A DNA stretch of 64,000 bases from Haloarcula limicola (lineage in GTDB: Archaea > Halobacteriota > Halobacteria > Halobacteriales > Haloarculaceae). Below the pieces are notes generated by a model, which worked only from the letters and a program-made list of their open reading frames with translations, was not told the origin of the DNA and did not search any database. The position numbers and the translations under genes are program-made. The stretch covers positions 1,240,001 to 1,304,000 of the forward strand of contig NZ_WRXM01000001.1 in NCBI RefSeq assembly GCF_010119205.1, in the 5' to 3' direction. How positions within the stretch are numbered: position 1 is the stretch's first letter; each line of letters begins with the position of its first letter. Shown one piece after another: positions 1 through 64,000 of this stretch.

Positions 1-256
1 TGTCCGCGACCGTCTGCGCGTACCCGTCCTGTCGACCTCCGTCGCCCGTCGAGTGGCTCTTAGCCGAGCAGTATATGCCATCTGCATATCGAACGGCTAT
101 CAGTATACGGGCAGGTATTATTGAAGTGGTATCTAATTGGATACCCATGACGCAGCGTTACGCGACTCGTTTCACTCGTGAACCCTCCGCGGAGACCCCT
201 ATTTTCGAAGCGACTGACGACAGCCCCGCAGACGCCTCGTGGAGACTCGCGCGACG
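1..256. other. Left-edge intergenic region
   Basis: I see no convincing gene here. The stretch around 80-150 is AT-rich for this genome and has TATA-like words (tatatgcc, tattattg). A perfect inverted repeat, GGTATC-N6-GATACC, lies at 128-145, about 110 bases before the HalOD1 start. Part of a leftward gene might end at the window edge, but the first 60 bases show no start codon that I would trust. Confidence 0.4.
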
Positions 257-598
257 ATGACCATGACTGTCAACGAGAATCCGCAGAGCTCGACCTCGCG
301 GCCGTCTGACGACGACGTATCGCCGAATCTCGTCTTCGAGACGACGTACGAGTACGGGACCGAAACCGACGAGCTGACCGTTCTCATCGTCGACGCCATC
401 GCCGACGAGATGGACGTCTCTCCGGTGAAATTCGTCTCGAAGATCAACGAGGCCGTCAACCCCGACGCGATGGAGCGGATACTCCGCCCGCTACCGGACG
501 GGACGAAGCGAAACGGCCAACTCATCTTCTTCCTCCACGGGTTCCGAATCAGCATTCACGGCGACGGCACGGTCCGGATTCACGAGACCCCGGCCTGA
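257..598 (+). CDS. HalOD1 output domain protein
   Basis: This is a 113-residue, acidic, soluble protein that resembles the haloarchaeal HalOD1 output domain, found alone or at the end of signalling proteins. The recognisable pattern is a hydrophobic strand-helix stretch around residues 40-50 (LTVLIVDAIADEM), then a central helix and a final Gly/Asp hairpin (HGDGTVRIH). I chose the ATG at 257; a GTG lies 18 bases upstream and another ATG lies two codons downstream. The gene converges on the next one with one base between the stop codons. The domain's molecular role is not known to me, and signalling output is an inference from the family name. Confidence 0.75.
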   Translation: MTMTVNENPQSSTSRPSDDDVSPNLVFETTYEYGTETDELTVLIVDAIADEMDVSPVKFVSKINEAVNPDAMERILRPLPDGTKRNGQLIFFLHGFRISIHGDGTVRIHETPA

Positions 599-599
599 G

Positions 600-947
600 T
601 CACCCGTCGACGACGACGGTGTCTCCCGTCTCGACGCCATCCGCCGCTCCAGCCGGGAGTTCGAGGACGGTATCGGCTTTCGCGTAGCCCACCGACCGCC
701 ATGGGCGTAACGTACTCGCGCGCTGGACAGTCTCGTCGGCCAGCCAGATCACGTCCAGGGGAAAGCGGACGAACAGCATGTGAATGAACCGCCGGCCGAC
801 GCCGTCGAAGGGAAAGACGAGCGCGTAGTCCTCGGGGATCGAGCGCCGGAACATCAGCCCCCGAGACTGTTCGATCATCGTCTCGGCCCGGTCTACGGTC
901 GAGGCGATGGTCCGCGAACGTCCCTCCGGGTCGTGGACGACGGGCAT
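600..947 (-). CDS. DUF192 family protein
   Basis: This 116-residue protein matches DUF192, a small beta-rich family widespread in archaea and bacteria. The family signature is present: an ARxGLMFR-like segment (QSRGLMFRRSIPEDYALVF), then HMLFVRFPLDVIWL, then an ALRPWRS-like strand and a final GDTV turn. The start at 947 is chosen because the domain begins about 15 residues later and the further upstream extension is Arg/Pro-rich and unlike protein. There is no signal peptide, although many relatives are exported. It converges with the HalOD1 gene. Biochemical function is unknown. Confidence 0.85.
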   Translation of the reverse strand: MPVVHDPEGRSRTIASTVDRAETMIEQSRGLMFRRSIPEDYALVFPFDGVGRRFIHMLFVRFPLDVIWLADETVQRASTLRPWRSVGYAKADTVLELPAGAADGVETGDTVVVDG

Positions 948-1053
948 ACGCCGGGCGATGGGGGGCGACGGCAAAAGCGTTCTGTCGGAAACGCGAGGGG
1001 AGTGACCGACCGTCGGAGACAGATTCAGGTAGCGCCGGCCCCGAGGCGACGGC

Positions 1054-1677
1054 ATGGAGAAGGCACCGGGCGGCACGAGCGTCGGCGTCGACGACCCCTA
1101 CGAGCACGTCGACCGCTGTGACTTCGTCACCGACGAGGGGAAGTGCCGCTGGGCGCGCGAACACGGCCAACACGACCCGGAGTTCGCCGACGCCCGGAGC
1201 GCCGAGGAGTTCCGCTGTCCGGCGGCGGTGGGTCCGGACGGTGACCCCGAGGGCGCCGAGTGGGACTGGGCGGACTGCCCGCACTTTCGCTGTCGGAACC
1301 GCGACCGCGAGTGCATCCGCTGTGGCCTCGAAGAGCGGCGGATGGCCCACTCCGACGAGCGGCCGCTCTTGGAGGAGCATCACCTCTCGTATAGCGAGGC
1401 GTGCGAGGAGCGCAGCGACGAGCGGGCCTCGGCCACAGCGAGCGGTGAGCGAAGCGAACCGCGAGACAGCGGGTCAGCCGACGAGGCCGACCCGGCCCAC
1501 GAGATCACGGTCTACCTCTGCCGCTGGTGTCACTCGAAGGTCCACGGGTCGTGGGCGCGCATCGACGACGACGCGAACCCCGACCCGGAGGCCATCGCCG
1601 AGAAAGAGGGCCGACGCACGAAAGAGCAGTCGGAACTGGGCTTTCAGTCGGCGGCCGAGCGGTACGACGAGGAGTGA
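1054..1677 (+). CDS. HNH-type zinc protein of a haloarchaeal family
   Basis: This 207-residue protein has an HNH-nuclease-like layout: CxxC at residues 87-90, HH at 109-110, and CxxCH plus VH at 156-164. An earlier Cys set (22, 31, 55, 75, 80) may bind a second zinc. The family looks haloarchaea-specific (possibly DUF7097, from memory). Between the HH pair and the second CxxC lies about 35 residues of Glu/Arg/Ser/Ala-rich filler (around 115-149), encoded by an AGCGA-type repeat that also occurs downstream of the gene. The core ligands are intact, so the gene may still work. Whether it cuts DNA or only uses the fold to bind is not shown. Confidence 0.75.
   Translation: MEKAPGGTSVGVDDPYEHVDRCDFVTDEGKCRWAREHGQHDPEFADARSAEEFRCPAAVGPDGDPEGAEWDWADCPHFRCRNRDRECIRCGLEERRMAHSDERPLLEEHHLSYSEACEERSDERASATASGERSEPRDSGSADEADPAHEITVYLCRWCHSKVHGSWARIDDDANPDPEAIAEKEGRRTKEQSELGFQSAAERYDEE
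1395..1480 (+). repeat. AGCGA-type repeat inserted inside the HNH gene
   Basis: The DNA here is built from degenerate GAGCG/AGCGA units (for example gaggagcgcagcgacgagcg and gtgagcgaagcgaaccg). It encodes the low-complexity segment inside the zinc protein. The same type of units occurs at about 1748-1805 between genes. Confidence 0.6.
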
Positions 1678-1747
1678 CGGCCAGCCGACCAGACGACGGG
1701 TGGGAACGAAAGGGGCGGCACGCTGCGCGAACCCCGACGACAGGAGG

Positions 1748-1805
1748 ACCACAGCGAACGGAGTGAGCGAGGACCGCAGCGAGTCGCGGGAGCGCAGCGT
1801 ACCGG
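1748..1805. repeat. Intergenic AGCGA-type repeat
   Basis: The stretch is made of units such as cagcgaacggagtgagcgag and cgcagcgagtcgcgggagcg. This is the same style of repeat as in the neighbouring zinc-protein gene. It sits between that gene and the guaA promoter. Confidence 0.55.
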
Positions 1806-1879
1806 GGCTTTCTGGCGGTTCGCGACTGTCTCGGTCGTGTCGAACTCCCCATTGGTTATCGCCGCTAGCGGCGTTTCAG

Positions 1880-1890
1880 GGGATATATAC
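1880..1890 (+). promoter_or_regulatory. TATA box of the GMP synthase subunit gene
   Basis: The sequence ggatatatac lies about 28-32 bases before the ATG at 1915, which suits a transcript with a very short or absent leader. It also supports that start codon. Confidence 0.6.
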
Positions 1891-1914
1891 GCACCGGTAG
1901 CGTGACACTATCCA

Positions 1915-2484
1915 ATGACTCAGATCGTCGTCATCGACAACCACGGCCAGTTCACCCACCTGGAGCAGCGCGCGCTCCGGGACATGGGCGTCGACGTCGA
2001 GCTCGTCGACAACACTACGCCGCCCGAGGAGATCGACGCCGACGGAATCGTCCTCTCGGGCGGCCCGGACATGAGCGACATCGGCAACTGCCCCGAGTAT
2101 CTCGACCTCGACGTGCCCGTTTTGGGCATCTGTCTGGGGATGCAACTGATCGCCGACCAGTTGGGCGGGCGCGTCGGCGGCGGCGAGTACGGCGGCTACG
2201 CCGACGTGACCGTCGAGATATTAGACGACGAGGACCCGCTCGTGGGGTCGCTCGCGCCCGAGACGCGCGTCTGGGCCAGTCACGCCGACGAGGTCAAGGA
2301 GGTTCCCGAGGGCTTCGAGTGCACCGCGACCTCGGACGTCTGTGGCGTCGAGGCGATGAGCGACACCGACCGGGACCTCTACGGCGTCCAGTGGCACCCC
2401 GAGGTCGCCCACACCGAGGAGGGCGAAGAAGTGTTCGAGAACTTCCTCGCGGTCTGTACCCAGCAGTCGGCCCCGAAGCAGTAG
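1915..2484 (+). CDS. guaAA: GMP synthase subunit A (glutamine amidotransferase)
   Basis: This protein supplies ammonia from glutamine to the separate synthase subunit that converts XMP to GMP, the two-subunit arrangement usual in archaea. The 189 residues form a class I glutamine amidotransferase: the nucleophile Cys73 is in GICLGMQ, and the other triad members are His161 and Glu163 in QWHPEVA. The oxyanion glycines are in LSGGPD near residue 48. Length and N-terminus (MTQIVVIDNHGQF) are typical of the stand-alone archaeal subunit. The ATP-pyrophosphatase partner gene is not in this window. A TATA box stands about 30 bases upstream. Confidence 0.95.
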   Translation: MTQIVVIDNHGQFTHLEQRALRDMGVDVELVDNTTPPEEIDADGIVLSGGPDMSDIGNCPEYLDLDVPVLGICLGMQLIADQLGGRVGGGEYGGYADVTVEILDDEDPLVGSLAPETRVWASHADEVKEVPEGFECTATSDVCGVEAMSDTDRDLYGVQWHPEVAHTEEGEEVFENFLAVCTQQSAPKQ

Positions 2485-2536
2485 CCGGGCGGGAGAGCGA
2501 CCCGCTTATGTGCGGGCGCGCGGTTCTACACGATAC

Positions 2537-4399
2537 ATGACCGCGACACAGGGGAACCTCGCCGGTCTCTCCCGGTTCATCTTCCGGGCCCCGAACTGGT
2601 ACTCCAGTCTCGCGTTCGCCCTGTTCATCGCCGCCGTCACCGGCGTCGCCGCCTTCGATTCACGGTTCGTCCTTGACGACGCGTGGCAGGGCGTGTTCTT
2701 CATCGGCTTCCCGACGGCCATCGCCAGCGCGGTGACACCGTGGGTCGACCGCCGGCTCGACGGCCAGTTGACGCCCAACCGCGCGTCGCTGCTCGCGCTC
2801 ATCTGCGAACTCATCACCATCGCCTTCCTGACGGTCGCGGGAGCCATCGCCGTGCTCACGCCGCGGCTCGGCCAGAACTTCGTCTTCGACGTGTTGCTGG
2901 TCGCGTTAGCCTCCATCTTCGCGTTTCGCCTGCTCATCCTGATGGCCGTCTCCCGGCACTCCCTGCTGAAGGCGGCGATTCCGGCGAGCGTCCAGACCGT
3001 CGCGGCGGCGGGGTTACTGGCCGTCTACAGCGGCGCGACGGCGCTGCTCCTCGACAACCCGACGCTCCGGGAGACGCTCGCCCGCGCGGAGGTCGCCCCG
3101 CCGGAGATCCAGGGGTTCATCCCCGAGGACTTCCTGCTTCTGGGCGTCATCTGCGCCCTCTACGCGCTTGCGGTGTGGCTCTTCCTCGTCACCATCGACC
3201 GCCCGTGGCGCTCCTCGCTCGGCGTCTCCGCGCTGGACTTCCTGCGCGGGTTCATCGGCCACATCGCCGAGGGCTCCGACGAGCTGGAGGCGTTCTTCGA
3301 GGACATCGGCGAGGAAGCGCTCGTCCCCGTGACCGTCCTCTCGGTCCGCCGCCCCGGCGGCGAGGAGAAGGCCCGCTTCGTCCTGCCGATGATACATCCC
3401 GGGCCGATGGGGGAGATCGGCGGCGGGAACCTCCCGAAGCGCGTCGCGGCGGCGTCTGACGGGCTGGCGTTTCCGCCCCACGCCACCGCTGGCCACGACT
3501 TCAACCTCGTCACCGAGGGCGAGGTCGACACGATACTCGAGACCGCCGACGCCGCGTTCGAGGACATCGAGTACCGCGCCGAGGCGACGACGAGTCACCG
3601 CATCACCGAGGGCGAAGCGACGCTGACCGGACAGGCCTTCGGCGGGAACGCCTTCGTCGTGACGACGTACGCGCCCGGCTGTGCCGACGACGTGGACTAC
3701 TCCGTCGGCCTCTCGGCGATGTCCGAGGCGCGCTCCGACGACGTCGAGGAGGTGCTGCTCGTGGACGCCCACAACTGCAACGACGGCCTCGACGGCGAGG
3801 ACCTCGGCCACGTCGTCCCCGGCAGCCAGCGCTCGTTCGACATGATATACGGTACCGGCCGCCTCGGCGAGACGCTAACCGGGAGCGAGACCGGCCCGCT
3901 GCGCTGTGGCGTCGCGTGGGACGAGACCCAGTGGGAGCCCGAGGAGGGCATCGGCCCGCTGGGGATCCGCGTCTGCGTCTTCGAGGTGAACGACGAACGG
4001 ACGGCCTACGTCCTCGTCGACGGCAACAACATGGAACCGGGGCTCCGGGACCGCATCCTCGCCGCCGTCGAGGGCGTCGACCGCCTCGAGGTGATGACGA
4101 GCGACACCCACATCGTCAACACCGTCGAGGCCGAGAACCAGGTCGGCCAGGCCATCCCCCAAGAGGACGTGGTCGCGCTCGTCGACGACCTCGTCGAGCG
4201 CGCCGTCGCCGACCTCGAACCCGTCGAGGCGGGGATGGCCAGCGAGACGGCCGAAGTGACGGTGTTCGGCAACGACCGCACCGAGACGCTGGCCTCGACG
4301 GCCAACGCGATGGTGTCGCTGGGCGGCGCGCTCGCGGCCGCGTTCATCATCGTCGTGATGGCCATCAGCGTCCTCATCTTCGTTCTGGCGGGGCTCTGA
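2537..4399 (+). CDS. DUF2070 family membrane protein
   Basis: This 620-residue protein matches the archaeal DUF2070 family. The N-terminal third (roughly residues 15-240) holds about six or seven membrane segments. A large soluble central domain (about 250-580) has the family's HPGP element (MIHPGPMGEIGGGNLP) and an NCND-like element (DAHNCNDGL). One last membrane helix ends the protein. I chose the ATG at 2537 because the membrane region follows it directly; an upstream in-frame start adds nine unconvincing residues. The HPGP, Asp and His residues suggest a metal- or phosphate-dependent active site, but I know of no proven activity. Confidence 0.85.
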   Translation: MTATQGNLAGLSRFIFRAPNWYSSLAFALFIAAVTGVAAFDSRFVLDDAWQGVFFIGFPTAIASAVTPWVDRRLDGQLTPNRASLLALICELITIAFLTVAGAIAVLTPRLGQNFVFDVLLVALASIFAFRLLILMAVSRHSLLKAAIPASVQTVAAAGLLAVYSGATALLLDNPTLRETLARAEVAPPEIQGFIPEDFLLLGVICALYALAVWLFLVTIDRPWRSSLGVSALDFLRGFIGHIAEGSDELEAFFEDIGEEALVPVTVLSVRRPGGEEKARFVLPMIHPGPMGEIGGGNLPKRVAAASDGLAFPPHATAGHDFNLVTEGEVDTILETADAAFEDIEYRAEATTSHRITEGEATLTGQAFGGNAFVVTTYAPGCADDVDYSVGLSAMSEARSDDVEEVLLVDAHNCNDGLDGEDLGHVVPGSQRSFDMIYGTGRLGETLTGSETGPLRCGVAWDETQWEPEEGIGPLGIRVCVFEVNDERTAYVLVDGNNMEPGLRDRILAAVEGVDRLEVMTSDTHIVNTVEAENQVGQAIPQEDVVALVDDLVERAVADLEPVEAGMASETAEVTVFGNDRTETLASTANAMVSLGGALAAAFIIVVMAISVLIFVLAGL

Positions 4400-4441
4400 G
4401 CGGTTGCGCTCGGAGCGGTGCGCCGCGACCGGGAGAAAACA

Positions 4442-4447
4442 CTTATC
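4442..4447 (+). promoter_or_regulatory. TATA box of the small lipoprotein gene
   Basis: The word cttatc after an A-rich run (gagaaaaca) lies 24-29 bases before the ATG at 4471, implying a nearly leaderless transcript. Confidence 0.5.
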
Positions 4448-4470
4448 ACCAGTCTGTCTCGTTTCGAGCG

Positions 4471-4947
4471 ATGGCCCTCCGAACGTTGCTGGTCTGCCTG
4501 CTCGTGTTCACCGCGGGATGTGCCATGCCCGCCCCCGGCGACGGGACTGGCGAGGCCGCCACGGACGACGGCGCACAGACCGCCGCCCCGAGACCGACCC
4601 CCACGCCCGCGCCCGCCGCTGACCGAACGGCCACCGTGACCGGTGCGGTACCGGCCACCACTGCCGACGTGGACCTCGCACTCTATACGGATTCGCCGGT
4701 CCGCCTCACGGTCGAGGAACTCGGTACGGACGGCCGCGGCGTCGTCGCCGACCGGAACTACACGACCGTCACGTCCCCCGAGTTCAACGAGAACGAGTCG
4801 GTCTTCGTCGCAGAGCGAGACTACCGCGTCGCGATCCGCGTGGGCGGCGAGACTCGGTGGAACCGAACCGTCAGGCACTACGAAATCTACGAGTTGGCCG
4901 TCCAGCGGAACGGGACCGTCGAAATCCAGTCACACGCAGTTGTTTGA
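4471..4947 (+). CDS. Small secreted lipoprotein, unknown function
   Basis: This 158-residue protein starts with a short hydrophobic signal ending in a lipobox (VFTAGC, Cys17), so it should be anchored to the outer face of the membrane. A Pro/Thr/Ala-rich spacer (about residues 18-55) leads to a compact beta-rich domain with many Asn-x-Ser/Thr sites that could be glycosylated. No twin-arginine motif is present, so Sec export is more likely than Tat. I do not recognise the C-terminal domain. It lies between the DUF2070 gene and tRNA-Ser and has its own TATA box. Confidence 0.75.
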   Translation: MALRTLLVCLLVFTAGCAMPAPGDGTGEAATDDGAQTAAPRPTPTPAPAADRTATVTGAVPATTADVDLALYTDSPVRLTVEELGTDGRGVVADRNYTTVTSPEFNENESVFVAERDYRVAIRVGGETRWNRTVRHYEIYELAVQRNGTVEIQSHAVV

Positions 4948-4990
4948 GATTGCTTGAACACGCCGTTCGCCGTGTAGCGTCGACAGAAGC

Positions 4991-5074
4991 GCCGAGGAGG
5001 AGATTTGAACTCCTGAGTCCGTGAGGACAGTTGCTCTCGAAGCAACCGCCTTGGCCAGGCTAGGCTACCTCGGC
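4991..5074 (-). tRNA. tRNA-Ser (anticodon CGA)
   Basis: Read on the minus strand, the 84 bases fold as a class II tRNA. The acceptor stem is GCCGAGG/CCUCGGC. The anticodon stem GUUGC/GCAAC encloses the loop UUCGAGA, so the anticodon is CGA, reading UCG serine codons. A long variable arm follows (UGUCCUCACGGACUC), as expected for serine, then the T arm with GUUCAAAUC. No intron is seen, and the CCA end is not encoded. Confidence 0.95.
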
Positions 5075-5170
5075 TCACCCGACAATTTCGCCGTTTGGTC
5101 TTTAGGCGTTTCGATTCGTCGGGTGCCGTGTTCTCGATACGCATTTACCGGATGCGTGACATGGGCGCGT

Positions 5171-6118
5171 ATGGACGTCACTGAGGCGAGTGACCTGTCG
5201 AATCAGGTCCTAGACGAGGTGGGGAGCGCAGTCATCGCCGACCGCGACTTCTTCGAGACGGTCCTGCTGGGCGTGGTGGGGAAAGGGCACGTCCTGCTGG
5301 AGGACGTTCCGGGCACGGGGAAGACGCTGACCGCCCAGAGCGTGGCGACGGCGCTCGGGCTCTCCTTCTCGCGCGTGCAGTTCACGCCGGACCTCCTGCC
5401 GGCGGACATCACCGGCACGCACGTCTTCAACGAGCAGACCCGCGAGTTCGAGTTCACGGAGGGACCGATCTTCGCCAACGTCGTGCTGGCCGACGAGATC
5501 AATCGCGCGCCGCCGAAGACCCAATCGGCGTTGCTCGAAGCGATGGAAGAGGGACAGGTCACCGTCGACGGCGACACCTACGAACTGCCCCGGCCGTTCT
5601 TCGTCCTCGCGACGCAGAACCCCGTCGACATGGAGGGGACCTTCGAGCTGCCGGAGGCCCAGGTCGACCGCTTCCTCGCGAAGAGTTCCATCGGCTACCC
5701 CGACAGCGACGGAGAGGTCGAACTGCTGCGCCGCCGGGCCGGCCGCACCGAACAGAGCCCGAGCGTCGAGGCCGTCCTCGACGACGAGAAAGTGACGAAC
5801 CTGCGCGCCGTTCCCGAGACGATCACCGTCGACGACGACCTGCTGTCCTACATGGCCGACGTCGCGCGGGCGACCCGCGAGGACTACCGCGTCGAGGTGG
5901 GCGTCTCACCGCGCGGGACACAGCGGCTGTTCGAGGCTGCCCGGGCGATGGCGACCATCGAGGGGCGGGAGTTCGTCGCGCCGGACGACGTCAAGCGCGT
6001 CGCGCAGCCGGTGTTGGCCCATCGACTCGTGTTGACCCCGGACGCCCGCGTCGAGCAGGTCGACAAGCGCGACGTGCTGGCGGACGTGCTCGGCCAGGTA
6101 CCGGTCCCAACGGTCTAG
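5171..6118 (+). CDS. MoxR-type AAA+ ATPase
   Basis: This 315-residue ATPase belongs to the MoxR group, chaperone-like proteins often encoded with DUF58 and transglutaminase partners. The Walker A loop is at about residues 44-52 (EDVPGTGKT). Walker B is near 108-113 (VLADEINR). The MoxR-typical PPKTQSALLEAMEE helix and ATQNP sensor 1 follow, and the lid domain is at about 220-315. I chose the ATG at 5171 because the upstream extension would run through tRNA-Ser. It faces the DUF58/DUF4129 operon tail to tail, and the two stop codons share the four bases CTAG at 6115-6118. Confidence 0.92.
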   Translation: MDVTEASDLSNQVLDEVGSAVIADRDFFETVLLGVVGKGHVLLEDVPGTGKTLTAQSVATALGLSFSRVQFTPDLLPADITGTHVFNEQTREFEFTEGPIFANVVLADEINRAPPKTQSALLEAMEEGQVTVDGDTYELPRPFFVLATQNPVDMEGTFELPEAQVDRFLAKSSIGYPDSDGEVELLRRRAGRTEQSPSVEAVLDDEKVTNLRAVPETITVDDDLLSYMADVARATREDYRVEVGVSPRGTQRLFEAARAMATIEGREFVAPDDVKRVAQPVLAHRLVLTPDARVEQVDKRDVLADVLGQVPVPTV

Positions 6119-6600
6119 CGGACCGCGTAGACCGTCAGTATCGTCCCCGCGAACAGCAGCGTCGCGGTCAGGGTGTCCGCGGCGGGAACGGCGACCGTCA
6201 GCCCCGCGGCGGAGACGACGCCGACGGTGAGCGCGGCGACGAGCGTCCCGCCGGCGACCCGAACCACTTCCGCGTTGTGCGTCACCGCGCCGTCGGTCAG
6301 GCTCTCGTCGAGCGAGACCGCGTAGTGGCCGAAGTCCCACGCGAGCACCGCCGCCGCGACGCCGAAGAGGAGGGGGACGGTACCGCTCCCGAGGACCCCG
6401 GCGACGAGGACGCCGAGCGCGACGACCGCCGCGCCGACCGTCACCGCGCCGCGGCGTGAGCGGACGACGCCGCCGGTCACCGCGGCGACGCCCACCAGTG
6501 CGACCGGACTACCACGGGTCGTCGCCACGGCGAGCGCGCCGAACAGCGCGGCCGCGACCGCGGCGACGCCGACGAGTCGGACTCGCCTCACGCCGACCAC
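6115..6600 (-). CDS. Small membrane protein of the DUF58 operon (DUF7519-like)
   Basis: This 161-residue, Ala/Val/Gly-rich protein has about five predicted membrane helices, with a short loop near residue 95 (LDESLTDGAVTHN). It starts with GTG at 6600, overlapping the end of the DUF58 gene by 13 bases, so it is translated after it. The position matches the small DUF7519-type membrane protein seen beside haloarchaeal DUF58 genes; that family name is from memory. No catalytic residues are evident. It probably works with the DUF58 protein and the MoxR ATPase in the envelope. Confidence 0.75.
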   Translation of the reverse strand: MVGVRRVRLVGVAAVAAALFGALAVATTRGSPVALVGVAAVTGGVVRSRRGAVTVGAAVVALGVLVAGVLGSGTVPLLFGVAAAVLAWDFGHYAVSLDESLTDGAVTHNAEVVRVAGGTLVAALTVGVVSAAGLTVAVPAADTLTATLLFAGTILTVYAVR

Positions 6601-8441
6601 TCCCGGCCCTGTCGCTCGATGGCGGCCGCGAGCGACTCCCCGTGTCGCCAGTCGATCACCGGGATCCCCTGCCGTCGGAGGTCCGAGAGCCTGAACAGGC
6701 GCTTCGCGGCCGCGACGGTCCCCCCCGCCGTCGGTCGAGTCCCCGGGTCGGGGCTGAGGACCGTCACCGGGTGGCCGTAGGCGGCCAGATACCGGAGCGT
6801 TCGGACGACCGTGTCGTCGGTGAGCGACGAACAGCAGACCACCTGCGCCGCGTTCGGGAGCTCGCGCCGGAGCCAGCGGAACGTCGGCCCGACGTAGAAC
6901 TCGCCGTCGGCGGGCGTCGGCCCGAAGGCGTCGGCGCTCGACAGCGCCGTCTCCAGCCGACTCCGGTGTGCGTGGCCGCCGCCCGGCGGGACGAACAGCC
7001 GCTCCGTCGAGAGCGCGGCCAGGCCGACCTGATCTTCAGCCTCGATTCGAGACCCGACGACGCCGCGAGCGGCGACGACCGCGCGGTCGACGGTCGTATC
7101 CAGCGACGGGTCGGTCGGCGCGCGGTAGGCCGCCGGGCGGGCGTCGACGAGGGCGACGACGGTCGCGGCCTGTTCCTCTCGGAACTGGAGCGTCGAGAGC
7201 TCGCGCGTGCTCGCGTACCGGTTCCAGTCGATGCGGGAGAGCGGGTCCCCCGGGCGGTACTCGCGGGTGGCGTAGAAGGCGATCCCGTCGCCGCCCGAGT
7301 CGGCCTCGATGCGACCGCGGTGCTGCGTCGTCCGCGACCGGACCGGTACCGAGAGGTCCGCGGGCGGCAGCGAGACCGAAATCGAGTCGTCGCCGGTGAC
7401 GGTCGGCTCGGTCACCGTCGCCGCGGTTCCGGCCGCGTCGCCGACGACCGCCCGCGGCCGGTCGAAGGCGTGATCGCCGCGGGTCGCCCGGACGGCGTAT
7501 TCGACGGTCGCCGCCGCGCCCGGCCGAAGCGCCGTCGCCAACTGCGCCGACCCCTCGGTCACGGCGAGCGTGTCGGGCACGCCGTCGGCGAGGCGACAGT
7601 CGAGCAGCGTCCGGTCGCCGTCGTTGCGCACCCGCACCGTCACGGTCACCTCCTCACCGTGAGTCGGGTCGTCGGCGTCGACGGCGCGATTCACCGTCAG
7701 ACCGGGTTCGGGAACCCGCGAGGCGGCGCTGACCGCCAGCGCGACGACGGCGACGGCCCCCGCCAGTACCAGCCCCGGCCGGCGGGCGACGATCCCGACG
7801 CCGACGAAGACGAGCGGTACCGTCTGAAAGCCCGTCCAGCGCCCGGTCCGGACCGTCCCCGGCCCGCTGGCTCGTCGCGGCTCGGGCGGCGCGTCGTCGT
7901 CGGCCGTGAGTCCCAGCACCGACCGGAGGCCGGCCGCCGCGCGTTCGAGTCGGTAGGCCAGTCGCGTCGTCCCGCCGAGCCGCGCGGCCAGTCGGTCGCG
8001 GTACTGCCGCCGTTGCCCCACCTCGCTCGCGAAGGCGGCGCTCGCCGACGGGTCGTCGGTCCACTCGCCCGACGCGAGCGCCGCGTCCGCGGCGTCGGTG
8101 TCGCCGTCGCCGCGGGCGAGCGCCCGCCGGAGCAGCGAGCGGACGTCCTCGGTCAGCCGGTGTCGGGCGATGCGTCGCGTCGGCTCGGAGCCGAACCCGT
8201 CGGTCGCCGGCTCCGGCGGCGAGACGTCGCGAGTCGAGGGGTCCCGCAGGACCGGGTTTCGCGGTTCCGTCCGGTGCCGGCTGTACGCACCGTACAACCC
8301 CAACCCGACGGCGAAGATCCCGACGAAGACGATCGTCCCCGGGCGGAGCGACAGTGAGAATGCCCCGGTCGTCGCGCCCCAGAGACCGGCGAGTACGACG
8401 GGGACGCCGACGGCGAGCGCCGCCCGACGGCGATAACTCAC
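6588..8441 (-). CDS. DUF58 domain protein
   Basis: This 617-residue protein has two N-terminal membrane helices (about residues 5-50), a variable acidic stretch, further membrane helices near 215-255, a beta-sandwich region around 260-390, and the DUF58 core near 415-455 (PGDPLSRIDWNRYAS). That core leads into a von Willebrand A-like fold (VVALVDARPA). The start is the GTG at 8441, whose bases overlap the TGA of the upstream DUF4129 gene. DUF58 proteins act with MoxR ATPases and often with transglutaminase-like proteins in cell-surface processes. The precise role is not established, and membrane location is inferred from the helices. Confidence 0.88.
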   Translation of the reverse strand: MSYRRRAALAVGVPVVLAGLWGATTGAFSLSLRPGTIVFVGIFAVGLGLYGAYSRHRTEPRNPVLRDPSTRDVSPPEPATDGFGSEPTRRIARHRLTEDVRSLLRRALARGDGDTDAADAALASGEWTDDPSASAAFASEVGQRRQYRDRLAARLGGTTRLAYRLERAAAGLRSVLGLTADDDAPPEPRRASGPGTVRTGRWTGFQTVPLVFVGVGIVARRPGLVLAGAVAVVALAVSAASRVPEPGLTVNRAVDADDPTHGEEVTVTVRVRNDGDRTLLDCRLADGVPDTLAVTEGSAQLATALRPGAAATVEYAVRATRGDHAFDRPRAVVGDAAGTAATVTEPTVTGDDSISVSLPPADLSVPVRSRTTQHRGRIEADSGGDGIAFYATREYRPGDPLSRIDWNRYASTRELSTLQFREEQAATVVALVDARPAAYRAPTDPSLDTTVDRAVVAARGVVGSRIEAEDQVGLAALSTERLFVPPGGGHAHRSRLETALSSADAFGPTPADGEFYVGPTFRWLRRELPNAAQVVCCSSLTDDTVVRTLRYLAAYGHPVTVLSPDPGTRPTAGGTVAAAKRLFRLSDLRRQGIPVIDWRHGESLAAAIERQGREWSA

Positions 8442-9352
8442 GACGCCCCTCCGTAGGTCCGTTCGACGTTTCGCAGCGCCTGCTGGGCCCGTCGCTCGCG
8501 CTCCTCGGTCGCTGTCTGGTCGCCGTAGCGAACCGTCTCGAAGAGGTCCGTCAACACTGCTACGTCTTCGGAGTCCATGCCGGCGTCCACGGCCGCGGCT
8601 TGGAACTCGCCCGGCGTGCTGGTCTCGGGGTCTGGGACGTCCAGCGCGTCGGTCATCTCGCGCCACGCCTGATAAACCGCGTTGTCGGGGGGCGCGTCGT
8701 CGGCGATGCGGTCGGCGGCGTGGCCCGCGACGGCTGCGACCTCGCCGTGGGTCTCGCGAGTGTCGTCGGCAGTCCCCTCGCCGTCGTCGCCCGTCGGCGT
8801 CCACGATTCAGTACCGGTCCCGCGGAGCGCGAGAGCCGCGAGCGGAGCGGCGAGCGAGAGCGCTCCCAGCGCCACCAGCAGGACTGTCCGCTCCGACGCG
8901 GCCGACGCCGCCGGGTCGAGGAGACCGCTCCCAGCACCGTCCGAGAGCGGGGGGACGGCCCGGCTCGCGCCGCCGAAGTCGGTCATCGCGAAGACGAGCG
9001 CCGCCGCGGCCACCAGCGTGATCCCGAGTACGGCGACGACCGCGTCCTCGCGGCTGTGTCGAGCCGCGAGGTAGTAACAGAGGACGAGGTCTGCGGCGAA
9101 CAGCGCGAGGACGACGAATACGCTCGCCGACGGCGCTTCGCCCGGCGGCGAGGACTGTTCGGAAGCCGACACCGATGTGGCCTGTGCGACCAACCGGTCG
9201 GCGTCGTCTTTCAGCTGGACGAGCCCGTTTCCCGGGGATTCGGCCGACGGACTCGCCTTCCCGGTGGGGCGGTCACCGAGGGCTCCCGCGCCGACGACGA
9301 GCGCGAGGAGGGTCAGTACGGTGATACCCGCGATGCTGCGCCGTGTAGCCAT
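8438..9352 (-). CDS. DUF4129 domain protein, copy 1
   Basis: The protein has about 304 residues. It begins with a signal or membrane helix (about 7-27), has further helices near 80-140 and 165-190, and ends in an acidic, Trp-containing DUF4129 domain (AVYQAWREMTDAL). That domain is usually found at the end of transglutaminase-like membrane proteins, but no transglutaminase domain is present here. The ATG at 9352 is preferred over one 15 bases upstream because the TATA-like gattttatg lies about 26-35 bases before it. It is the first gene of the DUF4129-DUF58-small membrane protein operon. The C-terminal 75 residues are nearly identical to those of the neighbouring copy. Confidence 0.85.
   Translation of the reverse strand: MATRRSIAGITVLTLLALVVGAGALGDRPTGKASPSAESPGNGLVQLKDDADRLVAQATSVSASEQSSPPGEAPSASVFVVLALFAADLVLCYYLAARHSREDAVVAVLGITLVAAAALVFAMTDFGGASRAVPPLSDGAGSGLLDPAASAASERTVLLVALGALSLAAPLAALALRGTGTESWTPTGDDGEGTADDTRETHGEVAAVAGHAADRIADDAPPDNAVYQAWREMTDALDVPDPETSTPGEFQAAAVDAGMDSEDVAVLTDLFETVRYGDQTATEERERRAQQALRNVERTYGGAS
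8523..8668 (-). repeat. Near-identical block shared by the two DUF4129 genes (copy A)
   Basis: These 146 bases match 9532-9677 with only a handful of differences at a constant offset of 1009, although the N-terminal halves of the two genes have diverged. The block encodes the core of the DUF4129 domain. Confidence 0.85.
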
Positions 9353-9404
9353 CGATACGGTGTTCATCGAGAACTGGTCATAAAATCGTTATGTTGTTTT
9401 ACTT

Positions 9405-9420
9405 CGCAGATAGACCTGCG
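9405..9420. promoter_or_regulatory. Inverted repeat between the DUF4129 genes
   Basis: CGCAG-N6-CTGCG sits between the upstream copy and the promoter of the downstream copy. It has no T-run after it in the direction of transcription, so it looks more like a protein-binding site than a terminator. The TATA-like gattttatg of the downstream gene lies close by, at about 9377-9387. Confidence 0.35.
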
Positions 9421-9446
9421 GCTCTGGATCCACCGTCGCGGACGGT

Positions 9447-10310
9447 TCACAGCGACCTCTCGTAGGTCCGCTCGACGTTTCGCAGCGCTCGCTCGGCCCG
9501 CCGCTCGCGTTCCTCAGTCGCGGGCTGATCACCGTAGCGAACCGTCTCGAAGAGGTCCGTCAACACTGCTACGTCTTCGGAGTCCATCCCGGCGTCGACG
9601 GCCGCCGCCTGGAACTCGCCCGGCGTGCTTGTCTCGGGGTCTGGGACGTCCAGCGCGTCGGTCATCTCGCGCCACGCTCGGTAGACGACGTTGTCCAGGG
9701 GCGCGTCGTCGGCGATGCGGTCGGCCGCTCGGCCCGCCGCCTCGCCGAGTGCCGTCGGGTCCTCGGTCGCCGCACCGTCTCCCGTCTCGGTGTCGCCGTC
9801 CGTCGCCGCCCACGTCTCGGCGTCCGTCGCGCGAAAGAGCACGACGCCCGCCAGGACGACGAGCGCGAACGAACCGACCGCGCCGACGAGCCACAGCGAG
9901 TCCGGTCCCGGAGTGACCGATGTCGTCGAGTCGACGGCGGACTGGTCCATGGTGCCGTCCGTGAACGCCCCGGCCACGGTCGGGTTCCACTCGGCGGCCA
10001 CGAGGGCGGCGGCCAGCGCCGTCAGCCCGACTGTCGTCGCGGCCGCGAGGACGGCGTCGCTCCGGCGGTACTGTCGGAGGCCGTACGCGAGCGCGACGAC
10101 CAGCGCGACCAGCAGAGTCACCATGACGAACCCGCTCGCGGTCGGCGAGGCGTCCAGTGGGGCGCTCTGGGACGGCCCCCGCTGCCCGGCGCCGATACGC
10201 TCCGCGTCGCTATCCGCCGACCCCGTCGGCGTCTTCAGGGCCGGCGCGCCGACGACCAGCGCCAGCACCGCGAGCAGACAGGCGAGCGCGACGGCGAGAC
10301 GGCGGGACAT
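9447..10310 (-). CDS. DUF4129 domain protein, copy 2
   Basis: This 287-residue paralogue has the same plan as its neighbour: an N-terminal helix after MSRRLA, two or three more membrane helices near 75-165, then an acidic linker and the DUF4129 domain (VVYRAWREMTDAL). The first 200 residues differ clearly from copy 1, but the last 85 are almost the same. The start at 10310 is chosen because the hydrophobic helix begins about four residues after it. It stands upstream in the same direction, separated from copy 1 by about 95 bases that contain a promoter, so the two may be expressed separately. Confidence 0.83.
   Translation of the reverse strand: MSRRLAVALACLLAVLALVVGAPALKTPTGSADSDAERIGAGQRGPSQSAPLDASPTASGFVMVTLLVALVVALAYGLRQYRRSDAVLAAATTVGLTALAAALVAAEWNPTVAGAFTDGTMDQSAVDSTTSVTPGPDSLWLVGAVGSFALVVLAGVVLFRATDAETWAATDGDTETGDGAATEDPTALGEAAGRAADRIADDAPLDNVVYRAWREMTDALDVPDPETSTPGEFQAAAVDAGMDSEDVAVLTDLFETVRYGDQPATEERERRAERALRNVERTYERSL
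9532..9677 (-). repeat. Near-identical block shared by the two DUF4129 genes (copy B)
   Basis: This block pairs with 8523-8668. Few base differences within it, against marked divergence outside it, suggest recent gene conversion or domain exchange between the tandem copies. Confidence 0.85.
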
Positions 10311-10340
10311 AGCGGGGGTTCGAACCACCGGGCGTTAAAA

Positions 10341-12029
10341 TTACGCCGCGTCGTCGGGAGCGGTCCCGGACTCACCGTCGGCGGCCGTTCCGTCGTCGTC
10401 CCCGCCCGTCCGCCGGTCGGTCTCGCTCGCTCGACCGTGCCCGCCGCCGCCCGGCGTCTCGACTCTGAGCGTCGTCCCCGCCTCGACCTCGCGGGTCACC
10501 TTCGCGGGCACCGCCTCGCCGTCGATGAAGTTCCGACCCGGGTCGCCGTCGTCGCCGCCCGCCAGCCCCCACGGAGCGTGACGGCGGCGCTCGGTCAACA
10601 GCGAGACGGTGGCGGCCGCCTCGACGGTGAGTTCCCGAATCAGGCCGTCGCCGCCGCGGTGGTCGCCATCGCCGCCGCTCCCGGACCGCAGGCCGTACTC
10701 ATCGACGCGGAGCGGATAGGCCGCCTCCAGCGCCTCGACGGGCGTGTTCAGCGTGTTCGTCATCCCGACCTGCACGCCTGAGGGGCCGTCGGAGTCCGCG
10801 CTCGCGCCCATCCCGCCGCCGACCGTCTCGTAGTAGCTGAACTCGGGACCGCCGACGACGACGTTGTTCATCGTCCCCTGCCCGGCCGCCGGAACGCGGT
10901 CGGGCACCGCCTCCGCGAGCGCCCGGAACACCACGTCGGTCACGCGCTGGCTGGTCTCGACGTTGCCGCCGACGACGGCCGCCGGCGGCTCGGGATTTAG
11001 CAGCGACCCCGGCGGCGCGCGCACGGTCACGGGGTCGTAACAGCCGGCGTTGGGCGGCACGTCGGGGTCAGTGACCGACCGGACCACGAAGTACACCGCG
11101 CTCTTGGCGACCGACAGCGGCGCGTTGACGTTGCCCGCGACTTGCGGCGCGGTCCCCGAGAAGTCGACGTCGAGGGTCGCACCGTCGACGGTCACCGTCA
11201 CCTCGATCGGGATGTCCGCGTCGGTGACGCCGTCGCCCTCCAATACGTCGCTCGCGGCGTAGACGCCGTCGGGGAACGCCCGGAGTTCCGCCTCGACGCG
11301 CTCTCTGGAGTACGCCCGCACCGCGTCGAACGCCGCCAACAGGCGGTCGCCGTGGTCGGCGAGCAGGTCCCCGACGCGCTCGGCCCCGCGGTCGTTGGCC
11401 GCCAGTTGCGCGCTGAGGTCGGCCCGCCGTTCCTCGGGATTGCGGACGTTCGCAGAGAGCAGATTCCAGACGCTCTCGCGTCGCTCGCCGTCGGCGACGA
11501 GCCGCGTCGGCGGGATGCGAAGCCCCTCCTGCTGGATGTCCCGCGCGCCCGCGGGCATGCTCCCGGGAGCCATCCCGCCCACGTCGGCGTGGTGGGCGCG
11601 CGAGACAGCGTAGCCGACGATCTCGCGGTCTCGCGCTCTCCAGCCGCTCGACCGCGTCGAGGCGCGGAGCGCCTCGCTGTCGGGAACTATCGGCGAGACG
11701 AGCGTCACGTCCGGGAGGTGTGTCCCGCCCTCGAAGGGGTCGTTGAGGACGAACACGTCGCCGGGATCCGGGTCGCTGTCGAGAACGGCGTCGACGGCTT
11801 CGGGCATCGCGCCCAGATGGACCGGGATATGCTCGGCCTGCGCGACGAGCTCGCCCGCCGCGTCGAACAGCGCCGTCGAGCAGTCTCGGCGCTCGGTGAT
11901 GTTCGGCGAGAACGCGCCCCGAATCAGCACCTGTCCCATCTCCTCGGCGACGCTCTCCAGTTGGTTGCGGAGGATTTCCAGTTCTATCGCGTCGAGTTCG
12001 GAGTCGGCAGGGCCGTCGCTCGCCGTCAT
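10341..12029 (-). CDS. hyuB: Hydantoinase B/oxoprolinase family subunit
   Basis: This is a 562-residue member of the HyuB family, the second subunit of ATP-dependent hydantoinases, 5-oxoprolinases and acetone-carboxylase relatives. The family N-terminus is clear ([16 protein letters not shown], then [12 protein letters not shown]), as are the [15 protein letters not shown] segment and the Gly-rich end (ETPGGGGHG). The ATG at 12029 overlaps the stop of the upstream HyuA gene by four bases (ATGA), so the two subunits are translationally coupled. The substrate cannot be read from sequence; N-methylhydantoin, 5-oxoproline and related cyclic amides are options. The tail after the glycine motif is Asp/Gly/Ala-rich, a typical haloarchaeal extension. 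Confidence 0.92.
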
Positions 12030-14017
12030 GCGTCCCCCTCCAGCCGGAGCGTGCCGCGGCCGTCGACGGAAAGCGACCACGCCGGCGGGACGACGACGGT
12101 GCTCTCACCGCCCTCGACGATAGCCGGGCCGTCGCGGTCGGTGCCGGACGCGAGCGCGTTCCAGTCGAGCACCGGCGTCTCGTGCCGCGCCTCGCCGAAA
12201 CAGGCGTCGCGCGTCCCCGTCTGCGGATCCGCGTCGGCGGTCGCGGCGCGAGTGAGGTCGGGCATCGCGTGAGCGACGGTCGCGGTCGCCCGGAGCGTCA
12301 CGAGTTCGACGTCGGTCTCGGGGAGGCGGTAGCCGTGCGCCCGCTCGTGGGCCGCCTGGAAGCGCGCGGCGAGCGTCGCGCGGTCGAAGTCCTCGATACC
12401 GACGCCGAGTTCGTGGCTCTGACCGACGTAGCGGCAGTCGGCCTCGAACGTGACCGTCGCCGCCTCGGGCATCGTCGTCTCGGCGAGGACGCTCTCTTCG
12501 AGGTCCGAGAGGACGGCTTCGACCGACCCCGGGTCGACACCGTCGAGGCGTGCGCGGAACGTTCGGACGGCGTCGTGGCGCTCGTCGGCCGCGAGCAGGC
12601 CGAGCGCCGAGAGGACGCCGCTGGCTCGCGGGACGACGACCGTCGAGACGCCGAGGCGATCGGCCAGCGCCGCGGCGTGCATCGGTCCCGCGCCGCCGAA
12701 GGCGGCGATGGCGAACTCGCGCGGGTCGTCGCCCCGCTCGGCGGTGACGCTGCGTATCGTCCGGGTCATCGTCGCGTTCGCGACGCGGTAGACGCCGCGG
12801 GCGGCCGCGACCGGTCCGTCGAGGCCCGCGTCGTTTGCGAGTGCCGAAAGCGCGTCTCGGGCCGCGTCGGCGTCGAGCGAGAGCGTCGACCCGAGCGTCG
12901 TGTCCGGCCCGAGATACCCCAGCAGGAGCGCCGCGTCCGTCACCGTCGGGTCGGTGCCGCCCCGTCCGTAGCAGGCCGGACCCGGGTCCGCGCCGGCAGA
13001 GCGCGGGCCGACCCTGAGCGCGCCGCCGGCGTCGATCCAGGCGATCGAGCCGCCGCCGGCACCGACCGTCTCCACGTCGACCATCGGGACCCGGACCGGC
13101 CGGCCGCCGATGTCGGCGTCGGTCGTGCGCTCGATCTCGCCGCCGCGGACCAGCGAGACGTCGCTGGAGGTCCCGCCCATATCGAAGGTGACGACGCCGT
13201 CCGCGTCGTCGGGTTCGAACGCGCTCGCGCCGACGACGCCCGCGGCCGGCCCGGAGAGCGCCGTCGTCACGGCGCGCTCGCGGACGGCGTCGGCGTCGGC
13301 GATACCGCCGTTTGACTGCATCACGCGCGGTTCGGGGAGGCCGCGGTCGGTCGCTCCCTCGACCAGCCGACCGAGATAGGCGTCGACGACCGGCGTGACG
13401 TAGGCGTCGGCCACCGTCGTCGCGGTGCGCTCGTACTCTCTGAACGCCGACAGCACCTCGTGGCTCGCCGAGACCGGGGCGTCCAGTTCCCCGCGGAGAA
13501 TCTCGGCGACTCGTCGCTCGTTGTCGGGATGTGCGTAGGCGTGGAGCAGCGACACCGCGACCGCGTCGGCCTCGATATCGCCCGCGAGGTCCCGGACCGC
13601 GTCGGGGTCGACCGGGCGCTCGATACCGTCGGTCGTCGCGCGCTCGTCGAGTTCGTAGCGGCGCTCTGCGGGCACCAGCGGGTCGGGTCGCGCGACCGAC
13701 TGGTCGTACAGTTCCGGGCGGTCCTGCCGCCCGATGGCCAGCACGTCGCCGAACCCGTCGGTGGTCACGAGCGCCGTCTCGGCCCCCGCCTCCTCCAGAA
13801 GGGCGTTCGTGACGACGGTCGTCGCGTGGCGAAAGCGCGAGACGGAGTCGGGATCGACGCCGGCCCGCTCGCAGGCCGTCGCGACCCCCGCTAAGACCCC
13901 TTCGTGCTGCGGATCCGTCGTCGGCACCTTCGCCGTCGTCACCCCGTCTCCGGCGACGAGGACGACGTCGGTGAACGTGCCCCCGACGTCGACGCCCAGT
14001 CGAACCGAATCGTCCAT
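12026..14017 (-). CDS. hyuA: Hydantoinase A/oxoprolinase family subunit
   Basis: This 663-residue protein matches HyuA, the ATP-binding partner of HyuB. The actin-like ATPase features are visible: DVGGTFTDVVLV at residues 9-20, the TTVVTNALLE segment near 67, and a second phosphate loop, VVTFDMGGTSSDVSLV, around 272-287. The C-terminal domain has GGAGPMHAAALADRL near 440. It is the first gene of a two-gene operon and overlaps HyuB by four bases. The pair should hydrolyse a cyclic amide with ATP. No transporter or racemase lies beside it to point to the substrate. Confidence 0.93.
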   Translation of the reverse strand: MDDSVRLGVDVGGTFTDVVLVAGDGVTTAKVPTTDPQHEGVLAGVATACERAGVDPDSVSRFRHATTVVTNALLEEAGAETALVTTDGFGDVLAIGRQDRPELYDQSVARPDPLVPAERRYELDERATTDGIERPVDPDAVRDLAGDIEADAVAVSLLHAYAHPDNERRVAEILRGELDAPVSASHEVLSAFREYERTATTVADAYVTPVVDAYLGRLVEGATDRGLPEPRVMQSNGGIADADAVRERAVTTALSGPAAGVVGASAFEPDDADGVVTFDMGGTSSDVSLVRGGEIERTTDADIGGRPVRVPMVDVETVGAGGGSIAWIDAGGALRVGPRSAGADPGPACYGRGGTDPTVTDAALLLGYLGPDTTLGSTLSLDADAARDALSALANDAGLDGPVAAARGVYRVANATMTRTIRSVTAERGDDPREFAIAAFGGAGPMHAAALADRLGVSTVVVPRASGVLSALGLLAADERHDAVRTFRARLDGVDPGSVEAVLSDLEESVLAETTMPEAATVTFEADCRYVGQSHELGVGIEDFDRATLAARFQAAHERAHGYRLPETDVELVTLRATATVAHAMPDLTRAATADADPQTGTRDACFGEARHETPVLDWNALASGTDRDGPAIVEGGESTVVVPPAWSLSVDGRGTLRLEGDA

Positions 14018-14088
14018 GCGACTACTCGGATCGGGGGCGGCAAAAACGGTGGGCGTCGTCGCAAATTTCGTCCCGTCGCGTCATCGCG

Positions 14089-14499
14089 TCAGTTCCACGT
14101 CCACGTGGCGTCGAGCGCGTACCGATAGAGCCCGGTCACGGCGATGGCCGCGGCGTTGGCGATGAGGTACTCGATCGCGGTCGCCGAGACCAGGGCGTAG
14201 AGGATGCCCAACTGCAGGGGGATGGCGGTGCCCCGGACGAGGTTCGTCTTCCCCATCCCAACGATGTACTCCCGGCGCGAGGTGTGTTTCGAGCGGTGGA
14301 ACGTCCACGCGTTGTTGAGGACGTACTGGAACAGGATGGTGATCTCGATGGCGACGAACGCCCCGAACAGGTAGTTCAGCCCGCCGATGTCGACGAACGC
14401 CCAGAGCAGCACCGTCTGGACGGCCGCCGCGCTCAGACCGACGAGGAAGAACCGAAGGAGTCGCTGTCGTCGCGGTGAGGTTGCGACGGCGTACGACAT
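14089..14499 (-). CDS. GtrA family membrane protein
   Basis: This 136-residue protein has the four-helix plan of GtrA proteins: RFFLVGLSAAAVQTVLLW near residue 15, then NYLFGAFVAIEITILFQYVLNNAWTF-type helices, and two more in the second half. The FxxN(x)xWTF signature is seen twice in modified form (NNAWTF, DATWTW). GtrA proteins help move lipid-linked sugars across membranes or anchor glycosyltransferases. It lies six bases after the sulfatase-like gene and is probably co-transcribed, which suggests a surface-glycan role. Confidence 0.88.
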   Translation of the reverse strand: MSYAVATSPRRQRLLRFFLVGLSAAAVQTVLLWAFVDIGGLNYLFGAFVAIEITILFQYVLNNAWTFHRSKHTSRREYIVGMGKTNLVRGTAIPLQLGILYALVSATAIEYLIANAAAIAVTGLYRYALDATWTWN

Positions 14500-14505
14500 G
14501 TCGGC

Positions 14506-15924
14506 CTACTTGTAACCGAGTGCTTTTAAGCGTGCCGCAATTTCGTCTGACGCTTCTTCCGCGTCTCCGCCCCCCGAATCGGCGTCAGACGCCGTTTCGA
14601 GTCGAGCGACGTGGTCGGCGACGGCCGCGGAGAGTCGGTCGACGACCGGCGGCGGGGCGACCCCCTCCGCACAGAGGTCCCGCCGCTCTGTCGGGTCCTC
14701 GCGGCGGTCGTACAGTTCGCGGTGGCCCGATTCGGCGTGCTCGATGTAGGTCCAGTCGGCGTCGCGGGCGCTGACGAGCAACTCGCCGTCGTCGAGGCGG
14801 CGCGGGATCGGCTGGCTCGTCACGCTCTCGCCGCGGACGGCGACTGAGAGTATCGGACTCCGGTCCTCGATCTCCTCGCCGGAAAGCGCGGCCGCGACGG
14901 ACTCGCCCTCCCACGCCTCGGCCGGGTCGACGCCGAGCAACTCACAGACGGTCGGCGGAATCACGTCGAGCCCGACCGGTCGCTCGACCGTCCCGCTCTC
15001 GCCGTCGGGGTGCGTCACGAAGAACGGCACCTCGACGAGTTCGCGGTAGAGCTTCGGGTAGTGTGCGAGGTGACCGTGGTCTAAGAACTCCTCGCCGTGG
15101 TCGCCGGCGACGACGACGGCCGTCTCGTCGGCCAGCCCCTCGCCGGACAGCGTCTCGAGCAGTCGGCCGACGCTCGCGTCCACCTGTCTGATCGTCCCGT
15201 CGTACAGCGTCCGGAGCGTGCCGAGTCGCTTCTCGTCGACGTCCCAGCCCAGCCCCGTCCGGGCGTGTGCCCCGAGCATTCGGAACAGGCCGAAGTGCGT
15301 GTCCGAGACCTCCCGGAGGTGTCGCGGGGCCGGGACGTACGGCGTGTGGGTGTCCATGTAATGCACCCAGAGGAAGAAGCCCTCCCCGGCCGATTCGAGG
15401 AACGCCGTCGCCCGGTCTTCGAGGTCGCCCATCCGCGAGACGTCGGCGAAGGGGCGTTCGTCCGACCCGCCCCGGAGGATCGCGGCGGCGCGGCGAAACG
15501 GCGACGCCAGCAGTTGGGCCCAGGCCTGTACGGTCGGGTGGGCGGCCAGGTACTTGCTGTAGACGCCGCTCTCGACGAACGGCTCGAACTCGTCGAAGCC
15601 GCGGTCGTACCCCCAGTGTTCGGTCAGGAACCCGTTGGCGGCGTTGAATCCGGCGGTGGCGAGCCCGGCCTCCGAGAGCCGTTCGGCCAGCGTCGGCGTC
15701 GAGGCGACGCCGATGTCTCCCCCCTCGTCGAACACCGGCCGCGAGCCGTGGACGCTGGGAAACGAAAAGGGGGTCCAGTTGCCGTGAGCGATGGCGTTCT
15801 CGAAGACCACGCCCTCCTCGGCGAGCCGGTCGAACACCGGCGAGACGCTGTCGGGACCGCCGAGCGCGTCGGCCCGCAGCGAGTCGACGGTGACGAGAAC
15901 GACGTTGTTCACGTCACCCGGCAT
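14506..15924 (-). CDS. Sulfatase-family hydrolase
   Basis: This 472-residue protein has the alkaline-phosphatase-superfamily sulfatase fold. A metal-binding Asp is at residue 14 (VTVDSLRAD), a nucleophile region lies near 51-57 (TPFSFPS), and the second metal site is in VVAGDHGEEF near 300. The Arg of the usual C/S-x-P-x-R modification motif is missing, so formylglycine maturation is doubtful and a Ser or Thr nucleophile is likely. It could act on sulfate or phosphodiester groups of lipids or glycans. There is no signal peptide. The ATG at 15924 follows a good ribosome site (GGGAGGTG). GtrA follows directly. Confidence 0.88.
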   Translation of the reverse strand: MPGDVNNVVLVTVDSLRADALGGPDSVSPVFDRLAEEGVVFENAIAHGNWTPFSFPSVHGSRPVFDEGGDIGVASTPTLAERLSEAGLATAGFNAANGFLTEHWGYDRGFDEFEPFVESGVYSKYLAAHPTVQAWAQLLASPFRRAAAILRGGSDERPFADVSRMGDLEDRATAFLESAGEGFFLWVHYMDTHTPYVPAPRHLREVSDTHFGLFRMLGAHARTGLGWDVDEKRLGTLRTLYDGTIRQVDASVGRLLETLSGEGLADETAVVVAGDHGEEFLDHGHLAHYPKLYRELVEVPFFVTHPDGESGTVERPVGLDVIPPTVCELLGVDPAEAWEGESVAAALSGEEIEDRSPILSVAVRGESVTSQPIPRRLDDGELLVSARDADWTYIEHAESGHRELYDRREDPTERRDLCAEGVAPPPVVDRLSAAVADHVARLETASDADSGGGDAEEASDEIAARLKALGYK

Positions 15925-16186
15925 CGGTGCCACCTCCCTTTCCGGGGAAGGGGTGGCGCGGCGACGACGGCGGAGGGGACGTCGCCGTCGCGGCTGCGCC
16001 ACGCGAATCGTGCATACGCCCCCCAACGCGGCCGGCAGTACTGAATGTTCTGGTGTCGCTCGGCTTCGAGCGCGGCGGACGCCGGGACACCGGACCACGT
16101 CGCCGTCCCGCGATTACGTGTAAGTCGGGGGCGGTCGTGTTTTTCAATCGATAGTTTTAGGCGGTCACTCGCGAACACCTCACTCG
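15925..16186. promoter_or_regulatory. Divergent promoter region between sulfatase and Tat lipoprotein genes
   Basis: These 262 bases separate two diverging genes. For the rightward gene a TATA-like gttttagg lies near 16154-16161, about 26-33 bases before its ATG. For the leftward gene the Shine-Dalgarno GGGAGGTG sits just ahead of the ATG at 15924. No longer repeat was recognised. Confidence 0.4.
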
Positions 16187-17149
16187 ATGCCCTCCACTAA
16201 CCGCCGAACCTTTATCGGCGCGACGTCTGCCGGTCTCGCCTCGCTGGCCGGCTGTGACTCGCTCCGGTCGAATCCCGGCGTCGAGTACGCGCTCTACGTC
16301 GAAACGCCGGACCGCCCGCTCGCCGAGATCGTCCGGTGGAAACCCGGACCGAACGAGGACGACCCGTACGCCGCCACTCGCCGCGACGCGTGGGCGGCCG
16401 CGGTCACCGGCGGACGCTACACCGTCTCCGGGCACAGCGCCGTCCCCGACGGCGAATACACCGAACACGACGGCACGTACTACCGGCTCCACGACGTCGT
16501 CACCGGGAGCCGACGCGTCGAACGCCCCGTGTTGCGACTGCACTGGGTCGGCCGTGCGGGCGACGGGGACGTCCCGGACGCGACCCCGCGCGAGTCGCTG
16601 CCGGCCCTCGACCGGCACGCCGTGCTGCCGGCGTACTTCGCCGCTCGCGCCCGGGAGTACGACGGCGGCGCTCCCTGGGACCTCGTCGAAGAGGGCGGCT
16701 ACGTCTATCGCTACGCCGACCGAACCGAGAGCGAACTGGCGCCGACGCCGGACCACGAGTACGTCTCGGTCCACGACACCGTCCTCCGGGTCGACGTGCG
16801 CCGCGAGACGCTCGTCGAAGCCGAGCACACGGCGACGGCGACGAAGGTGGCGACCAGTCCCGAGGCGTTCACCGACGTCGCGGACGCCGCCGCCGTCGAA
16901 GTCCGCCTCTCGCCGGACGAGTTGAGCGCGGACGCGCGCGCCCTTTTCGAGCGAGCGCGCGGCCGAGAGACGTACACCGAGACGATGCCACTCTCGACGG
17001 AGTTCGAGTCGCTGCTGTCGGCGCTCCGCCTTCGGGAGGCGCTCGGTTGCACGCGGTCGAACTGCGAAAGCGAGGCCTACGAGACGCAGTATCTCGCCTA
17101 CGACGGCGCGTACTACGACTGCCGGCTGTACGTCGACGGCAGCGAGTAG
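16187..17149 (+). CDS. Tat-exported lipoprotein, unknown function
   Basis: This 320-residue protein begins with a twin-arginine signal (NRRTFIG, residues 5-11) and a lipobox ending at Cys23 (SLAGC), so it is probably exported folded and lipid-anchored outside the cell. The mature part is a mix of strands rich in Tyr, Asp and Glu. A Cys pair, CTRSNC, near residue 287 and another Cys in YYDCRLY near the end could form disulfides. I do not recognise a family. It stands alone, divergent from the sulfatase gene and just left of a long AT-rich gap. Confidence 0.75.
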   Translation: MPSTNRRTFIGATSAGLASLAGCDSLRSNPGVEYALYVETPDRPLAEIVRWKPGPNEDDPYAATRRDAWAAAVTGGRYTVSGHSAVPDGEYTEHDGTYYRLHDVVTGSRRVERPVLRLHWVGRAGDGDVPDATPRESLPALDRHAVLPAYFAARAREYDGGAPWDLVEEGGYVYRYADRTESELAPTPDHEYVSVHDTVLRVDVRRETLVEAEHTATATKVATSPEAFTDVADAAAVEVRLSPDELSADARALFERARGRETYTETMPLSTEFESLLSALRLREALGCTRSNCESEAYETQYLAYDGAYYDCRLYVDGSE

Positions 17150-17781
17150 CGCACCCGAGTCGGTCGTTCGCGATCCGCCCTCGCCTCCGATTTATTTCTC
17201 TGTGTCGCGATATTTCACACGAATCGGTTAATTTTGTCCACATATGTACCAAGATATATCTACTCCAGATATAGTACTATCATATCCGAGAAAGAAGTTC
17301 AGTTTTCACCTAATTTGTGTACGTAGTCGGATATTATATATCTATTTACTTAGATTTAGTCCTATTTTTCGGGAATACGTGGATCCGAGCGCTACCGAGC
17401 GCTTTTCCGATACCGCTTCGCGGTACTTTAGTAAACACAGCGAACGGCGACGCGTCGTTCGACATCGTCGAATCGGCCGTATCGAGTCGGTTGAGCGTTC
17501 AGCTCCCACGAAACCGCCGTGCCAGCACGCTCCGTGAGCTCGACGACGACATCCGCATTCTTGATAACAAAGGTACATTTGTTATATCAGTCAGAAAGGT
17601 CCGTGAGAATTGCACACACGAACCAGGGATCGGTCACGTCGGTCCTCCCGCGATACTAGCGACGGGTCGTTCGTATTCGAGGTCTTCGAACGGGAGTGGA
17701 AAGCGACGACTGCCGCCGCTGGCCGACAGATACGCAATGAGACAGTCGAGCCGGTCTACCGGCTATAGAAGGGGATGAGAG
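17150..17781. other. AT-rich gap at the left edge of the catabolic island
   Basis: These 632 bases hold no gene that I accept. Bases 17190-17400 are strikingly AT-rich for this genome. They contain an inverted repeat, ATATCT-ACTCC-AGATAT, near 17253-17270. Bases about 17420-17780 have normal base composition and might be the worn remains of a small helix-turn-helix gene, since fragments such as DIVESAVSS and TLRELDDDIRI can be read, but no intact frame runs through it. The octamer TTTGTCCA at 17233-17240 recurs inverted at 36173-36180 in the matching right-hand gap. Confidence 0.5.
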
Positions 17782-18558
17782 CTACGAGTGAGCGATGTTG
17801 AGTTCGAGTTCGTTCGCGGCCCCGAGCAACAGGTCGGGCAGTTCCGTCTCGAACCGCTCGCCCTTCAGTCGGTGAGAGGGGCCCGTGACGCTGAGTCCGC
17901 CGATGACGTCATCGTTCGAATCACAGATGGCGACGCCGACGGCGTGTGTCCCCTGCAGGGACTCGTTGCGGTTGAAGGCGTATCCGCGGTCGCGGATCTC
18001 GTCGAGTTCCCGCAACAGCTCGTCCGGGTCCGTTATCGTGTGCTCGGTCATCGGCTCGAAGTCCATCAGTTCGACCATTTCGAACAGCTCCGATTCCGGG
18101 AGCTCCGCGAGGATCGCTTTCCCCGCAGACGCGGCGTAGAGGGGGATTCGGCTCCCGATTCCCGGGTCGGTGTGGACCGCGTGGGTTCCGACCGACCGGG
18201 CGAGATACACCGCCTCGCCGTGTTCCTCGACGAAGAACTGCGCGCGCTCGCCCGTCTCGCTGGCGATCTCCTCGACCTTGTCGCGGACGAGTTTGTACCC
18301 GCAGTAGCTGTTCCGCGCGGTCACGCCGATGTCCAGAAAGCGGAGCCCCACCCGATAGCCGTCGTCTCGCTCGACGACGTATCCGAGGTGTTCGAGCGTC
18401 CGCAGATGGCGGTGAATCGTGCTCTTCGCGTAGTCGAGTTCGGCCGCCATCTCCGGGAGCGTCGTCCCCTCCTCCTCCTTGACGAACTGCACGACGTCGA
18501 ACAGCGTCTGGGCCGTCTTGACCGAGTCGGGCAGTTCGTCGCCGGCTTGCATTCCCAT
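17782..18558 (-). CDS. IclR family transcriptional regulator
   Basis: The 258 residues show the IclR plan. An N-terminal winged helix-turn-helix lies at about residues 10-75 (KTAQTLFDVVQFV, then YAKSTIHRHLRTLEHLGYV). The larger effector domain lies at about 85-255, with a typical ASAGKAILAELP segment near 148 and GTHAVGVAICD near 205. IclR proteins control catabolic genes in response to small organic acids. It diverges from the MFS gene, and a perfect inverted repeat beside its own TATA box is a likely operator. It is the best candidate controller for the sugar-acid cluster to its right. Confidence 0.92.
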   Translation of the reverse strand: MGMQAGDELPDSVKTAQTLFDVVQFVKEEEGTTLPEMAAELDYAKSTIHRHLRTLEHLGYVVERDDGYRVGLRFLDIGVTARNSYCGYKLVRDKVEEIASETGERAQFFVEEHGEAVYLARSVGTHAVHTDPGIGSRIPLYAASAGKAILAELPESELFEMVELMDFEPMTEHTITDPDELLRELDEIRDRGYAFNRNESLQGTHAVGVAICDSNDDVIGGLSVTGPSHRLKGERFETELPDLLLGAANELELNIAHS

Positions 18559-18579
18559 ACGCGGTCAATGTATCCTCGA

Positions 18580-18590
18580 CAATAAAAAGT
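18580..18590 (-). promoter_or_regulatory. TATA box of the IclR gene
   Basis: On the minus strand ACTTTTTATTG lies about 22-32 bases before the ATG at 18558, implying a nearly leaderless transcript. Confidence 0.55.
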
Positions 18591-18607
18591 GTTCGACGAC
18601 TTCGAAC
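18591..18607. promoter_or_regulatory. Palindromic operator candidate GTTCGA-N5-TCGAAC
   Basis: A perfect 6+6 inverted repeat with a five-base spacer abuts the upstream side of the IclR TATA box, in the BRE region. The divergent MFS promoter is about 70 bases away. The position suits autoregulation and joint control by the IclR protein. Confidence 0.5.
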
Positions 18608-18676
18608 GGGGGCGGGCGGTCGCGGACTCGCCTCGCGCGGCGGTCGTACCGCTACCGGGCGGCCGACTGATAGTCA

Positions 18677-18685
18677 GATTTAATT
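18677..18685 (+). promoter_or_regulatory. TATA box of the MFS carrier gene
   Basis: The word gatttaatt is centred about 28 bases before the GTG at 18709. This is the main reason for choosing that start rather than the ATG far upstream. Confidence 0.5.
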
Positions 18686-18708
18686 CGCTCAGTCGAGTGG
18701 TCGGACCC

Positions 18709-19959
18709 GTGGCATCGCTCTCATCTATCGCCGGGACCGACGCGGGCGTCATCCGCGAACGCCCCTTTCAGTTGCTGTTCCTCACGAACATGCTCCCGCC
18801 GCTCGGGACCGCACTTCTCTCCCCGGTGCTGAACTCGCTCGTCGAGCCGCTCGGCGCGACGCCGGCGAACATCGGGCTGATGATGTCGGCGTTCACCGCG
18901 CCCGCCGTCGTCGTCATCCCGATCACCGGCGTCCTCGCCGACCGGTACGGACGACGACCCGTCATCCTCTTCGGACTCCTCTGGTTCGGTATCACCGGCA
19001 CGGCCATCTCGCTCGTTTCGACGTTCGAGGCCGCCCTGCTCTTGCGGTTCTGTCAGGGGTTCGGCTTCGCCGCGCTCACGCCGGTCATCATCACCAGCAT
19101 CGGCGACCTCTACTCGGGGACGAAGGAGGCGACGGCACAGGGCTTTCGCTTCACCGGGTCCGGCATCACCCAGACGGTCTTCCCGCTCACCGCCGGGCTG
19201 CTGGTCGGTCTCGCGTGGCAGTACCCGTTCCTCCTGTACGCCATCGCGTTCCCCATCGCCGCCGTCGTCTACGTCTGGTTCGAGGAGCCGATCGACTCGG
19301 ACGCCGACACCGACGACGGACGGCCGCTCAAGGCGCAGCTCGCCGACCTCTGGACGCTCGTCTCGCACAGGCGAGCGTGGACGATGGTCGTCGCCCGCGG
19401 CTCGGCCAACCTCGTGTGGTTTGGCTTCCTCACCTACAACTCCATCGTCGTCGTCGACGGCCTCGGCGGGACGCCGGCGCAGGCGGGCGTGCTCGCGGCC
19501 CTCGCCAGCACCAGTTACGCGGTCGCCGCGACGCAGGCCGGTCGCATCACCGCGCACTTCGAGCGCCGGCTGTATCCGCTCGTCGCGATGAACGTCTCGC
19601 TGGGCGCCGGTCTCGCGGTCGTCTTCCTCGCCGACGCGCTCTGGCTGGCGGTCGCCGGCGTCGTGTTCATGGGATTGGGCTTCGGCGTCGTCCTCTCGAT
19701 ATACCGGACCGTCATCACGTCGCTCGCGCCGCCGACCCTCCGCGGCGGGCTGGTGAGTCTCAGCGAGGGGAGCGGCCGGGCGGCGGCGACGGTGACGCCG
19801 ATCCTCATGGGCGCCGCCATCGCCGTCTTGAACCCGCAGTTCGGGTTCGTCTCCTCGGTCCGACTGGTCGGTATCGCGACGGCGGCGGTCGGGGCGGGCG
19901 TCGGCGTCGCCTGTCTGCTCCTCATGAGCGTCTCGCCGTCGATTCAGGTAGATGCCTAG
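18709..19959 (+). CDS. MFS transporter
   Basis: This 416-residue carrier has about twelve membrane helices in two halves. The MFS signature between helices 2 and 3 is clear (GVLADRYGRRPVILFG, near residue 75), and a long acidic loop lies at about 205-220 between the halves. The GTG at 18709 is chosen because a TATA box stands about 28 bases upstream and the sequence before it is not membrane-like. It diverges from the IclR gene and precedes the hydroxyacid dehydrogenase gene, so a sugar acid or hydroxyacid is a plausible cargo; direction and substrate are inferred only from context. Confidence 0.85.
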   Translation: MASLSSIAGTDAGVIRERPFQLLFLTNMLPPLGTALLSPVLNSLVEPLGATPANIGLMMSAFTAPAVVVIPITGVLADRYGRRPVILFGLLWFGITGTAISLVSTFEAALLLRFCQGFGFAALTPVIITSIGDLYSGTKEATAQGFRFTGSGITQTVFPLTAGLLVGLAWQYPFLLYAIAFPIAAVVYVWFEEPIDSDADTDDGRPLKAQLADLWTLVSHRRAWTMVVARGSANLVWFGFLTYNSIVVVDGLGGTPAQAGVLAALASTSYAVAATQAGRITAHFERRLYPLVAMNVSLGAGLAVVFLADALWLAVAGVVFMGLGFGVVLSIYRTVITSLAPPTLRGGLVSLSEGSGRAAATVTPILMGAAIAVLNPQFGFVSSVRLVGIATAAVGAGVGVACLLLMSVSPSIQVDA

Positions 19960-20013
19960 CGGGGCGACCGCGGGTACTTTGTCGGTCGGCTCCGACTACC
20001 TTCGACAGAACAC

Positions 20014-20979
20014 ATGCCCACCGACACACCCGACATCGCGGTCCTCGACCACGACGCACACGGGATCCCCGCCGCTGAATACGCCGACATTCTCCGGCGG
20101 CGACTCCCGGATTACACCGTCAGCCTCGCCGATACACCCTCCGAACGGCGGCGACTGCTCGAAACGGCGACCGTCGTCGCTGGGAGTAGATTGGACGGAG
20201 ACGACCTCAACGCCGCCGAGAACCTCCGCCTGTTCGCCTGTAACTCGGCCGGCGTCGAGCACCTGCCGCTCGACGCGCTCGCCGAACGGGGGGTCGCCGT
20301 GACGAACGCCTCGGGCGTCCACGGGCCGAACATCGCCGAGCACGTCCTCGGCTGGGTGCTGACGTTCGCTCGCCGACTGGACGAGGGCCGGCGTCGACAG
20401 GAACGGCGGGAGTGGCGGCGGTTCCAGTCGTTCGCCGAACTCGCCGGGAGCACCGTCACCGTCGTCGGTCTCGGGTCCATCGGCGAGGCCATCGTCCAGC
20501 GGTTCTCGGGGTTCGACGTGACGACGCTCGGCGTGCGCCACACCCCCTCGAAGGGCGGGCCGACCGACGAGGTGCTGGGCTACGGCGATCTCGACGACGC
20601 GCTGGCCCGAACGGACGTGCTCGTCCTCTCCTGTCCGCTGACCGAGACGACGGAACAGCTGATCGGCGAGACCGAACTCGGTACCCTGCCGACCGACGCC
20701 GTCCTCGTCAACGTCGCCCGCGGCGGCGTCGTCGATACGGAAGCGTTAGTCGGGGCGCTGCAGTCGAACAAGATCCACGGCGCGGCCCTGGACGTGACCG
20801 ACCCGGAACCGCTCCCGACCGACCACGAGCTCTGGGGGTTCGAGAACGTCTTCCTCACGCCGCACGTCTCGGGACACACGCCGAAGTACTGGGAGCGCCG
20901 AGCGGACATCTTAGTGGAGAATATAGAGCGAGTCGCCGAATCGGGAGCGTACGAGAAACTCCGCAATCAGGTAGCCTGA
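20014..20979 (+). CDS. D-2-hydroxyacid dehydrogenase
   Basis: This 321-residue enzyme belongs to the NAD(P)-dependent D-isomer-specific 2-hydroxyacid dehydrogenases, which interconvert D-2-hydroxyacids and 2-oxoacids. The Rossmann motif GLGSIG is at residues 152-157. The catalytic trio is present: Arg236 (NVARGGVVD), Glu265 (DPEPLP) and His284 (TPHVSG). A substrate-side loop, NSAGVEHLP, lies near 77. It follows the MFS gene by 54 bases in the same direction. In this cluster it could oxidise D-lactate, D-glycerate or glyoxylate-type products of sugar-acid cleavage; the exact substrate is unknown. Confidence 0.92.
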   Translation: MPTDTPDIAVLDHDAHGIPAAEYADILRRRLPDYTVSLADTPSERRRLLETATVVAGSRLDGDDLNAAENLRLFACNSAGVEHLPLDALAERGVAVTNASGVHGPNIAEHVLGWVLTFARRLDEGRRRQERREWRRFQSFAELAGSTVTVVGLGSIGEAIVQRFSGFDVTTLGVRHTPSKGGPTDEVLGYGDLDDALARTDVLVLSCPLTETTEQLIGETELGTLPTDAVLVNVARGGVVDTEALVGALQSNKIHGAALDVTDPEPLPTDHELWGFENVFLTPHVSGHTPKYWERRADILVENIERVAESGAYEKLRNQVA

Positions 20980-21019
20980 GCGCGGCGGGCGGCGAGCGGC
21001 GACCGCAGGGCGGCGGGTA

Positions 21020-22237
21020 TTAGAACCCGCTCGTCCCTTCGAGTCGGTGTTCCTCGACGACGTCCTCGTCCAGTTCGATTCCCAGTCCGGGCTCCTCGGG
21101 CACTTCGATGTAGCCGTCCTGGATCAGCGGCTCGTCGCGGGCGAGCATGTCGTCCCACCAGTCGACCTCCAGCGCGTGGTACTCCAGCAGGTCGAAGTTC
21201 GGCGTCGCCGCACCGAGATGGACGCAGGCCATCGTCCCGACCGGGCTACAGACGTTGTGCGGGGACATCGGCATGTAGTTCTCTTCGGCCCGGTCGGCGA
21301 CCCGCATCGTCTCGGCGAGGCCGCCGACCGTCGTCGGGTCCGGCGTGATGACGTCGACGCCGTGGTCGTAGACCAGTTCCGAGAGCTCGAACACCCGGAA
21401 GCGGTTCTCGCCGGTGGCGACCGGCGTCCTGGTGTTCTTCGTCACCTCCTTCTGGGCGTCCATGTTCTCCGGCGGCACGAGGTCTTCGAGCCACATCAGT
21501 TTGTACTCCTCCAGTTCGTGGGCCAGTCGCTTCGCGCTCTCGACGGAGTAGTCCCAGTGGCAGTCGAAGGCGAGGTCGACGTCGTAGCCGATCTCGTCGC
21601 GCACCGCCTCGACGATCTCGCGTTTCTCCTCGATGGCCGCGTTCGTCAGACGACCGTTGTACGGGTCGGGGTCGTTGTCGGCCGGCAGGTCGAGGTCGAA
21701 CTTCAGTGCGGTGAAGCCCATGTCGGTGACGCGGGCCGCCTCGGCGGCGTACGCCTCCGGCGAGTACGCCTCGGCCCCGGCGTAGGCCGTCGCGCCGTCC
21801 TCGACGGCGTAGGCCTCGCCGGCGTGGCAGTCGCAGTAGAGGCGCACCTCGTCGCGGTACTTCGAGCCGAGCAACTGGTAGACCGGGAGGCCGAGGATCT
21901 TCCCGGCGGCGTCCCACAGCGCCACCTCGATGCCCGAGGCGGCCGTGACGACCTTGCCGGTCGTCCCCCCGTGGCCGGACATCTCCTGGAAGATGTAGCG
22001 GCTGAGCCGCTCCACGTCGAGCGGGTTCTCCCCGAGCAGGAACCGCTTGGTGTACTCGACGAGTTCTGGGACGCCCCCGCCCCGGTAGGACTCGCCGATG
22101 CCGGTGACGCCGGCGTCGGTCTCGACCTTGATGAGGTTCCACTCGAAGTTGCCTTCGACCACGCAGGTCTTGATGTCGGTTATCTCTACGTCGCGGTCCG
22201 GGTCGCGGTTCGCTATCTGGTCTGAGTAATCTCTCAT
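21020..22237 (-). CDS. Enolase-superfamily sugar-acid dehydratase (MR/MLE type 1)
   Basis: This 405-residue enzyme of the mandelate racemase/muconate lactonising group resembles gluconate, xylonate and galactonate dehydratases. The metal ligands are Asp225 (FDCHWDY), Glu251 (WLEDLVPP) and Glu277 (ATGEN). His227 two residues after the first ligand and His327 (SPHNVCSP) are likely acid/base residues, as in the aldonate dehydratases. It should convert an aldonate to a 2-keto-3-deoxy acid. Its ATG at 22237 overlaps the stop of the second enolase-family gene (ATGA), so both are translated from one message. The sugar is unknown. Confidence 0.9.
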   Translation of the reverse strand: MRDYSDQIANRDPDRDVEITDIKTCVVEGNFEWNLIKVETDAGVTGIGESYRGGGVPELVEYTKRFLLGENPLDVERLSRYIFQEMSGHGGTTGKVVTAASGIEVALWDAAGKILGLPVYQLLGSKYRDEVRLYCDCHAGEAYAVEDGATAYAGAEAYSPEAYAAEAARVTDMGFTALKFDLDLPADNDPDPYNGRLTNAAIEEKREIVEAVRDEIGYDVDLAFDCHWDYSVESAKRLAHELEEYKLMWLEDLVPPENMDAQKEVTKNTRTPVATGENRFRVFELSELVYDHGVDVITPDPTTVGGLAETMRVADRAEENYMPMSPHNVCSPVGTMACVHLGAATPNFDLLEYHALEVDWWDDMLARDEPLIQDGYIEVPEEPGLGIELDEDVVEEHRLEGTSGF

Positions 22238-23343
22238 TGGGTTCTGAATTCGTCGAGCGCGTCGTCATCGAGCGGTACACCGTGGCCGGGCGTCTCCGGC
22301 AGGGGAATCATTCCGTCGTCGTCGGGGGCGAGCGGTTCGGCCACCACGTCGTCGAACACCTTCACGTCCATGTCGCGGTAGAAGTACTCGATCCAGAGGC
22401 CGTTCTCGATGGCCCCCAGGAGCGAGGCGTGGATGTTCCAGTTGTAATGGGGCGCGATGGGGATGTCGTAGGCGGCCGCGTAGTTGGCGATGCGGAGCCA
22501 CTCCGTGACGCCGCCGCAGACGGTCACGTCCGGCTGGAGGACGGTCGCCGCGCCCGTGTCGTTGAGGCGGGCGAAGTTGTGTCGCGTCCCTTCGAGTTCG
22601 CCGGTCGCGACCGGGTAGTCGATGGCGTCGTTGACCTCGGCCATCGTCTCGACCCTGTCGATCATCACCGGTTCCTCCATGAAGTACGGGTCGTGCGGTT
22701 CGAAGGCGCGACAGGCCCGGATGGCCTCGGTCGCGGAGGACCAGACGCCGTTCGCGTCGAGCAAGAGCGTCCGGTCGGGGCCGATCTCCTCGCGGACGGC
22801 GGCGACGCGCGCTTCCTCCTCGCTGACCGAGCGGCGGCCGACCTTCATCTTGACGACGTCGTGACCTTCGTCGAGATACCGGCGCATCTCCTCGCGCAGG
22901 CCCTCGTGACCCTTGTCGTCGCGGTAGTAGCCGCCGCTGGCGTAGGACGGGACCGAGTCGGCGTAGCCGCCCAGCAGTTTGTACAGCGGCTCGTCGGCGG
23001 CCTTCGCCTTCAGGTCCCAGAGCGCGATGTCGACCGTCGAGATGGCCCGCAGAAAGAGCCCCGTCCGCCCGATCTGGACGTTGCCCTCGTACATCTCCTG
23101 CCAGAGCCGCTCGGTGTCTCGCGGGTCCTCCCCGAGCAGTATCGGTTCGAGGAGGGACTCGACGGCCTCCGAGATGAGGCCGGCCCCCTCGTAGCCCAGC
23201 GAGTACCCGACGCCCTCTCGGCCGTCGGCCGTCCGGACGTGCGTTATCGCGTGGTCGCGGAAGGTGAGCGTCCGGTTCGAAAAGGAGACCGGGGACTCCA
23301 GCGGGATCTCTATCGGATACGATTCTACATCTACGATTTCCAT
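22234..23343 (-). CDS. Enolase-superfamily enzyme with KxK motif (MR/MLE type 2)
   Basis: This 369-residue protein has the mandelate-racemase-subgroup layout. Lys165 and Lys167 (VKMKVGR) form the base motif. Asp196 (LLDANG), Glu223 (FMEEPV) and Glu249 (ATGE) are the metal ligands, and His299 (APHYN) is the opposite base. A capping N-terminal domain covers residues 1-125. With bases on both faces it could racemise, epimerise or dehydrate a 2-hydroxyacid or sugar acid. It is the first gene of the leftward pair and diverges from the LarA-like gene across 93 bases. Two distinct enolase-type enzymes side by side suggest successive or stereo-alternative steps of one pathway. Confidence 0.9.
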   Translation of the reverse strand: MEIVDVESYPIEIPLESPVSFSNRTLTFRDHAITHVRTADGREGVGYSLGYEGAGLISEAVESLLEPILLGEDPRDTERLWQEMYEGNVQIGRTGLFLRAISTVDIALWDLKAKAADEPLYKLLGGYADSVPSYASGGYYRDDKGHEGLREEMRRYLDEGHDVVKMKVGRRSVSEEEARVAAVREEIGPDRTLLLDANGVWSSATEAIRACRAFEPHDPYFMEEPVMIDRVETMAEVNDAIDYPVATGELEGTRHNFARLNDTGAATVLQPDVTVCGGVTEWLRIANYAAAYDIPIAPHYNWNIHASLLGAIENGLWIEYFYRDMDVKVFDDVVAEPLAPDDDGMIPLPETPGHGVPLDDDALDEFRTQ

Positions 23344-23436
23344 AGACACAGCGCCGCGACACACGGAGTAATAGCCCGCCGTCGCGGCAATACTTACCAC
23401 CCGCACATTTGTACGTCTCGGTCGATACACGCCGGT
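23344..23436. promoter_or_regulatory. Divergent promoter region, enolase pair and LarA-type operon
   Basis: These 93 bases lie between two diverging operons and include the TATA-like word aatacttacc near 23390-23399. The shared, short region suggests joint control of both arms of the pathway. No clear palindrome like the one near the IclR gene was found. Confidence 0.35.
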
Positions 23437-24735
23437 ATGGACGTACCCGACCGCAGTGACGTCGACCACCTCATCGACCCGCAGCCGCTCCCGTCGTTCG
23501 CGCGGGTCCGCTACGAACCGCCCGTCGAGACGGTCGCCGAGCCCGCCGACGCGGCTCGGGAGGAACTCGATGCCCTCGCGCTCGACGGTCTGTCCGAGGG
23601 GGCCACCGTCGCCGTCGGCGTCGGGAGCCGCGGCATCCACGCTATCGACGACGTCACGCGCGCCGTCGTCGGGGAACTCGCCGAGCGCGGCTTCGACCCG
23701 GTGGTCGTCCCGGCGATGGGAAGCCACGGCGGGGCGACCCCCGAGGGCCAGCGGGAGGTGCTGGAGGCGCTCGGCATCACCGAGTCGGAGCTGGACGCCG
23801 CGATAGACGCCCGGATGGACACCGAGCGCGTGGCGACCGTGACCGTGGGCGAGACGGAGATGCCAGTCCACCTCTCGGTCGCCGCGCTGGAGGCCGACGC
23901 CGTCCTCGTCGTCAACCGCGTCAAGGCACACACCAACTTCACCGGGCCGGTCGAGAGCGGGCTGACGAAGATGGCCGTCGTCGGCCTGGGCAAACAGCGC
24001 GGGGCGAAGTCCTTCCACTCGACGGCCATCGCCGAGGGGTACCTGGAGACGCTGAAGCCCGCGCTCTCGGCCATCGAGGACGCCGCCCCGCTGGTCGGCG
24101 GCATCGCCCTCGTGGAGAACTTCCACGAGGAGATCGCCCGCGTCGAGGCCGTCCCGGCCGGGTCGTTCATCGAGCGCGAACCCGCGCTGCTGGAGCGGGC
24201 CTACGAGGAGATGCCGACCCTCCCTATCGACGACGTGGACCTGCTGGTCGTCGACGAACTCGGCAAGGAGATCTCGGGGGCCGGGATGGACACGAACGTC
24301 ATCGGCCGTTACCGCGTCCTCAACGCGCCCGACCCCGAGACCCCCTCGATAGATATCATCTACGCCCGCGGCCTCACCGAGGCGACGAAGGGCAACGGCA
24401 TCGGCATCGGGCTGGCCGACCTCACCCGCAAAGCGGCGCTCGACCAACTGGACCTCCGGAAGACCTACGCGAACACGTTCACGAGCGGCTCGCTCGCGAA
24501 GGGGCAACTCCCCGTCGTCGCGCCGGACGACGAGTTCGCCCTGCGGGCGGCGCTGTCGGCCCTCGGCGGCTACGACCCGGAGACGGTCCGCGTCCTCTGG
24601 ATACAGAACACGCAGGACCTTGGCGAGTTACACGTCTCCGAGGCGGTACTTCCCGACCTGCCCGACGCCGCGGAGGTCGTTGAGGACGCGACGCTCTCCT
24701 TCACCGACGGGACCGCCGCGTTCACCGAAGAGTGA
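23437..24735 (+). CDS. LarA-type nickel-pincer racemase family protein (DUF2088)
   Basis: This 432-residue protein matches the lactate racemase LarA/DUF2088 family, which uses a nickel-pincer nucleotide to invert the alpha carbon of 2-hydroxyacids. Candidate site residues are His97 (GSHGGATPEG), His165 (VKAHTNFTG), Lys178 and His194. The Lys-to-His spacing of 16 equals that of the pincer-bound Lys184 and metal-bound His200 in lactobacillar LarA. Some relatives epimerise aldonates such as gluconate at C2, which fits a cluster with aldonate dehydratases. The cofactor genes larB, larC and larE are not in the window. It leads a rightward operon with SDR, cupin and FAH genes. Confidence 0.85.
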   Translation: MDVPDRSDVDHLIDPQPLPSFARVRYEPPVETVAEPADAAREELDALALDGLSEGATVAVGVGSRGIHAIDDVTRAVVGELAERGFDPVVVPAMGSHGGATPEGQREVLEALGITESELDAAIDARMDTERVATVTVGETEMPVHLSVAALEADAVLVVNRVKAHTNFTGPVESGLTKMAVVGLGKQRGAKSFHSTAIAEGYLETLKPALSAIEDAAPLVGGIALVENFHEEIARVEAVPAGSFIEREPALLERAYEEMPTLPIDDVDLLVVDELGKEISGAGMDTNVIGRYRVLNAPDPETPSIDIIYARGLTEATKGNGIGIGLADLTRKAALDQLDLRKTYANTFTSGSLAKGQLPVVAPDDEFALRAALSALGGYDPETVRVLWIQNTQDLGELHVSEAVLPDLPDAAEVVEDATLSFTDGTAAFTEE

Positions 24736-24796
24736 CCCCGTCGCCGAGGTTGCCTCTACGGAAACATTTTCAGGCTCGACCCTGATTGGGTCTCAC

Positions 24797-25585
24797 ATGG
24801 ACCTGCAACTAGACGGGAACGCAGCGCTCGTGACAGCGTCGTCAAGCGGACTCGGCAAGGCGTCGGCGAAGGCGCTCGCCCGCGAGGGCGTGAACGTGGT
24901 CATCAACGGCCGCGACGAGGATCGACTGGCCGAGGCGAAGGAGGAAGTCGAAGAGGTCGCGACCGGCGAGGTGCTCGCCCAGTCCGGCGACCTCACCGAC
25001 CCGGACGAGACGGTCGCGCTCGTCGAGGCGACCGTCGAGGAGTTCGGCGGCCTCGACCACCTCGTGACGAGCGCTGGCGGTCCGCCGTCGGGCGCGTTCA
25101 TGGACACCGACGACGAGGACTGGGAGCACGCCTACCAACTGCTCGTGATGAGCGTCGTCCGACTGGCGCGCGAGGCCGCCCCGCACCTCCAGGAGAGCGA
25201 CCACGGGACCATCGTCAACATCACCTCCCGGAGCGTGAAGGAGGCGCTTGACAGCCTCGTGCTGTCGAACTCCGTCCGGATGAGCGTCATCGGCCTGGAG
25301 AAGACGCTCTCGAAGGAGCTGGCACCCGAGGTGCGGGCCAACGCCGTCCTCCCCGGCCCCCACGAGACCTCGCGGATTCAGGACCTCGTGAACGACGCCG
25401 TCGACCGCGGCGAGTACGACTCCTACGAGGAGGGCCTGCAGGGCTGGGCCGGCAACCCCTTAGAGCGCATCGGTGACCCGATGGAACTGGGCAACACCGT
25501 CGCGTTCCTCTCCTCTCCGATGTCCGGATTCATCAACGGCACCGCGCTGCCTATCGACGGCGGGTCGACGGGGGCGAACCTATGA
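24797..25585 (+). CDS. Atypical short-chain dehydrogenase fold protein lacking YxxxK
   Basis: This 262-residue protein has an SDR fold. The nucleotide loop is TASSSGLG (residues 13-20, first Gly replaced by Ala), the middle motif is SAGG (92-95), and NITSRS follows near 141-146. Counting 13 residues on from Ser144 gives Ser157 where the catalytic Tyr should be, and Arg161 replaces the Lys (VLSNSVRM). The N-terminus (MDLQLDGNAALVTASS) and the end (GTALPIDGGSTGANL) are ordinary for SDRs. It may use different chemistry, or bind a ligand without classic hydride transfer. Its stop overlaps the cupin start (ATGA). In related pathways an SDR oxidises the 2-keto-3-deoxy acid. Confidence 0.88.
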   Translation: MDLQLDGNAALVTASSSGLGKASAKALAREGVNVVINGRDEDRLAEAKEEVEEVATGEVLAQSGDLTDPDETVALVEATVEEFGGLDHLVTSAGGPPSGAFMDTDDEDWEHAYQLLVMSVVRLAREAAPHLQESDHGTIVNITSRSVKEALDSLVLSNSVRMSVIGLEKTLSKELAPEVRANAVLPGPHETSRIQDLVNDAVDRGEYDSYEEGLQGWAGNPLERIGDPMELGNTVAFLSSPMSGFINGTALPIDGGSTGANL

Positions 25586-25929
25586 AACCCGTCCCGTTCG
25601 ACGAGGCAGAGACCTACGAGCCCGAGGACGGGTGGCGGCGCGTCTCGATGGCCGGCAGCGACCAGTTCTCCTTCGAGTGGTTCGAGAAGCCGCCGGGCCA
25701 CAGTTCGCCGATGCACGACCACGAGAACGAGCAGGTCTGCCTCTGCCTGGAGGGCGAACTCACCGTCGCCACCGAGGACGACGAGGTCACTCTGCAGCCG
25801 AACGACTCGGTCCTGCTCGAATCGAACGAGGCCCACCGCGTCGAGAACACGGGCGACGAACTGGCGGTCGGACTGGACGTCTTCGCGCCGGGGCGCTCGT
25901 TCGACTTCTGGACGAACCGAGAGGAATGA
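25582..25929 (+). CDS. Cupin domain protein
   Basis: This 115-residue single-domain cupin has the first motif HSSPMHDHENEQVCLCLEG (near residues 36-54) with the His/Glu metal set. The second motif, near 70-90, ends in EAHRVEN with its His. Proteins of this kind can be isomerases, lyases or dioxygenases for small acids, or ligand sensors. It overlaps the SDR gene upstream and the FAH-family gene downstream by four bases on each side, so it belongs to the same translational unit. Its role in the pathway is not identifiable from sequence. Confidence 0.85.
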   Translation: MKPVPFDEAETYEPEDGWRRVSMAGSDQFSFEWFEKPPGHSSPMHDHENEQVCLCLEGELTVATEDDEVTLQPNDSVLLESNEAHRVENTGDELAVGLDVFAPGRSFDFWTNREE

Positions 25930-26747
25930 ACTACCTCGCACGCACCGCGAGCGGGCGGCCGCTGCTCGGGGACGACGAGGGATTCGTCCCGCTGAGCGCG
26001 GTCGAGTCAGACCTCGATAGCGTCCGCGAGGCGCTCCCGCGGGCCGCCGCGGGGACGCTCGGCGACGTCGCGGACGCACACGCGGAGCGGATGCCAGCCG
26101 CCGACTTCACGTTCGGGCCGCCGCTCGAAGCGTTCGGGAAGCTCTGGGGCATCGGGCTGAACTACGCCGAGCACGCCGGCGATCTAGACGAGCAGCGCCC
26201 GGACGAGCCGGCGAGCTTCATGAAGCCCTCGACGGTGCTGACCGGGCCGGGCGGGCCGATCCGCCTGCCACCGAAGTCCCAGAGCGAGCGCGTGACCGCC
26301 GAAGCCGAACTGGCCGTTGTGATGGGGAAGACCTGTCGCGGCGTCTCGGAGGCCGAGTTCGACGACGTCGTCGCCGGCTACCTCCCGGTGATCGACATGA
26401 CCGCCGAGGACGTGCTCCAGCGCAATCCGCGATTCCTCACGCGTGCGAAGAGCTACGACTCCTTCCTCGTCGTCGGCCCGGCCATCGCCGTCCCCGAGGA
26501 GCCGCTGGACCTGACCGACGTGACCGTCCAGACGGTCGTCAACGACACCGTCGAGTCCGAGAACCAGATTCGGAACATGCTGTTCCCCCCGGAGGAGATC
26601 GTCTCGTTCCACTCGGACGTGATGACGCTCGAACCGGGCGACCTGTTCAGTACGGGGACCCCCGGCGCGGCACCCATCGAACCCGGCGACGACGTGCGCG
26701 CGACCGTCGAAGGCATCGGGAGCGTCGATGCGCCCGTGACGCGATAA
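25926..26747 (+). CDS. Fumarylacetoacetate hydrolase family enzyme
   Basis: This 273-residue enzyme has the FAH C-terminal fold. The lid motif GIGLNYAEHA is at residues 75-84. The metal set is Glu126 and Glu128 (AEAELAVVMGK) with Asp157 (VIDMTAED), and Lys175 lies in AKSYDSF. A late STGTPGA loop is also present. The family hydrolyses or decarboxylates beta-diketo acids. In diketo-hydrolase sugar pathways known from haloarchaea and Sulfolobus, such an enzyme cleaves a 2,4-diketo-3-deoxy acid to pyruvate plus a hydroxyacid. The ATG overlaps the cupin stop. It is the last gene before the TRAP promoter region. Confidence 0.9.
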   Translation: MNYLARTASGRPLLGDDEGFVPLSAVESDLDSVREALPRAAAGTLGDVADAHAERMPAADFTFGPPLEAFGKLWGIGLNYAEHAGDLDEQRPDEPASFMKPSTVLTGPGGPIRLPPKSQSERVTAEAELAVVMGKTCRGVSEAEFDDVVAGYLPVIDMTAEDVLQRNPRFLTRAKSYDSFLVVGPAIAVPEEPLDLTDVTVQTVVNDTVESENQIRNMLFPPEEIVSFHSDVMTLEPGDLFSTGTPGAAPIEPGDDVRATVEGIGSVDAPVTR

Positions 26748-26932
26748 TTCGGTCCCGCCGACGCACTCGACCGTCGCGTGGCACCTCGAATCCCCGTAGC
26801 ACCGTTCTCCGGTGCTTTCGCCGTATTTCGACCTTTTTCGACGACAGGAACTCCCGAGACCGGCGGAATATTGCCAACGAATATTCATGCACCAAATGGA
26901 TAGATTGTTAAGGATGCCGGTAGTGCCCACTA
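26748..26932 (+). promoter_or_regulatory. Upstream region of the TRAP transporter genes
   Basis: These 185 bases become AT-rich close to the gene. GAATATT at 26866-26872 is repeated as the palindrome GAATATTC at 26879-26886. The TATA-like tagattgttaagg is near 26899-26911, about 25-35 bases before the start. The repeats are a possible regulator site. Confidence 0.4.
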
Positions 26933-26938
26933 ATGACG

Positions 26939-28075
26939 ATGTCAGACGAGAATATGCAGCGACGCAAATTCCTGTACGGAGCGGCAACCGCTGGCGTCAT
27001 CGGCCTGGCCGGCTGCGGCGGCGACGGCGGTGACGGCGGCGACGGCGGATCGGGCGGCGACGGTGGCAGCGGCGGCGACGGCGGGTCGACCGGCACTGGC
27101 ACCAGCGACGGTGGCGACGGCGGCGACGGCGGCAGCGGCAACCTCTCGCTGCGCGTCGGGACCTCCGCCGGCGGGACCCGCGACGTGGGCCTGGCCGTCG
27201 AACGCGCGGTCAGCCAGACGAGCGACTCGCTGGACTACTCGACCATCGAGAGCCCCGGATACATCGGGACCATCTACCGGATGGCCCAGGGCCAGTTCAA
27301 CGCTGGCATCACCGACAACAACTCCCTGCTCAAGGCACAGGAGGAGCGCGGCCGGTTCTCCGAGCAGGCCGTCGAGCGCATCCCGCACTACGGGTTCTAC
27401 GCGTTCCCGTACAGCATCTACGTCATCGCCCGCGACGGCACGGGCATCGAGACGTTCTCCGACCTCGCGGGCGCGAACGTCTACCCCGCCGAGCCGGGCT
27501 ACTCGACGCGAGCGACGACGCTCGACGTCTGGTCGCAGGACCCGACGGCCGACGTCTACGACCAGATGAACATCCAGAACATGGGCGTCGACTCCGCCCC
27601 CGGCGCGATGGAAGAGGGCAACATCGACGCCTGTATCGCCTACGGGACCCCCGGCGTCCGCTACACCGGCTGGGTGACCGAGATCGCGTCCCGCCTCGAC
27701 GTCCACTACGTCGAGCCGACCGACGCGCTCAAGGAGTCCGCCGAGTCCTACGGCGGGGCCGGTGCCAGCACGACGCCGTACAGCGACTGGCAGCTGGGCA
27801 ACCTGGAGTTCGACACGGACGAGCTGTTCCACTGGGACCTCGAGGTCAACTACACGTTCAACCCGGACGCCAACAACGAGGCCGTCTACGAGCTCTGCCG
27901 CGTCGTCTACGAGAACAACGACGTGGTCAACGAGGGCGAGGCGCAGTTCAACGACTTCGCCAACGTCGAGGAGATGTACGGGTCCGCCCGCGAGAGCATC
28001 CCCGTCCACCCCGGCGCGGCCCAGTACTACAAGGACAACGACGCGTGGGACGACAGCCTCACGGTCGGTGAGTGA
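26939..28075 (+). CDS. TAXI-family TRAP transporter solute receptor (Tat lipoprotein)
   Basis: This is the binding protein of a TRAP importer of the TAXI type, which captures organic acids or amino acids outside the cell. It has a twin-arginine signal (QRRKFL, residues 7-12) and a lipobox ending at Cys26. A tether of about 45 residues made almost only of Gly, Asp and Ser follows, and then the receptor fold from about residue 70 (LSLRVGTSAGG). The ATG at 26939 gives the tidier signal; another ATG lies six bases upstream. The permease gene follows after 62 bases. TAXI relatives bind glutamate, 2-oxoglutarate or similar acids, so an organic acid is likely. Confidence 0.92.
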   Translation: MSDENMQRRKFLYGAATAGVIGLAGCGGDGGDGGDGGSGGDGGSGGDGGSTGTGTSDGGDGGDGGSGNLSLRVGTSAGGTRDVGLAVERAVSQTSDSLDYSTIESPGYIGTIYRMAQGQFNAGITDNNSLLKAQEERGRFSEQAVERIPHYGFYAFPYSIYVIARDGTGIETFSDLAGANVYPAEPGYSTRATTLDVWSQDPTADVYDQMNIQNMGVDSAPGAMEEGNIDACIAYGTPGVRYTGWVTEIASRLDVHYVEPTDALKESAESYGGAGASTTPYSDWQLGNLEFDTDELFHWDLEVNYTFNPDANNEAVYELCRVVYENNDVVNEGEAQFNDFANVEEMYGSARESIPVHPGAAQYYKDNDAWDDSLTVGE

Positions 28076-28137
28076 GCGATGCCGAGCGCGGTCTCCCCCG
28101 GTAACGGGCGCTGAGTGATACACGGATTCAATCAACA

Positions 28138-30129
28138 ATGAGCACACAAACGGAACACACTGACCACTCTTCGGGGTTAGTCCGAGGGTTGGACCTGACG
28201 GTGACGGCGGCCGCGCTCGTCTTCTGGGGCATCGTCATCTGGTGGTCCACGACTCAGACGTGGTCGACGGTGCGATACGCGACGGTGTTCGTCGGCGGTA
28301 TCATGACGGTGTACGCCCTCAACGAGACCCGCGAATCCTTAGCGGAGGGCAACTGGATCGATAGCGCGGTGTTGCTACCGTCGTCGATCGTCCTCATCAC
28401 CGCCTCCGCGTACTTCGCGGCGAACTTCGAGCAGGTGTACCTCCTCCGACAGGGGTTCGCGCTCGAACACGAGTACATGCTGGCCCGGCTCATCATCATC
28501 TCCCTGCTGTACCTCACCTGGCGGGAGTTCGGGAACCTGTTCCTCGGGCTGGTCATCGGCGTGATGATCTACGCCCTCTTCGGGGACGCCGTCCCGGGCG
28601 TCCTCGGCCACGCCGGGATGAGCGAACTGACCCTGCTGCAGGCGACGGTGACGGACCTGTACGGGTTCTACGGCTCGCTGACCCAGCTGACGGCGTCGTG
28701 GATCGCGCCGTTCCTGCTGTACGCGGGCCTGCTGTTCGCCTACGGCGCGTTCGACCTCATCCTCCGCATCGCCATCGTGGCGGCGCGGTACGTCAAGTCG
28801 GGCGTCGCACAGACCGCCGTGCTGTCCTCGGCCGTCATCGGCTCCATCAACGGCTCTTACACGGCCAACGCCGCGATGACTGGATCGTTCACCATCCCGA
28901 CGATGAAGGAGAGCGGGATGGCCGGGCACCGCGCGGCCGGCATCGAGGCCGTCGCCTCCACTTCCGGACAGGTGCTCCCGCCGGTCATGGGCGCGTCGGC
29001 GTTCGTGATGGCGTCGTACCTCGGCGTCCCGTACCTCAACATCGTCGTCGCGGGTCTCATGCCGGCGGCGATCCTCGTGGCGTCCATCGGCATCGCGGTC
29101 CACTACACCGCGATCAGCGACTCCAGCAGTCAGGAGATGGAGTTCTCGGAGTTCTTCGACGACCCGCTGTCGAACCAGGAGAAACTGTTCGAGGCGGTCC
29201 GGTTCGGTATTCCGTTCGGCCTGCTCATCTACCTCCTCGGGTTCGCGCAGTACACCGTGATGACCTCCGCGCTGTACACGGTCATCGCCATGGTGATCAC
29301 CGGGATCACGATCCCCGTGCTCCAGAGCTTCGCGACCAGTTCCGAGGAGGGTCCCGGTAGCACGCTCGTCTCGCAGCTCCGGAAGACCGTCTTCGGCTTC
29401 CGCCGCGGAGCAATCATCCTCGCGCCCATCGCCATCATCCTCGTGGTCATCAGCGGCGTCGTCAACATCTTCGGGACGACCGGCGTCCCGGCGAAGATCG
29501 CGCTACTGATGATCAACATCTCGGGCGGCGTCCTGCTGTTCGCCGTCCTGCTGGGGATGGGCGTCGCCATCCTGATGGGCGTCGGGATGCCGACGGTCGC
29601 GGCCTACGTCATCGTCGCCATCCTCATCGTGCCGACGTTCGTCTCGGACTTCGGCGTCGCCGAGATCACGGCTCACTACACCGTCTTCTACGCGGCCATC
29701 TTAGCGGGGATCACGCCGCCGGTGGCCACGGCGGCGGTGGTCGCGGCCGGCATCGCCGAGGCGAACTTCTGGAAGACCTGCGGGGCGGCCATCAAGATCG
29801 CCGCGCCGCTGTTCGTCCTCCCGATCGCGTTCGTCTACAACCCCGGTCTCGTCGCCATGAACGTCGGTCTCACCACGCTCATCGTCGGCACGCTCGTGAT
29901 GTTGGGTGCGATCACCATCATCTACGGGCTGAACTACCCGTTCCAGATGAGTCTCGGCAAGCGCTCCCTCCTCCGAGCCGGACTGGCCGTGCTGGGCGTC
30001 CTCATCATGACGTACCCCGGCAGGCTCCTGAAGATCGCCGGCATCCTGGTGTTCGCCGGCGTCTTCTTCGGTGAGAAGGTGATGACTCGCGGTCTGGAAC
30101 TGCCGTTCAACAGAGGTGCGAGCCAATGA
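28138..30129 (+). CDS. TRAP transporter permease, fused 4TM/12TM type
   Basis: This 663-residue permease has about 16-18 membrane helices. An N-terminal part (residues 15-130) corresponds to the small DctQ-like subunit, and the large DctM-like part follows, with typical segments SSAVIGSINGSYTANAAMTGS near 240 and GVGMPTVAAYV near 480. Fused permeases are usual for TAXI receptors. Transport is normally driven by a sodium gradient, which fits a halophile. The next small gene starts inside its stop codon (ATGA), so all three proteins are probably made together. Confidence 0.92.
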   Translation: MSTQTEHTDHSSGLVRGLDLTVTAAALVFWGIVIWWSTTQTWSTVRYATVFVGGIMTVYALNETRESLAEGNWIDSAVLLPSSIVLITASAYFAANFEQVYLLRQGFALEHEYMLARLIIISLLYLTWREFGNLFLGLVIGVMIYALFGDAVPGVLGHAGMSELTLLQATVTDLYGFYGSLTQLTASWIAPFLLYAGLLFAYGAFDLILRIAIVAARYVKSGVAQTAVLSSAVIGSINGSYTANAAMTGSFTIPTMKESGMAGHRAAGIEAVASTSGQVLPPVMGASAFVMASYLGVPYLNIVVAGLMPAAILVASIGIAVHYTAISDSSSQEMEFSEFFDDPLSNQEKLFEAVRFGIPFGLLIYLLGFAQYTVMTSALYTVIAMVITGITIPVLQSFATSSEEGPGSTLVSQLRKTVFGFRRGAIILAPIAIILVVISGVVNIFGTTGVPAKIALLMINISGGVLLFAVLLGMGVAILMGVGMPTVAAYVIVAILIVPTFVSDFGVAEITAHYTVFYAAILAGITPPVATAAVVAAGIAEANFWKTCGAAIKIAAPLFVLPIAFVYNPGLVAMNVGLTTLIVGTLVMLGAITIIYGLNYPFQMSLGKRSLLRAGLAVLGVLIMTYPGRLLKIAGILVFAGVFFGEKVMTRGLELPFNRGASQ

Positions 30130-30377
30130 GTTCGAACGAGGAATCCCCGGAAGCGATGGCAGAGGAATCGATGCAGAACGCCGGCGGGCTCGGGGAGATC
30201 GTCCCCGAACCGCTCATGCCGGCGTGGCGGCAGTTCGAGCGCGTCCAGTCGTTCCGCGAGCGCCACGGTGAGACGTACGTCACCGTCCTCGAAGTGCTGA
30301 CCGCCATCGCACTCGCCGGCGGCTACGCCTGGTGGGTGTACCTCTACCTGCTCGGCGGTTCGGGCGCGCCCATCTGA
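30126..30377 (+). CDS. Small membrane protein coupled to the TRAP permease
   Basis: This 83-residue protein has an acidic, Met/Glu-rich N-terminal half that is likely cytoplasmic and one membrane helix near residues 54-77 (VLEVLTAIALAGGYAWWVYLYLL), followed by a short GGSGAPI tail. Its ATG overlaps the permease stop by four bases. TRAP systems normally need only a receptor and a permease, so this looks like an accessory or stability factor. I do not recognise a named family. Confidence 0.75.
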   Translation: MSSNEESPEAMAEESMQNAGGLGEIVPEPLMPAWRQFERVQSFRERHGETYVTVLEVLTAIALAGGYAWWVYLYLLGGSGAPI

Positions 30378-30425
30378 GGGCGCTCGCTTCGGCTCACAAT
30401 TTTCTCCCGGAAAATCAGCGGCTAC

Positions 30426-31898
30426 TCACTGCCACGTCGCCGCGCGCTCGATATCGTGCGGGATGTGGCTGTCCTGTTCTCGCACGTCGTCTAAGTACGC
30501 CCACAGGTCGTCGGCGAACGACGGGTGAGCGCAGTTCTCGATTATCACCTCTGCCCGCTCGACCGGCGAGAGGCCGCGGACGTCCGCGACGCCCTGTTCG
30601 GTGACGAAGACGTCGACGTCGTGTTCGGTGTGGTCGACGTGGAACGTCATCGGCACGACGCGGGAGATGTCGCCGCCCTTCAGGGAGGAGGGGAGCGCGC
30701 AGACGGTGACCAGCGAGTTGCGGTTGAAGTCCGCCGACCCGCCGACGCCGTTTATCATCCGCGTCCCGCCGACGTGCGTGGAGTTGACGTTGCCGTAGAT
30801 GTCGAACTCGATGGCGCTGTTGACGCCGACGACGCCGAACTGGTCGATGAGCCCCGGATGGTTGGCGATGTCGGCCGGCCGGAGGACGATGTCCTCGGCG
30901 TAGCGCTCGACGTCGGCGAAGAGGCGCTCCTGGCCCGCCTCGGTGAGCGCCATCGACGTGGCGCTCGCGCACTTGAGTCGGCCGGCGTCGAGCATGTCGA
31001 ACAGGCCGTCCTGGATGAGCTCGCCGAAGTAGACCACCTCGCGGTCGCCGAAGTCGAGTTCCTTCAGTTCGCCCATCAGCGCGTTCCCGAGCGAGCCGAC
31101 GCCGAACTGGAGGTGGATCGCGTCGTCGAACACCGGCGACCGCTCCATCTCCCGGGCGAGGAACGACCCGAGGTTCGCCGCGATGGCGAGGTCGTCGTCG
31201 GTCGGGTCCCGGAAGGTGTACGTCGAGTCGGGGATGTCCGTCTCGACGACCCCGACCAGTTTCTCGGGGTCGAAACTGACGTGGTTCGTCCCGATCCGCT
31301 CGCCCGGCCCGGTGAGCGGTATCGGCTCTCGGTCCGGCGGCTTCCCCGGCCGGTAGATGTCGTGGAGCGCCTGCAGTTCGAGCGGTTGCGTGCGGTTCAG
31401 CTCGATCACGAGCTCGTCGGCCGCGTCGACGAACGCCGGAACCTGCCCGATGGAGGTCGAGGGGACGAACCAGTCTTCGCCGACCGCGATGGCCTCGACC
31501 ACCGCGACGTCGGGGTCGACCAAGCCGCCGTACTGCACCTCGTCGCCGATGGACGAGGCGTTGCGGTCGCCGAACGCGATCTCGCGTCGGTTGGTCGCCG
31601 TTCGGGCGGCGCTGGAGAACTGATACGAGAAGCGCCGCGCGATGGCCCCCGACTCGACGAGGTCGACGTCGATCTCCTCGCCCACGTTGCCGCTGTGGAC
31701 GACGGTGAGCGCGAGGTCGCGGTCGTCCTCGGCGAGCGCGAGCGGGACCGCCTTCGGATAGCCGACGCTCCCGAACCCGCTCGTGAGCACCGTCGCGTCG
31801 GCCGCAATGCCTGCCGCCGCCTCGGTCGCGTCGACGAGGGGGAGGTCGCCGTACAGTCGGCGTTCGACCGGCCCGTCGTCCGGCGGTTCGCGGGTCAC
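30426..31898 (-). CDS. Acetyl-CoA hydrolase/CoA-transferase family protein
   Basis: This 490-residue class I CoA-transferase moves CoA between short-chain acyl-CoAs and free acids. The catalytic glutamate is Glu364 in VNSAIEFDIYGN, followed by the Gly-rich GGTRMINGVGGSADF strand. The N-terminal half has an SGFGSVGYPKAV loop near 40-51, and the substrate-side FGVGSLGNAL is near 265. It converges with the TRAP operon and diverges from the crotonase gene. A likely role is activating an imported acid by taking CoA from acetyl- or succinyl-CoA. The donor and acceptor are not determined. Confidence 0.9.
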   Translation of the reverse strand: MTREPPDDGPVERRLYGDLPLVDATEAAAGIAADATVLTSGFGSVGYPKAVPLALAEDDRDLALTVVHSGNVGEEIDVDLVESGAIARRFSYQFSSAARTATNRREIAFGDRNASSIGDEVQYGGLVDPDVAVVEAIAVGEDWFVPSTSIGQVPAFVDAADELVIELNRTQPLELQALHDIYRPGKPPDREPIPLTGPGERIGTNHVSFDPEKLVGVVETDIPDSTYTFRDPTDDDLAIAANLGSFLAREMERSPVFDDAIHLQFGVGSLGNALMGELKELDFGDREVVYFGELIQDGLFDMLDAGRLKCASATSMALTEAGQERLFADVERYAEDIVLRPADIANHPGLIDQFGVVGVNSAIEFDIYGNVNSTHVGGTRMINGVGGSADFNRNSLVTVCALPSSLKGGDISRVVPMTFHVDHTEHDVDVFVTEQGVADVRGLSPVERAEVIIENCAHPSFADDLWAYLDDVREQDSHIPHDIERAATWQ

Positions 31899-32195
31899 GA
31901 GGACGCACCCCCGGCGGGCCGTCGAGGCGAGTCGTCCGTGCGAGCGATGCGACTGTCGCTGGTAGCGGTCCTGCCGCCACCGTCCGTGAAAGTGGGCATT
32001 GTCTGGGTACTTGACGGCGCAGCGTCGAGCGACGGACGGAGCTCTCGCTGTCGCTCGGCACCGGCCGTCGATGGTCGGTCGCTACTCGGATATTCGTATC
32101 TGAGATAATAAATCGTAGGGTACGCGTCGCCGAGGGGACGACAATCGGGACGCCCGACAACCACCTATATGTGGGAACGGACCGACGAGAGGAAC
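31899..32195. promoter_or_regulatory. Divergent region between CoA-transferase and crotonase
   Basis: About 297 bases with no gene. An AT-rich centre near 32088-32115 (gatattcgtatctgagataataaatcg) carries TATA-like words for both directions. A second TATA-like element, cacctatatg, lies near 32162-32171, about 25-35 bases before the crotonase ATG. Confidence 0.4.
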
Positions 32196-32981
32196 ATGGA
32201 GACCTACGAGGACGTCAGCTACGGCGTCACCGACGGGATCGCGACCATCACCATCGAGCGACCGGACGTCTACAACGCCTTCACGCGGAACACCGTGCTC
32301 GAACTCAACGACGCGGCGCGGACGGCCGAGGCCGACGAGGACGTCTACGCGGTCGTGCTGACGGGGGCCGGGAAGGGCTTCTGCTCGGGCGCGGACACGA
32401 CGGAGATGCCCGACTGGGACGAGCAATCGCCCGAGGAGTACGGCGCGTTCCTCTGGCTCATCCAGCAGTTCGTCTGGAACATGCGGACGATGGCGACGCC
32501 CTCCATCGCCGCCGTCAACGGCCCGGCCATCGGTGCCGGCTGTGACTTCGCGCTGGCGTGTGACCTGCGCGTCGTCGGCGAGGAGGGCGTGATGCGCGAG
32601 GGGTTCGTCAACGTCGGCCTAGTCCCCGGCGACGGCGGCGCGTGGCTCCTGCCCCGCCTCGTCGGCGAGTCGAAGGCCCGGGAGTACCTGCTCACCGGCC
32701 GGGACATCACCCCCGAGGACGCCGTCGACATCGGCCTCGCCGTCGAGCGGGCCGACGACGCGCTCTCGGCCGCGGGCGACCTCGCGGCGGAGATCAGAGA
32801 CAAGCCCGCGACGGCCGTCCAGCATACGAACCGGCTGGTCGACCCCCAGCAGAGCTTCGACGAGTACTGCCGGAAGGCCGCCGAGTACCAGTGGGACTGC
32901 GTCGTCGACGACGAGCACAAGGAGGCGGTGGCGGCGTTCAACGAGGGCCGCGAGCCGGCGTTCGATCGGTCCTACGAGTAG
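32196..32981 (+). CDS. Enoyl-CoA hydratase/isomerase (crotonase) family
   Basis: This 261-residue crotonase has the oxyanion hole built from the GKGFCSGAD loop (Ala66) and GPAIGAGCD (Gly115). In the catalytic loop the second classic hydratase Glu is not in place. The sequence is GLVPGDGGAWLLPRL (141-155), with Asp146 close to the Asp found in PaaG-type isomerases. An isomerase or hydrolase role is therefore as likely as hydration. I chose the ATG at 32196, preceded by GAGAGGA, over one 27 bases upstream. It forms a catabolic set with the CoA-transferase and acyl-CoA dehydrogenase. Confidence 0.9.
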   Translation: METYEDVSYGVTDGIATITIERPDVYNAFTRNTVLELNDAARTAEADEDVYAVVLTGAGKGFCSGADTTEMPDWDEQSPEEYGAFLWLIQQFVWNMRTMATPSIAAVNGPAIGAGCDFALACDLRVVGEEGVMREGFVNVGLVPGDGGAWLLPRLVGESKAREYLLTGRDITPEDAVDIGLAVERADDALSAAGDLAAEIRDKPATAVQHTNRLVDPQQSFDEYCRKAAEYQWDCVVDDEHKEAVAAFNEGREPAFDRSYE

Positions 32982-32996
32982 CGGCGACGCGGTCGG

Positions 32997-34136
32997 CTAC
33001 CGCTCGGAGACGGCGGGAAGCCCGTCGTCTTTCAGCGCGCCGGCGATGGTGTTGAGCTGCATCTCGTCGGTGCCCGCGGCGATGCGCCTGCTCCGGGCGA
33101 ACCGATAGAGGTGCTCCAGCGGATGACCCTGCTGGTAGGCCCGCGCGCCGACGATCTGGACGGCCTCGCTGACGACCTCCTCGGCGATCTGCGAGCAGTG
33201 GAGCTTCGCCGTCGAGGTCTGCAGCCGCGGCGGGGCCCGCTCGTGACCCTGTGCGCCCGCGGCGGACATGTAGACCAGCGAGGCGGCCGTCTCGACCTGT
33301 CGGTACATCTCGGCGAGCTTCCACTCGATGCCCTGGAACTCGTCGATGGGCTGGCCGAACTGCTCGCGCTCGCTCGCGTACTCCAGGGCCTGTTCCAGCG
33401 CCGCCTCGGCCCACGCGACCGTGAGGATCGAGCTCCCGAGGCGCTCCCAGTTGAGCGACACCAGCTGCTCCTTGAAGGCTTCCTTGCCGCGAGTGAGGAC
33501 GTGGGTCTCCGGGATCACCACGTCGTCGATGGTGAAGTGCGTCTGCGCGTAGCCGGCCATGTTCGTGTACACCTTCTCTATCTCGACGCCGGGGTCGTCG
33601 TAGGGGATGACGACCGAGCCCAGCCCCTCCGGGAACCGGACCCACGTCACCGCGGCGTCGCCGAAGGGGACGCCGCCGACCCACGTCTTCTCGCCGTTGC
33701 AGACCAACTGGCCGTCCTCCTCGGTTACCTCCGTCGTCATCGACCCGACGTCCGAGCCGGCGTCGGGTTCCGACATGGCGATGGAGACGAAGCTCTCGCC
33801 CGCGGTCACGGCGGGGAGGAACTCCTCCTTGACCGTCTCGGACCCGAAGAGGTCGATGGCCCGCGGCGCGACGATGCTCTGCATGTAGGTGAACCAGCCG
33901 GTGTCGGGACAGACCCGACCGACCGCCTCCGTCAGGAGCATCGCCGTCACGTCCGAGAGTCCCTGCCCGCCGTACTCCTCGGAGATAGAGGGGCAGTACA
34001 GGTCCGCCTCCGCGAGTCGCTGAAGGTTCTCCCACGGGACGTCGCCGCCCCAGGTGTAGGCCTCCTCCTCGAACTCCGCGGCGACCGATTCCGCGCGCTC
34101 GGCGTAGTCGCGTTGCTCCGCTGTCAGGGTTCGCAT
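32997..34136 (-). CDS. Acyl-CoA dehydrogenase
   Basis: This 379-residue flavoenzyme introduces a double bond into an acyl-CoA. The FAD/substrate motif MSEPDAGSD lies near residues 116-124. The WVGG strand follows at about 150. The C-terminal helix ends with RRIAAGTDEMQLNTIAG, whose Glu is the expected catalytic base in this family. The ATG at 34136 has the TATA-like catttatga about 25-33 bases upstream. It converges on the crotonase gene with 15 bases between stops. Together with the CoA-transferase they could form a short beta-oxidation-like route. Confidence 0.9.
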   Translation of the reverse strand: MRTLTAEQRDYAERAESVAAEFEEEAYTWGGDVPWENLQRLAEADLYCPSISEEYGGQGLSDVTAMLLTEAVGRVCPDTGWFTYMQSIVAPRAIDLFGSETVKEEFLPAVTAGESFVSIAMSEPDAGSDVGSMTTEVTEEDGQLVCNGEKTWVGGVPFGDAAVTWVRFPEGLGSVVIPYDDPGVEIEKVYTNMAGYAQTHFTIDDVVIPETHVLTRGKEAFKEQLVSLNWERLGSSILTVAWAEAALEQALEYASEREQFGQPIDEFQGIEWKLAEMYRQVETAASLVYMSAAGAQGHERAPPRLQTSTAKLHCSQIAEEVVSEAVQIVGARAYQQGHPLEHLYRFARSRRIAAGTDEMQLNTIAGALKDDGLPAVSER

Positions 34137-34188
34137 CACGCTAACCTTTCGAATACCGCATCATAAATGGTCGGAATCGCCGGCCGAG

Positions 34189-34539
34189 TCACTCCGTGTA
34201 CGACTCGATAGGCGGCGTGAACGTGTCCAGCAGTTCGGTGCGCTCGGCGACGCCGCGGACGCCGTGTCGGACGCCCGGACCGACGATGAACGAGTCCCCC
34301 GCCTCCAGGCGCTTCTCGCGGTCGCCGAACAGGTCGATCGCGCCGTCGACGACGTACACCGTCTGTTTCGTCTCCTCGTGTTCGTGTTCGGGGAAGACCG
34401 CGCCCGCCTCGACGGTGTAGTGGACCTGCATCGCCTTCTCGTCGAAACAGAGCACGCGCCGCTCGATGCCCTCGTAGGCCTGTTCGGTCTTGAACGGGTC
34501 GTCCCACGTCCCGATAGTGAGGTTCGCTGTCGGCTCCAT
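34189..34539 (-). CDS. Cupin domain protein
   Basis: This 116-residue single cupin has its first motif, with the metal-binding His and Glu residues, at about residues 47-57 (PEHEHEETKQT). The second motif, ending in GPGVRHGVRG, is near 85-95. It is compact, with no other domain. The ATG at 34539 is preferred because the TATA word acttatg lies about 24-30 bases upstream. It sits between the acyl-CoA dehydrogenase and LhgO-like genes on the same strand, with its own promoter. The enzymatic or sensing role is unknown. Confidence 0.82.
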   Translation of the reverse strand: MEPTANLTIGTWDDPFKTEQAYEGIERRVLCFDEKAMQVHYTVEAGAVFPEHEHEETKQTVYVVDGAIDLFGDREKRLEAGDSFIVGPGVRHGVRGVAERTELLDTFTPPIESYTE

Positions 34540-34602
34540 GCGAGCGAGTGAGCGGCCAGCCACATAAGTCCGGAGCTATCTGTGCAGGTCTGTCTCCGGG
34601 GA

Positions 34603-35808
34603 TCAGACCTTCGCAGCGAGCGTCTCGGCGATGTGTTCGCCGAAAGGGAGCGAGGACGTCAGGCCCGGCGAGACGGCGTTGAGGATGTGGACCGCGTTCT
34701 CGCGCTCGACGAACAACGGGTCTTTGACCAGTTCGCCGTCGTCGCTGACGAGTTGGGCGCGGATGCCGGCGTAGCTCTTCTCTAGGTCCTCCGAGCGGAC
34801 CTCCGGGACCAGGCGCTGCGAGGCCTCGGTGAACCGCCGCTTGCGGTAGGACTTGTTCAGTTCCGCCCACGCCACCGACAGCATCGTCTTCGAGGCGAGG
34901 AGCTTCTGGAACCCCTCGTAGGTGAGCGTCTCCGCGAGGTCGGCGGGGTTCACGTCCGTGTTGTCGTAGGCCTCGCGGCCGAACGCCAGCACCGCGTTCG
35001 GCCCGACGATGACCTTCCCGTCGGTCCGGCGCGTGTAGTGGACGCCGAGGAACGGGAGCTGCGGGTCCGGCGTCGGGTAGATCATCGTCTGACAGAGGTC
35101 CGCTCGGTCGGGCGTTATCTCGTAGTACTCCCCGCGGAACGGGACGACCTGATACTGCTCGCCGACGCCCAGTTGATGGGCGAGCGTGTCGGCGTGGAGC
35201 CCCGCGGCGTTGACCAGATACGACGCCTCGACGTCGCTGTTGCTCGTCGCGATTCGGTAGCCCGCCGCCGTGTGTTCGATCTCCGAGACGGCGTGGCCGG
35301 TGTACAGCGAGGCGTTCTCCCGCTGTTGAATCTCGCGCGCGAGCGCGTAGACGTACTGCTGTGAGTCGACCGAGGCCGCTTCGGGCGCGTAGAGGGCTGC
35401 CTGACCGACGGCGTGGGGTTCGTGTTCGCGAATCGCCTCTTGGGAGCGCAGGATCTCGTACTCGACGCCGTTGGCCTCGGCCTGCTCCGCGAGCGTCTCC
35501 AAGTGGGCCTCCTCGCGGTCGGTCTTCGCCACGACGAGGACGCCCAGTTCCTCGCAGGGGACGCCGTGTTCGGCGCAGTACTCCTTCATTCGCCGCGTCC
35601 CCTCGGTGGCGAAGTCGGCCTTCTTCGACTCCGGGGGGTAGTTGAACCCGGGATGGAGGACGCCGGAGTTCCGGCCGCTCTGGTGTTGGGCCAAGTGGTG
35701 TTCCTTCTCCAGGATCGCTACGTCGAGGTCCGTCCGCTCGGTGAGGTGCTTCGTGACGGAGAGTCCGACACAGCCGCCGCCGACGACGGCGACATCGTGG
35801 CTCATCAT
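34603..35808 (-). CDS. lhgO: L-2-hydroxyglutarate oxidase family FAD enzyme
   Basis: This 401-residue FAD-dependent oxidoreductase matches LhgO, which oxidises L-2-hydroxyglutarate to 2-oxoglutarate. The FAD-binding loop VVGGGCVGLSVTKHL starts the protein. The family motifs HQSGRNSGVLHPGFNYPP (near 42-59), NAAGLHADTLAHQLG (near 205) and FRGEYYEI are clear. It lies at the right end of the catabolic island. A TATA box, ttatacatat in reverse, is centred about 37-45 bases before the ATG. It would return a C5 hydroxyacid to the citric acid cycle, consistent with the TAXI importer and the CoA enzymes beside it. Confidence 0.9.
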   Translation of the reverse strand: MMSHDVAVVGGGCVGLSVTKHLTERTDLDVAILEKEHHLAQHQSGRNSGVLHPGFNYPPESKKADFATEGTRRMKEYCAEHGVPCEELGVLVVAKTDREEAHLETLAEQAEANGVEYEILRSQEAIREHEPHAVGQAALYAPEAASVDSQQYVYALAREIQQRENASLYTGHAVSEIEHTAAGYRIATSNSDVEASYLVNAAGLHADTLAHQLGVGEQYQVVPFRGEYYEITPDRADLCQTMIYPTPDPQLPFLGVHYTRRTDGKVIVGPNAVLAFGREAYDNTDVNPADLAETLTYEGFQKLLASKTMLSVAWAELNKSYRKRRFTEASQRLVPEVRSEDLEKSYAGIRAQLVSDDGELVKDPLFVERENAVHILNAVSPGLTSSLPFGEHIAETLAAKV

Positions 35809-36246
35809 TGCTGACTAGTGGCACGCTTTGGCGGGGCGTCGGTTATACATATCGCTTCGGGGAGCGTGGCGGACGAGTGACGGGAGCGACACACGCCTTC
35901 CTGCGACCGGCGGGAGAAACGGCCACGGGTATATGTGTGTAGGTGGCATCGTAGAGCTGGAAATCGATAAAAATAGTTCCTTCATTTACACACCTAATCT
36001 TCCAATATACTCCTATTTATATATTCTTCGCCCTTTCATCCGCATATCTTTCGCATATGACCATATACTGTTCGATTGGGCGATTAGACTGGGAGTGTAT
36101 AGTCGCTATTTCGGCATATATCGATATCTTTTAGTCTATATCCCCTTATCTGTCGCCACTATCTCCACTATATGGACAAATGTCAGTCTTAGCGCCGTAC
36201 TTTGGATTTACTTTCGGACCAATCTCGACAAGCGACGTCGCCCGAG
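35809..36246. other. AT-rich gap at the right edge of the catabolic island
   Basis: These 438 bases contain no gene that I accept. Bases 35930-36190 are very AT-rich, with many TATA-like words, so they stand out from the GC-rich chromosome in the same way as 17190-17400. The TATA box of the LhgO gene is at about 35841-35852. The octamer TGGACAAA at 36173-36180 is the reverse complement of TTTGTCCA in the left gap; I saw no longer shared repeat. Confidence 0.5.
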
Positions 36247-37263
36247 TCAGGTGCCGCTCGTGGCCGCTTCGCCCGTCTCGCGTGCCAGTTCTCGGAGTCG
36301 GTCGAGTCGCGCGGTCGTCGGCGGATGGGTGGCGAAGGCGCGCCCGATCAGCCGACGGACCGGCGAGAAGATGCCGTCGCCCCTCTCGTCAGTCGACGGT
36401 TCGACGATGGCGAAGGCGGCGACAGAGTTGGTCCGGAAGTCCCGATTCGGGCGCTCGGCGATCGCTCCGTCGATGCGTTCGAGGGCGCTCGCCAGTGCCG
36501 CCGGGTCGCCCGTGATGGCGACCGCGCCCGCGTCGGCGCTGAACTCCCGCGTCCGGGAGAGCGACGCCGCGAGCAACTGCGCGGCGAGCCACACCGGCGC
36601 GACCAGTCCCAGACCGACCGTCAGGAGGCCGTCGGCGTAGTCGGCCTCGCTCGGTTCGCCGTGTTCGACGCCGGCGGTCGGCCCCGACAGCAGATTGAGG
36701 ACTCGCTCGGCCGCGCCGACGGGCAGGGACACCGCGGTCAGCACCGCGGCGTCCCGATTGGCAACGTGGGCGAGTTCGTGGGCGAGGACCGCCTCGCGCT
36801 CCGCGTCAGAGAGCAGGTCGAGCAGGCCCTCGCTCATCACGAGGTTCGCGTTCGCGGGGCGAAAGCCGGTCGTCAGCGACAGCGGCGTGTCCGTCGGCGC
36901 GACGTACACCGCGGGGACCGGCACGTCGGCCTGCCGGGCGACCGCGCGGACCTCCGTCAGTAGGTCGGGGTGCGAGTGGTCGTCGATCCGACGGGCACCG
37001 ACCGCCCTGACGGCGTGTCTCGGCGTGTCGCGCTCGCCCCAAACGACGGCGGCGAGGAGGGCGAGCGTCGCCGCCCCGCCGATCAACAGTACCAGTTCGA
37101 GCGTGAGCAGTTCGGCGTTCGGTGCCGCGATAGCGATCGCGCCGCCGAGCAACAGCGTCAGGACGGCACCGGTCGCCAGCGTCGCCGCGACGACGGCGGC
37201 AAGGAGGAGACACAGCGCCACGGCCATCCGTATCCGGAGGCCGCGAGCAGGAGACCAATCCAT
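36247..37263 (-). CDS. HtpX-like M48 membrane metalloprotease
   Basis: This 338-residue integral membrane zinc protease has two N-terminal helices (about 12-45 and 52-75). The zinc site is His162-Glu163-x-x-His166 in LAHELAHVANRD, with Glu240 (SRTREFSAD) as the third ligand. Further helices lie near 172-195 and 212-235. This matches the HtpX/M48B layout of membrane quality-control proteases that cut damaged membrane proteins. The C-terminal THPPTTARLDRL segment is also typical. It stands alone between the AT-rich gap and the carotenoid oxygenase gene. Confidence 0.92.
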   Translation of the reverse strand: MDWSPARGLRIRMAVALCLLLAAVVAATLATGAVLTLLLGGAIAIAAPNAELLTLELVLLIGGAATLALLAAVVWGERDTPRHAVRAVGARRIDDHSHPDLLTEVRAVARQADVPVPAVYVAPTDTPLSLTTGFRPANANLVMSEGLLDLLSDAEREAVLAHELAHVANRDAAVLTAVSLPVGAAERVLNLLSGPTAGVEHGEPSEADYADGLLTVGLGLVAPVWLAAQLLAASLSRTREFSADAGAVAITGDPAALASALERIDGAIAERPNRDFRTNSVAAFAIVEPSTDERGDGIFSPVRRLIGRAFATHPPTTARLDRLRELARETGEAATSGT

Positions 37264-37344
37264 GTCCCGGTGTTCGGCCGAATACGGGATAAACCTCGGC
37301 CACGCTCGGGACGGTTTCGGCCACCGCGCGGCGACTCATACGGC

Positions 37345-38775
37345 TCAGGCCATGCTCCGAACCGGATCGCCGTCGGCGTAGAACTGGCCGTGGAAGCCGT
37401 AGGGAAGTCGATGGGGGAGCGGCGCGCGCGCCAGTTCCCCGAACGTCGCCGCGTCGAGCACCAGCAGGAACGAGCGGTCGGCCTCGGCGTCCAGTACCAG
37501 CGAGAGGACGACGCCCTCGTCGTCCGCCGTGGCGTCGGGCGCGCGGACGAACATCGGTTCGCCCGGGAACGCCCCGTCCTCCGTCCACGTCGCCGCCCCG
37601 CCGTCGGGGACCGACACCTTCGCCAGTCGCGTCGGCAGACTCGATTTGTCGGCCGTTTCGGCGACGTAGACGTGATCGTAGGGCTCGCCGAGGCGGCGCG
37701 GATAGTCGACGACGGGAAACTCCACGTGACCCTCTCGGAGCGTCTCGCCCGTCGCTCGGCTCCCGTCGAGCGGCAGGCGATACCGACGCAGATCCCCCTG
37801 TGGAACCGACGGCGAGGCGCGCCGGAGGTTCGAGAGCGTGAGGTCCGTCACCGCGCGCTCGTCGGGGTAGGCGACGAGGTCGACGACGAGTTCGTCGCCG
37901 TCGGGGAACGCGTTGGCGTGGTGGTAGACGAAGAAGGGGTCCACCCGCGGTCGGGCGACGACCGACCCCGTCTCGCGGTCCACGACGACGAACTCGCCGT
38001 CGCGGTCGAACCGCTCGAAGGCGTCGAGGAAGGTGCGGCCGGTGACCGCCCCGGCGAGCAGCGAGGGGAGGTCGAGGCCGAACGGCATCGCCGGGAGGAC
38101 GGCGTACCGGTCGGTCAGCGCGAAGGAATGGACGTACGGGGCGTCGTCGAACGGCAGCCGAATCGTCGTCTCGACGCCGGCCCCGTCGCGGCGAAACAGC
38201 GTGAACGTCGTCTTCCGCCCGTAGCTCACGCCGAGGTTCACGAGCGCCTCCCGCCGGGGGTCGTAGTGCGGATGGCCGAGCGTCAGGTCGGCGTCGACGC
38301 CCGCGGTCAGGTCGATGCGTCCGGTCGTCTCCAGGGTCTCGGGATCGATGGTCAGCGCCACGGGCGACTCGGTGACGGCGGCGAGTTCCCCGCCGATACG
38401 GGCGACGCCGATAATCGGGTTGTCCGGAAACTCGCCGGTGAGCGCTTGCCAGAGCCGCCGCCAGACGGGTCGCTGTGCGGGCGTCCCGGGAAACGGCGTC
38501 CGGACTCTCCCGTACTCCCGCGCGAACTCGAAGTCCCGGCTCCGAACGAATCGGTTGGTGTAGGCGACCTCGCCGTCACGGATTCGAAATCCCCGGAGCA
38601 TCGCGAGCGGGTCGAACCAGTGGCGGAGGGCCGTCTCGCCGACCTCGAACTGTCCCGGGCCGTTCTGAACGTACCGCCCCGAGAGCCACTCGGGGATCTC
38701 GCCCTCGACCGGCAGCGAGCGACCGGCGACCGTCTCCCGCTGTGTCTCGAACCCGCGTCGGTGCTGCGTGGGCAC
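37345..38775 (-). CDS. Carotenoid oxygenase (RPE65/CCD family)
   Basis: This 476-residue protein belongs to the family that cleaves carotenoids with non-haem iron held by four His. Candidates are His168 or His170 (LGHPHYDP), His216 (YVHSFALT), His285 or 286 (YHHANAF) and His462 (GFHGQFY). The N-terminal YVQNGPGQFE is the family's entry motif. The GTG at 38775 is chosen because AAGGGGGA lies just before it. Haloarchaea use the unrelated Brp/Blh enzyme to make retinal, so this could give retinal by another route or a different apocarotenoid. Palindromic sites upstream suggest regulation. Confidence 0.9.
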   Translation of the reverse strand: MPTQHRRGFETQRETVAGRSLPVEGEIPEWLSGRYVQNGPGQFEVGETALRHWFDPLAMLRGFRIRDGEVAYTNRFVRSRDFEFAREYGRVRTPFPGTPAQRPVWRRLWQALTGEFPDNPIIGVARIGGELAAVTESPVALTIDPETLETTGRIDLTAGVDADLTLGHPHYDPRREALVNLGVSYGRKTTFTLFRRDGAGVETTIRLPFDDAPYVHSFALTDRYAVLPAMPFGLDLPSLLAGAVTGRTFLDAFERFDRDGEFVVVDRETGSVVARPRVDPFFVYHHANAFPDGDELVVDLVAYPDERAVTDLTLSNLRRASPSVPQGDLRRYRLPLDGSRATGETLREGHVEFPVVDYPRRLGEPYDHVYVAETADKSSLPTRLAKVSVPDGGAATWTEDGAFPGEPMFVRAPDATADDEGVVLSLVLDAEADRSFLLVLDAATFGELARAPLPHRLPYGFHGQFYADGDPVRSMA

Positions 38776-38860
38776 GTTCCCCCTTGGGTAGCCGCTCGTA
38801 TGAGGGTTCGCCACGCCGGAAAACCACCGGCCCGTGGTGGGGTGTATTAGGGGTTGTAAC

Positions 38861-38874
38861 ACCTACCGGTGGGT
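38861..38874. promoter_or_regulatory. Near-palindrome ACCTACCGGTGGGT
   Basis: This 14-base near-perfect palindrome (one mismatched pair) lies about 90 bases before the carotenoid oxygenase start, between two TATA-like words (taatac near 38845 and tatactta near 38872-38880, minus strand). It is a candidate regulator site. Confidence 0.4.
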
Positions 38875-38882
38875 AAGTATAG

Positions 38883-38892
38883 GGTGATCACC
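38883..38892. promoter_or_regulatory. Perfect palindrome GGTGATCACC
   Basis: This ten-base perfect palindrome lies next to the TATA-like ctatactta on the minus strand, upstream of the carotenoid oxygenase. The neighbouring FilR1-type regulator gene, transcribed in the same direction, is one candidate binder. Confidence 0.4.
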
Positions 38893-39023
38893 TTCGGAGT
38901 ATCTGCCGGGGAGACCCCCTCCACGTCCGGTGGGCGCTGTCAGTGGTGTCCGTGGCGTGCCCACCTCGCTTCGGCCTTCCCTCCCACCGTCAGCCCAGGG
39001 TTGCACTCCTCCGGCTGACGGTT

Positions 39024-39845
39024 TCACGAGTAGAGCGCGGAGAGCGGTTGCGCTCGCTCCCGCCGACGTTCGTAGACCTCGCTCGCCCAGTCGCGCATCT
39101 CGTCGCTCTCGGACGACAGCATCGCCCTGACGTTGTTGTGCTCGTCGTAGGCCGCCAGACAGCAGCGCTCCTCGTCGACGACGAGTCCGAACGAGAGGGG
39201 TTCCTCGTGGACGTAGATGTCTATCTGGTCGCTCTCTAACCCCTCTTTCAGTTCCGCGGGATACTCCGCCTCCGAGCGTTCGAGGACCGCCTGGTCGATG
39301 ACGAATTCGATTCTCGTCCCCGAGGCGAGCAGCTCCGCGCCCACCTCGTTGAACGGTTCGGCCACGATGGGCGAGATCGCTCGGACGTCCCCCTCGGCGT
39401 TACGGAACCACTCGGTGAACGCCATGACCGCCGCCAGCGGGTTCCCCTCGGCGCTGACGGTCAGTTCGCCTTCCGTCAAGGCCACCGGGGGTAAGTCGTC
39501 CGCGAGCGGGCCGAGGTGCGTCGCCAGCGGGCCGAACTCCCGCGCCTGTTCGGTCGCCGACAGCAGGGCGCGGTACTGCTCGCAGACGCGGCGGCCGGTC
39601 ACCGTGGCTCGATACTTCCCGTCGTGCTTCCGGACCCACTGCCGCTCGCGGAACCCCGCGAGGATGCGCTGGATCGTCGTCCGCGAGGCGTCGACCGCCT
39701 CGCGGAGCTCGCAGGGCCGCGCCGGCGACTCACACAGCGTCGCGAGCACGCTACACCGCTGGGGAGACCCCGTGAGGAACTTGACGTCCTCGTACGCCAC
39801 CTGGTCGGGTTGCATCGCTCTTGGCTGGCGTTTCTCGGCCACCAT
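39024..39845 (-). CDS. Helix-turn-helix regulator with FilR1 domain
   Basis: This 273-residue DNA-binding protein has an N-terminal winged helix at about residues 20-95 (SPQRCSVLATL, then DASRTTIQRILAGFRERQWV). It continues into a FilR1-type C-terminal domain (about 125-260), found in archaeal regulators related to the methanogen FilR1 protein. EPLSFGLVVDE near 225 is typical of that domain. An internal Met at residue 11 is an alternative start. It lies just after the pilin-like operon (23 bases) and upstream of the carotenoid oxygenase on the same strand, so either could be a target. Confidence 0.85.
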   Translation of the reverse strand: MVAEKRQPRAMQPDQVAYEDVKFLTGSPQRCSVLATLCESPARPCELREAVDASRTTIQRILAGFRERQWVRKHDGKYRATVTGRRVCEQYRALLSATEQAREFGPLATHLGPLADDLPPVALTEGELTVSAEGNPLAAVMAFTEWFRNAEGDVRAISPIVAEPFNEVGAELLASGTRIEFVIDQAVLERSEAEYPAELKEGLESDQIDIYVHEEPLSFGLVVDEERCCLAAYDEHNNVRAMLSSESDEMRDWASEVYERRRERAQPLSALYS

Positions 39846-39868
39846 TGTTAGTGAACCGGTCTGCGGCG

Positions 39869-40402
39869 TCAGACGGGCGTCTGTCGGCCGACGGGCCGAA
39901 CGACTACCGTCACCGCCGTCTCGCTCCGGTCAGTCGTCGTCGTCACGTCGAAAGCGATACCCAGAACGTGGGTCCGACCGGTCCGTTCTTGCACGACGAC
40001 GCCGCGATCGGCGACGCAGGGACCGAACTGGCGGTTCGGACCGTCGGGACAGTTAGCGTCGCGCCACGCGGTGGCGGCGCTCGCGTTGTACGTGATCGAC
40101 GTGACCGTCCCCTCGCTGACGCGGGCCTCGCGGAGCCGGTCGAGCGTCGGCCGCAAGTCGCCGCGGACGGCCATGACGGCGGCGTTCCGGCCGGGCCACG
40201 GATAATCGCCCGGCACGTCGGAACTGGCCGTCGCGGTGGCGCGCTCTACGACCCGAACCGTCTCGGCCGTCGGGTCGTCGTAGTCGGCGGTCGCGCGCAC
40301 GTCGTCGTGATAGCCGAGCTGGAGGTACGCGAGGACGATGGGCGCGAGCGCCACCGCGACCAGCGTCGCGGCGACGAGGACGAGTTGGCCTCGCTCGCTC
40401 AC
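39869..40402 (-). CDS. Pilin-like protein of secretion operon (DUF7261-like)
   Basis: This protein of about 177 residues starts with a short SERGQ segment and a hydrophobic helix (LVLVAATLVAVALAPIVLAYLQ), like a type IV pilin, followed by a beta-rich outer domain with two Cys (DANCPDGPNRQFGPC) that may form a disulfide. The GTG at 40402 overlaps the stop of the previous gene (GTGA). It is the last gene of the seven-gene operon. The DUF name is from memory and uncertain. It is probably a minor pilin or assembly partner on the cell surface. Confidence 0.75.
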   Translation of the reverse strand: MSERGQLVLVAATLVAVALAPIVLAYLQLGYHDDVRATADYDDPTAETVRVVERATATASSDVPGDYPWPGRNAAVMAVRGDLRPTLDRLREARVSEGTVTSITYNASAATAWRDANCPDGPNRQFGPCVADRGVVVQERTGRTHVLGIAFDVTTTTDRSETAVTVVVRPVGRQTPV

Positions 40403-40803
40403 GCGTACCACACCTCGATTCTGACGGGCCCGGCACCCGTCGGCACCGTCGCCGTCCCCGTCGTTCGCCCTCGCGGAAGCGGCGTGCCGGCGGTGCCGTG
40501 AGGCGTCCGGACGTGAAAGAGAACGTTGGCCGGGAGGATGCGGTCGATACGGCGCTCCAGAGACGCCCGTTCCCGAGCGAACGCGGCGTCGCTCGCCACG
40601 ATCTCCCGCAGTCGGCTCGCCCCCTCGTGACGCGGCGGTTCGTTCGCCAGTATCGTCGCCGTGTCCTCGGCGTAGGCGTCAAGTTGCGGAGCCTGCGTCT
40701 CGGGAGCCGGCGTCCCGAGCGCGAACCCGAGCGCCACGCCGAGTATCAGCGTCGCGCCGAGTGCCACCTCGACGAGCGACAGCGGCAGTTGCGCTCTATC
40801 CAT
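40399..40803 (-). CDS. Pilin-like protein of secretion operon (DUF7262-like)
   Basis: This 134-residue protein begins MDRAQLPLSLVEVALG, a pilin-like start in which a Glu lies a few residues into the hydrophobic helix, as in true type IV pilins. A mostly helical middle (RERASLERRIDRIL near 78-91) and a beta-rich end follow. Stop and start overlap the neighbouring genes (4 and 8 bases). It has no enzymatic motif. It is most likely a minor pilin-like component of the same machine. Confidence 0.75.
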   Translation of the reverse strand: MDRAQLPLSLVEVALGATLILGVALGFALGTPAPETQAPQLDAYAEDTATILANEPPRHEGASRLREIVASDAAFARERASLERRIDRILPANVLFHVRTPHGTAGTPLPRGRTTGTATVPTGAGPVRIEVWYA

Positions 40804-41491
40804 CGACAGTCACCACCAGCGTCGCCTTCGTCGCCTGCGGCGCGTCGTACGTGACGGTGACGTCGCCGTCCGACAGCGCACCGACCGTCTCGAAGCGGAG
40901 TCGCGTCGGTTCGTACGGCACCAGTTCGACCGCGAACGTCCCCCGCAGACCGCTGTCGTTGTGCAGGAGGACGCGGTCTCCGGCCCGAACCGTCCGGACG
41001 GTCGCTCCGCCGGTGGGAGCGATAGTCACCGTCGCGCCGTCGGTGCGACGCGGCAGCGTCACCGTCGATCCGTCCGGCGAGAGCGTCTCGCGGCCCGACC
41101 GCTCGACGAGGACGAGTCGGCGGATGGTCGTCCCACCGACGGGGTCACCGCTGCGAGCGAGCGACTCGCCCGCGAGCTCGACGCTGACGGCGTACTCCCT
41201 CGCCGGGGGAACTGCCGCGCGGAGCGCCGCTTCGTCGAACGCCGCCACGCGGGAGCGGTTCAGGACGTTCGCGCGGTCGGCGAGCGGCCCGTCGGCGTCG
41301 ACCAGCAGCGCGGCGGTCGCCGCCGCGGTCCGGCGCTCGTCGGGCGTCCGGTCGGCCCCGGCGATGGCCGCGTCGGCCATCCCCAGTCCCAGCGCCGTCA
41401 CGACCGTCAGGAGGACGAGGGCCACGGCGACCGCGGGCAGCGTCGACTGCGCGCGGACGGTCGTCTTCAGTCCCTTCGACGGCGTTTTCAT
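40796..41491 (-). CDS. Pilin-like protein of secretion operon (DUF7263-like)
   Basis: This 231-residue protein has a short cytoplasmic start ending in VRAQST, then a hydrophobic helix (residues 18-40) and a large beta-rich domain with Asp/Thr-rich strands. It begins with ATG at 41491, overlapping the end of the preceding gene by four bases. The R-A-Q before the helix recurs in other members of this operon. It has the build of a surface subunit or minor pilin. The family name is from memory. Confidence 0.75.
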   Translation of the reverse strand: MKTPSKGLKTTVRAQSTLPAVAVALVLLTVVTALGLGMADAAIAGADRTPDERRTAAATAALLVDADGPLADRANVLNRSRVAAFDEAALRAAVPPAREYAVSVELAGESLARSGDPVGGTTIRRLVLVERSGRETLSPDGSTVTLPRRTDGATVTIAPTGGATVRTVRAGDRVLLHNDSGLRGTFAVELVPYEPTRLRFETVGALSDGDVTVTYDAPQATKATLVVTVDG

Positions 41492-41934
41492 CGTCCGTCC
41501 TCCAGCCGAACCGTCACGTTCTCGCCGTCGCCGGTGACGGTGACGACGGTCCCGCCGCCGCTCTGCCACTCCCCGCTCAGCGTCGCGACTCGACTCGGTA
41601 GGACAGGACGGCTTCGGGCGCTTACTCCCGGGTCGGGGTGGGCTAAGACGAGCGCGTCGCCGTCGACCCGGATCTCGTAGCCGCTGCCGTCGATGGTCGC
41701 GGGCAGATCGACTCTGACCGTCGCGGTGGCGTCCCGACCCGCGGGCGGGACCGCCTGTTCGACGCGAGCGGTCGCCTCCGCGAGGGTTCGTTCGGCGAGT
41801 TCCGCGCCGACCGCCTCCTGATACGCCGGAACGGCACCGCCGTACAGCGTGGTCGTCAGGAGCGTGATGTACAGCGAGACGATGCCGAGCGTGAGCAACT
41901 TCTCGACGACCGTGCTGAGCCCGCGGTTATCCAC
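41488..41934 (-). CDS. Pilin-like protein of secretion operon (DUF7266-like)
   Basis: This 148-residue protein starts VDNRGLSTVVEKLLTLG, with a Glu five residues after the RGLST turn, close to the class III signal of archaeal pilins. A hydrophobic helix to about residue 32 and a beta-rich outer domain follow. The GTG at 41934 overlaps the previous stop by eight bases. The pilin resemblance is from the N-terminus only, since no peptidase site could be proven. Confidence 0.75.
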   Translation of the reverse strand: MDNRGLSTVVEKLLTLGIVSLYITLLTTTLYGGAVPAYQEAVGAELAERTLAEATARVEQAVPPAGRDATATVRVDLPATIDGSGYEIRVDGDALVLAHPDPGVSARSRPVLPSRVATLSGEWQSGGGTVVTVTGDGENVTVRLEDGR

Positions 41935-42661
41935 CGGCCACCTCCACGCGCATCGCGTGAACGACGAGATGCATCGTCTGCTGGCCGTCCACCGAGACCA
42001 CGACGCTCGGGACGCCATCGCCGTCGAGGTCGGTAACGGCCGTCCGGCCACCGATGCCGCGGAAGTGTCGCCCCAGCGGTCCGGGCGTCGCCGTCTCGAT
42101 GGCGACCCGGTAGTTCGCGGTCGGAAGCCGCGTGTGGGCGTGCGTAACGTTCGTCCGGAGGCGAGCGGTCACGCCGCCGCTCCCGCTCACCGTCGCGCCG
42201 CTCTCGTTCACCGCGGCGGCCCCCACGACGAACGTGCTGTCGTCCCGCGTCACCGTCACCGGTGGCTCCCGAACGAGCCACGAATTTCCGGGCCGGCCGC
42301 GGACGACAGCGCCGCCCACGAAGGTCACTCGGGCCGACTCCGACGTGTAGACGAGGCCGCCGATGTCGATCTCGCGGTCGACGCCGGTCGGCGTGAGAAT
42401 CCGCAACTGGCGCTCGACGGTCGTCAGCCGCCCGTCGCCGAACCGTACCTGCACCCGGTTCGGCCCGGTCTGTTCGGTCGGCCGTAGACCCTCGTCGAAA
42501 GCCCCCGCGACGCGCGCCTCGTCTGCCGCCGCCGTCTGGCCGTCGACGACGCTCCCGACCACCGCGGTCAGGCCGCCGAGCGCCACCGTCGTCAGCCCCA
42601 ACAGCAGGACGACGCCGACGACGTGAGACTGTCCCCGACTTCGTCCCCCTCTGGCGCTCAC
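41927..42661 (-). CDS. Pilin-like protein of secretion operon (DUF7289-like)
   Basis: This 244-residue protein is the largest pilin-like member. It opens with GGRSRGQSHVVGVVLLLG, an archaeal pilin-like N-terminus, has one membrane helix (about 14-38), and continues with a long beta-rich domain containing TGVDREIDIGGLVYTS. Archaeal-type pilins and several haloarchaeal envelope proteins share this opening. It follows the membrane platform gene with a four-base overlap and precedes four smaller pilin-like genes, so it could be the major filament subunit. The DUF name is uncertain. Confidence 0.78.
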   Translation of the reverse strand: MSARGGRSRGQSHVVGVVLLLGLTTVALGGLTAVVGSVVDGQTAAADEARVAGAFDEGLRPTEQTGPNRVQVRFGDGRLTTVERQLRILTPTGVDREIDIGGLVYTSESARVTFVGGAVVRGRPGNSWLVREPPVTVTRDDSTFVVGAAAVNESGATVSGSGGVTARLRTNVTHAHTRLPTANYRVAIETATPGPLGRHFRGIGGRTAVTDLDGDGVPSVVVSVDGQQTMHLVVHAMRVEVAGG

Positions 42662-44547
42662 AGCAGTCCGACCCCCGCGAAGACGACGTAGGCGAACAGC
42701 GCCAGCCCGCTGGAGTGAAACAGCGCCTCGTAGACGCCCCGACTGGCGGTCCCCGCGAACCAGCCGCAGGCGAGCATCGTCGCCTGCGTGACGACGTAGA
42801 ACCGGTAGCGATCGCGTTCGGGGTCGATGACCGACGGGTCGAAGGCGATGCTCTGCGCGCTCGTGACCGTCGACAGCTGTGCGAACTCCGCTAAGACGTA
42901 GACGTTGACCGCGACGGTGATGCCGACGACCAGCAGGGCGGTCGTCCAGCCGATGGCGACGTAGACTAACAGTGCGGACCGAAGCGATTTCCGTTGGTGA
43001 TACAATCTGCCTATCTCGGTCTGTAACGTCTCGAAAACGTCCTCCGCGTCACTTCCCGCGTCGAGCGCGCCGACGACGAGACCGATGGTCTGTTCGGCCA
43101 TCGGGGTGCCGACCCGCTCGACGAACTGGTCTAAGGCGGCGGCGCGGCCGTCCTCGGTCGCGTCGCTGGGACTGTCCGACAGCGAGAGCGTGAACGCGAG
43201 CGACTCGACGTCCTCGGCGAGCGCGCCCAACTGCACGTCGTCGGCGACGCGGCGGACCGCCGCGGGAAAGGGTCGTCCGAGCGCGACGTGTCCGGCGACG
43301 GCGTGGACGAAGTCCTGTATCTCGCGGTCTTTCGCGTCGTCGCGGCGGGCGCGCCGGACCGCGACGAGGCCGACCGGCAGGCCGACGCCGACGTACGAGA
43401 GTAAGAGGACGTTCACCGGCCGGTATCCCAGCGCCCAGAGCGCGACGGCGAGCGCGCCGCCGGCGGGGAGACAGACGGTGAGCGCGCTGGCGGGGTTCGA
43501 GGGGACCGTCCGCGCGGTCGCCAGCACGCCGCTCGGCCGAGCGTAGGTCGGGGCGGCGGTGTTTCGCGGTCGCAACGCCGCGACGACGAACGCGGCGAGC
43601 AGCCCCGTCGTGAGGACGAACGCCGCGCTGCCGTAGACGATTCCGGCCCGAACCGACACCGCTCCGAGCGGCGTCGGGACCGGTTTCGAGAGCCCCGGCG
43701 CGAGGACGCCCATCACGGTGACGATGAGCACCACGAGCGCGGGGACGACCAGCAGGACGACGAACAGCTCCGAGAGGAGTTCGAGATAGCCCGTCGCCCG
43801 CTCCTGCTGGCGGCTCTGTTCGTGTGAGAGGAGCCGCCCTTCCATCTCCAGATACCCCTCCAGCGCGTCGGCGCTCTGGTTGGCGTGCTCGCGGAACTTC
43901 AGGAGGAAGGGACCGAGTAAGTCCCGCGAGGGCGTCTCGCTCGCCACGCGTTCGAGCCCGGCGTCGATACTTCCGGTGAGCGTCCCGCGGTTGAGCGCGC
44001 GGCGGAACGCGACGGCCGTCTCGCCGTAGGCCTCCTGCTCGGCGACGGCCCGGAGCAGTTCGCGTCGGTCGTGCGTGCCCGACGCCAGCACTCGGAGGTA
44101 GCGCACCGCGCCGGGCAGCGTCGCGGCGATGTCGGCCCGCCGCGCGGCGGCGACCCACGAGAGGTATCGAGTACCCAGCGCGAACGCCGCCCGACGAGCG
44201 CCGAGTCCGACCAGCAACGAGAGACCGATCGCGAGAACCAGTCGGGGAACGCGCGGGAGCGCCAGTCGGTTCAGGATCGGGAGCGCCTGACTCGCGACCG
44301 CGACGATCCGGTCGAACGTTCCGGCGGGGAGGGCGAGCGCCAGCGTCCCGGCGCTCAAACTGGCGACCGCGAGAGCGATCCACGCCAGCCCGTAGATGCG
44401 GGCGACGTAGACGCCGAACCCGGTGTCGGGGTGGGCCGCCCGGTAGCGTTCTCGCGTCGCGGTGTGCCGGTCGTCGTCGGCGTGGTGAGCGAACAGCGCG
44501 TACAGCCCCCGGTCGAGCAGACCGAGCGCGTGGCCGTCAGTCGTCAC
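42658..44547 (-). CDS. pilC: Type II/IV secretion platform protein (T2SSF/PilC-like)
   Basis: This 629-residue integral membrane protein carries two T2SSF domains in tandem. Each has a helical cytoplasmic part (AATLPGAVRYLRVLASGT near 145; REIQDFVHAVAGHVALG near 400) and paired membrane helices, giving about nine helices in all. It is the platform that the ATPase drives during filament assembly. The GTG at 44547 overlaps the ATPase gene by 11 bases. The haloarchaeal plan with doubled domains is usual. The specific pilC symbol is by analogy only. Confidence 0.88.
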   Translation of the reverse strand: MTTDGHALGLLDRGLYALFAHHADDDRHTATRERYRAAHPDTGFGVYVARIYGLAWIALAVASLSAGTLALALPAGTFDRIVAVASQALPILNRLALPRVPRLVLAIGLSLLVGLGARRAAFALGTRYLSWVAAARRADIAATLPGAVRYLRVLASGTHDRRELLRAVAEQEAYGETAVAFRRALNRGTLTGSIDAGLERVASETPSRDLLGPFLLKFREHANQSADALEGYLEMEGRLLSHEQSRQQERATGYLELLSELFVVLLVVPALVVLIVTVMGVLAPGLSKPVPTPLGAVSVRAGIVYGSAAFVLTTGLLAAFVVAALRPRNTAAPTYARPSGVLATARTVPSNPASALTVCLPAGGALAVALWALGYRPVNVLLLSYVGVGLPVGLVAVRRARRDDAKDREIQDFVHAVAGHVALGRPFPAAVRRVADDVQLGALAEDVESLAFTLSLSDSPSDATEDGRAAALDQFVERVGTPMAEQTIGLVVGALDAGSDAEDVFETLQTEIGRLYHQRKSLRSALLVYVAIGWTTALLVVGITVAVNVYVLAEFAQLSTVTSAQSIAFDPSVIDPERDRYRFYVVTQATMLACGWFAGTASRGVYEALFHSSGLALFAYVVFAGVGLL

Positions 44548-46762
44548 CGGCCTCGACCTCCAGGTGCAACGGGTCTCGATCGCCCGATTTCCGGCGCAGG
44601 CGCTCGACGGTCGCGGCTTCGTTGGTCTCCAGGTCAGCGAGCACGCCGAACAGCTCCTCGAAGTCCGTGATTCCCTCGCGGACGAGGTACTGGACGTAGC
44701 GATGACGGCGATGGAATGCCTCCTCGACGGCCTCGACCGATTCGTCCCGCAGCGTCCCGAGGCGGTCGAACACCTCGGTCTCGACGCGGCGGCGGTCGTC
44801 GCCGAGCTGTTCGTGCCCGTAGGCGAACTCGAACCTCCCGCCCGGACCGCGCCGGCAGAGCGTGTTGTAGTGAATCCTCGCGCCGTCTTTCTCGATCGTG
44901 CCACAGCCCTCGCGGTCGAGCGGCTCGTCGACGAACTCCACGACGGAGCCGACGTATCGCTTTCCGCCGACGTGACGGGGGAAGACGACGAGGTCGATCT
45001 CCTCGAAGAGGTAGGTCGGCACGCCCTTCTCGATGATGCGGTTGACGAGCGTCTCGACGTCGGCGGCGTGGGTCGTCCCGAGGACGCCGTGGCCGGTGTT
45101 CAGCGTCTCCGCGAACGTCTGGAAAGACGCGGGCGTGTTTATCTCGGCGATGACCTCGACGTCGGGGTTGAGGTAGTTACACTGAGTCATCAGGTCGGCC
45201 ATCGTCACGCGCCGGTGCTCGCGCTCGTGCTCTCTCGTCGTCAGCGACACGCCGGTCTCGTGGGGGATCCGTACCTCGCGGGATCCCTCGTCCATGCTGA
45301 TTGGGCGGTCCCGATACGGGATGAACGGCATGTGCGCGTTCAGCAGCGTCGTCTTGCCCGCGCCGGTCGGTCCCGAGAAGAGGACGACGCCGTGTGACTC
45401 GTAGAAGAGCCACAGCAGGGCGACGAGTTCCGTCGGCAGCGAGCCGCGTTCGACGAGGTCGATCGGCGTCATCGCGTCGGCCGACTGCTTCCGGATGGAG
45501 ATGTGCGGACCGTCCTCGCTGATGGTCGGCAGCGCCACCGCACAGCGAATCGTCTCCTCCGTGTCGTGGAGGCTCTCGCCGTCGGGGTCGATGTTGACCT
45601 TCGCGCTCGGGTTCGACGCGTTGAGTTCCGTGCCGTCGTCGGCCGCGAGCTGGGTGACGACGTTGACGAAGGCGCTCTCGGAGTCGAACGAGAGGTTCGT
45701 CGGCACGCGGCCGTCGTGGCCGAGGTCGGCTCGCGGAAGCACCTTCACGCGCTCGCCGACCCGGTTCGCCTCGACGTCTTCGAGCGTGTGGTCCCGAATC
45801 GGCACCGTGAGTTTGCCGTGCCCGACGAGATCGCGCAGCACGTAGTACAGCAGGTCGTCGAGTCGGTCGTCGGCGAAGCGGCGGTCGACCGGCGGGACCG
45901 CGAGGTCCAGTTCCGCGAGCGCGGAGCGCAGGCGATACCGGACGGCGTCGAGCCACTCGGTCGTGTTTCTGACCGTCAATTGGCGGGCCAGTATCGCGGT
46001 CGCGCGCTCCCGGACGAACGCGACGCGGTCCTCGACGAGCCCCTCGACGCTCGTCTCCCAGATCCGCTCCTTGCAGGCCTCGATGAGGTCCTCGTCGCCG
46101 GGAAGTAGGTCGGGCTCGCGGACGGCGTACTTCGTCGTGAACGGGTCCGAGCCGAGCAGGTGTTCGCGGTAGACGACGACCGGCACGTCGAACTCGTGAA
46201 AGCGGACGGCGTGGCGCTCGACGCGTTCGCTGGCGAAGCGGTCGATGTACTCGGGATCGGCCGCCAAGTCGGTCTCCGCGGGCGCGTAGGCGTCGGTGTG
46301 GACGACGATCCCGTCGTCGGTCACGTCGGCCACGTCGATGCGGTCGTCCAGCGCGTAGGGCGTCAACTCGCCGAGGCACGCGAGCGAACACAACGCGTGG
46401 TAGGCGACGCGGCGACGGGCCGCGGGCGAGCAGTCGACGAGCCGGTCGATGACGCGGCGGTGTTTCGGATCGAATCCCCGTTCCATCCGCTCGATGGCCC
46501 CCTCTCGCGTTCGCGGGCGTTCGATGTTCGCGCCCTCGAAGTACGCCTCGACGGCCGAGAGCGTCTCGGCCTCCGCCTCGCCGAGGAGCGGCCCGCGCAC
46601 CTCGTAGCGAAAGCCGTCGGTCCGTCGGACGGTGACGACGACGCCCGGATAGATCTCGTCCTGCTCGCGCACGTCCGGCGCGTACCACGCCGCCGAATCG
46701 TCCGGCGGAATCGGTGCCGGCACGCTCTGTACCCCCCGCTGTGTCCCCCCACAGCCGTTCAT
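44537..46762 (-). CDS. pilB: Type II/IV secretion ATPase (T2SSE/PilB-like)
   Basis: This 741-residue ATPase powers pilus-type assembly. Walker A is GPTGAGKTT (464-472), Walker B is in VEVIAEI (535-541), and the His box is GTTHAADV (562-569). Residues 1-420 form the N-terminal regulatory part, which includes REHLLGSDPFTTKYAV. In place of the common EIRD/ERGxE after Walker B it has EINTPASF. It is the first gene of an overlapping seven-gene operon. Similar archaeal ATPases drive pili or archaella; the lack of archaellar genes favours a pilus or secretion system. Confidence 0.9.
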   Translation of the reverse strand: MNGCGGTQRGVQSVPAPIPPDDSAAWYAPDVREQDEIYPGVVVTVRRTDGFRYEVRGPLLGEAEAETLSAVEAYFEGANIERPRTREGAIERMERGFDPKHRRVIDRLVDCSPAARRRVAYHALCSLACLGELTPYALDDRIDVADVTDDGIVVHTDAYAPAETDLAADPEYIDRFASERVERHAVRFHEFDVPVVVYREHLLGSDPFTTKYAVREPDLLPGDEDLIEACKERIWETSVEGLVEDRVAFVRERATAILARQLTVRNTTEWLDAVRYRLRSALAELDLAVPPVDRRFADDRLDDLLYYVLRDLVGHGKLTVPIRDHTLEDVEANRVGERVKVLPRADLGHDGRVPTNLSFDSESAFVNVVTQLAADDGTELNASNPSAKVNIDPDGESLHDTEETIRCAVALPTISEDGPHISIRKQSADAMTPIDLVERGSLPTELVALLWLFYESHGVVLFSGPTGAGKTTLLNAHMPFIPYRDRPISMDEGSREVRIPHETGVSLTTREHEREHRRVTMADLMTQCNYLNPDVEVIAEINTPASFQTFAETLNTGHGVLGTTHAADVETLVNRIIEKGVPTYLFEEIDLVVFPRHVGGKRYVGSVVEFVDEPLDREGCGTIEKDGARIHYNTLCRRGPGGRFEFAYGHEQLGDDRRRVETEVFDRLGTLRDESVEAVEEAFHRRHRYVQYLVREGITDFEELFGVLADLETNEAATVERLRRKSGDRDPLHLEVEAGDD

Positions 46763-46874
46763 CGTCCCTATTTGGTATCCCTATTGTATTTAAAATTTAC
46801 ATACTGTCGCGATACGTAACGCCGAGGACCCACCGAGGAGTATCGGTAGTATCCCGCTCTCGTCTTCGCCGCCC

Positions 46875-48287
46875 TCACCCGAGCAGCGGCCAAACGAGCG
46901 CCCAGACCCAGAGCGCGAGTCCGACGGTGTGATAGCGGTGGCGCGGAATCGGTTCCGTCGCCCAGCGGGTGCCGCCGGCGGCGAGCAGGCCGAGCCCCAC
47001 CAGGAGGACCGCCCGCTGGACCAGCGCCCCGTAGGGGATGACGGTCAGGCCGAGGTACGAGTAATCGAGCATGATACCCGTCCCGAACCCGAGGATGGCG
47101 ACGGTGAACCCGTCGGTCGCGGTGAGGTGGCGGCCGAACAGGACCGCGACGGCGGGCAGGCCGACGGCGAGGAGCGCGTAGAACGGCGCGCCGACGACCT
47201 TCGGCGACGTGAACGGGAACGCCTGTTCGGCGGCGATCCCGCCGACGCGGACGAGCAGCGGGATGAGCGCCGTCGAGGCGAACAGCGCGACGTGGTTCAG
47301 CGACAGCGGGCTCTCCCGGAGCCGTCTGACGTACTCGCGGCTCTCCGCGGCGTACTCGCGGCCCTCCTCGACGACGGACTCGACGTAGCCGGCGAACGCC
47401 AGCCCGACGAGCGAGAACGCGAGACCGTACGCCGCCACTCGCGGTGCCGTATGGGTGTGCTCGGATTGGGTCTGTGAGTCCGCTCGCGTAGACCGAGCCC
47501 GTGAGTCCGCCGACGGCGTCTCGGAGCGATCGGCGTCGTACTGCGGTCCCCTGGTGACGCGGTCTTCGAGTTCGATGACGGTGACCCAACCGTCGGCGTC
47601 GATCGCGCCGCCGTTCGCCCACCGCTCGCGGCTCAGTTCGGTGACGAGCCCGATGCCGCGGAAGTCGCGTTCGAGGTAGTGCTGGGAGCGCGAGAGGCTG
47701 TTGACGTCGTGGCGGAGGCGGAACCAGTCCCAGTGTTCGTGGTGGGCCTGGATGGCCGTCCAGGGCCGGTCTCTCGACCCGCCGGCGTAGAGTCGGAGGT
47801 GGTGGCGCGACCCGAAGTACGTCCCGTGGTGGAGCTGATAGGTCGCGTCGCGCCACTGGCTCGACCGGTTCGACATCGTGAACGTGTACCGCTCGGAGCC
47901 GGTGGATTCGGCCCAGTAGACGCCGGTCTCGTTTATCGTCACGTTGGCCTGCGCGGTTCGGCTCGGCTGCCAGGTCTTCTCGGTCGTGTTCCAGTAGAGC
48001 CGCTGGCCGCCCCCCGGCGTGGTCGAAAGCAACTGGTAGGTCGTCGTCGCGTCGGTCATGACGACGGCGTTGATAGGCAGCGTCGCCCGCTCGAACGTCC
48101 GGCCGCGGCTCGTGTAGGGCCACAGTCGCACGCCGTCGTCGGCGGGCTGGACGAAGCGGACGTCTTTGACCGTCTTCCGCTCGTCCGGGCTCCGCTCTAC
48201 GAGCGGCGAGAACGGCGCGAACAGCGTCACCACCAGTATGAGAGCGACCAGAAGTAGCGCCGGGAGAGCCCGTTCGTTGCCCCACAT
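46875..48287 (-). CDS. Large membrane protein, unknown family
   Basis: This 470-residue protein has one N-terminal helix (about 8-28) and a long outer domain (about 30-275) rich in Trp, His and Tyr with several Asn-x-Ser/Thr sites, including LYAGGSRDRPWTAIQAHHEHW near 167. About seven membrane helices follow from residue 285 on. It resembles no family that I know. It stands just upstream of the pilus operon on the same strand (about 112 bases), so it could belong to the same surface system, but the gap contains a promoter-like AT-rich stretch. Confidence 0.75.
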   Translation of the reverse strand: MWGNERALPALLLVALILVVTLFAPFSPLVERSPDERKTVKDVRFVQPADDGVRLWPYTSRGRTFERATLPINAVVMTDATTTYQLLSTTPGGGQRLYWNTTEKTWQPSRTAQANVTINETGVYWAESTGSERYTFTMSNRSSQWRDATYQLHHGTYFGSRHHLRLYAGGSRDRPWTAIQAHHEHWDWFRLRHDVNSLSRSQHYLERDFRGIGLVTELSRERWANGGAIDADGWVTVIELEDRVTRGPQYDADRSETPSADSRARSTRADSQTQSEHTHTAPRVAAYGLAFSLVGLAFAGYVESVVEEGREYAAESREYVRRLRESPLSLNHVALFASTALIPLLVRVGGIAAEQAFPFTSPKVVGAPFYALLAVGLPAVAVLFGRHLTATDGFTVAILGFGTGIMLDYSYLGLTVIPYGALVQRAVLLVGLGLLAAGGTRWATEPIPRHRYHTVGLALWVWALVWPLLG

Positions 48288-48573
48288 AGACCGAGTAGTA
48301 CGGACGGTGGGAGATTAAAATATCCCAATTACTCAGCGGGACGGGCCGTTAATTTCGAGGGATATTCACGTGTGTTGAGTGAACGCATACCATAACTAAC
48401 GCTGGACGAGACGTGAACCGGCAACGACTGCTTTCAGGCGTGAGGTGAGATCGGTCACGCGCGTGTCGCGGTCAGTATCAGTACGCAGCGAAAACAGGCC
48501 CGCCGGCGTCGGCTCCCATCGACGGCCGGCGAGCTGCCCTCCTCCACGAGGCGGTGGACGGTTGCACAGCGGG

Positions 48574-48822
48574 TTACAGGTCGGAGCGCAGTCGAATCTC
48601 GTCGTCGGTGACTTCCTCTACTGCCTCTTCCTGCAGCGGATAGCCCTCCTCTTCGTCGACGTCGTCCCAGCCGAGGGACGTCTTCAGTTTCGTCGTTATC
48701 CCGGGGTCGGGCTCTACGTAGGCCGTCCCGTATCTGTAGCCGCTGACGATGCCGATATCGTCGCCGTCCGCGGCGACGACATCCTTCCCGACGTCGTCGT
48801 CGTCGATCTGAGTGGTTGACAT
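48574..48822 (-). CDS. PRC-barrel domain protein
   Basis: This 82-residue acidic protein has the PRC-barrel pattern common in haloarchaea: DVGKDVVAADGDDIGIVSG, then GTAYVEPDPGITTKLKTSLGW. PRC-barrel proteins bind partners in photosynthetic, RNA-processing or cell-division settings; the small haloarchaeal forms act in the division machinery in at least some cases (CdpB proteins). Whether this one does is unknown. No other domain is present and the gene stands alone. Confidence 0.85.
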   Translation of the reverse strand: MSTTQIDDDDVGKDVVAADGDDIGIVSGYRYGTAYVEPDPGITTKLKTSLGWDDVDEEEGYPLQEEAVEEVTDDEIRLRSDL

Positions 48823-48916
48823 CGCGACTAGCCGTAGCTGCCTCTGGAATATGCGTATGCTGCTTGCATACGCAGATCTCCCACCACAGCCGCCGCGAGA
48901 GCGACTCGCAGCGGAT

Positions 48917-49282
48917 TCAGAGGAGGAGCGCGAGGTTGTGGGCCGTCACCCAGAGACCGACGACCGTCAAGAGGAGGGGCGGACCGTAGAACGACCACGG
49001 GTCGTTCTCGGCCTTGCCGGCCCAGAGGCTGATGCCGATGCCGGCGTAGAGGACGAGCAGTTTCAGCGCGAGGAAGCCGCCGCCGCCGAACGCGGCGATC
49101 GCGGCTCTGACGACCGGGTTCGCTTCGGTCAGGTGGGGAACGAAGTAGATTATCGCGATGGTGGTCACGACGTCGCCGACGCCGTAACTGGCCGTGGCGA
49201 ACACCCAAGCCCAGGAGAACGAGCGCTCGCTGAACAGCGACGCCTCGAAGTGGAGCCACGCGGGTTGTCGTGCCGTTCCCAT
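48917..49282 (-). CDS. Small polytopic membrane protein
   Basis: This 121-residue protein has a short soluble start and about four membrane helices: one near 30-46 (TASYGVGDVVTTIAIIYFV) and others near 58-75, 80-95 and 102-120. A helix-breaking HLTEANPVVRAA segment in the first loop is noticeable. The ATG at 49282 is chosen because it directly follows a promoter-like AT-rich stretch; an upstream Met adds only a basic tail. I do not know its function. Confidence 0.7.
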   Translation of the reverse strand: MGTARQPAWLHFEASLFSERSFSWAWVFATASYGVGDVVTTIAIIYFVPHLTEANPVVRAAIAAFGGGGFLALKLLVLYAGIGISLWAGKAENDPWSFYGPPLLLTVVGLWVTAHNLALLL

Positions 49283-49485
49283 CGATCGGAGGTGCGACCA
49301 CGACCGTCTAAAATCCACCCGTCGAAATATCGAATGTGATTTTTAGAGAGACAAGCCGGCGTCGAACCCGCTCTCGAAGTCGACGGCCGCGGCGACCGAG
49401 AAGTTCCCGGCCGGCGACCGCGCGGCTCCCGAAGGCCGGCGGCGGTGGTCAGTACGCGAACCGAGAGCTGAGAGGGGAAACAACT

Positions 49486-51072
49486 CTACACGTCGTCCAG
49501 TTCGAAGCCGTCGAAGCGGCGGACGGCGTAGACGTACCCGCCGACGGCGAACCCGACGACGACCAGGAGGTAGACGGTCCCCAGACCGCCGGTCAGGAGG
49601 CCGACGCCGTCGACGGCCGCGATCGAGGCGAGGACGAGCCCGCCGCCGGCCATCACCGTCCCCCCGAGGAGGTAGCCGAAGAGGACGATGAGAGAGGGGT
49701 GGGCGCGCTCGACGTTCATGTACTCGCGGCGCTCGAACGCCGGGAGCGCGGCCCCGAAGCCGAGCGCCGTCCCCGCGGCGGCGACGACGAGGAAGACGCT
49801 CAGCGCGGCCCGCGCGAGCGAGCCGACGACGCCGTTCAGGTACGCGTCGAAGGCGAAGCCGAGGGCGACGAAGACGAGACCGATGGCCGCGCCGGCGACG
49901 GCGCGGCCGCGGAGCGGGATCGCCGTCGAGCGGGCGCTCGTCAGCAGGAGCGGCAACTGGTCACGCTCGTCGCCCAGCGGGTTCAGCCCGTACGTCGCGC
50001 CGGCCAACAGGACGCCGAGGACTTCCAGCGCGCCGGGACCGATGAGCATCGCCGCGTCCGGGCTGGCGAAGACGCTGGCGAGCATGCTCATCCCGCCGAA
50101 CAGCAGGGGAAAGAGATGGCCCATCATCGACGGGTTCCGGCGGGCGCGCAGCAGGTAGCGCCACGCCAGCCGCGTCGAGGGCGTGCGGTCGAACGGCGTC
50201 GGCACCGTGGCGTCCGAACTCACGGTCGCGCCGCGCGCTCCGTCGTCGGTGACGAGCAGCCGCTGTTCGGTTCGGACGGTGACGACCGCCGCGACGGCCC
50301 CCGTGGCGGCGACCGCCGCGAAGACGAGCAGGCCCGTCGCCGTCACCGCGCCGCCGACGGGCGCGAGGACGAGCGCGCCGTAGGCCTGTGCGGGCGCACC
50401 GGGGAGGAGTGCCGTCTGAGGCATCGCCGTCTCGGGGTTCTCGATCAGCGATCGGGTCGCCAGTTGCGTCCCGACGAAGAGGAGCGCGATGATCAGGAGT
50501 CCGAGGACGGCCTTCGCCCAGCCGCCGATTCCGAGCCGCCGGCCGACGAGTTTCCCGCCCGACCCGACGGCGCGACCGGCGATCGCGCCGGCGAGCGCCA
50601 CCGGGAGCAGGCCGACGAGGAAGAGCGTCGGCGCGAGGACCCCGCCGGCGCCGACGAACAGCTCGACGAGCACCACGAACAGCGGGACGACGACGAACAG
50701 ACTGCCGACCAGGAACGCGCCGCCGACGCGACCGGCGACGACGGCTCGCGGCGTCGTCGACGTGCGGACCAGCGGCCCGACGCGGCCGACGCTCCCCTGG
50801 TTCATCGCGCTCGCGACGCCGAGGTAGACGCCGCCGGCGAGGACGCCCAGCACGGCGATTCCCACCTGTCCGACGGGCGGACTCCCGCCGGCGAGCGCCC
50901 GGCCGAAGGACGTGACCGCGCCGTAGCCCATCGTGGCGGCCGCGAAGCAGAGCGCGAGGACGCCGACGAGCGTGGCGAGCAGTTGCCGGGCGTCGGCTCG
51001 GATGGCGCGGAGGCGCGTCCGCAGTTCCGTCCGGGCGATGGCGCTCGTGGCGTGGCGTTCCCGGGCGCTCAT
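49486..51072 (-). CDS. ABC-2 type transporter permease
   Basis: This 528-residue protein has about twelve membrane helices in two sets, with a soluble loop near 255-300 (VRTEQRLLVTDDGAR). It is the membrane part of an ABC exporter. The ATG at 51072 overlaps the stop of the ATPase gene by four bases, so they are expressed as one unit. The plan, repeated halves of an ABC-2 domain in one chain, suggests that it may form a channel alone or as a dimer. The exported substrate is unknown; drugs, lipids or polysaccharide are options. Confidence 0.85.
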   Translation of the reverse strand: MSARERHATSAIARTELRTRLRAIRADARQLLATLVGVLALCFAAATMGYGAVTSFGRALAGGSPPVGQVGIAVLGVLAGGVYLGVASAMNQGSVGRVGPLVRTSTTPRAVVAGRVGGAFLVGSLFVVVPLFVVLVELFVGAGGVLAPTLFLVGLLPVALAGAIAGRAVGSGGKLVGRRLGIGGWAKAVLGLLIIALLFVGTQLATRSLIENPETAMPQTALLPGAPAQAYGALVLAPVGGAVTATGLLVFAAVAATGAVAAVVTVRTEQRLLVTDDGARGATVSSDATVPTPFDRTPSTRLAWRYLLRARRNPSMMGHLFPLLFGGMSMLASVFASPDAAMLIGPGALEVLGVLLAGATYGLNPLGDERDQLPLLLTSARSTAIPLRGRAVAGAAIGLVFVALGFAFDAYLNGVVGSLARAALSVFLVVAAAGTALGFGAALPAFERREYMNVERAHPSLIVLFGYLLGGTVMAGGGLVLASIAAVDGVGLLTGGLGTVYLLVVVGFAVGGYVYAVRRFDGFELDDV

Positions 51073-51830
51073 CGCCCTGGCTCCGGGTGCTCGCTCGTCA
51101 GTTCGAGGAACGCGTCTTCGAGGTCGCCGTCGCCGGCCTCGTCCTCGCGCTGGGCGACGAGTTCCGAGGGCGGCCCCTCGGCGACGAGTCGCCCGTCGTG
51201 GAGGACGCCGACCACGTCGGCGATCTCCTCGACGACCGGGAGGATGTGCGTCGAGAGGAAGACGGTCGTTCCCTCGGCGCGCAGTTCCGTGATGAGTTCC
51301 CGAAGGGTCTTCGCCGCCCGCGGGTCCAGCCCGCTCGTCGGCTCGTCTAAGAAGGCCACGTCGGGGTCGTGCTGGACCGCCTGCACGAACGCCAGTTTCT
51401 GGCGCATCCCCTTCGAGTAGCCGTCGACGCGCTTGTCGAGGTCGGAAGACAGGCCCAATCGGTCCACCAACGGGAGCGCGCGCTCGGAGACGCTGTCCCA
51501 CGACAGCGAGCGGACGTCGGCGGCGAAGGCCAGCTGCTCGCGGCCGCTCAGCTCGTCGTACAGCGGCGGCTCCTCGGGCAGGAGACCGATGTGTGAGACC
51601 AGCTCGGCGCGGTCGCGGCAGTCCACGCCGGCGACGCGGGCCTCGCCGGAGGAGGGCTCGACGAGCCCGGTCAGCATCCGCATGGTCGTCGTCTTCCCGG
51701 CCCCGTTCGGGCCGAGGAAGCCGTAGACGACGCCGCGGTCGACGGCGAGGTCGACGCCGCCGACGGCGGTGGTCGAACCGTACGATTTCGAGAGGTCGCT
51801 GACTGATATCGCGGGGGAGGGCGCAGTCAT
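51069..51830 (-). CDS. ABC transporter ATPase (ABC-2 type)
   Basis: This 253-residue ATPase has Walker A GPNGAGKTTT (residues 39-48), signature motif YSKGMRQKL near 137-145 in place of the common LSGGQ, Walker B VAFLDEPTSGLD near 157-168, and the switch His in FLSTHILPVVEE. This signature and the STHIL motif are typical of the export-type ABC-2 family. The ATG at 51830 directly precedes MTAPSPAISVSDLSKSYG. It is the first gene of a two-gene operon with the ABC-2 permease. Confidence 0.93.
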   Translation of the reverse strand: MTAPSPAISVSDLSKSYGSTTAVGGVDLAVDRGVVYGFLGPNGAGKTTTMRMLTGLVEPSSGEARVAGVDCRDRAELVSHIGLLPEEPPLYDELSGREQLAFAADVRSLSWDSVSERALPLVDRLGLSSDLDKRVDGYSKGMRQKLAFVQAVQHDPDVAFLDEPTSGLDPRAAKTLRELITELRAEGTTVFLSTHILPVVEEIADVVGVLHDGRLVAEGPPSELVAQREDEAGDGDLEDAFLELTSEHPEPGR

Positions 51831-52042
51831 CGTCTCCCCGTTGAACGGCGGTCTCCGAAGTAGTGTTGGTTTCGGCGGGTCGACGGCGGAACTGGTTTTT
51901 TGTCCGTGTCCAGTGTGAATCCGTTTCGGCCGAGCGATAGCGGTCAACCGCCCCGCGGTCGATACCCCTATCCGGCCCAGCGACCGAGGTAGTGTATGCG
52001 AGCGACACCCCTCCACGTCGCCGTCGCCGGTGGGACCGCGCG

Positions 52043-53260
52043 ATGAGCCGTTCGCGGACGGTCATCGTCGCCGTCATCCTGAGCACGTTCTTCGTCGGGT
52101 TCGGCGGGGGCGTCGTCTTCCCCATCCTGCCGAACCTCGGGGCGGTGCTCGGCATCTCGCCGTTCCTCGTCGGCCTCATCCTGAGCGCGAACCGCATCAC
52201 GCGCATCGTCGCCAACGCGCCGGCGGGGTCGCTCATCGACCGCGCGGGCACCCGGACGCCGTTCGTCGTCGGCCTGTTCATCGAGGGAGTGGCGACGATG
52301 GGCTACGTCGTCGCGATCAACGCGCCGCTGCCGGAGGCGTGGTTCCTCCTCGCGCGCGTGCTGTGGGGCATCGGGAGCGCGCTGGTCTTCGCGACGGCCT
52401 ACACCATCGCCGCCGACGTGAGCGACGCCGACTCCCGCGGGCAGAACATGGGCGTCGTCCGCGGCGGGATCACGCTCGGCTTCCCGGTGGGCCTGGTGCT
52501 CGGCGGCGTCGTCAGCGAGGCCTACAGCGTCACCGCCGCCTTCGCCGTCGCGGCGGCGTTCGCCCTGCTGGCGAGCGGCATCGCCTACCGACTGGTGCCC
52601 GAGACCCACGTCGACGGCACCGACCGCGGCGTCTCGCCCCTGGAGATCGACACGAGCAAGCCCGCGCTGACCGTCGGCCTCGTCAACTTCGGGCTCTACT
52701 TCGCGTACCTCGGCGCGCTGTTCTCGACGCTCGTCCTCGTCATCGAGGCGCGCGACCTCGCCACGCTGGGCTACGGCGCACAGGGGATGTCCGGCGGCCT
52801 GATGGCCGTGACCGTCGTCGCCGCCTCGGGGCTGATGCTCGGCGGCGGGAAGTTGAGCGACGGGGAGGGCCGCCGCGTGCCGGTGCTGCTCGGCTTCCTC
52901 GTCGTCTCGTTCTGCGGCTTCCTCCTGTTGACCGTCGCCGGCACGCTCCCGGCGTTCGTCGCGGCCTGCGTCCTCATCGGGGCCGGACAGGGCGGCTCCA
53001 GCGGCCCCCTCGTGGCCCTGCTGGCGGACCTCACGCCCAACGACCGCATGGGCCGGGCCACCGCGACGAACAACGTCCTGGGCGACTTCGGCGGCGCGCT
53101 CGGACCGATGGTCTCGCTCCCGCTCGTCGAGTCGATGGGTTTCACCGCGGTGTACGCCGCCTGCGCCGTGATCCCGCTGCTCGCCGCGGCGTTCCTCGTG
53201 ACCAGCATCTACCTCGATCACCGCTCGCTCACGCCCACCGCCGAGACCCCGGGCGAGTGA
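52043..53260 (+). CDS. MFS transporter
   Basis: This 405-residue carrier has about twelve membrane helices. The signature loop after helix 2 reads AGSLIDRAGTRTPFVVGL (near 59-76), and a second, weaker copy lies after helix 8 (GGKLSDGEGRRVPVLLG, near 270). The ATG at 52043 starts directly at MSRSRTVIVAVIL; an upstream Met adds a basic stretch unlike the family. It diverges from the ABC exporter operon across about 210 bases. It is probably an efflux or uptake carrier of unknown substrate. Confidence 0.88.
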   Translation: MSRSRTVIVAVILSTFFVGFGGGVVFPILPNLGAVLGISPFLVGLILSANRITRIVANAPAGSLIDRAGTRTPFVVGLFIEGVATMGYVVAINAPLPEAWFLLARVLWGIGSALVFATAYTIAADVSDADSRGQNMGVVRGGITLGFPVGLVLGGVVSEAYSVTAAFAVAAAFALLASGIAYRLVPETHVDGTDRGVSPLEIDTSKPALTVGLVNFGLYFAYLGALFSTLVLVIEARDLATLGYGAQGMSGGLMAVTVVAASGLMLGGGKLSDGEGRRVPVLLGFLVVSFCGFLLLTVAGTLPAFVAACVLIGAGQGGSSGPLVALLADLTPNDRMGRATATNNVLGDFGGALGPMVSLPLVESMGFTAVYAACAVIPLLAAAFLVTSIYLDHRSLTPTAETPGE

Positions 53261-53322
53261 CGCCGACACACCGCCCCTACCGACGGGGTTTTGCCCCGAC
53301 CGATTCGAGAAGCGAGTAACGG

Positions 53323-53781
53323 ATGCCGCCGACCGACGAGCGACCGACCGCTCCCTCGCTCTTACTCTACTTCGACGCGAGCGTGCTGTACGGCCCTGAC
53401 AACGGGACGCCGACCTCGGCGGCGGTCGGGTTCCTCGTCAAGGACGGAACGACGACGATACTCGAACGGTCGATGCACGTCGACGCCTTCGTCTCCAGCG
53501 CGCATCTGGAGTACCGAGCGCTGCTCGAGGCCGTTCGGGCCGTCGAGGAGCTCTCGACCACGGTGGCGTCGCTGCACGTCCACGGGGACGCTGACGCGGT
53601 GCTTCGCGCCGTGGACCCACGGCACCACGCGATGCCGGACGACGCCGTCGCTCGCCGGCGGGTGGCGTCCATTCACGAGTGCGTCGCGGACATTCCGGTT
53701 GTGACCTACCGAGCCGTCAAGCGAGGCGAAAACGAGCGTGCGCACGAACTGGCGCGGGCCGGGCACGACGAACCCAGATAG
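53323..53781 (+). CDS. RNase H-like fold protein with altered fourth active-site residue
   Basis: This 152-residue protein aligns with type 1 RNase H, which cuts the RNA strand of RNA/DNA hybrids. Active-site matches are Asp18 (YFDAS), Glu63 (HLEYRALLEAV) and Asp89 (GDADAV). The fourth acidic residue, Asp134 in Escherichia coli RNase HI (in NERCDELA), is His141 here in NERAHELA. Exchanges at that site in the E. coli enzyme are known to be tolerated, so activity is possible. It may serve RNA/DNA hybrid removal during replication. It sits between an MFS gene and the protease gene, with no obvious operon. Confidence 0.8.
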   Translation: MPPTDERPTAPSLLLYFDASVLYGPDNGTPTSAAVGFLVKDGTTTILERSMHVDAFVSSAHLEYRALLEAVRAVEELSTTVASLHVHGDADAVLRAVDPRHHAMPDDAVARRRVASIHECVADIPVVTYRAVKRGENERAHELARAGHDEPR

Positions 53782-53796
53782 CGGGTCGGTTTCTCC

Positions 53797-55323
53797 CTAC
53801 CGCCGGTCGGTAGCGGCCCGCACCGCCGCCGCCACGTCCAGTACGCCGGACCCGACGGCGTCGCGCCGCTGGCCGCTCACGTCGCTCGCGCTGTTCTCGA
53901 GGACGGACTCGATCTGGTTGGCGCTGAGGTCCGGGTTGGCGGTCGCCACCAGCGCGGCCGCGCCGGTCACCTGCGGCGCGGCCATCGAGGTGCCCGCGAA
54001 GTACGAGTAGGCCGCGCCGTAGACGTCCGGCGGCGTCGTCGAGAGGACGAGGTTCGTCGGGAAGGGCCACTCGGTGTCCGTAGCGAGCGTCTTCTCCAGC
54101 GTCTCGTAGCCGCCGCCGGGCGCGCCCAGCGTGACCTCGTTGGCCCCGTAGTTCGAGTAGAAGGCGAGCTCGTCGTTGGGACCGGTCGCGGAGACGCTGG
54201 TCGCGCCGGGGACGCTGTTGGGCGTCGTGAACACTCCGCCCCTGTTGAGTTCCGTACCGCTGTTGCCGGCGCTGACGACGACAAGGCTGTCCGAGGAGAC
54301 GGCGTCCTGAATCACCTGTCGGTAGGCACCCCTGAACCCTTCGCGGTTGAGTTGCGGGGGGAGCGGCGGCGTCCCGATGGAGAGGTTCATCGCGTCGACA
54401 CCCACCTCGTTCGCGGCGAAGTCGATGGCCGCGAGGATGTCGGCCGTCGTCGTCGAAGTGACGACCAGTTCCTCGGTCCGCTCGCCGCCTTCGCCCTCGA
54501 AGGTGACCTCCTGTCGCTCCCAGTAGAAGACGCGGTGGGGGGCGACCGTCGCGTCGGGCGCGGTCCCGGCGATGCCGGTGAAGCCGTCGCTGACTTCCTC
54601 GCCGACCGAGGCGGCGGCGATGCCGGCGACGTGCGAGCCGTGACCGTCCACGTCGTCGGAGGGGTGGCGGTCGTCGGTCACCGCGAAGGCGTCGGGGTCG
54701 TAGCCGACCACCGTCCCCTCGGCGTTCGTCACTTCGTCGGCGGCCGTCAGCGGGTCTTCGGGGAGGCGTACGTCGGTGCCACTCTCCGTAAAGACGCCGT
54801 CGTCGGGGTCCGTCCCGGCGACCCGTCGGAACAGCGCGCCGGGGACGAGGTTCGGCGCGAGGTCGGGGTGGTCGAGGTCCGACCCGGTGTCGACGACCGC
54901 GATCGTCGCGCCCTCGCCGGTCGTCACGTCGTGGGCCGCGGCGGCGTGGGTCGTCTGTTTGTCCCACTGCATTGGATACAGCGACTCGGCCCGAGTCTCG
55001 GCCGCGTCCTCGGGAAGCGAGGCGGACCGAGTCGGGCGTTCGAGGCGGAGTCGAACGTCCCGCGTGGCGCTCCGTACGCCGTCGACGCTCGACGGGTCGT
55101 CACCGCCGGCAGCGAGGAGGACGCGCCCGCCGGCGAGTTCGCGCGTGACGGTGAACCCCGCCTTTTCGAGCCGCCGCCGCACTCCCCTCCCGCGTGCCGA
55201 TACGATGTACCGATCCGTCGATTCCGCGGCGACCAACTGCGGACTCACCGCCGCGCCGCCCAGTAGCGCGCCGGCTCCTTTGAGAACGCTACGCCTGTCG
55301 AACCCCTTGCCAGCGTCTGACAT
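53797..55323 (-). CDS. Subtilisin-like secreted serine protease (halolysin type, S8)
   Basis: This 508-residue S8 protease has a Tat signal (FDRRSVLKG near 8-16) and a propeptide to about residue 120. The catalytic triad is Asp145 (VVDTGSD), His228 (DGHGSHVAG) and Ser446 (GTSMAAPQ), and the oxyanion residue is Asn354 (SAGNSG). The maturation segment before the catalytic domain ends near LYPMQWDKQ. Long acidic surface loops fit a halophilic extracellular protease. The protein ends soon after the catalytic domain and lacks the C-terminal extension found in many halolysins. A TATA box lies about 28 bases before the ATG. Confidence 0.92.
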   Translation of the reverse strand: MSDAGKGFDRRSVLKGAGALLGGAAVSPQLVAAESTDRYIVSARGRGVRRRLEKAGFTVTRELAGGRVLLAAGGDDPSSVDGVRSATRDVRLRLERPTRSASLPEDAAETRAESLYPMQWDKQTTHAAAAHDVTTGEGATIAVVDTGSDLDHPDLAPNLVPGALFRRVAGTDPDDGVFTESGTDVRLPEDPLTAADEVTNAEGTVVGYDPDAFAVTDDRHPSDDVDGHGSHVAGIAAASVGEEVSDGFTGIAGTAPDATVAPHRVFYWERQEVTFEGEGGERTEELVVTSTTTADILAAIDFAANEVGVDAMNLSIGTPPLPPQLNREGFRGAYRQVIQDAVSSDSLVVVSAGNSGTELNRGGVFTTPNSVPGATSVSATGPNDELAFYSNYGANEVTLGAPGGGYETLEKTLATDTEWPFPTNLVLSTTPPDVYGAAYSYFAGTSMAAPQVTGAAALVATANPDLSANQIESVLENSASDVSGQRRDAVGSGVLDVAAAVRAATDRR

Positions 55324-55350
55324 GGCAACGTCCCCAAGGGAGAGCGCCGG

Positions 55351-55357
55351 GATAAAA
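55351..55357 (-). promoter_or_regulatory. TATA box of the S8 protease gene
   Basis: On the minus strand the word TTTTATC lies 28-34 bases before the ATG at 55323, implying a very short leader. Confidence 0.5.
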
Positions 55358-55468
55358 CATCATGATTAATACGCAAGTAATCGGCCTGCGGGTGGTAGCC
55401 GTCGCTGTGCGGCGCGGGCCGGACGATGGCGAACAGAGCGAGAATCGAACGGGGGTAACGCGCCGACT

Positions 55469-56623
<1,155 letters not shown>

Positions 56624-56665
56624 ACGCTACCGTGAAACGCCCGGGGTGATAAACCGTGCTCTCCG

Positions 56666-57232
56666 TCACTGCCGCCCGGGCGACGACCCGTCACGCAGGT
56701 CCCGCTCGAAGTGGACGAGCTCGTAGCCCGCCTCCGTCGAGTGACCCACCTCGTCGTAGCCGGCGTCCCGATAGAACGCGACGGCCGCCGGTTGACTGCG
56801 CGCCGTCGTCGCCAGCACCCGGTCGTAGCCGAGTTCGATCGCGCGCGCTTCCAGTCGCGTCAACAGCGTCCGACCGTAACCCCGTCGCCAGTGCGTCGGC
56901 GCGACCCGCATCCGATGGAGTTCGGCCGCGCCCGGGACGGTTCGCTCGTCGTCGTGGCCCGCCTCGTTGGGGAGCAGGCCGCCGATCGCCACGACCCTTC
57001 CGTCGTGGGTAGTCGGCGGGCCGCGGCCGTCAGAGCGGTCGGTCGCGCCGCCGTCCGCGACGCCGACGAGGAACTCGCCGCCGTCGAGATAGCTCCTCTC
57101 CACGTCTCGCAAGTCCTCGGTCCCGGGAATCTCGGCCGGGTCGGTACCCGTCTCGCGCATCGCCCACTCGTGGAGGGTCCACACCGCATCGGCGTCGCGC
57201 GGGTCGTACCGGCGAAAGTGAACCTCGTCCAT
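56666..57232 (-). CDS. GNAT family N-acetyltransferase
   Basis: This 188-residue enzyme of the acetyl-CoA-dependent GNAT family has its core motif A in MRVAPTHWRRGYGRTLLTRLE (residues 110-130), with the RRGYGR phosphate loop, followed by a C-terminal AVAFYRDAGYDEVG strand. A Gly/Asp-rich loop at about 62-78 is extra. The ATG at 57232 was chosen; a GTG 15 bases upstream would add five residues. The acceptor could be a peptide, an amine or an antibiotic. It diverges from the lipid kinase gene. Confidence 0.85.
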   Translation of the reverse strand: MDEVHFRRYDPRDADAVWTLHEWAMRETGTDPAEIPGTEDLRDVERSYLDGGEFLVGVADGGATDRSDGRGPPTTHDGRVVAIGGLLPNEAGHDDERTVPGAAELHRMRVAPTHWRRGYGRTLLTRLEARAIELGYDRVLATTARSQPAAVAFYRDAGYDEVGHSTEAGYELVHFERDLRDGSSPGRQ

Positions 57233-57334
57233 CTCGGGCGTCGAGACGTGCCGGAGCGCGTTGTACGTGACGACTCCGACGGCGTCCGTGCCGACAGCGA
57301 GATACCTAAGTGTCAGACCGGCCTCGGGTTCCGT

Positions 57335-58237
57335 ATGCAAGTCGGTTCGCGTCGGTGTATCCTCAACCCCGTCAGCGGCGACGGCGAGCACGCCGACTAC
57401 GTCGAGCGATTGATGGAGGCCCGCGGGTTCGCCGTCGAGCGGACCGAGGGCGCGGGCGACGCCATCGAGATGGGACGCGAGGCCGGCGAAGCCGAGGCCA
57501 GCGAAGTGGCGGTCTGTGGCGGCGACGGCACCATCAACGAGGTGTTGCGCGGCCTCCATCGGGCCGACCACTTAGGCGAGGTGACGCTGAGCGTGATCCC
57601 CGCTGGAACGGCGAACCTGCTCGCGGGGACCATCGGCGTGACGGACGACGAGCACGGCGTCGAGGTGGCCGACACCGGGACGGTCCGCAGCGTCGACGTG
57701 GGGTTCGCCGACGACGAACCGTTCCTCGTCTCCTGTATCGCGGGCCTGACCGCCGACGCCAGCGTCGCGGCCTCCAGCGAACTCAAGGAGCGCTTCGGGA
57801 CGCTCGCCTTCCTGCTCTCGGGCGCACAGGAGGCCATCGAGTTCGACGGGCTGGATATCTCGCTGGAGGCCATCGGCGAGGACGGCCCGGTCCGGTGGTC
57901 CGGCGAAGTGGTCTGTCTGCTGGTCGGCAACGCTCGGAAGTTCGTCGAGCGCGGCGGGCAGGCCAACATGGAGGACGGCCTGCTGGACGTCGCGATCGTC
58001 GAGCGGATGCCGACCGGCAACCTCGTCGCCGAGGCCATCGGCCACCGGCTGCTGGCGACCGAGACGGAGGGCGTCACGCACGTCCGCGCTCGCGACATCT
58101 CCATCGAGAGCCGCGAGGAAGCGGTGTCGTTCAGCCGCGACGGCGAGCTCGCCGAACACGAGGCACTCGACATCTCGGTGGGCGAGCGCACGCTGGACCT
58201 GCGCGTCGGCTCCGAGTACGTGCCGGATCCCGAGTGA
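57335..58237 (+). CDS. Diacylglycerol/lipid kinase family protein
   Basis: This 300-residue protein resembles the DAGK catalytic domain family (YegS-like). The ATP-binding core includes NPVSGDG near 11 and the signature GGDGTINEV near 64-72. PAGTANLLAG near 92-101 and GLLDVAIVERM near 212 follow. The family phosphorylates lipids such as diacylglycerol or archaeal equivalents, using ATP. Here the archaeal ether-lipid diol is the probable acceptor. A TATA-like atacctaag lies about 30 bases upstream. Confidence 0.88.
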   Translation: MQVGSRRCILNPVSGDGEHADYVERLMEARGFAVERTEGAGDAIEMGREAGEAEASEVAVCGGDGTINEVLRGLHRADHLGEVTLSVIPAGTANLLAGTIGVTDDEHGVEVADTGTVRSVDVGFADDEPFLVSCIAGLTADASVAASSELKERFGTLAFLLSGAQEAIEFDGLDISLEAIGEDGPVRWSGEVVCLLVGNARKFVERGGQANMEDGLLDVAIVERMPTGNLVAEAIGHRLLATETEGVTHVRARDISIESREEAVSFSRDGELAEHEALDISVGERTLDLRVGSEYVPDPE

Positions 58238-58303
58238 GACGCGACGGCAGTCGTCGGTGGGAGTCGGGCGACAGTTAAGTACCCAGCCGCCGTTTTCCGA
58301 CAC

Positions 58304-58537
58304 ATGTCACCACCCGGACGTGAGGTCCAATACACCGAATCGGACGTCATCGAGGTGTTCAAGGACCGGGACGACTACGCCGAACCGCTGACCGCCTCGG
58401 AGGTCGCCGATCGACTCGGCTGTTCCCGTCGGACCGCCCTGAACAAACTCCACAGCCTCGAAGACGAGACCGACATCACGAGCAAGAAAGTCGGCGGCCG
58501 CTCGCGCGTGTGGTGGATCCCCGTGCGCACGGACTGA
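58304..58537 (+). CDS. Small winged helix-turn-helix protein
   Basis: This 77-residue protein consists mainly of one winged helix-turn-helix: ASEVADRLGCSRRTALNKLHSLED forms the recognition unit (residues 31-54) and RSRVWWIPV ends the wing. It is close to the small haloarchaeal HTH family with the GGRSRVWW signature. Promoter: the TATA-like gttaagta lies about 25-32 bases upstream. It lacks any sensor domain, so it may work as a simple DNA-binding or partner-dependent factor. Confidence 0.85.
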   Translation: MSPPGREVQYTESDVIEVFKDRDDYAEPLTASEVADRLGCSRRTALNKLHSLEDETDITSKKVGGRSRVWWIPVRTD

Positions 58538-58606
58538 CGCGCTCGTGCGGTAGCCCCTCGTACGCTAGCCGCTCACACGCCTCACGCCCCGGAATCGGCC
58601 AACGGG

Positions 58607-58612
58607 CATATC
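58607..58612 (+). promoter_or_regulatory. TATA box of the arylsulfotransferase-like gene
   Basis: The word catatc in gggcatatcac lies 25-30 bases before the ATG at 58637, the usual haloarchaeal spacing. Confidence 0.5.
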
Positions 58613-58636
58613 ACTCCTCGGGTCCATCGGCCGACA

Positions 58637-60025
58637 ATGACCGATAGCAGGCGTCTCAGCGCTGGACTTGCTGTCCTGACGCTGTTATTTGCGTTTCTCT
58701 TAGCTACCAGTTACGCCAGCGCACAGCTGAGCGGCGACGAGATCCGCGGCGATCCGGCGGTCGAGCGCGCGCTCCAGACCGGCGAGCGCGACCCGGTCGT
58801 GGGCCCGCGCGACAACCTCACCGTCGTCGCCACGGACTCGACGGCCTTCACGAGCGACCAGGGCGACAGCGCCCGCAAGCGCGCCGAGCTCGTCGCGTTC
58901 GCCCCCGACGGCAGCATCTACTACGCGAACGACAGCCACACTCGCTACTGGGACGTGGACCCCGTGCCGGGGACCAACGCCACCGTCGAGTACGTCTACG
59001 CCCAGCACCTCACGCCCGAGCAGTGCGACGCCGAGACGGTCTGTACCCGCAACGGCGTCGAGCGCGCGAACCTGACGACCGGCGAGGTGACCTCGATATA
59101 TAGCCGCATCACGCCCGGGAAGCACTCGACGCGCTGGCACGACGTCGACCGGCTCGGCGAGGACCGCCTGCTGGTCGCCGACATCGACCGCGATCGGGCC
59201 TACGTCGTCAACACGACGACCGGGCTCGTCGAGTGGTCCTGGGACGCCCAGGCGGACTACAACACCTCCAGCGGCGGCCCCTACCCCTCCGACTGGACGC
59301 ACCTCAACGACGTCGAGTACGTCGAGATCGACGGCCGGCCGACGGTGATGGCGAGCCTGCGCAACCAGGACCAGGTCGTCTTCATCGACATGGAGCGCGG
59401 GCTGCGCGAGGACTGGACGCTCGGGGAGGACGGCGACCACGACACGCTGTACGAACAGCACAACCCCGACTTCATCCCGGCCGAGCGCGGCGGGCCCGCC
59501 GTCCTCGTCGCCGACTCCGAGAACGGTCGCGTGCTGGAGTACCAGCGCGAGGACGGCGAGTGGGTCCGCTCCTGGGAGTGGAAGGACTCGCGGCTGACGT
59601 GGGTCCGGGACGCCGACCGCCTCCCGAACGGCCACACGCTCATGGCCGACTCCAACGGCGACCGCGTCCTCGAAGTCGACGAGTCCGGCGAGGTGGTCTG
59701 GAGCGCCGACATCGGCTTCCCCTACGAGGCGGAGCGCTTCGGCACCGGTGACGAGAGCGCGGGCGGGCGGAGCGCCGCCGCGCTCGGGCTCCCCGACCGG
59801 ACGCCGAACGCCAGCGACCGCGGGTCGGTCGGTCGGGTGAAGGCCGCCCTGCCCCAGAAGGTCGTCAACGGCGTGGCCTACCTCCTGCCCGGCTGGATGG
59901 GGACCCTCGACGTCGTCTCGGTGCTGGGACTGCTCGTCACCGCACCGCTGTTGCTGGCCGTCGAGTGGCGACGACGCGACCTCTCGGTGAGCGTCCGCTC
60001 GCCGCTTCAGTTCCGGAAACGATGA
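58637..60025 (+). CDS. Arylsulfotransferase-like beta-propeller membrane protein
   Basis: This 462-residue protein has a signal or anchor helix (about 8-30) and then repeated propeller blades: RWHDVDRLGEDRLLVADID, DWTHLNDVEYV, HNPDFIP and VRDADRLPNGHTLMADS. Several carry the His/Asn/Asp set seen in arylsulfotransferases (ASST). A final membrane helix lies near 425-447, followed by a basic tail, so it should display the propeller outside. ASST enzymes pass sulfate between phenolic groups; sulfate transfer to glycans is an inference. Its stop overlaps the next gene (ATGA). Confidence 0.82.
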   Translation: MTDSRRLSAGLAVLTLLFAFLLATSYASAQLSGDEIRGDPAVERALQTGERDPVVGPRDNLTVVATDSTAFTSDQGDSARKRAELVAFAPDGSIYYANDSHTRYWDVDPVPGTNATVEYVYAQHLTPEQCDAETVCTRNGVERANLTTGEVTSIYSRITPGKHSTRWHDVDRLGEDRLLVADIDRDRAYVVNTTTGLVEWSWDAQADYNTSSGGPYPSDWTHLNDVEYVEIDGRPTVMASLRNQDQVVFIDMERGLREDWTLGEDGDHDTLYEQHNPDFIPAERGGPAVLVADSENGRVLEYQREDGEWVRSWEWKDSRLTWVRDADRLPNGHTLMADSNGDRVLEVDESGEVVWSADIGFPYEAERFGTGDESAGGRSAAALGLPDRTPNASDRGSVGRVKAALPQKVVNGVAYLLPGWMGTLDVVSVLGLLVTAPLLLAVEWRRRDLSVSVRSPLQFRKR

Positions 60026-61671
60026 CGGGTGACACGACCTCCACGGACGCGGTGAGCGCCGGTTCGGCGACGCCGGACTCGACGGCCGCAGACGCGAGGG
60101 CGACCGACGGAGCGACGACCGAGAGCGCCCCCGGGCGGCTGCGGCGAGCGCTCCGGCCCTCGCCCCTCTCCGAGCGGGACTGGCCGTGGCTCGCGTGGCC
60201 GCTGCTGGTCGGGCTCGTCGTGACGGCTATCTACGTCGCCACGAACGCCTACCCGGCCTTCGGTGCGGGGCTCTACACGCTCACCGCCGACGCGATCCGG
60301 GCGAACGGCTACGCGCTGCCGGCGACGGTGCCGCACTACGGGCCGCGCGGGGTCCCGCTGGCCTATCCGCCGCTGGTGTTCTACGCGCTCGCGGTGCTTC
60401 GGGACCTCGGCGCGCCGACGTTCGCCACGGCGATGTACCTCCCGCCGCTGATCACGGTCGCGGCGCTCGTCCCCGCGTATCTCTTGGGCCGCGACCTCCT
60501 CGGCGACCGCCGCGCGGGGACGGCCGTCGCCCTCTTGGTCGGGCTGAACCCGCAGGTGCTCCAGTGGCACATCTCGGCCGGGGGCCTCGTCCGCGCGCCC
60601 GCCTTCCTCCTCGCGCTCTGCGGGGCCTACGCCGCGCTCCGCATCTTCCGCGACGGCGAGACGGCGTGGGTCCCCGTCGGCCTCCTCGGGTTCGTGCTGG
60701 TCGCGCTGACCCACCCCACCTACACGCTGTTCGTCGTCCTGACGTACCTCCTGTTCTGGGCCGGCTACGACCGGTCGCCGCTCGGCCTCGCGCGGGGCGC
60801 GGTCGTCGGCCTCGGCGGCGCGTTGCTCGTCTCGCCGTGGCTGGCGACCGTCGCGAGCACGCACGGGCCGGGCGTGTTCACCGGAGCCGCGGGCACCCAC
60901 GGCGGCGTCGGCGGCGGGCTGACACAGCTCCTGCAGTACGGTCCGTCGTTCGCGCTGCTCCCCGTCGCGGCCGCCGTCGTCCTGCTCCTGACGCGCCACC
61001 GCGTCGTCGGCGTCTGGACGCTGGCCGTCTGGCTGGCGTTCGCCCAGTCCCGGTTCACCTACGCCGTCGGAGCCGTCGCGGTGGTCGCGTCGGTGGTCGT
61101 CCTCACCGACCGGTACGGCGGGGGCGTGGGCGCGACCGTGAACGCGAACGTCGGGACGGCCGGCCGAGTCGCCGTCGCCGCGCTCCTCGTCGTCTCCGCC
61201 GCCGGCGTGGCCGGCATCGGCTACGAGTTCGCCGGGCCGGACGGGACGACCCCGGAGTTCGTCGACGACCGCGACGTGGCGGCGATGGAGTGGGCCGCCG
61301 AGGAGACGCCGCCCGACGCGACGTTCGTCGTCCTCGGGGACGCCGCGGAATGGTTCCCGGCCGTCGCCGAGCGGACCATCCTCGTCTCGCCGTGGGGCGC
61401 GGAGTGGCGCGGCCCGGACACCTACGGTCCCCACCTCGGCGCGTTCAAGAACGTCTCGCGGTGTCAGTCCGCCAGTTGCGTCGAGCGCTCGCTCTCGGCC
61501 GTCGACGCCCGCCCCGACTACCTCTACGTGCCCAAAGAGTCCTACACGGTCCGTGGCCACGACGAGCAGAACGTCGGGACGCTCGACCGCTCGCTCGCGC
61601 TCAGCGGCCGCTACGAACCCGTCTTCGAGAACGAGGGCGTCGTCGTCTTCCGTCGGACGGCGTCGGACTGA
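60022..61671 (+). CDS. GT-C type membrane glycosyltransferase-like protein
   Basis: This 549-residue polytopic protein has about ten to twelve membrane helices and a soluble C-terminal domain (about 415-549) containing FVVLGDAAEWFPAVAERTILVSPWGAEW. The first outer loop holds LYTLTADAIRANGYALP near 91, the GT-C-like region. Such enzymes transfer sugars from lipid-linked donors on the outer face. The N-terminal 45 residues are a Thr/Ala/Ser-rich tail. The gene overlaps the sulfotransferase-like gene, so the two proteins probably build or decorate one glycan. Confidence 0.82.
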   Translation: MTGDTTSTDAVSAGSATPDSTAADARATDGATTESAPGRLRRALRPSPLSERDWPWLAWPLLVGLVVTAIYVATNAYPAFGAGLYTLTADAIRANGYALPATVPHYGPRGVPLAYPPLVFYALAVLRDLGAPTFATAMYLPPLITVAALVPAYLLGRDLLGDRRAGTAVALLVGLNPQVLQWHISAGGLVRAPAFLLALCGAYAALRIFRDGETAWVPVGLLGFVLVALTHPTYTLFVVLTYLLFWAGYDRSPLGLARGAVVGLGGALLVSPWLATVASTHGPGVFTGAAGTHGGVGGGLTQLLQYGPSFALLPVAAAVVLLLTRHRVVGVWTLAVWLAFAQSRFTYAVGAVAVVASVVVLTDRYGGGVGATVNANVGTAGRVAVAALLVVSAAGVAGIGYEFAGPDGTTPEFVDDRDVAAMEWAAEETPPDATFVVLGDAAEWFPAVAERTILVSPWGAEWRGPDTYGPHLGAFKNVSRCQSASCVERSLSAVDARPDYLYVPKESYTVRGHDEQNVGTLDRSLALSGRYEPVFENEGVVVFRRTASD

Positions 61672-61714
61672 ACGCTCGGGGTATCGCTTTGGTGCTCACG
61701 CTCGAAGAGGCGAT

Positions 61715-62506
61715 ATGAGCGGTAGCGGCACCGACGGCGGGCGCGTCTCCCCACAGCAGCAGTTGACGGCGGACTACATGCGGATGGCGGGACGCAGGAG
61801 CAACGTCCACGGACTCGTCGAGGTCGACGTCACCGACGCCAGAGAGCGCATCCGAGCTATCGAAGCGGAGACCGGGACGAAGCTCTCGTTCACCGCGTTC
61901 GTCGTCGCCTGTCTGGCCGCCACCGTCCGGGAACAGCCCCACGTCCAACGGTATCGCGATTGGGGGGGACGGGTCCACGAGTTCGAGGACGTCGACGTGA
62001 ACGTCCTCGTCGAACGGGAGACCGACGGCGAGCGCATCGGCGTCCCGCACGTCGTTCGGCGGGCGAACCGACGGTCGGTCCGGTCGATTCACGAGGAGAT
62101 CCGGCGCGTCGAGGCGGACGCGACGGCCCACCCAGAGCCCGGACTGGAACGGCTCGCGCGCCGCCTCCCGGGCGTGCTGCGTCGCCAGATCTGGCGGCTC
62201 CCCAGGTGGTTCCCGGGACGGTGGAAGGCCCTCGCCGGCACCGTCGCGGTCACCTCCGTCGGCATGTTCGGCACCGGAAGCGGCTGGGCCGTCAGTCCCA
62301 CGAACTACACCCTCCAACTCACCGTCGGCGGCATCGGCACTAAACCCCGCCTGATCGATGGCGAACTCCGGTCCCGGGAGCTCTTGAGCCTGACCGTCAC
62401 CGTCGACCACGACGTCGTCGACGGCGGGGCGGCCGCCCGGTTCGTCCAACGTCTCGGCGAACGTCTGGAGGGCTGTCACGGCCTCGATACGGACGCCACA
62501 CAGTAG
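61715..62506 (+). CDS. Stand-alone E2-type acyltransferase domain protein
   Basis: This 263-residue protein resembles the catalytic domain of 2-oxoacid dehydrogenase E2 acyltransferases. The final motif TVDHDVVDGGAAARFV (about 227-242) keeps the active His and Asp, and GVPHVVRRANRRSVRSIHEE is the usual central strand-helix. There is no lipoyl domain and no E1, E3 or E2 partner gene nearby. It may be a carrier-independent acyltransferase of the CatA-like kind. An Arg-rich loop (LARRLPGVLRRQIWRLPRW near 148-166) is extra. Its substrate is unknown. Confidence 0.8.
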   Translation: MSGSGTDGGRVSPQQQLTADYMRMAGRRSNVHGLVEVDVTDARERIRAIEAETGTKLSFTAFVVACLAATVREQPHVQRYRDWGGRVHEFEDVDVNVLVERETDGERIGVPHVVRRANRRSVRSIHEEIRRVEADATAHPEPGLERLARRLPGVLRRQIWRLPRWFPGRWKALAGTVAVTSVGMFGTGSGWAVSPTNYTLQLTVGGIGTKPRLIDGELRSRELLSLTVTVDHDVVDGGAAARFVQRLGERLEGCHGLDTDATQ

Positions 62507-62547
62507 CCGCAGTCCTGACCCCGGTCGGTAATTGCAACCGCCTCCGG

Positions 62548-63336
62548 CTACCGGAACCGCGACCGCGTCGCGACCCGGACGGCGAGCGCGCCGAGCAAGG
62601 CGCCGGCGACGACGTCGGTCCCCCAGTGGATGCCGAGGATCATCGTCGAGAGGACGACGCTGGCCGCGAGGAACACCGCGACCGGCGTCCAGCGCGGGAA
62701 GCGCTCGCGGGTGTGGACCGAGAGCAGCGCGACGGTCACCGAAAGCGAGGTGTGCAGCGACGGGAAGACGTTCGTGTTGGCGTTGACCCGGCTCGTGAGC
62801 AGTTGGAATCGCGGGAGCGTATCGAACAGCAGCGGCTCGACGAGTTCCGGCATGTAGTTTCGCGGCCCGTATGCCACGAACAGGAGGTAACAGAGGATGC
62901 CGCCGCCGTAGTTGACGGTGTAGGCGAGCGCCGTCCGTCGGAGGACAGAGTCGTCGTCGGCGAAGATACCCAGGAGGATCGGGAACACCAGCAGGAAGAC
63001 GTAGCCGTAGATGTAGACGTAGCCGAAGTACGGCGTCGACCACGGCGTCATGAGCGACTGGAGCGCGGCGACGAACGACCCCTCGATGGCGTAGATGGTG
63101 TCGGTGATGTTGAGACCGATGAGCCAGGAGAGCTCGACGCCCACGTCGCGGACGACGCTGTTCAGCGCCAGCATCGCCCCCAGGACCGCGAGCGGTCGAG
63201 CGGCGTCGCGGAGCCGCTGCGGGAAGTCGGCCGCCGCCGCTCTGATGCCCTCGGGACCGACGACGGCCACCGACGCCAGCGAGAGGGCGGTGGCCACGAC
63301 GACGACGACCTCGGCGAGGACGGTGGCCAGGCTCAT
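62548..63336 (-). CDS. PAP2 superfamily membrane phosphatase/transferase
   Basis: This 262-residue protein has about six membrane helices. Motif C2 is in NVFPSLHTSL (about 190-199) and motif C3 is in GIHWGTDVVAGALLG near 233, with His and Asp. The phosphate-binding first motif is modified (YGPRNYMP near 157). Relatives remove phosphate from lipids or transfer phospho-headgroups, as in inositol phosphorylceramide synthases. The ATG at 63336 is one base after the end of the ABC receptor gene, so both are in one operon. Its lipid substrate is unknown. Confidence 0.88.
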   Translation of the reverse strand: MSLATVLAEVVVVVATALSLASVAVVGPEGIRAAAADFPQRLRDAARPLAVLGAMLALNSVVRDVGVELSWLIGLNITDTIYAIEGSFVAALQSLMTPWSTPYFGYVYIYGYVFLLVFPILLGIFADDDSVLRRTALAYTVNYGGGILCYLLFVAYGPRNYMPELVEPLLFDTLPRFQLLTSRVNANTNVFPSLHTSLSVTVALLSVHTRERFPRWTPVAVFLAASVVLSTMILGIHWGTDVVAGALLGALAVRVATRSRFR

Positions 63337-63337
63337 C

Positions 63338-64000
63338 TCAGACTCGGAGGAGGCGGTGCCGTTCGTCGTATCGGTAGCCGGCGTCCCGGAACGCCTCGCG
63401 GGCGCGTAGCTTGTTGACCGAGCCGCCGCTACCAAGGAAGGACGTGACCGGATGGTCCTCGTCCCACGCGAGGTCCGACGGGAGCCAGTCGGTGCCGGCG
63501 AGCGGACTCACCGCGGGCGTGACGTAGTCGTTGAACACCGACTCCGCGACGGTCTTGCGGTCCAGCAGGCGAGAGAGGAGGTGGCGGAACCGCGGGTTCG
63601 AGAGCGGCGTCCGCCGCGCGTTGAACCCGAGGAAGTAGAACGAGTCCGTCTGGTCGACGGCCAGCGTGAGGTGCTGTTGCTTCCCGATGGTCCGGACGAG
63701 GTCGGGGCCGACGCCGACCGACGTGAAGTCGGCCTCGCCGTTCGCGACCAAGTCGACGGCGGAGGCGTCCGAACCGACGAACCGCAGTTCGAACTCCTCG
63801 AAGGGGACGCCGCCGGCGATGGGGCCGGGCAGTTGCGTCTGGTCGGGCCGTTCGAGGAAGTGGTCCTCGAACCGGGAGAGCGTCAGCGACTCGCGGCCCG
63901 CCGCCGACTCGAATTCGAGCGGGCCGCTCCCGACCGGCGGAACCGCGCTCGCGACGAGGGCCTCCGTCGTCGCCGACCCCAGGTTGAGCCCGCTGACGTC
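63338..64000 (-). CDS. ABC solute-binding protein, family 5 (3' part, gene cut by window edge)
   Basis: The last 220 codons of a leftward gene are present; the frame remains open to base 64000, so the N-terminus lies outside. The sequence matches peptide/opine-type family 5 solute receptors: PPVGSGPLEFES near the cut end, then DLVANGEADFTSVGV, FYFLGFNARRTPLSNPRFRHLLSRLLDRKTVAESVFN and YVTPAVSPL. The N-terminal part should hold a lipoprotein signal. It would bind an oligopeptide, nickel or a similar solute for an ABC importer; the permease and ATPase genes are not in view. A PAP2 gene follows one base after its stop codon. Confidence 0.85.
   Translation of the reverse strand, partial: DVSGLNLGSATTEALVASAVPPVGSGPLEFESAAGRESLTLSRFEDHFLERPDQTQLPGPIAGGVPFEEFELRFVGSDASAVDLVANGEADFTSVGVGPDLVRTIGKQQHLTLAVDQTDSFYFLGFNARRTPLSNPRFRHLLSRLLDRKTVAESVFNDYVTPAVSPLAGTDWLPSDLAWDEDHPVTSFLGSGGSVNKLRAREAFRDAGYRYDERHRLLRV

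Follow-up and report, generated by a model that had tools for sequence, protein, structure and literature searches.

A gene cluster at 17782-35808 of the 64,000-nt stretch of Haloarcula limicola DNA analysed here (the window) may serve to import and break down a sugar-type acid, and in it a LarA-type nickel-pincer nucleotide (NPN) isomerase would racemise the 2-hydroxyacid released by an FAH-family hydrolase. We prefer this reading, though with a little less than even confidence. The likeliest substrate of the isomerase is lactate or glycerate. The genes of the cluster are listed in Table 1.

Table 1. Genes of the Haloarcula limicola cluster, with window coordinates and the match supporting each assignment
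Gene product	Coordinates	Strand	Basis
IclR-family regulator	17782..18558	-	Pfam IclR_C 125 bits
MFS transporter	18589..19959	+	Pfam MFS_1 158 bits
D-isomer-type 2-hydroxyacid dehydrogenase (HADH)	20014..20979	+	Pfam 2-Hacid_dh_C 178 bits
MLE1, enolase-superfamily acid-sugar dehydratase (galactonate-dehydratase-like)	21020..22237	-	NCBIfam PRK14017 217 bits, under 311 cut-off
MLE2, enolase-superfamily enzyme, mandelate-racemase active-site type (KxK, DxN, H)	22234..23343	-	NCBIfam matches below cut-off
LarA-type NPN isomerase, group 22	23437..24735	+	NF052515 484.9 bits, cut-off 400
Atypical SDR without catalytic Tyr/Lys (S144, S157, R161)	24797..25585	+	Pfam adh_short_C2 155 bits
Small cupin (Cupin_2)	25582..25929	+	Pfam Cupin_2 63 bits
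FAH-family C-C hydrolase	25926..26747	+	Pfam FAA_hydrolase 175 bits
TAXI-family TRAP solute-binding lipoprotein	26933..28075	+	TIGR02122 85.6 bits, cut-off 84.35
Fused TRAP permease	28138..30129	+	TIGR02123 367 bits, cut-off 321
Small membrane protein, overlaps TRAP permease	30126..30377	+	Gene call
Class-I CoA-transferase, ScpC-like	30426..31898	-	NF053853 508 bits, cut-off 500
Enoyl-CoA hydratase-family protein (ECH)	32169..32981	+	Pfam ECH_1 156 bits
Acyl-CoA dehydrogenase (ACAD2)	32997..34136	-	Pfam Acyl-CoA_dh_1 129 bits
Second cupin	34189..34539	-	Pfam Cupin_2 47.8 bits
LhgO-type FAD oxidase (L-2-hydroxyglutarate oxidase family)	34603..35808	-	NF008726 425.6 bits, cut-off 299

The sequence-only reading had confined the cluster to 21020-26747; the genes it named are all present, but that span leaves out much of the locus. 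The two enolase-superfamily genes do overlap, by 4 bases, and do diverge from the operon headed by LarA, which begins 93 bases off on the opposite strand. The overlapping four-gene operon that it described stands for three of its genes, with SDR, cupin and FAH overlapping by 4 bases each, but LarA and SDR are separated by a 61-base gap. This gene arrangement is far beyond chance, because it is kept, with rearrangements, across about 10 genera. Among the flanking genes, the IclR-family regulator has an orthologue in the same position in Haloarcula, Halorubrum and Haloferax clusters, the MFS transporter is retained in most Halorubrum loci, an 89% orthologue of ECH immediately adjoins LarA in two loci (L039 and L064), and ACAD2 is found with LarA-ECH in L064 and other loci. 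The small membrane protein had no match in a Pfam search; it resembles other small proteins (the one in L117 has 81 aa), a family that occurs at most 7 kb from LarA in 8 loci.

LarA matches the NPN isomerase group 22 model NF052515 over its full length. We know of no activity for group 22. The model probably corresponds to group 22 in the 25-group classification of Desguin 2020, and the enzymes assayed in Table 1 of PMC7583248, the part of that paper drawn on here, include no group-22 member. An AF2 model of LarA (pLDDT 87.3, pTM 0.85) found LarA-family proteins in every Foldseek match at E ≤ 0.001 (19 rows), and VIA-align gave Z of 18.2-19.9 to LarA structures, the next, unrelated family having Z 6.6. 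In sequence searches of the PDB, neither LarA by itself nor a profile of 22 sequences matched any solved LarA. The protein scores 21.2 bits with Pfam Lar_N (PF09861), under the gathering threshold of 23.3, and is therefore not filed in Lar_N as curated; its score with DUF362, of the same clan, is 28.6 bits against a threshold of 24. Its membership of the LarA superfamily rests on the group-22 model, the fold and the residues.

Five residues, R65, H97, H165, K178 and H194, are invariant among 114 group-22 homologues. Lys178 and His194 had been proposed as pincer residues, and both are upheld: they correspond to K184 (the covalent NPN lysine) and H200 (a Ni ligand) of the lactate racemase LarA, with an identical spacing of 16 residues. 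H97 and H165 correspond to its catalytic histidines H108 and H174, as placed by motif and hhalign. The whole residue mapping combines motif, fold match and a low-probability profile alignment, with a classical archaeal LarA (L169) as bridge for the sequence comparison with solved LarA; the profile-profile alignment was consistent in residues but had a probability of 3.9, and was therefore used only alongside the fold match. For LarA K298 we placed no conserved equivalent, the aligned region (278-293) being mostly of low confidence in the model, with R293 variable and R291 conserved. In the loop after H165, T166 is invariant and residue 167 is Asn in clade A, the clade of the cluster, and Asp in clades B and C. 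The T166-N167 pair differs from the published signatures at LarA F175/F176 for lactate (F,F), 2-hydroxyglutarate (Y,F) and gluconate (E,V), the three classes compared; the malate class, which is variable at these positions, is still compatible. Lactate specificity by loop signature was rejected, F,F being absent.

The host has the pincer cofactor genes, as the joint pathway of the sequence-only reading needed: larB (232 bits), larC (432 bits) and larE (286 bits) each score above cut-off, so that reading does not fall for want of cofactor. Group 22 tracks LarB, occurring in 56 of 114 LarB-positive genomes and 1 of 31 others (p 6e-7). It was found above cut-off in 56-57 of the 145 sampled genomes and in Haloferax volcanii, where it is therefore a direct candidate for the user of the cofactor. 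The sections of PMC8305020 drawn on here list H. volcanii as a possible host of nickel-pincer enzymes on account of larBCE, and name no enzyme using the cofactor. Our literature search for LarA in haloarchaea had no match.

The remaining core enzymes bear out much of what was first read from their active sites. MLE1 and MLE2 have intact and different enolase-type sites: K179xD181, D225xH227, E251, E277 and H327 (galactonate-dehydratase-like) are invariant in 33 orthologues of MLE1, and K165xK167, D196xN198, E223, E249 and H299 (mandelate-racemase type) in 27 of MLE2. By NCBIfam, MLE1 is nearest to hexonate dehydratases, while MLE2 scores 238 bits with AraD_Arch and 233 bits with L-talarate/galactarate dehydratase, both under cut-off. 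MLE1 is also about 55% identical to a paralogue present in most relatives. The SDR was rightly called atypical: all 43 orthologues have Ser157 and Arg161 at the positions of the catalytic Tyr and Lys, and the nearest solved chains (2z1n and 5vps) likewise read SNxxR. In the small cupin, H45, H47, Q51 and H85 are invariant (41 orthologues). In FAH, H83, E126, E128, D157 and K175 are invariant in 43 orthologues and D86 in 42 (Glu in one), so that the metal triad and His-acid dyad of the hydrolase type are present. The structures closest to it belong to hydrolases, isomerases or decarboxylases rather than to the dehydratase, and its PDB relatives include L-2,4-diketo-3-deoxyrhamnonate hydrolase (8gsr) and FAHD1; a Weimberg-type role as keto-deoxy-acid dehydratase is disfavoured by the weak match to KDArab dehydratase (3.4e-4) and the intact dyad. 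Dehydration, oxidation and hydrolysis in sequence, as first suggested, is thus plausible from MLE/SDR/FAH homology and FAH active-site conservation, but the standard dehydrogenase step is uncertain in an SDR lacking Tyr and Lys.

The LarA-SDR-cupin-FAH unit, usually with divergent dehydratases, recurs in rearranged orders in about 10 haloarchaeal genera, which partly supports the idea of a joint pathway. The earlier expectation that these genes move together holds, through changes of gene order, in the cluster's sub-lineage, but not for group 22 as a whole, where LarA occurs mostly without dehydratases (beside them in only 6 of 57 group-22-positive relatives, the less biased sample). Among 56 clade-A loci fetched, a sample biased towards close relatives, FAH was found in 29, cupin in 29, SDR in 30, HADH in 14 and the CoA-transferase in 13. 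SDR-cupin-FAH is found without LarA in many haloarchaea, and of 26 genomes carrying the FAH gene about 20 lack this LarA. LarA is an accessory to the cluster, not tied to the dehydratases. Four genomic loci that lack LarA also have HADH close to MLE1 homologues.

The LhgO-type oxidase has an orthologue in 7 clade-A loci, many fetched stretches being too short to score absence; copies at least 79% identical occur in only 7 of 145 genomes, and each of the seven carries FAH as well (p 3e-6). In Natronococcus (L130) a YdiJ gene lies alongside LarA-SDR-cupin-FAH. Assignment of the FAD/FeS neighbour as a lactate dehydrogenase was dropped, the nearest NCBIfam entry being YdiJ D-2-hydroxyglutarate dehydrogenase, far below cut-off. 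The nearest named relatives of both the LhgO-type and YdiJ-type flavoenzymes use 2-hydroxyglutarate, not lactate. One genome (G131) has FAH-cupin-SDR-MLE with both LhgO-type and YdiJ-type oxidases, and would therefore cover both mirror forms without LarA, in line with a product-side role for LarA; we found no group-22 gene there, and no LarB or LarE above cut-off.

Gene linkage, neighbours, cofactor genes, fold, family and the catalytic and cofactor residues are established above; we infer every reaction and substrate of the route that follows. A sugar-type acid would be taken up by the TRAP-TAXI and/or MFS transporter, and MLE1/MLE2 would form a 2-keto-3-deoxy acid by dehydrating the aldonate. 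From this the atypical SDR may form a 2,4-diketo acid, the cupin perhaps aiding ring or keto-enol forms, and cleavage of the diketo acid by FAH would give pyruvate plus a short 2-hydroxyacid. The known diketo routes that degrade L-fuconate and L-rhamnonate end in pyruvate and L-lactate (PMC11199699); the sections of PMC8305020 drawn on here describe conversion of rhamnose to pyruvate and lactate in H. volcanii, where growth on rhamnose is impaired once the candidate lactate dehydrogenase genes are deleted. LarA, loaded with the cofactor that host LarB, LarE and LarC would make, is predicted to racemise the 2-hydroxyacid through proton-coupled hydride transfer, in which H97 and H165 would serve as acid/base and K178 and H194 would hold the cofactor. 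Either enantiomer could so reach whatever stereospecific enzyme a genome carries, the L form the LhgO-type oxidase and the D form HADH or a YdiJ-type flavoenzyme. Counting against this route are the lack of any known group-22 activity, the unmatched loop signature, the unplaced K298 equivalent, the SDR without Tyr and Lys, the many haloarchaea with SDR-cupin-FAH but no LarA, the 2-hydroxyglutarate relatives of the flavoenzymes and the small number of clade-A loci with LhgO; the route also leaves the CoA-transferase, ECH and acyl-CoA dehydrogenase genes unexplained.

The main rival places LarA on the substrate side, as an aldonate C2-epimerase turning an unusable epimer into dehydratase substrate, for which the GntE enzymes that interconvert gluconate and mannonate are a model. 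We consider it rather unlikely. MLE1 or MLE2 accompanies LarA in 26 of the 56 clade-A loci, three of which have neither SDR nor FAH, including one (L108) where the dehydratase pair is 74-82% identical; the polar loop (T166, N/D167) fits a polar substrate, and the four-carbon acid-sugar kinases beside clade B suggest that polyhydroxy acids may be group-22 substrates. However, dehydration of an aldonate abolishes its C2 stereocentre, and an MR-type KxK/His site such as that of MLE2 can in principle abstract a proton from either face, so placing a C2-epimerase ahead of two dehydratases would be redundant in part. MLE, SDR and FAH are all lacking nearby in 21 of the 56 loci, 11 of which have a YdiJ-type D-2-hydroxyacid dehydrogenase gene, and in six loci the stretch fetched contains FAH but no MLE, a contig end cutting at least one of these. 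Dehydratase-only against FAH-only loci were set aside as a discriminator of substrate-side from product-side roles, the numbers being too small and the sampling biased. The neighbours of LarA outside the cluster, D-2-hydroxyacid dehydrogenase and the kinases of sister clades, favour product-side racemisation over action on an aldonate.

Two further readings would change the substrate or the linkage itself. LarA might serve a C5-dicarboxylate route, as 2-hydroxyglutarate racemase or by epimerising pentarates such as arabinarate. LhgO scores above the cut-off of the L-2-hydroxyglutarate oxidase model, genes that are YdiJ-like, succinate-glutarate or mesaconate CoA-transferase-like and glutaryl-CoA-dehydrogenase-like (ACAD) recur nearby, and D-arabinarate is epimerised, too, by a LarA-family 2-hydroxyglutarate racemase already described (PMC11770544). 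This is improbable all the same: MLE1 is nearest to hexonate dehydratases, LarA lacks the Y,F signature, the YdiJ and CoA-transferase scores are far below equivalog cut-offs, and a dicarboxylate would have to be among the FAH products. Least probable is a loose linkage, with LarA a mobile accessory that was recruited into the operon and acts on an unrelated hydroxyacid; most group-22 copies do lie elsewhere, with the few dehydratase linkages given above, and the FAH module is mostly without LarA, but several genera keep the LarA-SDR-cupin-FAH order, with LarA identities of 66-92%, while genes around the unit have been inserted or lost.

Group 22 divides into at least three clades with differing neighbours and N/D at residue 167. 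In sister clades B and C (55 loci), LarA of clade B is near a DUF1537 kinase (four-carbon acid-sugar kinase) and PdxA in 13-14 loci, and in clade C 18 loci have glycerate 2-kinase, and 7 an FAH gene, near LarA; thus all three clades adjoin enzymes for small 2-hydroxyacids. More speculatively than for the cluster itself, group-22 LarA could be a haloarchaeal NPN branch acting as stereochemical adaptor, its clades matched to the short 2-hydroxyacid of the neighbouring pathway (A, FAH product with oxidases; B, tetronates with DUF1537 kinase and PdxA; C, glycerate with glycerate 2-kinase), with residue 167 part of the switch. If the reading of the cluster is right, it would be an archaeal acid-catabolic route where a racemase lets one enantiospecific oxidase or kinase finish. 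The clade-specific neighbours give three short assayable substrate lists for an uncharacterised nickel enzyme group.

Compared with known systems, LarA shares with its superfamily (L. plantarum lactate racemase LarA, 5huq; malate racemase Mar2, 6d6z/7s91; the T. maritima homologue, 4nar) the fold, the anchor lysine, Ni-ligand histidine and two catalytic histidines at equivalent sites, and larB, larC and larE in the genome. It differs from solved LarA proteins in its low identity over structure (about 11-16%), a loop from second catalytic His to Lys that is 3 residues longer, and its own T166-N167 signature. Genes of the D-threonate/D-erythronate pathway (DUF1537 kinase, PdxA2) adjoin sister clade B and a Sulfobacillus group-22 locus (L148) and are absent from the window. 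The cluster resembles the L-fuconate/L-rhamnonate diketo-hydrolase pathways (FucC-FucF-FucG; LRA5-LRA6; H. volcanii L-rhamnose) in its acid-sugar dehydratase, SDR and hydrolase and in the expected products, pyruvate and a 2-hydroxyacid (PMC11199699; PMC8305020, sections drawn on here). Unlike them, it has two dehydratases and an SDR lacking Tyr and Lys, no sugar dehydrogenase or lactonase was found among its genes, and it adds a cupin, LarA, an LhgO-type oxidase, CoA-enzyme genes and acid transporters. Since the SDR lacks the Ser-Tyr-Lys set, we describe the cluster as working like a diketo-hydrolase aldonate pathway rather than as being one.

The gene positions given by the sequence-only reading were borne out when the open reading frames of the window were re-examined (table). 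MLE1 and MLE2, two enolase-superfamily dehydratase genes that overlap by 4 bases, lie opposite to LarA, SDR, cupin and FAH; LarA and SDR are 61 bases apart, and SDR/cupin and cupin/FAH overlap by 4 bases each. The genes flanking the core encode an IclR-family regulator, an MFS transporter and a second cupin, together with a D-type 2-hydroxyacid dehydrogenase, a CoA-transferase resembling ScpC, an enoyl-CoA-hydratase family protein (ECH), an acyl-CoA dehydrogenase and a flavoenzyme of the L-2-hydroxyglutarate-oxidase family (LhgO type).

Features in and around the LarA cluster (window positions)
Feature	Positions	Strand	Remarks
Hydantoinase B, adjoining hydantoinase A/oxoprolinase-type gene	10341-14017	-	Pfam 670 and 307 bits
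MLE pair	21020-23343	-
MLE1	21020-22237	-
MLE2	22234-23343	-
LarA, SDR, cupin, FAH	23437-26747	+
LarA	23437-24735	+	group 22 (NF052515)
SDR	24797-25585	+
83-aa membrane protein	30126-30377	+	overlaps TRAP permease; no Pfam match; candidate accessory TRAP subunit; similar small proteins near LarA in 8 loci
Carotenoid-oxygenase-type protein	37345-38775	-	Pfam RPE65, 366 bits; possibly retinal-forming

LarA was assigned by NCBIfam to nickel-pincer (NPN) isomerase group 22 (484.9 bits, cut-off 400); its Pfam matches are weak, with DUF362 at 28.6 bits (cut-off 24) and Lar_N at 21.2, under the cut-off of 23.3. Structural matches to its AlphaFold2 model (pLDDT 87.3) were LarA-family structures only (19 Foldseek rows, E 1e-6 or better), which VIA-align superposed with Z 18.2-19.9 and 3.2-5.5 Å over 289-325 residues, the next score falling to Z 6.6. 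H97, H165, K178 and H194 correspond to H108, H174, K184 and H200 of L. plantarum LarA, in a mapping bridged via a classical archaeal homologue; these four and R65, K163, T166 and K186 are invariant in 114/114 group-22 sequences. The host genome carries the cofactor genes larB, larC and larE. Across 145 relatives, group 22 is present in 56 of 114 LarB-positive genomes versus one of 31 LarB-negative genomes, and that one is 60% complete. Family, fold, invariant residues, cofactor genes and co-occurrence with LarB together make it very likely that LarA is an NPN enzyme. None of the main texts consulted describes a group-22 enzyme being assayed.

The catalytic Tyr and Lys of the SDR are replaced by Ser and Arg in 43/43 orthologues, and its nearest solved relatives likewise read S-N-x-x-R, so its chemistry may differ from normal dehydrogenation. 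The SDR subfamily (also represented by G000:C2:886358-887128) is near-universal in haloarchaea, with strong matches in 132/145 genomes, mostly to a second paralogue that shares about 60% identity with the cluster SDR. MLE scores to named dehydratases are all under equivalog cut-offs. The CoA-transferase, ECH and acyl-CoA dehydrogenase genes recur but fit nowhere in the proposed scheme.

Among named loci, picked by similarity to the present LarA so that the cluster is over-represented, LarA-SDR-cupin-FAH occur together in Haloarcula, Halorubrum, Haloferax, Halogranum, Natronorubrum, Natronococcus, Halobiforma, Halobacterium and one uncultured Halobacteriales genome, with MLE1/MLE2 mostly divergent and TAXI/TRAP mostly downstream; LarA identity reaches 92% (Haloarcula amylovorans). 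Halobonum and Halarchaeum retain parts of the cluster in changed order. Haloferax marinum carries LhgO in addition to LarA, MLE, SDR, cupin and FAH. Genes of other loci were called by a simple composition-based caller, and some neighbors were named by eye, the key ones alone being checked with family models. Part of the cluster is present twice in genome G014 (L096 and G014:C2:9059-14765), the second copy having a second SDR of equal score, a partial FAH and a partial MLE1; this may be a duplication or an assembly artefact. A variant cluster in genome G070 (L108) holds MLE1, MLE2, LarA, a diverged TAXI/TRAP pair, ECH, the acyl-CoA dehydrogenase ACAD2, a CaiB-type CoA-transferase and two MaoC-type-hydratase-like genes, without SDR, cupin or FAH.

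We examined the neighbors of group-22 genes over the fetched loci, using a tree of 65 sequences. Clade A (support 95, Asn167) contains the present cluster and its relatives; a YdiJ-type D-2-hydroxyacid dehydrogenase gene adjoins many of its Haloarcula LarA copies, together with a putative haloarchaeal malate synthase gene, read by eye and lacking a Pfam match. Natronococcus has the YdiJ-type gene and LarA-SDR-cupin-FAH in one locus (L130). Clade B (support 99, Asp167) neighbors a DUF1537 kinase and PdxA. A bacterial group-22 LarA from a Sulfobacillus MAG (L148), matched in two segments, likewise has PdxA and a DUF1537 kinase nearby, and a further FAH-family gene as well. Clade C (support 100, Asp167) neighbors glycerate 2-kinase, FAH-family hydrolase, Gfo/Idh and aldo-keto reductase; LutB/LutC-type lactate dehydrogenase genes are near LarA in nine of its loci, and glycosidase genes surround some (alpha-L-fucosidase in L052, arabinofuranosidase in L042). 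In four clade-C loci (L045, L042, L076 and L052) the gene adjoining LarA encodes an FAH-family hydrolase, and three of the four also carry glycerate 2-kinase; these LarAs are candidate glycerate or lactate racemases in plant- or algal-sugar use.

LarA adjoins the MLE dehydratases in six (G000, G014, G026, G070, G088 and G104) of the 57 group-22-positive genomes among the 145. FAH orthologues occur in 26 genomes and adjoin the present LarA in 6 of them. LhgO copies at least 79% identical occur in 7/145 genomes, all with FAH (p 3e-6). SDR-cupin-FAH without LarA is common among the loci examined, and two loci (L164, L165) have SDR-FAH-MLE2 without LarA. LarA is thus accessory, and the core of the acid route does not depend on it. 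One genome (G131) has the FAH cluster and both L-type and D-type flavoenzyme genes; model searches there found no group-22 gene, nor LarB or LarE over cut-off.

A racemase on the product side accounts for this gene pattern better than an epimerase acting on the aldonate does. FAH would split a 2,4-diketo acid to pyruvate and a 2-hydroxyacid, which LarA would open to D-specific enzymes; alternatively LarA would back up an L-specific oxidase. Lactate, glycerate and 2-hydroxyglutarate are indistinguishable as its substrate, since the LarA loop residues fit no published specificity signature and the nearest named relatives of both flavoenzymes are 2-hydroxyglutarate enzymes. Known diketo-acid routes, those of L-fuconate and L-rhamnonate, yield L-lactate (PMC11199699), and in H. 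volcanii deletion of the candidate lactate dehydrogenase genes impairs growth on rhamnose (PMC8305020).
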